Of a DNA stretch of 39,722 nt, positions 1 through 39,722 are shown piece by piece. Position 1 is the first letter of the stretch, and each line of letters begins with the position of its first letter. The translations under genes were made by a program, and so were the position numbers. This DNA comes from Lachnospiraceae bacterium (lineage in GTDB: Bacteria > Bacillota > Clostridia > Lachnospirales > Lachnospiraceae). The notes below the pieces were generated by a model. It saw only the letters and a program-made list of their open reading frames with translations, was not told where the DNA came from and ran no database searches. The stretch is from assembly GCA_024692715.1 (NCBI GenBank), contig JAILMH010000070.1, positions 1 through 39,722 of the forward strand, in the 5' to 3' direction.

Positions 1-558
1 CTGCATTTCGTCGCCCTCTTCTGTATATACGTCAAAGGTTCCTGTCACAGTTATCTCAGACATTTCCTCAGGGTATTCATCAGGATATACATGGCTTCCG
101 TCATCCCAGACAAATTCCATACCATTCTGACAGCACCCCAATGCATCACTGATTATACAGTAAAAGTAATTCTTTTTTGTCTTTTCTGAGTTGGCCACAT
201 AATATGTTCCCCGTATCCGCACTTTCTTTCCGATGTAATCACTGGGATTTAACATCATCTGATATACTGTGGCGTAAACCATGTCCGCATCCATATCAAG
301 AAGATCATAGTCGATACCATCCGCACTGGCGGTTTCGGTTTTCTGCCTCTCAGCAACACTTTCCGGTGTAGGATTGAGCTCTTCTGCAGCAGAAGAATCT
401 GCCTCAGTGCTTCCTGCATCCGCTGCAGCAATCTGCTCGTCTATTGCCGACTGGACCTTATTTTCCTGTTCAACACGAGTTGATGCAGCTGTACCGCTTC
501 CACAGCCTGTAAGTATTACAACTGCCATCAAAACAGCTGCCCTCTTCATTTCTCTCAT
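1..558 (-). CDS. Partial lipoprotein with OB-fold-like C-terminal domain, last visible gene of the zinc operon
   Basis: The C-terminus runs off the left edge; about 186 residues are visible. The ATG at 558 follows a GGAAGAGG ribosome site at good spacing and lies 4 bp after the znuB stop. Residues 1-19 form a lipoprotein signal (ILTGC, lipidated Cys 19). A Ser/Ala/Glu-rich linker follows, then a domain from about residue 95 with 'PSDYIGKKVRIRGTYYV', a 'DALGCCQNGMEFVW' segment and 'SEITVTGTFDVY'. This beta-rich pattern resembles the OB-fold-like domain of the DUF1980/TIGR03943 type, which I recall beside zinc-regulated genes; that match is from memory and moderate. Inferred role: an envelope protein co-regulated with zinc uptake. 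The adjacent Cys-Cys pair could bind metal, but this is not shown. Confidence 0.7.
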   Translation of the reverse strand, partial: MREMKRAAVLMAVVILTGCGSGTAASTRVEQENKVQSAIDEQIAAADAGSTEADSSAAEELNPTPESVAERQKTETASADGIDYDLLDMDADMVYATVYQMMLNPSDYIGKKVRIRGTYYVANSEKTKKNYFYCIISDALGCCQNGMEFVWDDGSHVYPDEYPEEMSEITVTGTFDVYTEEGDEMQ

Positions 559-562
559 CGCT

Positions 563-1408
563 TCATCCTCTTCCAAGTGCCTTTCCAGCCACACTGTGGG
601 CTGCGAAAATTATCATATCCAATATAACTATTGTAGCACCGACAGGTGTAGATGCCAAAATCGAAATAATAATTCCGAATGCTGCACCCACCACCGATAC
701 GACTGCTGAATATATAATAACGCTCCTGAAGCTGTTAAAGATCCTCATGGCCGAAAGGGCCGGGAAAACAAGAAGAGCCGTTATCAGGAGCGAACCTACG
801 AGATTCATCGCTAAAACGATGATTATCGCAGTGATCACAGCGATCAGCGTCTGATAACCGTCTGCATTTATACCTGTCGCCTTTGCATAGCTTTCATCAA
901 AGGTCACAGCAAATATCCTGTTATAAAAGACCACGAATACTATCACTGTGATAGCTGACATTATCATACAGATCATTACTTCATCCTGACTTAATGTAAG
1001 GATCGAAGTCGAACCAAAAAGTGTCGTGCAGACATCTCCCGAAATATTTGCAGAAGTTGAAAAAACATTCATTACAAGATAACCGACTGCAAGTGCTCCT
1101 ACCGAGAGCATTGCCAGTGCAGCATCTCCTCTTACCTTTGCGTTCCCGCCATTTTTCAAAAGGATGATCGCGGCAATTATCGTCACAGGCATTATAAATA
1201 TCGTATCATTGGCAAGTTTCAATATCGTTCCTACCGCCATTGCTCCAAACGCCACATGCGAAAGGCCATCTCCAATATATGAAAAGCGTCTGAGTACCAG
1301 GATCACGCCAAGAAGTGATGAACAGAGCGCTATAAGCACCCCGACCAGCAGCGCATACCTTACAAATGGATAATTAAAGTAAAATTGTAGTTTAGCTAGC
1401 TGCTCCAT
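563..1408 (-). CDS. znuB: Zinc/manganese ABC transporter permease (ZnuB/AdcB type)
   Basis: 281 residues with eight or nine hydrophobic segments and the ABC-3 family pattern, including 'RRFSYIGDGLSHVAFGAMAVG' near residue 41 and 'LLITALLVFPALSAMRI' near residue 207. It forms the membrane channel of a metal importer with the ATPase and binding protein encoded just upstream. The ATG at 1408 lies inside the 3' end of znuC (17-bp overlap), which indicates translational coupling. Length is normal for the family. Zinc rather than manganese is inferred from the co-operonic Fur-family regulator and the acidic/His loop of the binding protein. Confidence 0.93.
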   Translation of the reverse strand: MEQLAKLQFYFNYPFVRYALLVGVLIALCSSLLGVILVLRRFSYIGDGLSHVAFGAMAVGTILKLANDTIFIMPVTIIAAIILLKNGGNAKVRGDAALAMLSVGALAVGYLVMNVFSTSANISGDVCTTLFGSTSILTLSQDEVMICMIMSAITVIVFVVFYNRIFAVTFDESYAKATGINADGYQTLIAVITAIIIVLAMNLVGSLLITALLVFPALSAMRIFNSFRSVIIYSAVVSVVGAAFGIIISILASTPVGATIVILDMIIFAAHSVAGKALGRG

Positions 1409-2111
1409 CGTGTTCCATCTCCTCTATTTCCTGAAACAGTTTCCATTTTTCACTGTTCATGTACTCTATCTTTGATCCAAAAAAGTTGTGGCTTCTGTCC
1501 ACATGCAAAATATGATCCGCATGCTCAATAGCAGCAAGATCGTGAGTTATCATTATGATCGCCACACCGGCTCTGTTGAGCTCATCTGTAATTTCATAGA
1601 GCTGAGCTGCAGCGCTGGGGTCAAGCCCTGTGATAGGCTCATCTAAAAGAAGTATCTTATCTGTTCCCGAAAGTGCCCTTGCAAGCAGAGTTCTCTGCTG
1701 CTGACCGCCGGAAAGACTTCTGAAGCTTCTGTTTCTAAGCTCCCAGATACCAAGTTCTTCTATATTTTTATAAGCCCGCTCTTTCTGGGCGCGGGAATAA
1801 AACAATCTTCTGCTTCCGGCCTGGGTTCCGGAAAGTACCACTTCCTTCACCGATGCCGGAAAATCCTTCTGGGTATCTGTTCTCTGCGGCAGATACCCGA
1901 TCTCGTAGCTTTTAAGGCCATCACCGGTAACGATCTCTCCTCCCACAGGCGGCTGAAGGTTCAAAAGAGTGCGCATAAGTGTACTCTTACCCGCGCCATT
2001 TGTACCAACGATGCAAAGATAATCTCCCTTTCCAACTGTGAAATTTATTCCGGATGCAACCGCAGTCTTATTATAGCCAACTGCAAGATCCTTACAGGTA
2101 ATATAAGCCAT
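1392..2111 (-). CDS. znuC: Zinc ABC transporter ATP-binding protein (ZnuC/AdcC type)
   Basis: 239 residues with a complete ABC ATPase set: Walker A 'GTNGAGKST' at about 37-45, Q-loop 'LPQRT', signature 'LSGGQQQR' near 133, Walker B 'ILLLDEP' near 153 and the switch His in 'MITHD' near 187. It energises metal uptake through ZnuB. The ATG at 2111 has an AAAGGA ribosome site and lies 16 bp after the znuA stop; the 3' end overlaps znuB. No odd features. Confidence 0.93.
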   Translation of the reverse strand: MAYITCKDLAVGYNKTAVASGINFTVGKGDYLCIVGTNGAGKSTLMRTLLNLQPPVGGEIVTGDGLKSYEIGYLPQRTDTQKDFPASVKEVVLSGTQAGSRRLFYSRAQKERAYKNIEELGIWELRNRSFRSLSGGQQQRTLLARALSGTDKILLLDEPITGLDPSAAAQLYEITDELNRAGVAIIMITHDLAAIEHADHILHVDRSHNFFGSKIEYMNSEKWKLFQEIEEMEHDGAAS

Positions 2112-2127
2112 TTTATTTCCTTTCGCC

Positions 2128-3201
2128 TTAGTTCAAGGCTTTCTTAAGTGTTTCAAGATTGTCAGTCATTGTTCCGAGATATGTCTTGCCATTTTCGATA
2201 TCCTCTGAAGAAACTGACTGAAGTGAATCCATAACAAGGATCTCCTGATCCTTTGTCTTTGTATTTTCTTTTATCGTATTTGCGATCTTCTGATCTGAAT
2301 TTTCTATTGTAAGAATTGCCGGAAGTCCAAGCTCATCAACCTTTCCTGCAAGGAAACTGATCGTTTCAAAACTTGCCTCACTCTCTGCGCTGCATCCGAC
2401 AAATGCTGCATAATACTTGATTCCGTAATCATCCACAAGGTAACGGAATGGGAAACGGTCTCCGAAGAGCACTGTATCAAAACTTCCTGCCTCTACTGCC
2501 TCTGCATACTTTACATCAAGTGCTGAGAGCTTTTCATTATACGCATCTGCGTTATCACTGATCTTCTGTGCATCTGCAGTATCTATAAGCTCGATCTTAT
2601 CTGCAATATCAGTTACGATAGTCTGTGCATTTTTAAGAGAAAGCCATACGTGCTCGTCATATTCGATCTCTTCCTCTTCGCCTTCACCTTCGTGCTCTTC
2701 CTCTTCAGCCTGCATTCCTTCAACGACTTCCTCTTCCTTTGCCGTATCGCCTACAGCCTCAAGCATATTGACTGCCTGTATCTTAGAATTTGTCGCATTC
2801 TTAAGGGCATCCTCTACCCAGTCATCAGACTCTCCTCCGACATAAATGAAGAGATCAGCATCTCCGATCTTCATGATATCCTCAGCGCTTGGCTGGAAGC
2901 TATGAAGATCAGTACCATTATCCATAAGATATGTAACCTCAAACTTATCTGCCGCATCGCCTAAAATCTCTTTCACCCAGTCATACTGCGGAAATGTAGT
3001 ACATACAATGCTGTATTTCTCACTTCCGGAAGTCTCTGTAGAAGCAGTTTCTGCAGAAGCCGTATCTGATGCTGCAGCTGTCTCTGACGCTGTACTCTCT
3101 GTACTTCCCGCTGTTTCACCTGATGCCGCAGAGCCGCATCCTGTAAGCATCGCTGTACCCATCATCATCGCCATAAAAGCTGCCATTATTCTGTTTTTCA
3201 T
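2128..3201 (-). CDS. znuA: Zinc ABC transporter substrate-binding lipoprotein (ZnuA/AdcA, TroA superfamily)
   Basis: 357 residues. Signal peptide with lipobox LTGC (Cys 22), then a low-complexity Ser/Thr/Ala/Glu linker to about residue 60 and a TroA-type domain. Likely metal ligands are His 100 ('DLHSFQPS') and His 184 ('DEHVW'). Between them, residues 156-181 form a Glu-rich loop with one His, the position of the His-rich zinc-capture loop of ZnuA/AdcA. Oddity: the segment that usually holds the third ligand His reads 'FGDRFPFRY', with Asp 248 at about that place; Glu 300/Asp 303 sit near the fourth ligand. It captures metal outside the cell for ZnuB/ZnuC. The ribosome site is GGAGG, 12 nt before the ATG. 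Confidence 0.92.
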   Translation of the reverse strand: MKNRIMAAFMAMMMGTAMLTGCGSAASGETAGSTESTASETAAASDTASAETASTETSGSEKYSIVCTTFPQYDWVKEILGDAADKFEVTYLMDNGTDLHSFQPSAEDIMKIGDADLFIYVGGESDDWVEDALKNATNSKIQAVNMLEAVGDTAKEEEVVEGMQAEEEEHEGEGEEEEIEYDEHVWLSLKNAQTIVTDIADKIELIDTADAQKISDNADAYNEKLSALDVKYAEAVEAGSFDTVLFGDRFPFRYLVDDYGIKYYAAFVGCSAESEASFETISFLAGKVDELGLPAILTIENSDQKIANTIKENTKTKDQEILVMDSLQSVSSEDIENGKTYLGTMTDNLETLKKALN

Positions 3202-3263
3202 AATTTATTCAATCCTCCAAATCCGCATGATCATTTCATCTAAAATTATCCTCTATATGGGAT

Positions 3264-3557
3264 TTAATTCAGAAGCTCGACCTTAAGCGAAACCAGAGTA
3301 TTGCTGAATTTTCTTGAAAATAGCGCAGAATCACCATTGTCGCCAAAAGACATGAACAGTACGATAACTGCAGCAGCGACAGGAACTGCCTTTATTGTGT
3401 TAATAAAATCCGCCGCATTTTCCATTTCCCGGCATATAGGGCAGTCCTTACCACTACACTTATGGTTTGCATCATGGATAAGGAGCTGATAAGACATCAT
3501 TATAGTTATCAAAAGAAATGCACTTAATAAAACAGCAATAAGTCTATTCTTTTTCAT
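3264..3557 (-). CDS. Small Cys-rich membrane protein of the zinc operon
   Basis: 97 residues from the ATG at 3557, chosen because AAAGGAG lies about 9 nt upstream; an in-frame ATG at 3581 has no such site. The N-terminus is a hydrophobic segment (residues 5-26). It is followed by 'HDANHKCSGKDCPICREME', a His/Cys cluster that could bind a metal ion, then a second hydrophobic segment around 48-64 and a polar tail. It sits between the Fur-family gene and znuA with close spacing, so it is probably co-transcribed. I recall small proteins with this HxC-x4-CPIC pattern beside zinc genes in Clostridia, but know no assigned function. A metal-handling role at the membrane is inference. Confidence 0.75.
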   Translation of the reverse strand: MKKNRLIAVLLSAFLLITIMMSYQLLIHDANHKCSGKDCPICREMENAADFINTIKAVPVAAAVIVLFMSFGDNGDSALFSRKFSNTLVSLKVELLN

Positions 3558-3577
3558 GTCCCGTCGCTCCTTTCTAT

Positions 3578-3979
3578 TCATCGGCAGTTTTTACAAAGGC
3601 CTCCGATGGATGTGTTGCCGGCTTCGATCTTAAAGCCGTGTATAGTATCTACCATTTTTATAAATTCGCAGGCAAATTCATCTTCAAGATGAATCGTTGC
3701 TCCGCACTTTCTGCATCTTAAATGCAGATGACCGCTGCAATTTTCATGTTCACCGACATATTGATAACAAAAGCAGTCAGTGTCAGATGCCTTTAGCTTC
3801 AAAAGCTGCCCCGCCTCAGTCATTTTATCTAAATTTCTGTAAACCGTTGTAGGGTTTATCTTAAGCTTTTTTTCTTTAATATAATTGCAGATATCGCCTG
3901 CAGTAAAGGTTTTATCAGGATGCTCTGATGCATAAGTGCGCACCATATCAGCGCCCTTTGAATGATATTTTTTTTGCAT
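3578..3979 (-). CDS. zur: Fur-family metalloregulator, Zur-like
   Basis: 133 residues. The ATG at 3979 is preferred: it has GAGGG 10 nt upstream, and the longer TTG start at 4027 coincides with the predicted transcription start. An N-terminal winged helix includes 'TTVYRNLDKMTEAGQLLKL', the Fur DNA-recognition segment. The C-terminal dimerisation domain has 'GHLHLRCRKCG' and ends 'GLCKNC', giving the two CxxC pairs of the structural zinc site. First gene of the zinc-uptake operon, which argues for Zur rather than Fur or PerR. It probably represses its own operon through three palindromes around the promoter (4001-4085). Confidence 0.87.
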   Translation of the reverse strand: MQKKYHSKGADMVRTYASEHPDKTFTAGDICNYIKEKKLKINPTTVYRNLDKMTEAGQLLKLKASDTDCFCYQYVGEHENCSGHLHLRCRKCGATIHLEDEFACEFIKMVDTIHGFKIEAGNTSIGGLCKNCR

Positions 3980-4000
3980 AAATAAAATTCCCTCATTACT

Positions 4001-4017
4001 TTGCAACTCATTTGCAA
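4001..4017. promoter_or_regulatory. Zur-like operator A, downstream of the start point
   Basis: TTGCAA-CTCAT-TTGCAA, same arms and centre as operator B, 38 bp away centre to centre. It lies in the transcribed leader, about +10 to +26. Confidence 0.7.
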
Positions 4018-4033
4018 TTTCCTGCAAATAAAG

Positions 4034-4062
4034 ATTATATGCAACTCATTTGCATTTGTCAA
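4034..4062 (-). promoter_or_regulatory. Sigma-A promoter of the zur-znu operon
   Basis: On the minus strand TTGACA (4062-4057), a 17-nt spacer and TATAAT (4039-4034): a perfect consensus promoter. The start point would be near 4027, giving a leader of about 48 nt before zur. It lies just beyond the 3' end of the MATE gene, so the zinc operon is transcribed independently of it. Confidence 0.85.
4039..4055. promoter_or_regulatory. Zur-like operator B, fills the -35/-10 spacer
   Basis: Perfect inverted repeat ATGCAA-CTCAT-TTGCAT, 17 bp, the length and symmetry of Fur-family boxes. It occupies almost exactly the promoter spacer, so a bound repressor would block RNA polymerase. Confidence 0.75.
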
Positions 4063-4068
4063 TAAAAT

Positions 4069-4085
4069 TTGCAACTTATTTGCTT
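4069..4085. promoter_or_regulatory. Zur-like operator C, upstream of -35
   Basis: TTGCAA-CTTAT-TTGCTT, a slightly degenerate third copy, 30 bp from operator B. It overlaps the last codons of the MATE gene. Confidence 0.6.
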
Positions 4086-5374
4086 TTTATAAAAAGCGTG
4101 ACCATTATCGCTGTTATAAACTCGACCATAGGAACTGTAAGCCATATTCCGGTCATGCCAAAAAGCACTGAAAAAACAAATGCTATGATGACCACTCCTA
4201 CTAATCCTCTGAAAATAGATGAAAGAAAAGATTTCAGTGCCTGCTCTGTTGCTCCAAGATAGCCTATTCCCACTATATTAAAGCCTGAGAAAAGAAGGCA
4301 GAGGAAATAGAGTCTGAATCCGGAAACTGCGATTTCTGCCATTTCCGCATTTTTTTCACTGTTAAATATAGCTGTTATCTCTGCCGGGAAGATCATCATC
4401 ACAGCCAGCATGATCAATGCAGCGATTTCAGCCATTATCCAGGAATATTTAAGAATTTTCCCGGATGAATCGATCTCTCCCCGTCCATAAGTCTCGCTTA
4501 TGAGGGGCTGACCGCCCTGGGTGATTCCATTAAATATAGAAACCGTCACGATATATACATTTGCGATGACACCATAGGCAGCCACTCCATTATTACCGGT
4601 AAGCCTAAGTATAAGCGTATTAAACACCAGTAATATCACCGCACTGGAAATTTCTCCGATAAATGCAGAAAACCCGATCTTGCATGCTGTGATCTGCTTT
4701 TTCAATGACGGAATTGTCTTTTTAAGCTTCAGTGAAGCATCCTTCTTAAAAAAGTGTGTTATACAGATCAAAATACCGACTACCGGGGAAAATGCAGTCG
4801 CAAGGGCCGCTCCGGGCATTCCCATTCCAAGCGGAAACATAAGTATATAGTCAAAGATCACATTAAAGATACTGCTTGAAAATGTAGCGATCATGGCAGT
4901 TTTCGGATCATTGTCATTTCTGACAAAAGCTGCAACTACATAATTCCACATAAAGAAAGGAGCAAAGGACATAAATATCCTTGTGTACTGCGTTCCGACT
5001 ACTGTGATCGCCTCATCAGCACCCATAAACCTTAAGATCTTATCCGGGAAAAGCAAACCTGCCGCCATGAACGGAATGCTCAGGATAAAAGCAAATATAA
5101 GCGCATTTGCAAAGTAACTCTCAGCATTCTTTTTTCCCTGTGCTGTCATTATCTTATATTCTGTTGCGGAGCCCAACGCCGTCATACTTCCAAAGGCATA
5201 GATGATGTTGTAGATCGGGAGCACAAGGTTAAGGGCTGTGATACCTGCGGCTCCCTGCGCCTTTGATATAAAATAGGTGTCTGCGAGCACATAAGCAGAC
5301 ATCCCAAGCATTCCAAAAATATTCGGGACCACATAACCGAAAAACTGCGCCAGTAATGATTTCTCTTTTTTCAT
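4076..5374 (-). CDS. MATE family multidrug/guanidine-type efflux pump (MepA-like)
   Basis: 432 residues with about twelve membrane segments and the two-fold MATE pattern: 'PNIFGMLGMSAYVLADTYFI' near residue 16 and 'GDYILMFPLGMGMPGAA'-like 'DYILMFPLGMGMPGAALAT' near 170. Such pumps export cationic compounds in exchange for Na+ or H+. The ATG at 5374 follows AAAGGGG. Only about 36 nt separate the start from an upstream intrinsic terminator, so the promoter must lie beyond the terminator and the gene is governed by attenuation. A structured leader before a MepA-type MATE gene suggests control by guanidine (guanidine-IV class). Substrate otherwise unknown. Confidence 0.9.
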   Translation of the reverse strand: MKKEKSLLAQFFGYVVPNIFGMLGMSAYVLADTYFISKAQGAAGITALNLVLPIYNIIYAFGSMTALGSATEYKIMTAQGKKNAESYFANALIFAFILSIPFMAAGLLFPDKILRFMGADEAITVVGTQYTRIFMSFAPFFMWNYVVAAFVRNDNDPKTAMIATFSSSIFNVIFDYILMFPLGMGMPGAALATAFSPVVGILICITHFFKKDASLKLKKTIPSLKKQITACKIGFSAFIGEISSAVILLVFNTLILRLTGNNGVAAYGVIANVYIVTVSIFNGITQGGQPLISETYGRGEIDSSGKILKYSWIMAEIAALIMLAVMMIFPAEITAIFNSEKNAEMAEIAVSGFRLYFLCLLFSGFNIVGIGYLGATEQALKSFLSSIFRGLVGVVIIAFVFSVLFGMTGIWLTVPMVEFITAIMVTLFIKSK

Positions 5375-5404
5375 ATATATCCCCTTTAATCAATGGTTTA
5401 TTCT

Positions 5405-5465
5405 CACAAAGAAAAAGACGTTTACTCTTCCCTGCTAAGACCTATCGGAAAAAGTAAACGTCTTT
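5405..5465 (-). terminator. Intrinsic terminator/attenuator in front of the MATE gene
   Basis: Perfect 13-bp inverted repeat AAAGACGTTTACT (5414-5426) / AGTAAACGTCTTT (5453-5465) with a 26-nt loop that can pair further (UUUCC with GGGAA). On the minus strand it is followed by UUUUUCUUU. Its position, downstream of a promoter and just before the gene, makes it a regulated attenuator. Confidence 0.85.
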
Positions 5466-5515
5466 GACTGAACTACCCGGTGGCAGCTCACGACTTCTCT
5501 TATAAAATTCGTCGT
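5466..5515 (-). ncRNA. Candidate riboswitch aptamer in the MATE leader (guanidine-IV/mepA type?)
   Basis: The predicted transcript begins near 5514. It forms hairpin 1 (ACGAC 5515-5511 with GUCGU 5494-5490, large loop) and directly after it hairpin 2 (GAGCUGCC 5489-5482, loop ACCG, GGUAGUUC 5477-5470). The terminator arm follows at once. Two adjacent hairpins, a terminator and a MepA-like MATE gene match my recollection of the mepA motif, shown to be the guanidine-IV riboswitch in Clostridia. I cannot compare it with the consensus base by base, so the class is an inference. Confidence 0.5.
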
Positions 5516-5517
5516 TT

Positions 5518-5546
5518 AAAATAACATCTCAATATTTATATGTCAA
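5518..5546 (-). promoter_or_regulatory. Sigma-A promoter of the MATE gene
   Basis: Minus strand TTGACA (5546-5541), 17-nt spacer, TATTTT (5523-5518). It lies immediately after the corA stop codon and starts the structured leader. Confidence 0.8.
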
Positions 5547-5550
5547 TCCC

Positions 5551-6492
5551 TTAGAGCATCTTTTTCTTATGAAGGAGCATCATAAGAATAATGCAGATGA
5601 TGACAGTTATAAGGCCGATAATACCAAATCCATGCACCGTATGCGCCAAAGGCATCCATTTCTCATCCACATTCATTCCATACATTCCTGAGATCATCGT
5701 TGGAATAGCAAGTATGAGTGTTATCGAAGTAAGCCTTTTCATTACATTATTCAGCCTCATATTCATGACGTTTGAAAGAAGTTCTCTTGTTCCATCTATA
5801 ATATCACGGTAAATTGCCGTCATTTCTATAGCCTGCTGATTTTCGACTATTATATCGTCCAGAAGCTCTCTGTCTTCCGGGTACTGCTGAAGCCTGCTGT
5901 ATCTCGTAAGACGATTCATAACATTCCCGTTGCCACGTAGAGATGTGGCAAAGTAAACCAACGTAGACTCAAGCTCATGCAGTTTGATCAGATCCTCTTC
6001 ACTCTCGATCTTGTCAAGCTGCTCTTCTATCTCCGTTCTCTTTCTGTCAATATATGTAAGTGCTTTCTGATAAGAAAGCGACGTTCTGAGCATTATCTGA
6101 TAGACAAATCTGAGTTTCTTTTTTGTTGAAAAATCCCTGATCTGATTTCTTTCAAAAGCTTTTAAGACAGAAGCTTCTTCCGAACAGACTGTGATTATTT
6201 CATCCTGAGTCAAAATAAATCCCAACGGGATAGTGGTATATGATTCCTGACCGTGTCTTGTCTCAACCGCAGGGATATCCACAAGAATGAGCGTATATCC
6301 GTCCTGCAGCTCAATACGGTTTTTCTCTTCCGGGTCAATAGCTGCAAGAATATCTTCGAGATCTATGGAAAGCTCATCTGCAATGAACCTCGCCTCTTCT
6401 CTGGTAGGCTTTGTCATCTCTATCCAAGCGCCTTTTTTCGGTCCGTAAATTTCACTGAAATTCTGCTGCTCTGTAATAAAATAACGAATCAT
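5551..6492 (-). CDS. corA: CorA-family divalent cation transporter
   Basis: 313 residues from the ATG at 6492, chosen because AAAGGG lies about 9 nt upstream; a GTG extension to 6546 has no good site. A large soluble N-terminal domain with long helices (rich in charged residues around 140-210) is followed by two C-terminal membrane helices. The signature Gly-Met-Asn is in 'MYGMNVDEKW' between the helices, and the protein ends 'LLHKKKML'. CorA proteins are pentameric Mg2+ (sometimes Co2+/Ni2+ or Zn2+) channels. The gene has its own promoter and is probably monocistronic. Zinc transport by CorA relatives exists, but nothing here decides the metal. Confidence 0.9.
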   Translation of the reverse strand: MIRYFITEQQNFSEIYGPKKGAWIEMTKPTREEARFIADELSIDLEDILAAIDPEEKNRIELQDGYTLILVDIPAVETRHGQESYTTIPLGFILTQDEIITVCSEEASVLKAFERNQIRDFSTKKKLRFVYQIMLRTSLSYQKALTYIDRKRTEIEEQLDKIESEEDLIKLHELESTLVYFATSLRGNGNVMNRLTRYSRLQQYPEDRELLDDIIVENQQAIEMTAIYRDIIDGTRELLSNVMNMRLNNVMKRLTSITLILAIPTMISGMYGMNVDEKWMPLAHTVHGFGIIGLITVIICIILMMLLHKKKML

Positions 6493-6573
6493 ATCATTCT
6501 GCCCTTTTTCATCAAATATTCTGGTTATAACATCAGCAGATGACACATTATTTCTGCTTTTGAAGCCTATTAA

Positions 6574-6602
6574 AGTTTATCAATAGAAAGCATGTATGTC
6601 AA
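6574..6602 (-). promoter_or_regulatory. Sigma-A promoter of corA
   Basis: Minus strand TTGACA (6602-6597), 17-nt spacer, TAAACT (6579-6574), about 80 nt before the chosen corA start. Confidence 0.7.
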
Positions 6603-6652
6603 CGAATACATGTTTCCTCAAAAGCTTAAATCACAAAGCAGACAGCGATCAT

Positions 6653-7561
6653 TTATTTCTGGATATTTATGTAATCCATCAATGACATATCTTCCTTAAA
6701 AAACATTTTCTGGAATGTCCTGTAAAATTCTTCAGCCCCCTCAGAAACCCTTCTGTCCTGCCTTTTTATAAGACAGATACTGCTTGAGAAATTTTCCTCT
6801 GAAAGTCTTCTGAATGAAAGCTTATGGGAAAGCGGAAGTATCGACTCCGGAATGAGCGCCACTCCAAGGCCTGCCTCAGCCCACTGAAGGCTTGTCCTCG
6901 AATCATCATTGATACATAAAAAATCCACTTTGATCTTTTCGTGATCAATATTCTCCCGTATAAGCTTTTCCCATCTTCTGTATATTATCAGTGGCTTATC
7001 TTTAACATCCTTTATCATTATCTCCTCAGGAAGATGATCTATCATTTCAGGAAGTCCCGCTGCAACTATCCTGTCGTTGACCATGCTTACCACATCAAGT
7101 CCCTTTTTAGGGAAAGGGGTCCTGACTACTGCAAGCTCGATCTTCTGCTTTTCCATGGCCTTCAATAGCTCCAGTGTGTTGTCATCATACACCTTAAAGC
7201 TGATATTTTCGTGTTCTGCTCTAAATGCAGCGACGCCTCTGATAAACTCCTCACAGGTTCCGGAAGACGCGATTCCTAAGCGTATGCTTCCCTTTTTACC
7301 CGCTTTCAGGCTTTTCATATCATCTTCAGCTGAGGTCTTAAGCTCAACTATCTTCTGTGCATAATTATAAAGTACCCGGCCTGCGTCTGTTAAAGTTATC
7401 TGCCTTGCACCTCTTTCAAATAGCCTTATACCGCATTCATTTTCCAGATTTTTAAGCTGGATCGACACCGGTGGCTGTGACATGTGCAATCTTCTGGCTG
7501 CTCCTGATATGGTTCCTTCTTCAACCAGTGCTGCAAAAAAATAAAGCTGTTCCATTGTCAT
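6653..7561 (-). CDS. LysR-family transcriptional regulator
   Basis: 302 residues. The N-terminal winged helix (residues 1-60) has the classic 'GTISGAARRLHMSQPPVSIQLKNLENECGIRLFER', followed by a linker helix and a type 2 periplasmic-binding-like effector domain ('GSIRLGIASSG' near 90). The ATG at 7561 has GGAGG 7 nt upstream. It is the third gene of a run with the two ChrA genes, 15 bp after the second, so it probably controls them. The effector is unknown; chromate is only one possibility, since ChrA-type proteins in anaerobes may transport other anions. Confidence 0.9.
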   Translation of the reverse strand: MTMEQLYFFAALVEEGTISGAARRLHMSQPPVSIQLKNLENECGIRLFERGARQITLTDAGRVLYNYAQKIVELKTSAEDDMKSLKAGKKGSIRLGIASSGTCEEFIRGVAAFRAEHENISFKVYDDNTLELLKAMEKQKIELAVVRTPFPKKGLDVVSMVNDRIVAAGLPEMIDHLPEEIMIKDVKDKPLIIYRRWEKLIRENIDHEKIKVDFLCINDDSRTSLQWAEAGLGVALIPESILPLSHKLSFRRLSEENFSSSICLIKRQDRRVSEGAEEFYRTFQKMFFKEDMSLMDYINIQK

Positions 7562-7576
7562 AGCTGTACCTCCAAA

Positions 7577-8149
7577 TTATAAACCAAACACTACCCCTGC
7601 CACTGCTGCCGCAAAAATATAAATTATCGGATGTAGCTTAAATTTCTTTAATGCTACGAAAATTATCACAGCAAGTACTATCATCGGCAGATTAAATAAA
7701 TCTGCGATATTTCTGCTTTTTTCAAAAACTTCGATCCTTAAAAAACTGATTTTGGCAACTCCGAGACCTGCCGCAGCTATCAGCGCCGTTGATGCCGGCC
7801 TGAGCCCATAAAAGATTTTCCCGACGAGTTCTGAATCCTTAAACTTTTTCATAAATCCGGCAACGATCACGATTATTATCACCGACGGAGCCACCAGACC
7901 AAGTGTTGCTATCACGCCGCCGACAACCCCAAGGGATGAAAATCCGACATAAGTTGCCATATTTACACCCATCGGACCCGGAGTAGACTCAGAGACCGCT
8001 ATCATATTCGCTATATCTGATGTCGAAAACCAGCCTGTAACTGCCGAAAGCTCATAAAGAAACGGCAACGTTGCAAGGCCTCCTCCGACTGCGAAAAGTC
8101 CTGTTTTGAAAAATTCTGCAAATAATCTCAATGCCAGTAAAATATCCAC
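7577..8149 (-). CDS. chrA: Short ChrA-type chromate/anion transporter, second of a pair
   Basis: 190 residues, a half-size CHR domain protein. Near the N-terminus 'FAEFFKTGLFAVGGGLATLPFL' is followed by 'SESTPGPMGVNMATYVGF', the conserved CHR motifs. Five or six hydrophobic segments. Start is GTG at 8149 with GGAGG in the upstream gene's last codons; the genes are 3 bp apart. Short CHR proteins usually occur as pairs of opposite membrane topology that work together. Substrate unproven. Confidence 0.85.
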   Translation of the reverse strand: MDILLALRLFAEFFKTGLFAVGGGLATLPFLYELSAVTGWFSTSDIANMIAVSESTPGPMGVNMATYVGFSSLGVVGGVIATLGLVAPSVIIIVIVAGFMKKFKDSELVGKIFYGLRPASTALIAAAGLGVAKISFLRIEVFEKSRNIADLFNLPMIVLAVIIFVALKKFKLHPIIYIFAAAVAGVVFGL

Positions 8150-8152
8150 TCT

Positions 8153-8728
8153 TTACTCCTCCCTCTTTCTATAGATTTTTTCTGAAAGAGGCTTCAGGAA
8201 ACAGCCTGCTGCACCTGCTGCAACAACGATCCATATTGGCGAAGCCTTTAAGAATAAAGATGCCGCAAGGATCAATAAAAAAATGATCAGACAAATGCTG
8301 TCTTTAACGGACTTTTTTCCGAGCTTTATCACCGAGTCGAGTATCAGCACACATACAGCAGCTCTCACACCGTTAAGAGCGTGAACAACTGCAGGCAGCT
8401 CTGCAAAGTTCGTAAGAAATGCAGCTATAAGCGTGATTATCACAATCGATGGAAATACAACACCAATTGTCGAAAAAATCCCGCCCATGATTCCGGCACA
8501 TTTGTATCCGACAAATGTTGCTGTATTAACAGCAATTGCTCCGGGTGTGCACTGCCCTATCGCATAATAATCCATAAGCTCTTCATCTGATGCCCAATGG
8601 CGTTTTCCGACTATCTCCCGCTGAAGTATCGGAAGCATTGCATAACCACCGCCAAACATCGTAGCGCCTACCTTTACAAATGCAATGAACAATTCAATCA
8701 ACATCTTCAACTTTTTCCTATTTTTCAT
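8153..8728 (-). CDS. chrA: Short ChrA-type chromate/anion transporter, first of a pair
   Basis: 191 residues from the ATG at 8728, which has GAGG 5 nt upstream; the longer reading frame to 8797 would add an untypical AT-rich leader. It carries 'FVKVGATMFGGGYAMLPIL' and 'YAIGQCTPGAIAVNTATFVGY', the CHR-domain motifs, and about six hydrophobic segments. It partners with the next gene as a two-chain transporter. Upstream is an AT-rich region with an inverted repeat that could bind the operon's LysR protein. Confidence 0.86.
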   Translation of the reverse strand: MKNRKKLKMLIELFIAFVKVGATMFGGGYAMLPILQREIVGKRHWASDEELMDYYAIGQCTPGAIAVNTATFVGYKCAGIMGGIFSTIGVVFPSIVIITLIAAFLTNFAELPAVVHALNGVRAAVCVLILDSVIKLGKKSVKDSICLIIFLLILAASLFLKASPIWIVVAAGAAGCFLKPLSEKIYRKREE

Positions 8729-8783
8729 AAAAACCTCATTTCTATAGCACGCACCAATATATAGTAACATTATTATATACTTA

Positions 8784-8816
8784 CGATATATATACATATT
8801 ATATATTTTTATATCG
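8784..8816. repeat. Inverted repeat upstream of the chrA-chrA-lysR operon
   Basis: CGATATA (8784-8790) and TATATCG (8810-8816) flank a 19-nt AT-rich centre, 56 bp before the first chrA gene. It could be the LysR binding region, but the AT-rich sequence makes chance palindromes likely. Confidence 0.35.
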
Positions 8817-8858
8817 TTTTCATATAGTTATCATTAAAGCGATAATACATCCCAGCCC

Positions 8859-8893
8859 AAAAAAGAACTCCGGGGATCAATCCTCGGAGTTCT
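8859..8893 (-). terminator. Intrinsic terminator overlapping the stop codon of the unknown membrane protein gene
   Basis: Minus strand AGAACTCCG / CGGAGTTCT arms (8893-8885 and 8872-8864) followed by a run of six U. The TGA stop at 8879-8877 lies in the loop (ATTGATC). Confidence 0.85.
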
Positions 8894-9836
8894 CTGTTTC
8901 CAGATCGATTTCTTCAAAATCTTCATCGAAATCGTCTTCAGGTTCTATGTCGTTTTCTTCATCTTCAGCCTCAAGAGCAGGAAGCTGTTTTTTATTCTCG
9001 ATCCGCTTTTTCTTCTTAGCAGCTTTTTTCTTTTTAAGCTTAACTGCCGAAGTCTTCACGCTCTCTTCTCTCTTTCCCGCAAGAAGCCTTACAAACTGGC
9101 AATGCTGAAGAAGGAATATTGCAATTATCATGAAAAGATGAGCGATAAAAATATTAGTGATAACACCATTGTGCCTTATAAGGTACTTATCCCCGAATCC
9201 GACAAGTGCCATAACTGAAATATATCCAAGTGAAAGTATCATCAGCGGGATATTTTTCAGCGCATCGGTTATCGCATTCAGGAAATCCTTAAAGGTGGCA
9301 TCAAAATATACAAAACGGCCTATCATAAGTCCCAGGAAATAGGCAATTATCTCATCATAGTTATTATCCTCATAAATAAATTTGATGTACATGAAGATAC
9401 AAAACATATAAAGCATTCCGACAATTCTAAGCGCCGCCTTGTCACTTGATGAAATAAACTTAAGCCTTATCAACAGGCCATCCAGCACGTTATTAAAAAG
9501 GCAGCTGAATACGATGAAGAGCATGAGCAGAAAGCTGTTATACTGATCCCAGAAGCTCCTGTAGGAAGGAACATCAAGGAATCTGTCTATCAGATAGTAC
9601 ACCGAAAGGAAAAAGACGATCGATGCACCTGAAAAGATCAATTCGAACATTCTCTGCGATAGATTGAACATTCTTTCATATACGTATGTCTGACGCGGCA
9701 CGTCTCCATGCTTTCCCGCGGTAAGGTTCACATAGCCTTTAATCACAAATAATAATACTGCAAGCACAACAAGGGCGGTGATAAACATTATTATTGCCCC
9801 CGGAAGCTCAAGGTAATGATCTAAATACTCCTGCAT
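8877..9836 (-). CDS. Unknown multi-pass membrane protein with a long charged C-terminal tail
   Basis: 319 residues from the ATG at 9836, preceded by AAGGAG at 9 nt; an in-frame TTG two codons earlier would leave only 3 nt. Roughly seven hydrophobic segments span residues 14-240. The tail from about 247 is first very basic ('KLKKKKAAKKKKRIENKK') and then very acidic to the end (Asp/Glu in most positions from about 280). I do not recognise the family. The tail would be cytoplasmic by the positive-inside rule and may bind a partner. Single gene with its own terminator; the upstream region is shared with the divergent TSCPD gene. Confidence 0.8.
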   Translation of the reverse strand: MQEYLDHYLELPGAIIMFITALVVLAVLLFVIKGYVNLTAGKHGDVPRQTYVYERMFNLSQRMFELIFSGASIVFFLSVYYLIDRFLDVPSYRSFWDQYNSFLLMLFIVFSCLFNNVLDGLLIRLKFISSSDKAALRIVGMLYMFCIFMYIKFIYEDNNYDEIIAYFLGLMIGRFVYFDATFKDFLNAITDALKNIPLMILSLGYISVMALVGFGDKYLIRHNGVITNIFIAHLFMIIAIFLLQHCQFVRLLAGKREESVKTSAVKLKKKKAAKKKKRIENKKQLPALEAEDEENDIEPEDDFDEDFEEIDLETENSED

Positions 9837-9917
9837 TTCCAAAATCTCCTTGATTGTTTTAATTTTTAACCAAAAATAGATTTTAGCACAAAAGAACTAC
9901 CAAATATCATTAAATTG

Positions 9918-9946
9918 TTTACAATTTATACGCCGTTTGATATAAT
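9918..9946 (+). promoter_or_regulatory. Sigma-A promoter of the TSCPD gene
   Basis: TTTACA (9918-9923), 17-nt spacer, TATAAT (9941-9946). The leader would be about 63 nt and ends in AGGAG before the ATG at 10016. Confidence 0.85.
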
Positions 9947-10015
9947 GCAGAAAATATGGCTTAACTACGGTATTTACACAAATAATTTTAAGAAAATCTT
10001 TAGGAGAAATGAGTT

Positions 10016-10267
10016 ATGCAGATCAATTATAAGACCCAAGGAACCTGTGCCACTTCCATCAGCTTCGAGCTCGAAGACGGCAAGCTTCACAATATTTCAT
10101 TCACAGGAGGCTGCAACGGCAACCTTAAAGCTATTTCAAAGCTCTGTGAAGGACGTCCGGCTGAAGAAGTCGCTGAGATCCTCGCCGGAAACACCTGCGG
10201 ATTCAAGTCAACATCATGTGCAGACCAGTTTTCAAAGGCAATTCTTTCAGCCGTAAACGAGGCATAA
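10016..10267 (+). CDS. Small TSCPD-domain protein (TIGR03905-like)
   Basis: 83 residues. It contains 'GTCATSISFELEDGKLHNISFTGGCNGN' and 'GNTCGFKSTSCADQFS', the Cys-containing pattern of the TSCPD domain. That domain is also found at the C-terminus of B12-dependent ribonucleotide reductases; stand-alone copies occur in many Firmicutes. Function unknown; the conserved Cys residues (10, 33, 61, 68) suggest metal binding or redox chemistry. Monocistronic: strong promoter upstream, strong terminator directly after. Confidence 0.88.
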   Translation: MQINYKTQGTCATSISFELEDGKLHNISFTGGCNGNLKAISKLCEGRPAEEVAEILAGNTCGFKSTSCADQFSKAILSAVNEA

Positions 10268-10317
10268 AAACAACAATAGCTGTCGGGATGGGACTCCCGG
10301 CAGCTATCGTTGTTTTT
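10266..10317 (+). terminator. Strong intrinsic terminator of the TSCPD gene
   Basis: A long near-perfect hairpin of over 20 bp (arms starting AACAATAGCTGTCGGGA and TCCCGGCAGCTATCGTTG) followed by TTTTT. The A-run on the other side could make it act in both directions. Confidence 0.9.
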
Positions 10318-10430
10318 AAGGAAAATCTTGGAGAAAACTAAAAGGAAAGTAAGTTGGTGAAAAATAATTTGTTCACCTATATAATCGGCATAAAAATTTA
10401 TTACTTTATAGTTTTTTAAAGTATACTTTT

Positions 10431-11012
10431 TTATGATGATAAACTTACAAATTTTGCTATTCCATTTTCAATCTGTATGTAAAGTCCAAGTCCTATGGAA
10501 TCATCGCTGATGAGCAGATTATTCACATACATTGCAAAGTCCATTGCGGTATAACGTATATTTCCTACATTGGCCTCTCCCATGCTGTATGATGTATTCT
10601 CTCCGACCTTAAAGGAATATGTTCCCTTACTGTATCGCACAGGTGAGCCCTTACTGCACTCCCTCTCAAGACTGCCAACCACATAAAGGGTATCATTGTC
10701 CACATAAAATGCTGTCACAAGACTTCTTCCGAAATCCGGTGACTCTCCAAGCCCTCTTGCTTCAACAGTACTGTAATATGTTCCTGTACGTGTCAAAAGA
10801 ATCGAATCATCAACGTTCTGTCCGTACTCTGCATAATCATCATTTCCCTCAGACTTCTCTGCTTCACCTCTTCCGTTTTCCAGATCAGAAGAAGAGAAGG
10901 CAGATGTCTTAAACTCTGCAGTATTATGATCATCACGGGAATTTATTATCAGGACGCCGGAACAGATCATTGAAGCTGCAGCAATCTCATCCGAGTATTT
11001 ACTTTTTTTCAT
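10431..11012 (-). CDS. Hypothetical protein, possibly membrane-anchored or secreted
   Basis: 193 residues from the ATG at 11012, chosen for the AAGGAGG 8 nt upstream. A weak hydrophobic stretch (residues 10-24) could anchor it. Residues 30-65 are polar and Ser/Glu-rich, and the rest looks like a small beta-rich domain ('LLTRTGTYYSTVEARGLG', 'FYVDNDTLYVVGSLE', 'GNIRYTAMDFAMYVNNLLIS'). Family not recognised. Its upstream region has a full match to the sigma-28 -10 element, so it may belong to a motility-type regulon. Confidence 0.75.
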   Translation of the reverse strand: MKKSKYSDEIAAASMICSGVLIINSRDDHNTAEFKTSAFSSSDLENGRGEAEKSEGNDDYAEYGQNVDDSILLTRTGTYYSTVEARGLGESPDFGRSLVTAFYVDNDTLYVVGSLERECSKGSPVRYSKGTYSFKVGENTSYSMGEANVGNIRYTAMDFAMYVNNLLISDDSIGLGLYIQIENGIAKFVSLSS

Positions 11013-11061
11013 GTATCTCTCCTCCTTGCCGTAAATTTCCATGTTCCACTCGTTACTTAGT

Positions 11062-11088
11062 TTATCGGCAAAAAGGATGAAATATTAA
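11062..11088 (-). promoter_or_regulatory. Sigma-28 (SigD/FliA)-like promoter
   Basis: Minus strand GCCGATAA at 11069-11062, identical to the sigma-28 -10 consensus, with TTAA (consensus TAAA) 15 nt upstream at 11088-11085. The start would be near 11055, about 43 nt before the ATG at 11012. Confidence 0.6.
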
Positions 11089-11096
11089 TAGTGGTA

Positions 11097-11117
11097 TACA
11101 TTATTCCTGATAATGTA
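11097..11117. repeat. Inverted repeat between GH127 and the hypothetical gene
   Basis: TACATTAT (11097-11104) / ATAATGTA (11110-11117) with a 5-nt centre, 10 nt after the GH127 stop. It could be a weak transcript-end hairpin of the arabinoside operon, though no U-run follows, or an operator. Confidence 0.4.
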
Positions 11118-11127
11118 CATTTTAAGA

Positions 11128-13074
11128 TCATTTTTCATGGAGCCAGACTCTCATTTCGTTCTCTCCTCTGTTCCCCCACGCATAATATGGTATGAGCTTT
11201 ATCTTCTGATCCTTGACCTCGTACGCCTTTTTATGTGAATAAAGAGGGCTGTTTTCCTTCTGTTCAAGGCGTTTTCCTTCCGTATTGATAACTGTGATAC
11301 CGTTCAGGAGTTTAGGTTCAAAACTCTCCTTAAAGGGCGCATCTTCAAGCATCTCGATATTTTGAAGTTCTTCTCCATTATCAACAGATTCTGCACAATA
11401 AATGAGCGGTCCTCTTGAAATGCATACCTTCCCTGTATCTGCAGACACCCTTGTATTTGCGTAGTTTCTCTCCACATACATAGGCATGTTCAGGTTGATC
11501 TCTGTATATTCATTTACGACATCCACCTGCCAGTATCCTTTTTCTTCTGTGATCTTCTCCTGAACACCATCTATCTGGCCATAAACATTCTCAGCCCAGC
11601 CAGGAATTCTAAGCTTAAAGCCTATAACACTGTCTCCGCTCTTTTTTATACTAAGTCTCACAGAGCCGCTCTTAGGGTAATCCGTTTCAAGCTTTATCTT
11701 TACTTTCTCATTTTTTACCAGGAAAGAAGCCTCCGATGCAATGTAGAGATTCACATATATTTCTTTATCCTTTTTCATATAAATATAGTCATCTACAGAG
11801 GCTATCATACGGGCCAGATTTGGCGGGCAGCAGGCACAGGCAAGCCATTCAGGGCGGACAGCCTTTACATGGGATTTAGTAGGATTTTTTCGTGACTGCC
11901 GTGGATCGACCTCCAGCGGATTCACATAAAAGAAATGTCTTCCGTCCAGAGCCATTCCGGAAAGTACCGTATTATAGAGCGCTCTCTCCATTACATCTGC
12001 GTATTCACCCTTCGACTCAAGCTTAAGCATATTTTCTGCAAAGAATATGAGACCGACAGAAGCACAGGTTTCGCAGTACATAGTGTCATTCGGAAGATCA
12101 TAGTCAAGGGTGAATGCCTCACCGTTTACCGTGGAGCCGATTCCGCCTGTTACATACATCCTCCTGTCAACGATATTTCTCCAGATCCGGCGGCATGCAT
12201 CCGCAAGCTCTTTATCCCCGTCTTCTCTTGCAAGCTCTGCCATTGCAGTACAGAGATAAATCTGGCGGACCGCATGACCTTCGGCCGTTGACTGCTTTGC
12301 CGGAGCCTCCTGAATCTGAAAATATGTATCAAGTCCGTGCCGCATTCCTTCAAAGATCGGCTCCATTCCCTTCTCCGCCTTATCCTGCTCAGCGAAAAAT
12401 TTATGGCACTCACCTCTTATGCTGATAAAATATTCGCAGAGCTTAAGATATCTCTTCTCCCCTGTTACCGCATAGAGCTTCATCAGACCAATCTCCACCT
12501 CGGGGTGTCCGTCTGCACCGTGAAGCTTTCCCTCCTCCGGTCCAAAGTGAGCATCGATACAGTCAGCAAGCTTCACAGCAGTCTCCAAGACCTTTTTATT
12601 ACCTGTAACCGTATAATAAGCGCACGCCGCCTCGAAAAAATGCCCTGCGCAGTAAAGCTCATGGCTTTCTCTCAGCGTCATAAACTTTCTCTCAGGCTCT
12701 TTAATAATAAAATATGTATCAAGATATCCGTCAGGCTGCTGAGCTGCCACTATAAGGTCAACCGCTTCATCCGCTTTTTTTCGAAGCTCTGCGTCATCCT
12801 CTTCTCTTAGCACATACGAAGCAGCTTCAAGCCATTTATATACATCACTGTCCTGAAAAACATAACCGTAGAACTCCCCTTCAGAGAGCCCTGCCGCTAT
12901 CTTAAAATTTTCTATGGCATGGCTTTTTTCATTTGGTATGGCATCATCATCCCGCTCTCGCTCTATATTTATATCTGCGATATCGTTGAGCACATTCCAC
13001 TGGTAAGGTATCATTTCTTTTCTGACAAGATTTCTATATTTGATCCAGAAATCCTCTGTAATTCTGACATTCAT
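11128..13074 (-). CDS. GH127 beta-L-arabinofuranosidase
   Basis: 648 residues from the ATG at 13074, which has GGAG 6 nt upstream. The all-alpha catalytic domain contains 'YCETCASVGL' and 'CACCPPNLARM'. Glu 335, Cys 337, Cys 415 and Cys 416 align with the Zn ligands of Bifidobacterium HypBA1 (Glu 338, Cys 340, Cys 417, Cys 418), in which the first of the Cys pair is the nucleophile. The enzyme removes terminal beta-L-arabinofuranose, for example from hydroxyproline-linked beta-arabino-oligosaccharides of plant cell-wall glycoproteins. No signal peptide, so cytoplasmic, acting on imported sugars. Last gene of the operon. Related GH146/GH142 specificities cannot be excluded. Confidence 0.92.
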   Translation of the reverse strand: MNVRITEDFWIKYRNLVRKEMIPYQWNVLNDIADINIERERDDDAIPNEKSHAIENFKIAAGLSEGEFYGYVFQDSDVYKWLEAASYVLREEDDAELRKKADEAVDLIVAAQQPDGYLDTYFIIKEPERKFMTLRESHELYCAGHFFEAACAYYTVTGNKKVLETAVKLADCIDAHFGPEEGKLHGADGHPEVEIGLMKLYAVTGEKRYLKLCEYFISIRGECHKFFAEQDKAEKGMEPIFEGMRHGLDTYFQIQEAPAKQSTAEGHAVRQIYLCTAMAELAREDGDKELADACRRIWRNIVDRRMYVTGGIGSTVNGEAFTLDYDLPNDTMYCETCASVGLIFFAENMLKLESKGEYADVMERALYNTVLSGMALDGRHFFYVNPLEVDPRQSRKNPTKSHVKAVRPEWLACACCPPNLARMIASVDDYIYMKKDKEIYVNLYIASEASFLVKNEKVKIKLETDYPKSGSVRLSIKKSGDSVIGFKLRIPGWAENVYGQIDGVQEKITEEKGYWQVDVVNEYTEINLNMPMYVERNYANTRVSADTGKVCISRGPLIYCAESVDNGEELQNIEMLEDAPFKESFEPKLLNGITVINTEGKRLEQKENSPLYSHKKAYEVKDQKIKLIPYYAWGNRGENEMRVWLHEK

Positions 13075-13095
13075 AATCTTCTCCATAATACGCCA

Positions 13096-13123
13096 AGAGG
13101 GCATATCAACTGATATGCCCTCT
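13096..13123. repeat. Intercistronic stem-loop before GH127
   Basis: Perfect 13-bp inverted repeat AGAGGGCATATCA / TGATATGCCCTCT with a 2-nt centre, 22 nt upstream of the GH127 start. No U-run follows on the minus strand, so it is more likely an mRNA processing/stability hairpin or partial attenuator than a full terminator. Confidence 0.65.
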
Positions 13124-13147
13124 GACCGAAATCTTTTTAGTTAAAGT

Positions 13148-13399
13148 TTATTTATCCCAAAGCCTGTGAGGGCATTTTGAGCTTTTCATTGCAGCACGCA
13201 GTTCAACAAAGCAGCCGCATGCGCGGCAGGTACCCGCCAGAAGAGAATCACAGCTTTCACATTGAGTAAGTCTCTCGTCATATACCTTATCGCTTGTACG
13301 TTCGTTTTTGGGAATTCCGTTTATAAGCATCTCAAAGCTTTGACGAGTCTTCTCATCTGCCTGCTCATAAGTCAGGCACCTTTTACATTCTCTCAGCAT
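13148..13399 (-). CDS. Small Cys-rich protein, DUF6171-like
   Basis: 83 residues. Cys 5/Cys 8 (CKRC), Cys 47/Cys 50 (CESC), Cys 58/61/63 (CRACGC) and Cys 76 (CPH) form a zinc-ribbon-like pattern ending '[19 protein letters not shown]', which I recall as DUF6171. It probably binds zinc; function unknown. Its ATG overlaps the stop of the GH51 gene (7 bp), so it is translationally coupled, which ties it firmly to the arabinoside operon. It lies between two glycosidases, one of them the zinc-cysteine GH127 enzyme. Confidence 0.8.
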
Positions 13400-14889
13400 A
13401 CCTTTAATGAAACGACTGACATTGCAGGGAGCTTAACTGTAATATGACCATTTGACTCAAGCTTGAAATCAGTGTAATCTGCAAGCTTGACCTTCTCCTT
13501 GTTTGTAAAGTCGTTATGATCATGCATCTCACCTGTAAGGATCGATGCCTTGACCTCTTTAGCATTATATTCAACAGGGATTACATCGATAGTCTCATCC
13601 TTGTCATCTGATGCATTTACAAGAGTGATGGTGATCGAGCCATCCTCAGCGATAGAAGCAGACTGTGAAATCTCCGGTACTTTCTCTTTCTCTGTTCCGA
13701 TAACTTCATTCTCGATGTAGCTTGCAAGAAGCTCTGCATCCTGATGATCCTTGAACATATCAAATACGTGATATGTAGGTGTAAGAAGCATATCTGCACC
13801 ATCTGTAAGGATCACTGCCTGAAGTACGTTTACAAGCTGAGCGATGTTAGCCATCTGAACTCTGTCGGAATGCTGGTTGAAGATGTTAAGTGTAACACCT
13901 GCGACAATAGCATCTCTCATTGTATTCTGCTGGTAAAGGAAGCCCGGATTTGTACCCGGCTCTACGCGATACCATGTACCCCACTCGTCAACGATAAGAC
14001 CGATCCTCTTCTCAGGGTCATACTGATTGATGATGTCACCGTGTCTTGTAATGAGCTCATCCATGTAATAAGCCTTACGGATAGTCTCATAATATTCATC
14101 TCTGTCAAAGTCCAGTGCTGAGCCCTTGTTCTCCCATCCGCCCGGATGAACATAGTAGTGAAGGGATATTCCGCTGATAAGATCCGCCGGATAAGTGCCT
14201 GACTTACCAATGGTCTTCATGGTTGTCTCTGTCCAGTTATAATCATCTACATTTGGACCACCCATGATCTTATACATCTTCTTATCTGTATAATTTCTGC
14301 AGTATGTAGAGTATCTTCTGTATTCATTGGCATAGTGCTCAGGGCGCATATTTCCGCCGCAGCCCCAGTTTTCATTGCCGACGCCGATGAAATTAACATC
14401 CCACGGTTCTTCATGGCCGTTCTTTTTACGAAGGTCAGCCATAGGAGAAACACCCTTAAATGTAAGATATTCTACCCACTCGCTCATTTCCTGAACTGAA
14501 CCTGAGCCAACATTCATGTTTACATATGTCTCACAGCCAAGCTGGCGGCAGAGCTCCATGAACTCATGAGTTCCGAAGCTGTTATCCTCAACTACTCCGC
14601 CCCAGTGAGTGTTGATCATTTTCTTACGTGTTTCCTTAGGGCCGATGCCGTCCTTCCAGTGATATTCGTCTGCAAAGCAGCCGCCCGGCCAGCGAAGTAC
14701 AGGGATCCTGATCTTCTTAAGTGCTTCTACCACATCTGTTCTCATTCCATTTACATTCGGAATATCAGAATTCTCTCCAACATACAAACCTTCATAGATA
14801 CAGCGTCCGAGATGCTCTGAAAAATGACCGTAGATCTCTTTATTGATGTGAGATTTTTTCTCAATCGTATTAATAACTAGTCTTTTCAT
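13393..14889 (-). CDS. abfA: GH51 alpha-L-arabinofuranosidase
   Basis: 498 residues, normal for GH51. It shows the family's start ('[20 protein letters not shown]'), '[14 protein letters not shown]' near residue 65, acid/base Glu 173 in 'GVGNENWG' and nucleophile Glu 302 in 'IVDEWGTW'; a C-terminal beta-sandwich follows. It hydrolyses terminal alpha-L-arabinofuranosyl residues from arabino-oligosaccharides. There is no signal peptide, so it works in the cytoplasm after ABC import. Preceded by the permease gene with an 84-bp gap that holds a stem-loop. Confidence 0.95.
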
Positions 14890-14942
14890 TATATTTGATT
14901 TCCTTTTCTTATACGTTAAATATACTTATATGGTATTTTTAT

Positions 14943-14964
14943 GGGCCATGCTCTCGCATGACCC
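14943..14964 (-). repeat. Intercistronic stem-loop between permease and abfA
   Basis: Minus strand GGGTCATGC, GNRA-type loop GAGA, GCATGGCCC: a stable 9-bp stem including one G-T pair, with no U-run after it. Probably protects or tunes segments of the operon mRNA. Confidence 0.65.
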
Positions 14965-14973
14965 TGTAAGTAC

Positions 14974-15891
14974 TTAACCCTTTACAGCACCTGCTGTCAT
15001 TCCGTCTACAATATATTTCTGGAAGATCAGGAAAAGTATAAGTATCGGAACGATAGCCATCATTGATCCTGCAATAAGCATATCGTAGTTATTTCCGTAT
15101 GGTGTGAGCAATGTATTCAGACCGATAGTAAGTGTGAACTTAGAAGCACTTCTGAATACCATCAATGGCCAGAGCATGTTGTTCCATGAACCCATTGCAC
15201 AAAGGATAGCCATTGCTGAGAATGCCGGCTTAACGATAGGCATCATGATCTTGACTGCGATGAAATATTCGTTCGCTCCGTCAATTCTTCCGGCATCGAG
15301 AAGCTCCTTTGGAAGAGACTTCATATACTGATGGAAGAAGAATATCGTCGATGGTGCACAAAGTCCCGGAAGCATTACACCCCACATTGAATCGATAAGG
15401 TGAAGGGCAATGATCTCCTTGTAAAGAGGGAGCATGAGGATTTCGAAAGGAACCATCATTGTTGCGATAACAAGGACGAAGATGACTCTCTGAAGCTTGA
15501 ATTCATACATGCTGATCGCATACGCTACAAAATAACAGATAATGAGTGTAAGAATAACTGTTGTAACTGTAAGGAGCATTGAATTCTTGAACCACATCCA
15601 ATATTTCATGGCATCAGGTCTGCCGCTGAAAAGGTAGTTGTAGTTATTGAGATTCATCGTGCTGAAATCAAAGCTGATACTAAGTCCTCTTCTGATAAGC
15701 TCACGGCCGGGTCTGAATGATGCGATAAGACCAGCCACAAGAGGAAATACGATTATTAAACTAAGTACAAGGAAAAGTCCTGTAGCAAAGAAGGTACCAA
15801 TGGATCTTTTTACCTTCATTCCGCCCTCTGATTTAACCGCAGAGTTAGAATTATTTGTGCTTGCATCCTGAGCATTTACAGTGTTTACCAT
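14974..15891 (-). CDS. Sugar ABC transporter permease (MalG/AraQ type)
   Basis: 305 residues from the ATG at 15891, which has AGGAGG 6 nt upstream and starts 1 nt after the stop of the other permease; the longer frame to 15975 would overlap that gene. A polar N-terminal tail is followed by six membrane segments. The EAA loop 'LDAGRIDGANEYFIAVKIMMPIVKP', which contacts the ATPase, lies in the second half, and the protein ends 'VDGMTAGAVKG' as in CUT1 permeases. With the upstream permease and binding protein it imports oligosaccharides, most likely arabino-oligosaccharides given the context. No ATPase gene is nearby; a shared MsmK/MsmX-like ATPase is probable. Confidence 0.9.
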   Translation of the reverse strand: MVNTVNAQDASTNNSNSAVKSEGGMKVKRSIGTFFATGLFLVLSLIIVFPLVAGLIASFRPGRELIRRGLSISFDFSTMNLNNYNYLFSGRPDAMKYWMWFKNSMLLTVTTVILTLIICYFVAYAISMYEFKLQRVIFVLVIATMMVPFEILMLPLYKEIIALHLIDSMWGVMLPGLCAPSTIFFFHQYMKSLPKELLDAGRIDGANEYFIAVKIMMPIVKPAFSAMAILCAMGSWNNMLWPLMVFRSASKFTLTIGLNTLLTPYGNNYDMLIAGSMMAIVPILILFLIFQKYIVDGMTAGAVKG

Positions 15892-15892
15892 A

Positions 15893-16789
15893 TCAGTCCT
15901 CCTCCTTCTTAAGAGTTCCATTGAAGAACAACTGTATAAAGTTAATAGTAAGACCAATGACCATAAGCACAACACCTACTGCACAGGCATAACCCATATC
16001 ATTCTTCTCAATTCCTCGCTTGTAGAGGTAACCAACAATTGTAAGTCCAATATTGTTCGGTGAGCTGTTTCCTGACCATAACATAAAGCTCTCAAGGAAC
16101 ATTGAAAGACCTGCATAAATTGTAATGGTAAGTACGTAAATTGATGTCGGCTTGATAAGCGGAATTGTTATGAACTTAAACTTCTGCCAGGTAGTAGCTC
16201 CATCAATGTCTGCTGACTCATAGAGGGACTTGTCGATAGACTTAAGTCCTGAGAGGAAATACAGCATATTTACGCCGGTCCATCTCCAGCAGCAAAGAAG
16301 TAAAAGTGCAATTTCTGATGTCCACTTAACCTTAAGCCACTTAATAGTTGGCATATTCAGCATAGTCATAAGGATGTTAAGCTGTCCTGTCTTATATTCT
16401 GAGAACATAAGTCTGAAAAGAGTACCTGAGATAACAACTGATGTAAGAGCCGGAATATAAAGAACGGCTTTCCATACACCCTTTGCCTTAACAAGTCTTG
16501 AATCCATAAGCACTGCATAAAGAAGTGGGAATGGAATAAGTAACACACATGTTAATAGCATATACTCAAAGCTGTTAAGAACAGCAATATGGAATACTCC
16601 ATCCTTCAAGAGCTTCAAGTAGTTTTTTGCTCCTATGAACTTTGTTGATACTGCTCCAATGTCCTGAAAGCTCATAATAATTGCACTGATCAAAGGATAG
16701 ATCCAGAAAATTACAAAGCTGATCAGGAATGGAAGTGCAAATACATAAGGTGCGGTCTTTTCAGAACAAAGAAATTTTTTTACTTTCAT
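15893..16789 (-). CDS. Sugar ABC transporter permease (MalF/AraP type)
   Basis: 298 residues with six membrane segments. It starts 'EKTAPYVFALPFLISFVIFWIYPLISAI' (typical CUT1 first helix) and has the EAA loop 'LYESADIDGATTWQKFKFITIPLI' near residue 190. Forms a heterodimer with the next permease. It follows the binding-protein gene by 110 bp containing a GC-rich hairpin, and couples closely to the downstream permease. Confidence 0.9.
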   Translation of the reverse strand: MKVKKFLCSEKTAPYVFALPFLISFVIFWIYPLISAIIMSFQDIGAVSTKFIGAKNYLKLLKDGVFHIAVLNSFEYMLLTCVLLIPFPLLYAVLMDSRLVKAKGVWKAVLYIPALTSVVISGTLFRLMFSEYKTGQLNILMTMLNMPTIKWLKVKWTSEIALLLLCCWRWTGVNMLYFLSGLKSIDKSLYESADIDGATTWQKFKFITIPLIKPTSIYVLTITIYAGLSMFLESFMLWSGNSSPNNIGLTIVGYLYKRGIEKNDMGYACAVGVVLMVIGLTINFIQLFFNGTLKKEED

Positions 16790-16829
16790 CGCACTTTTCT
16801 CCTTTTTTTACTTCACAATAAACAAAACA

Positions 16830-16855
16830 GCCACAGGGCGTTGCTGCCCTGCGGC
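16830..16855 (-). repeat. Intercistronic GC-rich stem-loop after the binding-protein gene
   Basis: Minus strand GCCGCAGGGC, loop AGCAAC, GCCCTGTGGC, followed by TGTTTTGTTT. A leaky terminator or 3' stabilising hairpin is common after ABC binding-protein genes and would keep the binding protein in excess over the permeases. Confidence 0.7.
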
Positions 16856-16899
16856 CCTTTTTTTAGTAATTCTTATAAGTTTTAAGAGATCAAAATAAC

Positions 16900-18339
16900 T
16901 TACTCGTCAAGCTCGATAGCCTGCTGAGCCTCTGCAAGTGCATCATCTACTGCTGTACCGTTCTCAAGTACTTCATTCAATGTTGTTGTGCACATCTGCT
17001 CGTTGATAGTCGGGCTGATCTTAACTGTCATGATTGTTCCGATCTGATCCTTGATGTTGTTAAGAACATCGTATGGATAGTTGCGGAAGAATGTGTTGTA
17101 GTAGTTTGAATCATCGTGTGCAAATGAATCATCTTCCCAAAGTGATGTATTACAGATATCGAATCCGAGATCCTCCCAGATAAGCTTCTCGCCTTCCGGA
17201 GACATCTTTGCGAAGCAAAGGAAATCTGCTGCAAGCTCAGGATCTGAAGACTGCTGTGTTACAACTGTACCTGTACCGCCAATACCTACTGAACAGTTCT
17301 GACCTTCTTCAAATACAGGACACTTTGTGATATACCAGTTGCCCTTTTCATCAGGCATATAGTTCTTAAATCTGCTCATGTACCACATAGCCTTAGGGAA
17401 TGAAACGATGTTGTGGTCAAGGATGTTCTGGTAACCTGCCTCAAGATCGATATGTCCGTCAGGTGAAACCTCAGCGATCTTATCATTGAGCCATGACTGC
17501 TGCATATTGAGCATCTTCTTTACAGAATCAAGCTCTACATTAGCCTCTCCGTCATATCCGCCTGTCCAGTCATCACCGTACTCAGCCATTGCAAGCCAGA
17601 GCCAGTCTGTTCCGCCTGTATCAACTGATGTAAAGTACTTTCCGTCTTCTCCAACAGCCTCAACATACTTCTTACCAAGTGCTGTGTAGTCATCCCATGT
17701 AACTACATTATCAACATCTTCCTGTGTGATTCCGTACTTTTCAAGTTCTGCCATGTTCCAGTACATAACAGTTGCACCAACGTGGAACGGAGCTCCATAC
17801 TGCTTTCCGTCAGCTCCCTTGTATGCGTCAAGTCTTGATGTGAGCATATCGCCTGCATAAGGTGTCATTGCCTCATCAAGAGGATAAAGCCACTGATCAA
17901 CGCCTTCATATACGTTAGGAACCTGACCCATCTCAACGTCGCAAAGATCTGGAGCACCTGATCCTGTCTGAAGTGACATGATGAGCTTCTGATGCATATC
18001 TGAGTAAGGATATGTTGTGAATGTGATCTGAATCTGACGATCCGGATTCTGCTCATTCCACTTCTCAAGCATTGTTGCATAGAATGTGTTGTGTGCCTCT
18101 ACGAAAGACCACATCTGCATCTTTGTTCCATCTTCCGGACCAACTGTTGTTACTGCTTCCGGCTCTGCCTCTGTGCCTGATGCATCTTCAGCAGCCTCTT
18201 CGGCGCTTCCTGTACCTTCCTCAGCAGCAGCACCATCTGTAGCTGCTGACCCCTCAGGTGCGTTTACTGAACCGCAGCCTGCAAGAAGTGTAACTGACAT
18301 TGCTGCGCTGATTAATACGCTTACCAGTTTCTTCTTCAT
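16900..18339 (-). CDS. Extracellular sugar-binding lipoprotein of the arabinoside ABC importer
   Basis: 479 residues. Lipobox LLAGC (Cys 22), an acidic Ala/Glu-rich linker to about residue 65, then a family 1 solute-binding domain ('MQMWSFVEAHNTFYATMLEKWNEQNP', 'GTDWLWLAMAEYGDDW', 'GIGGTGTVV'). Many Trp and Tyr residues fit stacking on sugars. Start at 18339 follows AGGAGG. First gene of the operon, about 150 nt downstream of a consensus promoter. Ligand is inferred to be an arabinan- or arabinoside-derived oligosaccharide from the neighbouring GH51/GH127. Confidence 0.92.
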   Translation of the reverse strand: MKKKLVSVLISAAMSVTLLAGCGSVNAPEGSAATDGAAAEEGTGSAEEAAEDASGTEAEPEAVTTVGPEDGTKMQMWSFVEAHNTFYATMLEKWNEQNPDRQIQITFTTYPYSDMHQKLIMSLQTGSGAPDLCDVEMGQVPNVYEGVDQWLYPLDEAMTPYAGDMLTSRLDAYKGADGKQYGAPFHVGATVMYWNMAELEKYGITQEDVDNVVTWDDYTALGKKYVEAVGEDGKYFTSVDTGGTDWLWLAMAEYGDDWTGGYDGEANVELDSVKKMLNMQQSWLNDKIAEVSPDGHIDLEAGYQNILDHNIVSFPKAMWYMSRFKNYMPDEKGNWYITKCPVFEEGQNCSVGIGGTGTVVTQQSSDPELAADFLCFAKMSPEGEKLIWEDLGFDICNTSLWEDDSFAHDDSNYYNTFFRNYPYDVLNNIKDQIGTIMTVKISPTINEQMCTTTLNEVLENGTAVDDALAEAQQAIELDE

Positions 18340-18499
18340 TTAGAAACCTCCTTAATATTTGCTAAAAACTCTCCTGCACAATTTTGTTTAGCTCTTACTC
18401 AATTCGTTTAGTCATTTCAAAAATAATTTAAACAAAGTTTCGAGTTGTTTTTGTGCAACTTGTTGAGTTTTTCGCGTTTCTTTTTCAATTTCTATAGTC

Positions 18500-18528
18500 A
18501 ATATACTACTTTGCATTGTACCTGTCAA
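18500..18528 (-). promoter_or_regulatory. Sigma-A promoter of the arabinoside operon
   Basis: Minus strand TTGACA (18528-18523), 17-nt spacer, TATATT (18505-18500). Start near 18493, so the binding-protein mRNA has a leader of about 150 nt in which I see no clear riboswitch. Confidence 0.8.
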
Positions 18529-18533
18529 TATAC

Positions 18534-18573
18534 AATTTAGATTTTTCTAAAATATATTTGCATTTTCTAAAAT
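18534..18573. promoter_or_regulatory. Tandem operator pair between the divergent promoters
   Basis: Site 1: ATTTAG-N6-CTAAAAT (18535-18553). Site 2: a weaker copy, TATTTG-N6-CTAAAAT (18555-18573), exactly 20 bp away. Both lie between the two -35 boxes (18528 and 18578). A stronger copy of the same motif lies upstream of the GH43 genes. Probable binding sites of the divergent ArsR-type regulator. Confidence 0.55.
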
Positions 18574-18577
18574 TTAA

Positions 18578-18606
18578 TTGAAAGAAGTGCTGAATTGCTT
18601 TATAAT
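18578..18606 (+). promoter_or_regulatory. Sigma-A promoter of the ArsR-type regulator gene
   Basis: TTGAAA (18578-18583), 17-nt spacer, TATAAT (18601-18606). Start near 18613, leaving a leader of about 134 nt. Confidence 0.8.
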
Positions 18607-18624
18607 TAAGCAAAAAGATTCCAT

Positions 18625-18706
18625 CTGAACAGCTCTATTATTCGCTATTCAGGAAATGTTTTGTTTTTTCTAAAGCATTAAAATTAAAAATCATTCTGTT
18701 CAGAAT
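18625..18706. repeat. Paired CTGTTCAG motifs in the regulator's leader
   Basis: CTGAACAG at 18625-18632 and its reverse complement CTGTTCAG at 18696-18703; the second lies within the perfect palindrome ATTCTG-TT-CAGAAT (18693-18706). They could pair in the mRNA or form two half-sites of an autoregulatory operator. Confidence 0.35.
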
Positions 18707-18746
18707 AAATTCAGAACACCATAAACTAAATTGGAGGACCTGCTTA

Positions 18747-19670
18747 ATGATGCATATCAAATCTGTCGAGGAAGGCCGTGAGATCTTCAAGGCACTCGGT
18801 TCAGATATACGTATAGAAATAATTAAAACGCTTCTTGCTAATGATCATATGAATATGAACGAACTCGCTTCTCATTTAAAGATCACTAACGGAGCACTTA
18901 CAAGTCACATAAAAAAGCTAGAGGAATGTGGGATCGTCTCCACTTCTCAGGAGACTTCAGGACATGGTAATCAAAAGATCTGTTCTGTTCACCTCGACTC
19001 AGTCTTAATAGATTTCAAAGGCAATGAAGTCGAAGACAAGAATGTATATCGTTCTCATATAAGTATTGGTCAGTATGGCGAATACGACGTATATCCTACC
19101 TGCGGACTTGCCTCTTCCGAGTCACTCATCGGTGAAGTTGACGACGCAAGATACTTTGCCCATCCCGACAGAGGAACTGCCGATATTCTCTGGTTCACAC
19201 ACGGATATGTGGAATACATGGTTCCAAACTTCATTCCGCCGGACCAGAAGATAGATCAGCTCTCCTTCTCAATGGAGCTCAGCTCCGAAGCACCGGGTTC
19301 TAATGATAACTGGCCGAGTGACATCCACTTCATGCTCAACGGAACTCCTATCGGAATGTGGACTTCTCCAGGAGACTTCGGCGGTACAAAGGGTATCTTC
19401 ACCCCTGAGTGGTGGTATCCTAACTGGAATCAGTACGGTCTTCTTAAGAACCTCGTAATTAATCACAACGGCACATATATAGATGGTCTCCGCATTTCCG
19501 ATGTGACCATCGACCGTTTCGATCTGAACTATAAAAGCCAGGTTCGTTTAAGACTTTCTGTACCTGAGGACACAACACACGTAGGCGGCCTTACAATATT
19601 CGGCAAATCCTTTGGAAACTACCGCCAGGACATCGATGTATCGATCTACTACTCTCCAATGAGCGTATGA
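18747..19670 (+). CDS. ArsR-type winged-helix regulator with a large C-terminal sensor domain
   Basis: 307 residues; ATG 10 nt after GGAGG. Residues 12-80 form an ArsR-like winged helix ('EIFKALGSDIRIEIIKTLL', 'NELASHLKITNGALTSHIKKLEECGIV'). The remaining 225 residues are a Trp/Gly-rich, probably beta-sandwich domain ('SDIHFMLNGTPIGMWTSPGDFG', 'EWWYPNWNQYGLLKNLVIN', 'FDLNYKSQVRLRLSVPE'), reminiscent of a sugar-binding fold. Classical ArsR proteins are about 100 residues and bind metals, but no metal-ligand cluster is evident here. Divergent from the arabinoside operon, so it is the likely local regulator sensing arabinose or an oligosaccharide. Whether it activates or represses cannot be read directly; operator placement allows activation. 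Confidence 0.85.
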   Translation: MMHIKSVEEGREIFKALGSDIRIEIIKTLLANDHMNMNELASHLKITNGALTSHIKKLEECGIVSTSQETSGHGNQKICSVHLDSVLIDFKGNEVEDKNVYRSHISIGQYGEYDVYPTCGLASSESLIGEVDDARYFAHPDRGTADILWFTHGYVEYMVPNFIPPDQKIDQLSFSMELSSEAPGSNDNWPSDIHFMLNGTPIGMWTSPGDFGGTKGIFTPEWWYPNWNQYGLLKNLVINHNGTYIDGLRISDVTIDRFDLNYKSQVRLRLSVPEDTTHVGGLTIFGKSFGNYRQDIDVSIYYSPMSV

Positions 19671-19685
19671 TATCAGTCATTCAAA

Positions 19686-19722
19686 GAGTATCCTGCATTT
19701 AATATGTAGGATATTCTTTTTT
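19686..19722 (+). terminator. Intrinsic terminator of the regulator gene
   Basis: Stem GAGTATCCTGCAT / ATGTAGGATATTC (13 bp with three G-T pairs) followed by TTTTTTATT, 16 nt after the stop codon. Confidence 0.85.
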
Positions 19723-20073
19723 ATTGTATTTTAATCATTATGGTCTCAATTCCCTTTTTGTCTTTATATATAAATTTTAATAATACATGTCTCTACACTC
19801 TCCACCAGCGAAACCATAACTCAATAAATTTTTTTGTACTAAATGTACAATTACAACTTTTATTTTCAATAATTCTCTCCGTCATTATCACTATTTTGCT
19901 TTTATATTTTCAATTTACAGAAAAAATAAGGGGTTTTCTTTTTTGAATGTATACAGTATACTGTGTTTCATATTAATCTGACAGCGATACAACTTATCAC
20001 TGTCATTTATTTTATTATGTCGAGAATAATCTATAAACATTGCACTATATTGTAAAATTTACAAGGAGAAAAA
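19723..20073 (+). other. AT-rich intergenic region before cheY with palindromes
   Basis: No convincing gene; a 68-codon open frame at 19740 has no ribosome site. Visible elements are a perfect 12-bp palindrome ACAGTATACTGT (19953-19964), a hairpin TGACAG...CTGTCA (about 19980-20006) followed by TTTATTTTATT that could end a short transcript, and a perfect palindrome TTGTAAA-A-TTTACAA (20050-20064) that overlaps the ribosome site of cheY. Confidence 0.4.
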
Positions 20074-20436
20074 ATGAGTAAAAAAGTTTTAATCGTAGAC
20101 GACGCAACATTCATGAGAACCATGCTTTCAGGAATACTCAAGAACGGCGGATATGAAGTTGCCGGCGAAGCTTCAAACGGAAAAGAAGCTGTAGCACAGT
20201 ATAAAACATTAAAACCAGATCTCGTAACAATGGATATCACAATGCCTGAGATGGACGGTCTTGAAGCACTTAAAGCGATCAAAGCTGAAGATCCTGCAGC
20301 AACAGTTATCATGTGCTCAGCCATGGGTCAGCAGGCTATGGTAATCAGCGCCATCAAGAACGGAGCAAAGGATTTCATCGTAAAGCCTTTCGACGCTGAT
20401 CATGTTATCGAGTCTGTTCGTAAACAGATCGGTTAA
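20074..20436 (+). CDS. cheY: Stand-alone CheY-type response regulator
   Basis: 120 residues, a single receiver domain. Acidic pocket Asp 9/Asp 10, phospho-acceptor Asp 54 in 'VTMDITMPEMDG', switch Ser 82 and Lys 104 in 'IVKPF'. Closest in style to the CheY of Firmicutes, which binds FliM when phosphorylated. No kinase or chemotaxis gene is adjacent, so it is an orphan; partner kinase unknown. ATG follows AAGGAG, with own terminator. Confidence 0.93.
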   Translation: MSKKVLIVDDATFMRTMLSGILKNGGYEVAGEASNGKEAVAQYKTLKPDLVTMDITMPEMDGLEALKAIKAEDPAATVIMCSAMGQQAMVISAIKNGAKDFIVKPFDADHVIESVRKQIG

Positions 20437-20445
20437 TTTATATGC

Positions 20446-20486
20446 AAAAGACCGTCGCACATCAGATCTGTGCAACGGTCTTTTTT
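20446..20486. terminator. Bidirectional terminator between cheY and the GH43 lipoprotein gene
   Basis: AAAGACCGT/ACGGTCTTT outer stem with inner GCACA/TGTGC stem, a U-run on the plus side (TTTTTT) and TTTT on the minus side. It serves both convergent genes. Confidence 0.88.
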
Positions 20487-20497
20487 AATTGTTTATC

Positions 20498-22021
20498 TTA
20501 TTTATAATACTGAACAGCCCAGACTGTTTCATTTTCAGCTGCTCCGGTGAAGCACATGCAGTCATTTCCAGCTTCATCCTTCATTTCAAGCATGACTCCC
20601 TTAAATTCCTTTTCATTTATGAACATAGTAGCATACGGCGAATTTGCTTTAACTATCAAAGCGCCTTCCCTGTCACCTTCCATTGTTCCGTCCGCAGCCA
20701 CCTTGACTTTTTCGCATTCATGAACCTTTCTGGAAATATCCGTGCCGTGAGCAACAAGATAATACATACCTGAAATTGCCTCCTGCGCATAGCCATCGCT
20801 TTTCAGCGATTCTCCTGAAACTGCAAAAGGTGCAGCGACCAGCCAGTCATCTTCATTTCGGAATAACTGATGAACCCTTGGTTCATGAGCCTCAGTACCG
20901 TTTTTGAATCTTTGATGATATACCATATACATCTTTCCATCAAGATCACAAAATGCCGAATTATGCCCCGGAGCCATATAAGTATAGGACAATGACGGGA
21001 AAGTATAATTCCCGATCATTTTAAGCCCGAATTTAGAATGATCTATAACCTTCCCCGGCGAATTATTATTCATATCAACATACGGACCATCGACTTGTCT
21101 TGATCTGTAAAGTCGTATCTGATATCCACCCTTGGCGTTTAACTCCCCGTAGGAAACAAAAAGATAATAATAATCACTCACCTTATCATATAAAATATAC
21201 GGGCCTTCGATAGAATTATGACCTCCGCCTATCAGATGTTTTCCATAATAAGCGTCTGTATTTTCTGCTTTATTTTCCTCAGGATGTATCGGAAGTCCGG
21301 TATTTTCATCCAGCTGTAAAAGAAATATTCCGCCGGACCATGAGCCATATACCATCCACATCTTTCCCTCTTTGTCATTGAAAACGCAGGGATCGATGCA
21401 GTTAGGCCATTTCTGATTATCATAGTCATTATCTTTCAGATAATCATTCAGTTCAGATTTATCATGATAGTCAAGAAAGTCCGTATTATAAACAGTCCGG
21501 TTATTAAACCCAGAATCAAGTATTCTGTCAATAAATTTATAAGGACCTGTCACCTTATCCGCAGCTGCATAACACAGCGAAGATTTCTTATAAGTAGATG
21601 TCGTGCAAAAGTACATGACATATTTATTCATAGCTTTATTGAAAATAACATCCGGAGCCCATACAGAATATCCATTCTCCTGATTTCTCCCGACGAAGGA
21701 AAATGCCCCGAGGTCACCGTTTAAGAGGTTGCTGAAAAGCTTATTTTTTTCATCAACTCCTTCAAAAAGCTGTGTCCAGTTCCTAAGGTCAGTCGATTCC
21801 GCCACCGCCATATGCGTTCCAAATATATAATATTTACCATTTTCAACATATATGGACGGATCATGCACTGATGCTCCTGCCGTAAATCCACCGCTTTTTT
21901 CCACTATTTCAGACTCTGACATATCTCCTCTGTACAAATCCATCTTTTTCACAGCAGCCATTCCGCATCCACCCAGAAACATAGCCGCAGCTACAAGCAA
22001 AGGTACAAGCCCAAATTTCAT
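20498..22021 (-). CDS. GH43 lipoprotein, arabinan endo-1,5-alpha-L-arabinanase-like
   Basis: 507 residues. Lipobox FLGGC (Cys 19) anchors it outside the cell. A five-bladed beta-propeller carries the GH43 triad: Asp 54 ('SVHDPSIY', catalytic base), Asp 210 ('CIDPCVF') and Glu 272 ('SIEGPYIL', acid). A C-terminal beta domain of about 130 residues follows, as in larger endo-arabinanases such as B. subtilis Abn2. It would cut alpha-1,5-arabinan into oligosaccharides for import. 17 bp after the cytoplasmic GH43 gene, same transcript. Specificity is inferred from motif style and context. Confidence 0.88.
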   Translation of the reverse strand: MKFGLVPLLVAAAMFLGGCGMAAVKKMDLYRGDMSESEIVEKSGGFTAGASVHDPSIYVENGKYYIFGTHMAVAESTDLRNWTQLFEGVDEKNKLFSNLLNGDLGAFSFVGRNQENGYSVWAPDVIFNKAMNKYVMYFCTTSTYKKSSLCYAAADKVTGPYKFIDRILDSGFNNRTVYNTDFLDYHDKSELNDYLKDNDYDNQKWPNCIDPCVFNDKEGKMWMVYGSWSGGIFLLQLDENTGLPIHPEENKAENTDAYYGKHLIGGGHNSIEGPYILYDKVSDYYYLFVSYGELNAKGGYQIRLYRSRQVDGPYVDMNNNSPGKVIDHSKFGLKMIGNYTFPSLSYTYMAPGHNSAFCDLDGKMYMVYHQRFKNGTEAHEPRVHQLFRNEDDWLVAAPFAVSGESLKSDGYAQEAISGMYYLVAHGTDISRKVHECEKVKVAADGTMEGDREGALIVKANSPYATMFINEKEFKGVMLEMKDEAGNDCMCFTGAAENETVWAVQYYK

Positions 22022-22038
22022 TCTTCCAGCTCCCTCTC

Positions 22039-22980
22039 TTACAGATTGAAAACAGGATATCCCTTATCATCCCAAACTACTTTGAGCAGCATTGCATGTC
22101 TGTTTGGATCATAAAGCGGGTCCTCGCAGATGAGCTTATCTGTTGTCCTGGCATGAAATACCATGATGTCATTTCCCTGTTCATCAGTAGTAAAGCAGTT
22201 ATGCCCCGGTCCATAGATCTTCTTTGTGATATCAGACTTAAGTACAGGATCGTGAAGCTTGCTCCAGCTCTGTGGATCGAGCATGTCTGCGTCCTCATCT
22301 GCTGTGAGCATTCCCACGCAATATGCAGGACTTGTATCAGAAGCACTGAAGGTAAGGAAGATCTTTCCATCGTGATGGATCACTGAAGGCCCTTCATTTA
22401 CCCAGAAACCATGTCTTTCCCAGCTGTAATCCGGAGTTGTGAGCAGCACCTGACAGGTCTCGAGCTCGTTGGCGCTCTTCATTTTAGCTATATAAAGATT
22501 AGAGATCTGTCTTCCAACGCTGACCTTTTCAGCCCAGACGTAATACCAGTCACCTTTATTTTCAAAAACTGTCGCATCTAATGAAAAAGCTCTGAAAGAG
22601 AATTCATCATCAGGTGCTGCTTTCATCTTGCCAAGCTCAACCCATTCATCCTTCATCGGGTCATCACCGGTACATTTTAGTACATAAGGACGAAGTGCCC
22701 AGATATCATCTTTATCGCTGGCAGCAAAGTACATATACCATCCACCGAAAAGATAGTGAAGCTCCGGAGCCCACACGTTACAGCTCATGATCCCTGACTC
22801 ATGCTTATTCCATATTACTTTCTCCTCTGCACTTTCAAGTCCCTCAAGAGAATCTGCACAACGGAGCATTACCCTGTCGTATTCCGGTACTGAAGCTGTA
22901 AAATAATATTTACCGTTCTCAGCATGTAATACATAAGGATCCGCTCTCTGTGGTATCCATTCTTCAGCATAATTTAACAT
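22039..22980 (-). CDS. Cytoplasmic GH43 arabinofuranosidase/exo-arabinanase-like enzyme
   Basis: 313 residues from the ATG at 22980 (GAGG 8 nt upstream; the longer GTG start at 22989 overlaps that site). One five-bladed propeller with Asp 14 ('QRADPYVL'), Asp 135 ('FSLDATVF') and Glu 196 ('VNEGPSVI') as the GH43 triad. No signal peptide and no extra domain. It probably trims imported arabino-oligosaccharides from the end. First gene of a two-gene operon with its own promoter and a strong palindromic operator. Beta-xylosidase activity is possible for this family. Confidence 0.88.
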   Translation of the reverse strand: MLNYAEEWIPQRADPYVLHAENGKYYFTASVPEYDRVMLRCADSLEGLESAEEKVIWNKHESGIMSCNVWAPELHYLFGGWYMYFAASDKDDIWALRPYVLKCTGDDPMKDEWVELGKMKAAPDDEFSFRAFSLDATVFENKGDWYYVWAEKVSVGRQISNLYIAKMKSANELETCQVLLTTPDYSWERHGFWVNEGPSVIHHDGKIFLTFSASDTSPAYCVGMLTADEDADMLDPQSWSKLHDPVLKSDITKKIYGPGHNCFTTDEQGNDIMVFHARTTDKLICEDPLYDPNRHAMLLKVVWDDKGYPVFNL

Positions 22981-23009
22981 GATCCACACCTCATTTTTCT
23001 AATTTTCAA

Positions 23010-23035
23010 ATTATTTTAGATTTTACTAAAATAAT
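23010..23035. promoter_or_regulatory. Palindromic operator overlapping the GH43 operon promoter
   Basis: Perfect 10-bp arms ATTATTTTAG (23010-23019) and CTAAAATAAT (23026-23035) with a 6-nt centre; same core as the operator at 18535-18553 (TTTAG-N6-CTAAA). It overlaps the -10 box and start point, a repressor-like position. Confidence 0.6.
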
Positions 23036-23059
23036 ATATCAAGATTGTATAGATTTCAA
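23031..23059 (-). promoter_or_regulatory. Sigma-A promoter of the GH43 operon
   Basis: Minus strand TTGAAA (23059-23054), 17-nt spacer, TATTAT (23036-23031). The rest of the 319-bp gap to xfp (23060-23209) is AT-rich with no gene seen. Confidence 0.7.
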
Positions 23060-23209
23060 GACTTTTATAACAACTTCCTTAACTTTTGTGGCAAAACAAA
23101 ACATACATCTTTATTTTTACAAAGCTTCAAACTATAAAAAATGCCCTGGTTTTCGCAATTTATTTTAGTTAAATGTAAAATATTAAACTTTTATCGTAAG
23201 TAAATGAAA

Positions 23210-23238
23210 TTGAATTTTTGTTCTGCAATAAGTACAAT
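23210..23238 (+). promoter_or_regulatory. Sigma-A promoter of xfp
   Basis: TTGAAT (23210-23215), 17-nt spacer, TACAAT (23233-23238). A second TTGACA at 23246 lacks a good -10. Confidence 0.6.
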
Positions 23239-23269
23239 AACATCGGTTGACAAAATATTAACAGAGTTT

Positions 23270-23287
23270 GGTGCATAGGAATGCACC
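23270..23287 (+). promoter_or_regulatory. Hairpin abutting the xfp ribosome binding site
   Basis: GGTGCA-TAGGAA-TGCACC, perfect 6-bp stem, ends directly before GGAGGAGG (23288-23295). It may stabilise the mRNA 5' end or tune translation of this probably abundant enzyme. Confidence 0.5.
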
Positions 23288-23299
23288 GGAGGAGGACCT

Positions 23300-25684
23300 A
23301 TGGCAAACGACGTAAACGTCGAAGAGAAGGGACCGATCACTGATTCACTTCTCGAAAAAATGAACAAATTCTGGAGAGCATCTAACTATCTCTCTGCCTG
23401 TCAGCTCTATCTCTTAAAGAATCCACTTCTTAAAGAGCCGCTGACAAATGATATGGTTAAGAAAAAGATCGTTGGACATTGGGGTACAGTTCCTGGTCAG
23501 AACTTCATCTTTGTACATCTTAACCGTGCAATTAAAAGATACGACCTTGATATGATTCTTCTTTCTGGACCGGGCCACGGCGGAAACTTCTTCATCGCCA
23601 ATGATTATCTCGATGGCTCATATTCAGAGATTTATCCAAATATTTCAGAGGATCTCGACGGAATGCAGAAGCTCTTCAAGCAGTTCTCATTCCCGGGCGG
23701 TGTTCCAAGCCACTGTGCTCCTGAGACACCGGGTTCTATCCACGAAGGCGGCGAGCTTGGATACTCTCTCGCTCACGGCTTTGGTGCTGTATTTGACAAT
23801 CCGGGCCTCATTGCAACTGTTGTAGTTGGTGATGGTGAGTCTGAAACAGGCCCGCTTGCCACATCATGGCAGTGCAACAAGTTCCTTAATCCTAAGAATG
23901 ACGGTGCTGTTCTTCCTATCCTTCACCTCAATGGCTACAAGATCGCCAATCCGACAATCTTTGGAAGGCTTTCTCACGAAGAGCTCACAGATTTCTTCCA
24001 TGGCACTGGCTGGGAGCCATATTTCGTAGAAGGCGACGATCCTATGACAATGCATCGTAAGATGGCTGAGACAATGGACGTTGTTATCGAAAAGATCAAG
24101 GCTATTCAGCAGCATGCAAGAGAAACCGGCGATATGACACGTCCAGTATGGCCTATGATCGTTCTTCGTACACCAAAGGGCTGGACAGGTCCTAAGGTCG
24201 TTGACGGAAACCGTATCGAAGGCAACTTCCTTGCTCATCAGGTTCCGATCATGATGGATAAGCCTGAGCACCTTCAGATGCTCTCTGACTGGCTCCACAG
24301 CTACCATGCAGAAGAGCTCTTTGACGAGAATGGTAAGTTTGATCCGGAGCTCAAGGCGCTCGCTCCTACAGGAAACAGACGTCTCGGTGCAAATCCACAC
24401 GCAAACGGCGGTAAGCTTCTCCGCGATCTCAGACTTCCTGATTTCAGAGATTATGAATTCAAGATCGGCGAGCACGGTTCAAAGGAAGGTCAGGACACAA
24501 CAGTTCTCGGCAACTTCATCCGCGACATCTTCAAGCTCAACGAAGAGGCTAAGAACTTCCGTATCTTCTCACCTGATGAGAACAACTCTAACCGTTTCAA
24601 CGCAGTATTTGAAGCAACCAACAGAAGCTGGAATGCAGAAAGTCACGATGATGATGACTGCCTTGCAGCAGACGGACGTGTTATGGACTCTATGCTTTCT
24701 GAGCATATGTGTGAAGGCTGGCTTGAAGGATATCTTCTTACAGGACGTCATGGTTTCTTTGATACATACGAAGCATTCTCACGTATCATAGATTCAATGG
24801 TCGCACAGCATGCAAAGTGGCTTAAAGTCTGCAATCAGCTCCCTTGGAGAGCAAGAATTGCTTCACTTAACCTTCTTATGTGCTCAACAGTATGGCAGCA
24901 GGATCACAACGGATTTACACATCAGGATCCGGGTCTTATGGACCACATTGCCAACAAGAAAGCAGATGTTGTACGTCTTTATCTTCCGCCAGACGCTAAT
25001 ACTCTTCTTTCTACATTTGATCACTGTATCAGAAGTAAGAACTATGTAAATGTCATCATCGCAAGTAAACATCCTCGTCCACAGTGGCTTTCAATGCCTG
25101 AAGCAGTTAAGCACTGCACACAGGGTATCGGCATCTGGGATTGGGCTTCAAACGATCAGGGCCAGGAGCCTGACATCGTATTTGCCTGCGCCGGTGAAAC
25201 TCCTACACTTGAGGCTCTTGCAGCAGTTTCGATCCTCAACAAGGAGATTCCTGATCTTAAGATCAGATTTATCAATGTAGTCGACCTCTTCAAGCTTCAG
25301 CCTAAGAACGAGCATCCTCATGGTCTTTCTGATGCTGAATACGATATGCTCTTTACAACAGATAAGCCTGTGATCTTCAACTTCCACGGCTATCCTGCAC
25401 TTGTACACGAGCTTACATACCGCCGTCACAATAACCGTCTCATGCATGTACGCGGTTATCACGAAGAAGGCACTATCACAACACCATTTGATGTTCGTGT
25501 ACAGAATGGAATCGATCGTTTCCACCTGGTCAAGGACGCTCTCAAGTTCCTTCCTCAGCTTGGAAATAAGGGTTCATTCCTGTATCAGAAGATGAACGAC
25601 AAGCTTGTAGAGCACAAGCAGTATATCCAGGAGTACGGTCAGGATCTTCCTGAAGTTGCTCAGTGGAAGTGGGAAGACAAATAA
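23300..25684 (+). CDS. xfp: Xylulose-5-phosphate/fructose-6-phosphate phosphoketolase
   Basis: 794 residues, full length. ThDP-dependent enzyme: N-terminal PP domain with 'SGPGHGG' near residue 94, '[30 protein letters not shown]' near 132 and the ThDP-binding '[14 protein letters not shown]' near 177; Pyr and C-terminal domains follow ('SPDENNSNR', '[10 protein letters not shown]', '[12 protein letters not shown]'). It splits xylulose-5-P with phosphate into acetyl-P and glyceraldehyde-3-P (and often fructose-6-P into acetyl-P and erythrose-4-P). Divergent from the GH43 operon; beside pentose-releasing enzymes this suggests arabinose is fermented through the phosphoketolase route. Codon usage looks highly optimised, consistent with high expression. 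Confidence 0.97.
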
Positions 25685-25757
25685 TTTTCTCATAGACAAT
25701 AATTACCTAAATCCTTTTATTAGTTACAAAACAACAAATCCCCCCAAAAAATAAATT

Positions 25758-25798
25758 GTCCGGTTATAAGTGAAAACTTATAGCCGGACTTAACTTTT
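25758..25798. terminator. Bidirectional terminator between xfp and the M20 gene
   Basis: GTCCGGTTATAAGT, loop GAAA, ACTTATAGCCGGAC (14-bp stem with one G-T). Plus side ends TTAACTTTT, minus side has a T-rich run after CAATTTA. It separates the convergent genes. Confidence 0.85.
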
Positions 25799-25825
25799 GA
25801 AGTCAAAATCATAAATATATTAACT

Positions 25826-27007
25826 TTAAGAATTTATATATTTTTCTGCATATGCTGCATACAGCGCAGCGCCTATCGTAAGTGCATCTTCATCAATATC
25901 AAAGTTATTTGTATGATATGGATTTCTGGTATTCTCTTTATCTGCATTCCCCGTACCAAGGTATACATATACTCCCTGACATTCCTTTTGATATTCGCAG
26001 AAGTCATCGCCGGAAAGATATATCTCTCTGTCAGTCTTTACATGACCTTTTCCAAGTACATCATTGATAACCTCAACAGCTTCATCACAGATGTCTGCCG
26101 GGTTTATCAAAACCGAGGCGAAGTCTTCCCACACTACTTCTGCCTTGCCGCCATACAGCCTCGCTATGGAATTTGCAGTTTCCTCTACAAGACCATTTAC
26201 TTTTTTCCTATTCTCTTCTGAAATATTTCTTGTAGTACCTTCGAGCTGTGCATTGCCTGCAATGATATTGTAGCCTGTGCCGGCTTCAAGCTTTCCAACT
26301 CCAATGACAACCGGCTCCAGCGGCGAAGTCATACGTGATACTATCCCTTGAAGTGCAACGACGATTTGAGCAGCAATATACAAAGCATCTACGCCCTTCG
26401 ATGGATTGCAGACATGTGCCGACTTTCCCTCTATATTGATCGTAAAGTGGTCTACACTCGCATTATTTATACCTTTTTTAACTCCTACGATACCGGTACC
26501 AAGATCAGGCGCACAATGTATTCCAAACACCCTCGCTGCATCTCCCAATGTTTCTGATCTTCGTTCTGTATAAAGCTTTCCGCCTTTGCCTATCTCTTCT
26601 GCCGGTTGAAAAAGGAATCTTACTTCACCTTTAAGTTCATCTCTCTTAGCCGCCAAAAGTTTCGCTGCACCAAGCAGCATGGCGGTATGTGCATCATGAC
26701 CGCACGCATGCATAACACCATCATTTTGCGATCTATAAGGCACATCATTTTTTTCATAAATCGGCAGCGCATCTATATCAGCTCTCAACGCAGTAACTCG
26801 ACCTGATGCTTCTTTGCCTCTTAATATGCCTATCACTCCGGTTTCCGCTGTCCTCTTATGCTCAATTCCAAGCTCATCGAGCTCTTTTTCTATTTTTTCT
26901 GAAGTCAAAAACTCTTTTAGCGAAAGTTCCGGATTCGCATGAAAATAACGCCGCAGACCAACTACATACTCTTTTATCTTTTCAGCATCACTCAGATATG
27001 TGTTCAT
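25826..27007 (-). CDS. M20 family amidohydrolase/N-acyl amino acid deacylase
   Basis: 393 residues, M20D type. Metal-binding motif 'MHACGHDAHTAML' (Cys 102, His 104, Asp 105), Glu 137/138 in 'FQPAEEIGKGG' and 'GIHCAPDLGTG' are all present, with a dimerisation domain in the middle. Such enzymes hydrolyse N-acyl amino acids, hippurate-like amides or indole-acetyl conjugates to a free amino acid and an acid. Its ATG overlaps the dehydrogenase stop (ATGA), so it is translationally coupled as the last gene of the metQNI operon. That suggests its product is a substrate of the aminotransferase or of the same pool. Confidence 0.9.
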   Translation of the reverse strand: MNTYLSDAEKIKEYVVGLRRYFHANPELSLKEFLTSEKIEKELDELGIEHKRTAETGVIGILRGKEASGRVTALRADIDALPIYEKNDVPYRSQNDGVMHACGHDAHTAMLLGAAKLLAAKRDELKGEVRFLFQPAEEIGKGGKLYTERRSETLGDAARVFGIHCAPDLGTGIVGVKKGINNASVDHFTINIEGKSAHVCNPSKGVDALYIAAQIVVALQGIVSRMTSPLEPVVIGVGKLEAGTGYNIIAGNAQLEGTTRNISEENRKKVNGLVEETANSIARLYGGKAEVVWEDFASVLINPADICDEAVEVINDVLGKGHVKTDREIYLSGDDFCEYQKECQGVYVYLGTGNADKENTRNPYHTNNFDIDEDALTIGAALYAAYAEKYINS

Positions 27008-27963
27008 TTAAAATATTCCTTCGAAATTTCTATATTTTTCCTTATTCCTTCACAGCAATCATGAAATCTGCGTTTTTCCCTGTCATTCAAAGGAATCTCG
27101 ATAACCTTTTCGACTCCATTTCTGCTTAACCTTACAGGAACTCCGGCAAAAAGCCCTCGCTCACCAAATTCGCCATCAAGCTCCGCACTTGCAGGAACTA
27201 CAAGCTTCTCATCATATCTTACCGCTTTTACAAGCCTGTACGCAGTTGAAGCTATCGCATATTCTGTGCAGTATTTACCGTTGTAAGTTACCCAGCCACC
27301 TTCTCTTGATTCCTTTTCAATCTCATCCTCATCAAATACTATCGAGCTGTCACCTTTTAATAATTCACTAAGCGGCTGACCATTAAAATTCACAGCAGAC
27401 CATGCTGCTATCTGTTCATTTCCATGCTCTCCAAGCATATACGCAGATATCGAATGTACATCTATGCCTGTTTTCTCTGCTAGCCTTAATTTAAGCCTTG
27501 CACTGTCAAGCCCTGTACCCGTACCAAATACACGTCCCTTCGGCAATTTTAATATATCATTCAGCCACTTGGTTATAATATCGCAAGGATTCGAGATATT
27601 GATCAGCACGCCTGCAAAGCCTGTTTCTTTAAGCCTTTGTGCAAAAGTAAACAGCGCATGCATGTTGAACTCCATCTCTGATAGCCTTGTATGCGTACCT
27701 TTAAGCGCGATTATATTCCCCACAGAAATCACTATAACATCTCTGTCACCAAGGTCCTCTATCTCTCCTACCTTGATATTTACACTATGCGGCAAAAACT
27801 CCGATGCATCCAGCACATCCTGCCTCTCCGCCTGCACCTTTGCTTTATTTTCTTCAAGGTCAACTAAAACAAAATCATCCGCTACACCATTCATAGCCAA
27901 TGTATATAACACATGTGCGCCGACATGCCCAATTCCGATTATTCCCACTTTAAAATCTGACAT
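27004..27963 (-). CDS. L-2-hydroxyisocaproate dehydrogenase-type 2-hydroxyacid dehydrogenase (LDH/MDH family)
   Basis: 319 residues. NAD-binding 'GIGHVG' (GxGxxG from residue 10), catalytic His 180 in 'LGEHGNEQIAAWS', and partner Asp 153 and Arg 156 in 'LDSARL'. The substrate loop reads 'GNIIALKGTHTR' instead of the LDH 'APQKPGETR', and 'EGGWVTYNGKYCTEYAIA' matches L-HicDH of lactobacilli (EEEARKGGF-type segment). It interconverts 2-oxo acids with bulky side chains (2-oxoisocaproate, 4-methylthio-2-oxobutyrate, phenylpyruvate) and L-2-hydroxy acids with NADH. 12 bp after the aminotransferase gene, which would supply the oxo acid or consume it. Confidence 0.85.
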   Translation of the reverse strand: MSDFKVGIIGIGHVGAHVLYTLAMNGVADDFVLVDLEENKAKVQAERQDVLDASEFLPHSVNIKVGEIEDLGDRDVIVISVGNIIALKGTHTRLSEMEFNMHALFTFAQRLKETGFAGVLINISNPCDIITKWLNDILKLPKGRVFGTGTGLDSARLKLRLAEKTGIDVHSISAYMLGEHGNEQIAAWSAVNFNGQPLSELLKGDSSIVFDEDEIEKESREGGWVTYNGKYCTEYAIASTAYRLVKAVRYDEKLVVPASAELDGEFGERGLFAGVPVRLSRNGVEKVIEIPLNDREKRRFHDCCEGIRKNIEISKEYFK

Positions 27964-27975
27964 TTCCCCACCTTC

Positions 27976-29142
27976 TTATCTGCGCCTGATCTTCTGATGA
28001 ATACTTTCAAGTCGTTCTAATGCACTTATCAGGGTTTCATTTTTTTTAGCAAAATGAAATCTTATCAAGTGATTCACATTTTCATGGAAGAAGCTTGATC
28101 CGGGCACTGCACCTACACCTACCTTCTCTGCAAGATCTGTGCAAAATTCCAGATCACTCTCATAATTCCATTCGGATATATCCACAAGCACATAATATGC
28201 ACCCTGAGGTTTATAGTACTTCAAGCCTGCATTTTCAAGCCCTGAGCAGAAAAGTTCTCTCTTTTTAGTATACATTTCCAAAAGGTCATCATAGTACTTT
28301 TGTCCAAAATTCAACCCTGTAACTACTGCTTCCTGTAATGGTGCTGCTGCACCAACTGTCAGAAAATCATGCACTTTCTTTATTCTCTCAGTTATTTCCT
28401 CTGGTGCTATCGTATATCCAAGCCTCCATCCTGTGATCGAGTATGTTTTTGAAAGCGAGCCAGTACTGATCGTTCTTTCTCTCATTCCGGGGAGCGATGC
28501 CATGTAGATCATTTTGTTTGGTGCATATACTATATGCTCGTATACCTCATCAGTAACCACATATGCATCATATTTCTTTACAATGTCAGCTATAAGCTCC
28601 ATCTCCTGATACGTGAAAACTTTTCCGGAAGGATTAGATGGGTTACAGAGTATAAGCGCTTTTGCCCCATCTCTAAAGGTCTGCTCAAGAACCTGCGGAT
28701 CAAATGTAAAAACCGGCGGTTTAAGCGGAACATATATTGGTTCTGCTCCCGACAGTATCGCATCTGCTCCATAGTTTTCATAAAAAGGTGAAAAAACTGC
28801 GATTTTATCGCCGGGATTGCATATGGTCATCATTGCTGCCATCATTGCCTCAGTACCGCCGCAAGTGATGACCACTTCTTTTTCCGGGTCGATCTCGATT
28901 CCCATAAGCAAAGACTCTTTCTTTGCAAGTGCTTTTCTGGTATTTTGCGCACCCCATGTTATGGAATATTGATGATAATCTTCATGAGAAACTTCTCTGA
29001 GTCTTTTTAAGACTTCTTCCGGGGGCTCGAAATCCGGAAAGCCCTGTGAAAGATTTATAGCTCCGTATTTATTTGAAACACGAGTCATTCTTCTGATTAC
29101 TGAATCTGTAAAATTTTCTGTCCTTTTAGATAATGATCTCAT
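27976..29142 (-). CDS. PLP-dependent class I/II aminotransferase (methionine/aromatic/branched-chain type)
   Basis: 389 residues from the ATG at 29142, which has AAGGTGA upstream and fits the family start; the longer frame to 29238 would run into the metI gene. Fold type I motifs: 'NLSQGFPDFEPP', 'GGTEAM', 'NPSNPSGK', Asp-Glu in 'VVTDEVYEH' and PLP Lys 232 in 'STGSLSKTYSITGWRLGY'. The opening is like the methionine aminotransferase/kynurenine aminotransferase group. Between the methionine importer and a hydroxyacid dehydrogenase, methionine (to 4-methylthio-2-oxobutyrate) or a large neutral amino acid is the likely substrate. Confidence 0.88.
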   Translation of the reverse strand: MRSLSKRTENFTDSVIRRMTRVSNKYGAINLSQGFPDFEPPEEVLKRLREVSHEDYHQYSITWGAQNTRKALAKKESLLMGIEIDPEKEVVITCGGTEAMMAAMMTICNPGDKIAVFSPFYENYGADAILSGAEPIYVPLKPPVFTFDPQVLEQTFRDGAKALILCNPSNPSGKVFTYQEMELIADIVKKYDAYVVTDEVYEHIVYAPNKMIYMASLPGMRERTISTGSLSKTYSITGWRLGYTIAPEEITERIKKVHDFLTVGAAAPLQEAVVTGLNFGQKYYDDLLEMYTKKRELFCSGLENAGLKYYKPQGAYYVLVDISEWNYESDLEFCTDLAEKVGVGAVPGSSFFHENVNHLIRFHFAKKNETLISALERLESIHQKIRRR

Positions 29143-29153
29143 CTTTCTCACCT

Positions 29154-29834
29154 TCAATGTGTGCTTTTTTTGGCAATTGTATCGCCCACCAGCTGCAATA
29201 AGCTCACAGCAATCACAAGTATAACGACCGTTGCCCATGTTATGTCCTTCATATTCCTGTCATGTCCATATCTGATGGCAAAATCACCAAGACCGCCTGC
29301 ACCTACAACTCCAGCCATCGCAGTTAACCCCAACAGGCTTATTGCAGTTATCGTAGTCGCCCTTGCCAGCTGGCCTGCGCTTTCTCTCAGATAAACCCGC
29401 GTGATGATCTCAAAATTTGAAAGTCCCATCGACTCTGCAGCTTCTACAAGTCCCGGCTGAACCTGTGCCAAAGCTGACTGAACCTGCCTTGTAAAAAAGG
29501 GCACAGAGCCAAACACAAGAGGTACGATAGCCCCCTGTATATTTATCGCCGTTCCCATTATTGCTCTAGAAAGCGGCATAAGAGCTGTAAGCAATATGAT
29601 AAATGGTATAGACCTGAAAAGATTTGTGACAGCATCTAATATTTTGAACACCGGCTTATTTTCGCAAATACCGCCTTCCCTTGTCACCGTTAAGGTGATT
29701 CCAAAGGTAAATCCCAAAACAAATCCTATTCCGCCAGCCCATAATTCCATGATGATCGTATCAACTATTGCCTGCAAAAATTCATACCATTTATCAATAA
29801 GATTAGGCATAAAACTAGTAAGGATTTCTTGCAT
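29154..29834 (-). CDS. metI: Methionine-type ABC transporter permease
   Basis: 226 residues, five membrane segments, with the MetI-like 'WAGGIGFVLGFTFGITLTV', 'RSIPFIILLTALMPLSR' and the EAA-type loop 'LVEAAESMGLSNFEIITRVYL' near residue 127. Works with MetN and MetQ. ATG at 29834 has GGAGG 9 nt upstream and overlaps the end of metN by 20 bp. Confidence 0.93.
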   Translation of the reverse strand: MQEILTSFMPNLIDKWYEFLQAIVDTIIMELWAGGIGFVLGFTFGITLTVTREGGICENKPVFKILDAVTNLFRSIPFIILLTALMPLSRAIMGTAINIQGAIVPLVFGSVPFFTRQVQSALAQVQPGLVEAAESMGLSNFEIITRVYLRESAGQLARATTITAISLLGLTAMAGVVGAGGLGDFAIRYGHDRNMKDITWATVVILVIAVSLLQLVGDTIAKKSTH

Positions 29835-30864
29835 CTTTTATAACCTCCACACCTACATGTCTATCTCTAAGATATTGAATGGCTTCATCAATTTTTATCG
29901 ATTCACCACTGAACTTTACAACTGTACCGCCCACCGGCGATCCAGACACTATTTCAACATCAGCTAAAAGGATGTTCAAATCCACATCAAACTTTTTAGT
30001 AACAGTGGATATCAGCGGCTCTGACACTTCTTTTTGAATATAGGTAAGTCTCGTAAGTACTTCTCCATCGGCAGGAGAAATTCCATTTATATCGTCTTTC
30101 AATATCTCATCTAATTTATATAGATTTGAAGTCGTTTTTATAAAATCTTTTGTCAGCGAATGCTTAGGGTTTGCAAATATGTCAAACACATCACCCTCTT
30201 CAACCACTTTTCCATTTTCCATTACTGCTATCCTGCTGCATATTCGCTTGATAACATCCATTTCATGCGTGATCAGCACAATTGTTATTCCAAGCTTTTC
30301 ATTAAGATGTTTCAAGAGTTTGAGTATAGACTCAGTAGTCTGCGGGTCAAGCGCACTGGTTGCCTCATCTGAAAGCAGTATCTTCGGATCATTCGCCAAA
30401 GCTCTTGCGATAGCTACCCTTTGCTTCTGACCTCCTGACAACTCCGAAGGATACGCATTTTCTTTATCCGAAAGCTCAACTAAATTCAGCAGTTCTCGCA
30501 CCTTTTTCTGTATTTCCTTCTTTCCAAGCCCGCTTTTTTTAAGTGGAAAAGAAACATTTCCAAAGACTGTTCTCGATGGCATCAAATTAAAATGCTGAAA
30601 TATCATTCCTATCTTTTTGCGTTCACTTCTTAATTCTTTATGCGAAAGCTTCAAAAGATCTACACCATCAATCTTCACTTCTCCCGAAGTTGGCTTTTCA
30701 AGCAGATTTATGCACCTTACAAGTGTCGATTTACCGGCTCCTGAAAAACCTATTATTCCATATATTTCACTATCTCCTATGGTTATAGAAACGTTTTTCA
30801 AGGCTTCGACTTCTTTTTCCTTATCATCTTTAAATGTTTTAACTATGTTTCTAAGTTCTATCAA
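29815..30864 (-). CDS. metN: Methionine-type ABC transporter ATP-binding protein with NIL domain
   Basis: 349 residues. Walker A 'GFSGAGKST' near 38, signature 'LSGGQKQR' near 140, Walker B 'ILLSDEAT' near 161, switch His in 'LITHEMD'. The last 75 residues form the NIL domain ('VLTRLTYIQKEVSEPLI', 'GSPVGGTVVKFSG') that binds methionine and inhibits the transporter from inside. The presence of NIL supports methionine or a close analogue as substrate. Confidence 0.94.
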   Translation of the reverse strand: MIELRNIVKTFKDDKEKEVEALKNVSITIGDSEIYGIIGFSGAGKSTLVRCINLLEKPTSGEVKIDGVDLLKLSHKELRSERKKIGMIFQHFNLMPSRTVFGNVSFPLKKSGLGKKEIQKKVRELLNLVELSDKENAYPSELSGGQKQRVAIARALANDPKILLSDEATSALDPQTTESILKLLKHLNEKLGITIVLITHEMDVIKRICSRIAVMENGKVVEEGDVFDIFANPKHSLTKDFIKTTSNLYKLDEILKDDINGISPADGEVLTRLTYIQKEVSEPLISTVTKKFDVDLNILLADVEIVSGSPVGGTVVKFSGESIKIDEAIQYLRDRHVGVEVIKDARNPY

Positions 30865-30867
30865 CCC

Positions 30868-31794
30868 TTATCTCCTAAACTCTGCAAGTTTGTCCTGATC
30901 CCAGCCAGCCTTTATAAAGTATCCGTCGAAAGTATCATTAAATACCTTCTCTGTCTCATCTGATTGAAATGCCTCAACCACCTTATCATAAGCTTCGAGA
31001 AGCTCAGGGTTTGAAAGATCCTCCGTCCTTGCTGCAATCAGATTCCAATACTGTTCTTCATCAAGAACGCTATCCTTATAAATTGCATCTTCTGCTTTAA
31101 TTCCAAAATCAAGAGCATAATTTCCATTGATGATCGCAGCTGTCACATCAGGAAGTGTAGAAGGAATCGTATTTGCAGCAATCTCTTTGATCTCAACCTT
31201 CACATTATATTTTTCTATATCTTCAAGAGTAGGATTAAAATTATCGTTGTCCTTAAGTGCAATGACATTTGCAGCTTCCAAAACTTTCAAAGCTCTGCCT
31301 TCATTTGTAGGATCGTTCGGTACAGCAATCGTATCTCCATCTTTAAGCTCATCCACCGATTTGATCTTCTCTGAATAAAGATTCAAAGGAATGATAAAGG
31401 TGTTTCCAATGTTAGTGATTTCATAACCATATTGATCTATCTCTGACTGTAGATATATCTGATGCTGAAATGAATTTAGATCTATCTCACCGTTTGCTAA
31501 TGCATTATTTGGTGTCACATAGTCTGAAAACTGAACAATTTCAAGATTGATCCCTTCATCCGCAAGTTTTTCTTTTGCGCTCTTCCAAAGATCATCATAT
31601 ATCGATCCAACTACTCCAAGTTTTATATCAATAGTTTTTGCTTCTGATGCAGTTTCTGTCGTTTCTGCACTCGAAGTTTTCTGTTCCTCAGCGGACTGTA
31701 CTCTATCAGCCGATGCATCTGCCTTTGAACCACATGCTGTAAGCACGCTTAAGGAAGCTATTGTAAGTAATGCAGCAATAATTGTCTTTTTCAT
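30868..31794 (-). CDS. metQ: Methionine-type ABC transporter substrate-binding lipoprotein
   Basis: 308 residues from the ATG at 31794, with GGAGG 7 nt upstream. Lipobox LTAC (Cys 21), then a NlpA/MetQ domain: 'VQFSDYVTPNNALANGEIDLNSFQHQIYL', 'GNTFIIPLNLYSEKIKSVDELKDGDTIAVPNDPTNEGRAL' and 'NGNYALDFG' are diagnostic. First gene of a six-gene operon. No SAM-I (S-box) or T-box riboswitch is visible upstream; control may be through the TAGGAATTC repeats. Confidence 0.94.
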   Translation of the reverse strand: MKKTIIAALLTIASLSVLTACGSKADASADRVQSAEEQKTSSAETTETASEAKTIDIKLGVVGSIYDDLWKSAKEKLADEGINLEIVQFSDYVTPNNALANGEIDLNSFQHQIYLQSEIDQYGYEITNIGNTFIIPLNLYSEKIKSVDELKDGDTIAVPNDPTNEGRALKVLEAANVIALKDNDNFNPTLEDIEKYNVKVEIKEIAANTIPSTLPDVTAAIINGNYALDFGIKAEDAIYKDSVLDEEQYWNLIAARTEDLSNPELLEAYDKVVEAFQSDETEKVFNDTFDGYFIKAGWDQDKLAEFRR

Positions 31795-31853
31795 ATCTGA
31801 TCCTCCTCTAACATTCAATCTTCCGCTTGGTTGTGTATATCCTATCACACGAG

Positions 31854-31956
31854 TAGGAATTCGTATAATAGAGAAATCTAATGCCTGGTAATAAATTTTA
31901 TTTATCGCACAACTTACATTGCTTACACGCAGCGCACTTTTAACTTATAGGAATTC
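31854..31956. repeat. Repeated TAGGAATTC elements upstream of metQ
   Basis: TAGGAATTC at 31854-31862 and 31948-31956, 94 bp apart. The second lies in an inverted repeat TATAGGAA-N12-TTCCTATA (31946-31973). The candidate metQ -10 (TATTAT on the minus strand near 31867) has no good -35, so an activator or repressor site is plausible. Confidence 0.45.
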
Positions 31957-31971
31957 CAACATAATTTCCTA

Positions 31972-32007
31972 TAAAAAAAAAATTGAGTGCCATTACGACA
32001 CTCAACT
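31972..32007 (-). terminator. Terminator of the ssuA transcript
   Basis: Minus strand TTGAGTG (32005-31999), 9-nt loop, CACTCAA (31989-31983), followed by nine or more U. Confidence 0.88.
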
Positions 32008-32030
32008 TTTAACATTCAGATATTTTATTC

Positions 32031-33032
32031 TCAGTCACCCTGTACGTTATCAAAAACGTATGCACTATAATCCTTTGAAGCTTCATTTGTAAGGAAGTCA
32101 TTCTTTTCCATGAATGATGCAAACTCAACTACTCCACCTGTCCTGGCTGAGAAATTAACACCATCTCTTCCGAGCCAGTCCTTAATCGTATCCACATCCT
32201 TGTCATTTACCTCTGCAAGGATTTCAGCAGCTTCATCAGGATTTTCCTTTATGAAGTCCATAGCCTCTTCTGTAGCCTTGACAACTGCATTATAAAGATC
32301 CGGCTGTTCCTCATTGAGCTTTGTTGAAGCAAGACCTACGATAAACGAATTACCTTCAGGCCAGACAGTGTTGAAATTGTAGATCTCATGAAGATTTTCA
32401 TCATCATCTTCCTGGAATGTATAAGGTGCAGATGTAAGATGAAGCGCTACACTTCCTGACATGAGTGAAGACATTCCGTCCGGATGGGCCATGGCAACAA
32501 GATTATTATCAAGTGCATGAGCATCTCCAAGCTCTTTATCGCATGCCAGCGCAAGAAGAATATGCTGGAAACTTCCAACATTTACAATCGCGATCTGATC
32601 TGAACCTGTTATATCAGAAAGTGAATTGATGTTGTCTTTATTGGTATAGAGTTTATTAGGCATTGAAGAAATATTATCATAGATCTTATAGCCGACACCG
32701 CTTGTAATACCGGTTATAGCAGGTCCAAGTCCCATGGCTCCCACATCAAGCTTACCGGAGGCAAAAGCTTCGTTGATCGCGGAGCCTGAATTCAAAGTAC
32801 TCCACTCTACATTTAATTCTCCGTCATAATTCTTTTCTATAAGGCCCTTAGCCTGCATGATCGCATATGGCGCATATGAAAGGCCATACTGCATTGCTAT
32901 CTTAAGCGTTGCTGTATCCCCGGAAGCCGCAGATGAATTAGCTGCAGCATTTGAAGTCGAACCGCATGCTGAAAGTGATACTGCAAGTGCTGCAGAAACA
33001 ATAAGTGCTGTTAATTTTTTTAATGGACGCAT
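32031..33032 (-). CDS. Ssu/Tau/NMT1-type ABC substrate-binding lipoprotein
   Basis: 333 residues. Lipobox LSAC (Cys 23). An NMT1/SsuA-like fold: 'LKIAMQYGLSYAPYAIMQAKGLIEK' near residue 44, 'NEAFASGKLDVGAMGLGPAI' near 88 and 'IVGLASTKLNEEQPDLYNAVVKA' near 232. Such proteins bind sulfonates, taurine, nitrate or pyrimidine precursors. Encoded after ssuC and ssuB but behind its own terminator and promoter. Sulfonate is the likeliest ligand given the nearby methionine transport genes, but it is not proven. Confidence 0.85.
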   Translation of the reverse strand: MRPLKKLTALIVSAALAVSLSACGSTSNAAANSSAASGDTATLKIAMQYGLSYAPYAIMQAKGLIEKNYDGELNVEWSTLNSGSAINEAFASGKLDVGAMGLGPAITGITSGVGYKIYDNISSMPNKLYTNKDNINSLSDITGSDQIAIVNVGSFQHILLALACDKELGDAHALDNNLVAMAHPDGMSSLMSGSVALHLTSAPYTFQEDDDENLHEIYNFNTVWPEGNSFIVGLASTKLNEEQPDLYNAVVKATEEAMDFIKENPDEAAEILAEVNDKDVDTIKDWLGRDGVNFSARTGGVVEFASFMEKNDFLTNEASKDYSAYVFDNVQGD

Positions 33033-33089
33033 TTTATCCTCTCCCTACAAATAAGTAAAAACTTATAATTATATACAAATTTCTTTATC

Positions 33090-33119
33090 ATTATATCTTT
33101 TAATATTATATTAAGTCAA
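33090..33119 (-). promoter_or_regulatory. Own promoter of the ssuA-type gene
   Basis: Minus strand TTGACT (33119-33114), 18-nt spacer, TATAAT (33095-33090), followed by a leader of about 50 nt. Confidence 0.75.
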
Positions 33120-33187
33120 TCTTAAATTTGAGAAAATCTATGAACTTTCAGTGTTGAGTGCTATTTCACAGCAAAAATATAATAAAA

Positions 33188-33216
33188 ATGCTCCGGAGAT
33201 CAATTCTCCAGAGCAT
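33188..33216 (-). terminator. Intrinsic terminator overlapping the ssuB stop codon
   Basis: Minus strand ATGCTC-T-GGAGA (33216-33205), loop with the TGA stop (ATTGATC), then TCTCC-GGAGCAT-type return arm and TTTTTATT. It separates ssuCB from ssuA. Confidence 0.8.
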
Positions 33217-33952
33217 CTTCAAACTTCCTCCAAAGTTCACCGTATCCGGGTGAATCCGGTGTAACCGGCTTTGGAATCGGATTTTCAATATCGATCTTAA
33301 CTTCTCCATGATTTGACATGAGCATAACTCTTGTTCCAAGCACGATAGCTTCCTGAATATTGTGGGTGATAAATATAACTGTAAGATGTTCTTTCTCAGC
33401 TATTTTATGCAGCTCCCTCTGAAGCTTATTTCGCGTCATGGCATCAAGCGCCGCAAAGGGCTCATCCATAAGGATGATCTTTGGCTTCAGTGCAAGCCCT
33501 CTTGCTATGGCAACACGCTGCTTCATACCTCCGCTCAGCTGATGCGGATAGTGATCTTCATAGCCGGAAAGTCCAATAAGCTCCAGCTGCTTCTTAACTA
33601 TCCTGTCAAGCTCAGCCTTGTCTTTGATCCCCTGCTTTTTAAGAGGAAATTCAATATTTCCCCTGACGGTCTTCCAGGGGTAGAGCTGATCAAAGCTCTG
33701 AAATACCATCATCCTGTCGATCCCCGGCTTCGTAACTTTTTCACCTTCGACAAAAATGTCGCCTTCATAATCTTCAAAACCGCAGATACATCTTATAAGT
33801 GTTGTCTTTCCGCAGCCGGAAGGTCCGAGAATACTAAGGAAATCACCCTCTTTAACAGTAAGATTCATATCACTGATGACATTTTCTGTACCAAGAGAAT
33901 CATTATAGCTTTTATTTAAGTTTTTTATTTCAAGTATATTTTCAGTTGCCAT
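33200..33952 (-). CDS. ssuB: Ssu/Tau-type ABC transporter ATP-binding protein
   Basis: 250 residues. Walker A 'GPSGCGKTT' near 43, signature 'LSGGMKQR' near 140, Walker B 'IILMDEPFAALD' near 160, switch His in 'ITHNIQEA'. Typical of the nitrate/sulfonate/taurine subfamily. Overlaps the end of the permease gene by 11 bp. Confidence 0.9.
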   Translation of the reverse strand: MATENILEIKNLNKSYNDSLGTENVISDMNLTVKEGDFLSILGPSGCGKTTLIRCICGFEDYEGDIFVEGEKVTKPGIDRMMVFQSFDQLYPWKTVRGNIEFPLKKQGIKDKAELDRIVKKQLELIGLSGYEDHYPHQLSGGMKQRVAIARGLALKPKIILMDEPFAALDAMTRNKLQRELHKIAEKEHLTVIFITHNIQEAIVLGTRVMLMSNHGEVKIDIENPIPKPVTPDSPGYGELWRKFEDALEN

Positions 33953-34718
33953 TCTTGATAATTCCCCACTTTCTTACTGTTTTGATCTCAATAATGTGGA
34001 ATATACCGTATTCAACGATAAGACCTATAAAAATGATAACAAGGAGTGATGCAAAAACACCTGCTGTATCGAGATTTGTTCTCTTCATGAAGATGTACCA
34101 GCCGATTCCTGCCCCGCTGCCAGTCGTACCAAATACCATCTCGATAGATATAAGTCCTCTCCATGCACGTGCCCAGCCTACTCTGAGTCCTGAAAGAACA
34201 CTGTTAAAGGATGCCGGGAGATAAATTCCTGTCACAAGCTCCAGCCCGTTAAGTCCGATATTTTTACCACTCTCGACATAGATCGAAGGAATCGACTTAA
34301 AGCCGTCAAGTATATTTCTGGACATCGGCCATAAAACACCATGCACTACGATCACGATAACTGTAGTCTGACCTATACCAAACCAAAGTATTGCAAGCGG
34401 AAGCAGTGCAATTCCCGGAATCAGGTCCATAACAGATACTACAAAATTAAATATATAAGAAAAGTGCTTACTCACTACAGAAAGCCCCGAAAAGACAAAT
34501 GAGAGCAGAATTCCTATTCCAAGTCCTCTCGCAATAAGTCCCATCGAATAAAGCGTATAACTTATAAGGTCATCCTTTGTAAAGCCCTTTACAAGACTCT
34601 CGCCTATTTTTTCCAGCGAAGGAAAAAGTAACGCCGAGACCTGTCCCGATCTGCTGATATATTCCCATACCGCCAAGACAGCGATAACAAAAATCAATTG
34701 TGTGCGTGCCTGCTTCAT
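33942..34718 (-). CDS. ssuC: Ssu/Tau-type ABC transporter permease
   Basis: 258 residues with about six membrane segments; 'VMDLIPGIALLPLAILWFGIGQTTVIVIVV' near 93 and EAA loop 'VESGKNIGLNGLELVTGIYLPAS' near 147 are typical of SsuC/TauC. First gene of the cluster, 49 bp beyond a consensus promoter; GGAG 10 nt before the ATG. Confidence 0.9.
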   Translation of the reverse strand: MKQARTQLIFVIAVLAVWEYISRSGQVSALLFPSLEKIGESLVKGFTKDDLISYTLYSMGLIARGLGIGILLSFVFSGLSVVSKHFSYIFNFVVSVMDLIPGIALLPLAILWFGIGQTTVIVIVVHGVLWPMSRNILDGFKSIPSIYVESGKNIGLNGLELVTGIYLPASFNSVLSGLRVGWARAWRGLISIEMVFGTTGSGAGIGWYIFMKRTNLDTAGVFASLLVIIFIGLIVEYGIFHIIEIKTVRKWGIIKNGN

Positions 34719-34766
34719 CGCAATTTCTCTCCGATCAATAAATATTTATATTTTTATAACATTACA

Positions 34767-34794
34767 ATTATAACCTATGCTGATTGTATGTCAA
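34767..34794 (-). promoter_or_regulatory. Sigma-A promoter of the ssuCB operon
   Basis: Minus strand TTGACA (34794-34789), 16-nt spacer, TATAAT (34772-34767). Confidence 0.8.
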
Positions 34795-34822
34795 GAAATG
34801 CATTTAAGAACATTTTATGTTT

Positions 34823-34852
34823 AAAAAAGCGGCGAAGCTTTCGCCTCGCCGC
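34823..34852 (-). terminator. Terminator of the giant glycosidase gene
   Basis: Minus strand GCGGCGAGGC, loop GAAA, GCTTCGCCGC, then TTTTTT. Very stable stem, 13 nt after the stop codon. Confidence 0.92.
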
Positions 34853-34865
34853 CTCTCAACTAACT

Positions 34866-37800
34866 TTATTTCACAAGCTTTCCATTCTCATCAAATTCGT
34901 ATGTACGTCCCCACACGCTTATCTTTCCTGTGATCATCTTACCATCTTTTGCGAATCTGTAAGTATCATCACCTACATTCATCCAGCCTGTGTACATCTT
35001 ACCATCCTCGTTGAAATAATAAGTATCTCCGTCTATCACTCTGATACCGTCATTTACCATATAACCATTTTCATCAAAGTAATAGCTTCCTGTCCAGGTC
35101 TTCATAAAGCCCTTGACGAGGCTTCCATCCTTTGCTGCATAGAATGTATGCTCTTCTCCGTCGCTTCCCTGAGCCTTAAAGAATGCCGAAGTCTTCATAG
35201 CACCCTTCTTCTCAGGATCAAAGTAACGTGTTGCACCGTCTACAACTGCAAAACCTGTAACTCTTTCACCATCCTGATTCATGCAGAAGGTCTTGCCCCA
35301 CGCCTTCTTAAGGGTATAGACATTTTCATCACCTGCGCCGGCCTTTCTGACTCCCACAAAGCTGATAACAGGATCAGCGCTGCCGGTTTTTGCAACTCTT
35401 ACTGTTACCTTACCTGCATGCTCTGCATCAACAGTAAATTTCTGGCTTATCTGAAGATTTGTGCTTGTCTTCTCAACATTAAATGAAGTCTCTGCAAGAA
35501 CATCATCTCCTGCTTCAACAGTCATATTGCATGGACGCTTTGTGCTCCACCATTCCTGGAAGCCCTCAGTTACAGTGTACTCACCTTCTTCAAGGTCAAA
35601 GCTGTAAACGATATCCTTATTGCTTGCAGCCCACCAGCCATTGCTTAAGTAATCATCACCATCATGATGTCCAAGGTCATAGCTTGAAGAATTCTCACTC
35701 TTAAGGACACCTTCGTATCCGGCTTTATTATCTGCTGTGTATCTCTGATCTGCTTCTGTATTTCTAAGTGCTTTTACATTTTTCTTAAGAACATCAAAGT
35801 AATCAGATGTCTCTGCACCACTATCAAAGAAATAAATAGTGTCAGGATCAGCAATGCTTACCTTGTGTGTAAAGGTTCTTCCCGTATCAGCAAGAGTACC
35901 TGTAAGCTCAACCTCTCCAAGTGCATTTTCATCTGCATCTGCTTCCCATGTAACGGCTTCTGTAACCTCGCCTTTACCATAGTCTACCTTTACTTCTGAA
36001 GGTAATCCGCTCTCGAGATCTGCTGCAGATTCAACAACCTCCGGAAGTTCATCTGTATTTACCTCAAAGCTTCCCTTGTTCTCAAGTTCATCAAGAGTCC
36101 AGTTCTCATACTTCTTAAGCGAAATAGTATTTCCTGTGCCGAACTCGATCGGAAGCAATACGTATCTTGAATCGCTCAGATCCTTGCCTTCATCAGGATT
36201 GAACCAGCGGTCGCCTACATAGATATACTTACCGTTTTCAGCATCATAAGGAATTACATATGTACTCTGAGTATCAAATGTTGTGTTTGTTGTATCATCT
36301 ACACACGGGTTGCCCATTGTTGTCCACGGACCAAGCATGCTGTCAGCAACGGCATAGCTTGCCTGATTTGGAGCCCAGCCTGTACATCCTGAAGTAATGA
36401 TATAGTATTTGCCGTTGTACTTAAACGGTGCCGGAGCTTCACGACTTGAACCGATGAAGTTTCTTGTAAAGTCAACTCCCTCTTCATTTCCTGCAATACC
36501 TGTATATTCCTCATTTAGCTTGGCGATATACATTGTTGAATTTCCGTCTGATGAGTAAACAACATATGCCTGTCCGTCATCATCCACAAAGAGGTTCATA
36601 TCACGGACTGAACCGCCTACAGTATCCCATCCAAGGTCTGCATCTTCTGATGTGGCGAGCTTATAGCAGCCCACGAGCTTGAACGGTCCATCCGGTGTAT
36701 CACTTATTGCGATACCTGCTCTTGCCTTACTGTACTTACTTGAAGCTGTACGGTTTGACTTCATCATTCCGTCAGCATGGAACCACATTACATATTTCTT
36801 TGTTTTTTCGTTATAAATAACCTTAGGACGCTCAATGATGCAGCGGTCACCTGCAAGATTCCAGTAGGTTTCCTCAAGCTTGCTGTCATACTGATCGTCA
36901 TCCGGCTCCTGTCCTTCATAATCTCCGTAAAGTGCCTTGAAGTACTCATCATCTTCAAATACTGAGAGATCGGCTTCTTCTGTTGCATAAGAGCCATACT
37001 GTGAATCATCCGGCACGATAGTTCTAAGAACAACGCCCTGATCATCCCAGTTATAAAGATCATCTGAAGTATAAAGATGTACACCTGTTACAGGATCTGT
37101 TCCGTAGGTCTTATCTTCACCATACCAGTAATACTTTGTCTCACCGTTTACAGTGAATTTACTGATCTGACCGCCGTGAGCCTGAACCTTATTTCCGGAT
37201 GTATCATAAAGTCTCTCTCCTGCAGTACCTGTTATTGATGAATATGTCTTGATCTCCTTCTCTTCCTCAGACTTCTTTCCGGCCTTTACGATAATGTAGC
37301 TAAGAATTGGATCAGCATACTGACTTGTACGATTCGGATTATGAATCATAACATTGAGTTCGCCATCCTTAACTTCCACATCATAAGTCTCTTCAACTAG
37401 AGTTCCCTGCGGCAGGCTGAGTGATCTTGCTGCAGTTTCGCCCTCAAGTGTTACATTTACAACCCTTGAGCTCCATGGATTCTTAAAGCCGACAGTTACA
37501 TTGTAATCTGTATCCCCTGTCTCAGGCACTTCAAACTTATACTTAAATCCACTTACGCCCTTCTTAAAGGTCACATCCGGTGACATATAGATATAAGTAT
37601 CTGTAAGTCCATCTCCTGAACCGCCTTTAACAGCCTCTGAATACTGATCATCAGGCTCGATTCCCCACTTCATACCTGTAAGAGGATCTTCTGTATACTC
37701 CTGATCAGTATTTGACTGGCATACTCCGAGAACATAGTCCTCCGGAACAAGTGATGCATCATCCGCACCGGCATTTACAAGGTAAAGGACATTATCGTTC

Positions 37801-39722
37801 TCTTCAATGTCTTCCTTAGTGATCTTGGTATTAAGATTTGCGATTGCATCCTCAATAGCCTTTTCAGCCGAATCAATATCCTCCTGTGTAGCTGCTGCCT
37901 TTACAAGAAGTGTACGTCCATTCTCTGCTGCCTCTTTAACATCAGAAACTCTTCTTTCAGGGTATGCCGACTCATCGATCGAATCTGCACTTACAATAGC
38001 AGCCTTAAGTCCATCAAGATCAAGAAGCTTCTGCGCCTTGATAAATGAAAGGACCGGATCAGAGCTTCCTGTCTTTGCAACTGTGAAAGTAACCTCTGCA
38101 TCCTCATCAAGAGTAAATTCATACTTGGCTGTATTCCAGTTCTTGCTGCCGTTAAGGCTGTTAGTTGTGCCTAATGTTGTTGTCTTACCGTTAACTTCGG
38201 CTGTGATCTTCATCGGGCGATTTACCCACCACCATTCCTTAAAGCCAAAGGTGAGCTTATAATCTCCGGCAGTCATTGGAAGCTTATACTGGATATCCTG
38301 TCCATTATAAGCATAATAGCCTATATCATAGCTATCGCTTACATCACAGTTATCAGGTCCATATTTACCATAATCTCCGACATAACCCCATGAGCCATCG
38401 CTATATTTCTGATCCGGTGTCTCATTCAGAAGGTCTGCATACTCATCGATCTCTTTGTAGGTCGTAGATTCTGCATTGTTACAATCGATATACCATGCCA
38501 GATTATTCTCAGCGGCCTTGATAGTTGCCTTTGCAGTGATATCTGTGCCTTCTACCGTGCCTTCTACAGTTTCACCGTTCTTTGAAAGATCCTTATCAGC
38601 TGTATCCCAGCTGACAGCTGCAGTCTTGGTATTGTTTTTATTTGTCTTTACTGTAACTGTCTCAGGAAGTTTTGCATCAAAGCCCTCAACTGTATAAACT
38701 GTTGTATCTTCAACACTCTTGATAACCTCCTCAGAACTATCATAGCTTACACCATCGATAGTGTAGGTTGTTATTGAATTTGCTTTAAGCTCTGCTGTGA
38801 GTGTCTTTGCGTCCTGATCTACCTTTATATCATCAGAATCAGAAACATCGCTCCAGTTTTCACCATCTTCAAGAGTTCCGCTTGTTCTTATGGCTTCAAC
38901 ATTTGTTCCGACAGTTGAGAAATCAGAAAGATCGAACTTCTCTGTCTTCTCTTCATCAGAAGTATTCATTGCAACGATAACAACCTCACCGTCTTTTTTA
39001 TCATAGGCGGCAAGAATATTGTTCTCATCGCTTGAACCGATGATCGTGTCTCCGGGTCTTACATATCTTGAGATCTGACCAAAGCCGTAATACTTCTTAC
39101 TGAGCTCAACCTTCTCATTATCGTGGTCAGCAAATGCTATTCCCCAGAAGCCTTTAGATTCATCAACTTTTCCTAAAAGCTCATCTAAAGAATCGTAGTC
39201 ATATTCATTAGTCGAATCAGCGTGCATATCGATGGCATTCCAGAGAATCCATGCACTGGCATCAAGGCCATTGATATCAGTCATCATTCTCTGTGCTATT
39301 CCAAGTGCATCTGTCATTTCACCGGCATCTGTACCTGCTGTAAATTTACCGTCGACCTCTGACATCCAGAGATTCTTTCCCTCTGATTCAGCCAACTCTT
39401 TAAGCTGGCTTCTCTTACTTCCACTGTAGGTATGTGTATCTATACGGTCTACAGCCGCCTTGGCCTCATCATCAAGAGCGTTATAAGCCTTGATCGCCGT
39501 ATCTATACTTGTCTCGTCAGTACCTGCAAGAACTATATCGATACCTCTGCTCTCAAGCTCTTTGTTGAGCTCATTAAGGATATTTGACTGTGAATCGCCT
39601 ATATCAAAGTGACAGCCTTCCTGTTTATTGGAATATGCTGACCAGTAATTTGTATAAGGCTCATTCATCGGATCTGTTGAAGAAAATTCAATACCCTCAT
39701 TCTTCCAATGCTCGATCACATC
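34866..39722 (-). CDS. Giant surface type II arabinogalactan hydrolase: GH30 + GH43_24-like + carbohydrate-binding modules + cell-wall repeats (N-terminus missing)
   Basis: 1618 residues visible; the frame continues past the right edge, so signal peptide and the first part of GH30 are missing. Numbering from the edge: GH30 C-terminal part 1-330 (acid/base Glu 21 in 'DPMNEP', nucleophile Glu 122 in 'WMSEVDG'), resembling endo-beta-1,6-galactanases (GH30_5). Then an Ig-like bacterial module (335-400), module A (406-560), a FIVAR-like helical repeat (562-632), module B (642-812), GH43 propeller (825-1210), a second Ig-like module (1225-1290), module C (1292-1460) and glucan/choline-binding-type repeats (1467-1618, 'GSYYFDENGYMVNDG' pattern). 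The GH43 has Glu 964, Glu 1095 ('REAPAPF') and Gln 1152 ('DTQSTY'), the set known in GH43_24 exo-beta-1,3-galactanases. Inferred role: cell-wall-attached attack on arabinogalactan-protein glycans. Confidence 0.88.
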   Translation of the reverse strand, partial: DVIEHWKNEGIEFSSTDPMNEPYTNYWSAYSNKQEGCHFDIGDSQSNILNELNKELESRGIDIVLAGTDETSIDTAIKAYNALDDEAKAAVDRIDTHTYSGSKRSQLKELAESEGKNLWMSEVDGKFTAGTDAGEMTDALGIAQRMMTDINGLDASAWILWNAIDMHADSTNEYDYDSLDELLGKVDESKGFWGIAFADHDNEKVELSKKYYGFGQISRYVRPGDTIIGSSDENNILAAYDKKDGEVVIVAMNTSDEEKTEKFDLSDFSTVGTNVEAIRTSGTLEDGENWSDVSDSDDIKVDQDAKTLTAELKANSITTYTIDGVSYDSSEEVIKSVEDTTVYTVEGFDAKLPETVTVKTNKNNTKTAAVSWDTADKDLSKNGETVEGTVEGTDITAKATIKAAENNLAWYIDCNNAESTTYKEIDEYADLLNETPDQKYSDGSWGYVGDYGKYGPDNCDVSDSYDIGYYAYNGQDIQYKLPMTAGDYKLTFGFKEWWWVNRPMKITAEVNGKTTTLGTTNSLNGSKNWNTAKYEFTLDEDAEVTFTVAKTGSSDPVLSFIKAQKLLDLDGLKAAIVSADSIDESAYPERRVSDVKEAAENGRTLLVKAAATQEDIDSAEKAIEDAIANLNTKITKEDIEENDNVLYLVNAGADDASLVPEDYVLGVCQSNTDQEYTEDPLTGMKWGIEPDDQYSEAVKGGSGDGLTDTYIYMSPDVTFKKGVSGFKYKFEVPETGDTDYNVTVGFKNPWSSRVVNVTLEGETAARSLSLPQGTLVEETYDVEVKDGELNVMIHNPNRTSQYADPILSYIIVKAGKKSEEEKEIKTYSSITGTAGERLYDTSGNKVQAHGGQISKFTVNGETKYYWYGEDKTYGTDPVTGVHLYTSDDLYNWDDQGVVLRTIVPDDSQYGSYATEEADLSVFEDDEYFKALYGDYEGQEPDDDQYDSKLEETYWNLAGDRCIIERPKVIYNEKTKKYVMWFHADGMMKSNRTASSKYSKARAGIAISDTPDGPFKLVGCYKLATSEDADLGWDTVGGSVRDMNLFVDDDGQAYVVYSSDGNSTMYIAKLNEEYTGIAGNEEGVDFTRNFIGSSREAPAPFKYNGKYYIITSGCTGWAPNQASYAVADSMLGPWTTMGNPCVDDTTNTTFDTQSTYVIPYDAENGKYIYVGDRWFNPDEGKDLSDSRYVLLPIEFGTGNTISLKKYENWTLDELENKGSFEVNTDELPEVVESAADLESGLPSEVKVDYGKGEVTEAVTWEADADENALGEVELTGTLADTGRTFTHKVSIADPDTIYFFDSGAETSDYFDVLKKNVKALRNTEADQRYTADNKAGYEGVLKSENSSSYDLGHHDGDDYLSNGWWAASNKDIVYSFDLEEGEYTVTEGFQEWWSTKRPCNMTVEAGDDVLAETSFNVEKTSTNLQISQKFTVDAEHAGKVTVRVAKTGSADPVISFVGVRKAGAGDENVYTLKKAWGKTFCMNQDGERVTGFAVVDGATRYFDPEKKGAMKTSAFFKAQGSDGEEHTFYAAKDGSLVKGFMKTWTGSYYFDENGYMVNDGIRVIDGDTYYFNEDGKMYTGWMNVGDDTYRFAKDGKMITGKISVWGRTYEFDENGKLVK

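Follow-up and report, generated by a model that had tools for sequence, protein, structure and literature searches.

Plant foods and gums are rich in type II arabinogalactan. Its breakdown has been described for Bacteroides and Bifidobacterium, and a full-text literature search returned no description of it for Lachnospiraceae. In Bifidobacterium longum, a single AGP cluster carries the genes of Bl1,6Gal (GH30_5, BLLJ_1841) and Bl1,3Gal (GH43_24, BLLJ_1840), and Bl1,6Gal is reported to be inactive on arabinose-substituted substrates. Among GH30_5 enzymes, residue numbering and the roles of cleft and secondary-site residues are taken here from the account of Sa16Gal30A, the endo-β-1,6-galactanase of Streptomyces avermitilis (PMC13431644, 2026). 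In this enzyme loop 2 contributes Lys114 to the cleft wall, Gln229 is said to select galactose over xylose, and a secondary site for Gal2 is reported to be shared by several characterised members (PMC13431644). For GH43_24, numbering and roles follow Pc1,3Gal43A, which carries a CBM35; exo-galactanases of this subfamily are stated to bypass β-1,6 branches (PMC7939473).

The window, that is, the whole stretch of DNA analysed here (39,722 nucleotides of contig JAILMH010000070.1 from Lachnospiraceae bacterium, assembly GCA_024692715.1), holds a gene in which domains of both families are joined. The ORF at 34866-39722 comprises 1618 codons on the minus strand, with its stop codon at 34866-34868 and its 5' side open, the contig ending at base 39722 and truncating it. 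Its GH30 domain is represented by the C-terminal half, and its GH43_24 domain is complete; the parts are arranged as follows:

34866..39722, minus strand: fused GH30 / GH43_24 gene, its 5' part extending about 410 codons past the contig end by comparison with KH1T2
38733..39722, minus strand: C-terminal part of the GH30 (β/α)8 barrel, and β-sandwich
38544..38714, minus strand: bacterial Ig-like domain (Big_4, Pfam)
38013..38519, minus strand: CBM-like module A, boundaries by eye
37830..38012, minus strand: FIVAR-like stretch, E 0.0027, below the Pfam cut-off
37269..37826, minus strand: CBM-like module B, boundaries by eye, CBM_35 below cut-off, β-rich in the model
36078..37247, minus strand: GH43_24 catalytic domain
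36831-36833, minus strand: Glu964, O4 recognition, role by its Pc1,3Gal43A counterpart
36438-36440, minus strand: Glu1095, acid, role by its Pc1,3Gal43A counterpart
36267-36269, minus strand: Gln1152, base, role by its Pc1,3Gal43A counterpart
35325..36077, minus strand: second Big_4 match, its exact place inferred, then CBM-like module C
34875..35306, minus strand: choline-binding-type repeats

Pfam matches of the ORF above cut-off are GH43, Choline_bind_3 and two Big_4, with GH30C, FIVAR and CBM_35 below it. Because the gene is truncated at the contig edge, its N-terminus cannot be read from the source genome, and a search of that genome with the GH30 part gave a single match, the fused gene itself. 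The sequence-only reading had placed the remainder of the GH30 domain beyond 39722; the full domain could be read in the ortholog of Lachnospiraceae bacterium KH1T2 (L033/G038). This protein of 2028 aa has 87% identity to that of the window across the 1618 residues common to both, so that about 410 N-terminal residues are absent from the window. It comprises a complete GH30, CBM-like modules, GH43_24 and choline-binding-type repeats, and its N-terminus has a hydrophobic stretch that resembles a signal peptide by eye. An intact GH30 domain and an export signal are assumed for the source strain from its orthologs. Relative to KH1T2, dN/dS is low in both catalytic parts (0.05 and 0.02), these being rough values since dS exceeds 1.

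The claim of one polypeptide with GH30- and GH43_24-like domains is upheld by the ORF, by the ortholog and by a wider survey. At least 550 relatives of the GH30 domain were confirmed by contig scan. In 27 of the best 80 loci, which were those analysed, the two domains lie in one ORF, KH1T2 among them and with GH30 first in all 27; a strong GH43_24 match lies in the next ORF in L037, L044 and L057 (Eubacterium ramulus), and some of the remaining loci stop at contig edges. Of the 99 genomes examined, 48 are from the same genus, and 7 of these, counting the source genome, have both domains in a single open frame (G000, G009, G014, G033, G037, G038 and G039); G047 has a GH30 piece only, at a contig end. 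The family sample yielded at least 4 of 299 genomes with both domains in the same open frame, as judged by same contig and frame length (G000, G227, G243 and G260), and at least two (G186 and G263) with GH30 and GH43_24 in separate nearby frames; the class sample yielded at least 1 of 391 at E 1e-25, the source genome only. Counts in these two samples are lower bounds, at most two candidates having been scored per genome. Within the genomes sampled, the fusion is confined to Lachnospiraceae and to records labelled as close kin. The draft state of the genome and the gene stopping at a contig edge could suggest an assembly or frameshift artefact. Such a reading is refuted by the KH1T2 ortholog and by the counts in the same genus (7 of 48) and among the best 80 of at least 550 relatives (27); with one open frame carrying both domains in several further genomes, among them isolates and the three-contig G033, its probability is negligible.

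In a GH30 tree of 48 rows, which includes the loop-2 columns and a few rows with very long branches, the fused label needs 5 changes, at least 4 of them forced by supported branches, against a shuffled mean of 16.4. This tree would fit both one fusion followed by losses and several fusions. The loci L058-L062, from Pseudobutyrivibrio and Butyrivibrio fibrisolvens 16/4, each have a single ORF (2432-2449 aa) that joins another GH43-type domain to GH30 and GH43_24, with a tail that is membrane-like by eye:

L058, 7163-14512: three-headed relative
L059, 7157-14494: three-headed relative
L060, 7133-14479: three-headed relative
L061, 2882-10180: three-headed relative
L062, 7130-14476: three-headed relative

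L058, the one three-headed row put through Pfam, also has laminin-G and aBig_2 domains. The extra GH43 matches the solved GH43 3kst weakly (E 7.3e-5) and may be arabinofuranosidase-like, by general resemblance. In L037, L038, L044 and L057, a GH43 of this extra type and GH30 share one ORF. Among the papers listed by the full-text search, no title or abstract opening deals with a GH30_5-GH43_24 fusion, which CAZy or subscription journals may nevertheless list, and the passages naming GH30 in two rumen papers (PMC6344614, PMC7480376) mention no GH30/GH43_24 fusion.

The subfamily given to the GH43 head in the sequence-only reading is likewise upheld. Its Pfam GH43 match has E 5.4e-14, and it matches 6eug (BT3683), 3vsf (Ct1,3Gal43A), 6euf (BT0265) and 7bys (Pc1,3Gal43A) with E-values from 1.9e-61 to 1.7e-39. 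The eight best of 15 solved-sequence matches are three Pc1,3Gal43A entries, Ct1,3Gal43A, BT3683, BT0265, 5flw (a putative exo-β-1,3-galactanase) and 3nqh (BT_2959). A model of window residues 633-1465 (mean pLDDT 86.6) has BT3683 and Pc1,3Gal43A as top Foldseek matches, the ten best being chains of these two, of BT0265, Ct1,3Gal43A and BT_2959, and of a putative exo-β-1,3-galactanase from Bifidobacterium bifidum. Each of the 28 rows of the GH43 alignment has the eight subsite -1 residues of Pc1,3Gal43A (Glu57, Glu102, Arg103, Tyr126, Asp158, Glu208, Trp229 and Gln263), so that the residues by which the subfamily is recognised, the Glu acid, the unusual Gln base that replaces the usual Asp, the O4-recognition Glu and the rest of subsite -1, are all present. 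The plus subsites vary: all 28 rows retain Asn180 but have Gly in place of Asn179, and only 6 carry Gln at the position of Gln181. The closest relatives of this head are exo-β-1,3-galactanases, and the same activity is predicted for it. The single GH43_24 match in the source genome (a draft, 90% complete) is the fused gene. The GH43 profile PF04616 falls short of E 0.1 in L027, although the L027 protein matches the GH43 part of the window well.

In the GH30 part, the acid/base and nucleophile motifs noticed in the sequence-only reading could be located at Glu21 in NEP (codon 39660-39662) and Glu122 in WMSE (codon 39357-39359), and both residues are kept in the 47 rows of the GH30 alignment (46 of the best 80 loci plus the window sequence). 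A profile search of the source genome, in which the window carries the C-terminal GH30 part, gave no match to PF02055, and PF14587 matches the KH1T2 domain (E 5.4e-18). Window residues 7-327 match Sa16Gal30A (PDB 24td) with E 1.9e-29 in a search of solved-structure sequences. For the complete KH1T2 domain, the match to 24td has E 1.7e-36, followed by 7n6h (GH30_10, 1.1e-12) and 3clw (1.5e-9); overall identity to Sa16Gal30A is low. Ten cleft residues of Sa16Gal30A were mapped by hand via the phmmer alignment, Lys114 being unmappable. At eight of these positions (Asn216, Glu217, Gln229, Tyr294, Glu320, Trp350, Asp354 and Trp359) all 47 rows have the same residue as Sa16Gal30A. Trp222 is kept in none (Tyr in 38, Phe in 8, Asp in 1), nor is Pro355. 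Of the secondary, distal site, Arg301 is kept in 46 rows and Ser297 in 44, and Trp341 and Asp302 are absent from all 47, so that the Gal2 site looked for as a mark of GH30_5 is not kept as such. The head is best called GH30_5-like, in the sense that it probably works in the same way, and it may or may not be a formal member.

It could be supposed that this head acts on another polysaccharide, such as xylan or β-1,6-glucan, the fusion then being a broad pectin or hemicellulose tool. GH30 is functionally diverse, the aligned rows depart from Sa16Gal30A at Pro355, at Trp222 and in the secondary site, and Foldseek, run on the KH1T2 GH30 model (mean pLDDT 92.6), returns GH30 enzymes as top matches with xylan-active ones first, from a library (to April 2026) that predates 24td. 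The losses of Pro355 and Asp302 make the main reading slightly less confident and this alternative slightly likelier. It nevertheless seems improbable, given that the E-value of the best sequence match, a β-1,6-galactanase, is below that of the next by more than 20 orders of magnitude and that the counterparts of Gln229, Trp350, Asp354 and Trp359 are invariant. Cleavage of β-1,6-galactan thus stays the preferred reading for the GH30 head, and type II arabinogalactan, the theme of the sequence-only reading, is the likely substrate of the protein to judge from the closest characterised relatives of both families.

In place of the cleft loops without major insertions expected of GH30_5, a large insert is present in loop 2 in 25 of the 46 rows that reach the region, where this loop has 193-358 residues as opposed to 6-22 in the other 21. 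In KH1T2, 194 residues separate the conserved GGG that follows strand 2 of the barrel (Gly73) from the conserved His268:

L033 ORF residues 106-299 and equivalents: β-rich insert in GH30 barrel loop 2, beside the catalytic cleft

In the model, the insert appears as a run of β strands (model residues 137-250). It occurs in 20 of 24 fused rows, in all 3 rows whose GH43_24 is encoded by the adjacent gene and in 2 of 19 others. It is absent from four fused rows of the Pseudobutyrivibrio type, so insert and fusion are separable, and the idea that they always go together was rejected. Several relatives have weak CBM_35 or "CBM-like" matches here, all below cut-off; compared with modules A-C, the insert gives a best E of 0.04 and is not recognisable as a duplicate of any of them.

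This loop bears on the mode of cleavage. The label "endo" given to the GH30 part in the sequence-only reading cannot be maintained as it stands, GH30_5 also including the exo-acting Bl1,6Gal, and nothing here separates endo from exo. The head may instead be an exo-β-1,6-galactobiohydrolase that frees β-1,6-galactobiose from chain ends, the insert closing the cleft past subsite -2. Sa16Gal30A is described as endo-acting, but Bl1,6Gal, a GH30_5 enzyme whose gene is clustered with the GH43_24 gene Bl1,3Gal, is a reported exo-β-1,6-galactobiohydrolase, and the loop that supplies Lys114 to the cleft wall of Sa16Gal30A carries some 190 extra residues here. Exo action is a possibility of some weight, though not the one we would choose. 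If the proposal as a whole is true, the insert would provide a concrete handle on the choice between endo and exo action in GH30_5-like enzymes.

Of the accessory modules, A is 34% identical to C across 143 residues, and malectin matches for the region of A were seen in relatives only (L039 and L049, with L027 below cut-off). The C-terminal repeats match Choline_bind_3 in four stretches (E 6.5e-14). The sequence-only reading had them hold the protein at the cell: the tail is indeed of a wall-binding type, and anchoring to the producer's own cell wall is what it would suggest, but the repeats also resemble glucan-binding repeats (TIGR04035, below cut-off) and the tails of glucosyltransferases. 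By this resemblance they could bind plant or extracellular glucan and leave the enzyme substrate-bound or free, which would agree with the tail having no LPXTG-type motif by eye. Tails are swapped among the fused relatives (repeats, membrane-like, dockerin, Ig or fn3-like, mostly by eye), and those that end in a membrane-like tail (L051 and L058-L062, by eye) or a dockerin (L039) suggest tethering, so that glucan binding seems rather unlikely and a surface-held protein is preferred. The dockerin-bearing fused GH30/GH43_24 protein (L039:9052-16443) comes from a record labelled Dorea.

Two further features of the window belong to the gene context:

11128..22989: arabinoside locus with GH127, GH51, a sugar ABC transporter, an HTH regulator and two GH43
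23300-25684: phosphoketolase, after the arabinoside locus

The arabinan/arabinoside locus pointed out in the sequence-only reading is therefore real, but lies 12-24 kb from the fused gene and not about 10. With this gap, a regulator-like gene and a transporter of its own, and unrelated-looking genes between, it does not form one operon with the fusion. A similar gene set lies about 12 kb from the fusion of KH1T2 (near-identical N-termini and similar lengths, by eye). No gene was recognised beside the fused gene that would import galactan products or process them inside the cell. Four other ORFs of the source genome match the C-terminal repeat region, with GH43/laminin-G, a GH127 middle domain, DUF5695 and chitobiase C-terminal-type domains, respectively; the first two are proteins of the arabinose-enzyme type. 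The DUF5695 protein (1929 aa, L118:9995-15784, G000:C15) has the same kind of repeat tail; its gene has a GH127 gene and, as judged by eye, LacI-like and ABC-like genes in its neighbourhood, and DUF5695 may be an arabinose-polymer enzyme. In G033, a GH127 protein (L027:13789-17433) immediately adjoins the fusion, and in G039 a 1724-aa protein with YD/RHS-like repeats by eye (L025:656-5830) is encoded several genes upstream of it. The genome context is compatible with a surface system that handles polymers rich in arabinose and galactose.

From the two domains, their catalytic residues, the modules, and the fusion and its conservation, as read in sequences and models, it seems likely that the gene encodes a secreted, surface-held type II arabinogalactan enzyme with a GH30 and a GH43_24 head, accessory modules and a tail. 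Such a two-headed protein would probably digest both branches and backbone. Secretion, the substrates, the mode of attack and anchoring are predicted properties, and cooperation between the heads is suggested by the fusion alone. Arabinofuranosidases would first strip the side chains, the retaining GH30 head would cut and shorten the cleared β-1,6-galactan side chains, and GH43_24 would consume the backbone past the leftover stubs, near the cell. The three CBM-like modules and, in the ortholog, the CBM-like domain in loop 2 may hold both heads on the same polymer, and the C-terminal repeats may retain the product close to the cell. This order is the likely one in view of the bypass described for GH43_24 and of the block of Bl1,6Gal by arabinose. 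However, "branches removed, then backbone", as the sequence-only reading had it, is too strict: since GH43_24 exo-galactanases bypass β-1,6 branches (PMC7939473), removing branches first is not required, and the order may be reversed or simultaneous.

Should this hold, a single protein would let a group of Lachnospiraceae from gut and rumen attack both linkages. More tentatively, one may imagine a line of megaenzymes in Lachnospiraceae and close kin, in which both galactanases form one machine, the loop-2 CBM steers the substrate and some members add an arabinofuranosidase-like GH43, much of the utilisation route thus residing in one surface protein; we regard this extended picture as conceivable but doubtful.

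Bacteria of this sort commonly have surface enzymes with several catalytic domains. BlArafD and BlArafE of B. longum are likewise described as surface proteins in which two catalytic domains, acting on related substrates, share one polypeptide; their heads are tandem GH43, whereas here GH30 and GH43_24 are combined. For the GH43 head, Pc1,3Gal43A, Ct1,3Gal43A (the structure entry of which is named ricin-B lectin protein) and BT3683 agree with it throughout the eight residues of subsite -1, the Gln base among them. Some plus-subsite residues differ here, and in the passages describing these enzymes no GH30 domain is mentioned. Sa16Gal30A has the catalytic residues and 8 of the 10 mapped cleft residues in common with the GH30 head, which lacks Trp222, Pro355 and the secondary-site residues Trp341 and Asp302; its description includes neither a second catalytic domain nor a large loop-2 domain. 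A close parallel is with Bl1,6Gal and Bl1,3Gal of B. longum, described as cell-surface anchoring enzymes of the same two families directed at type II arabinogalactan. There they are two proteins from two genes; here there is one polypeptide, with other accessory modules. Enzymes of the GH30_5 and GH43_24 types are thus already known, separate in the best-studied case and joined in this one.
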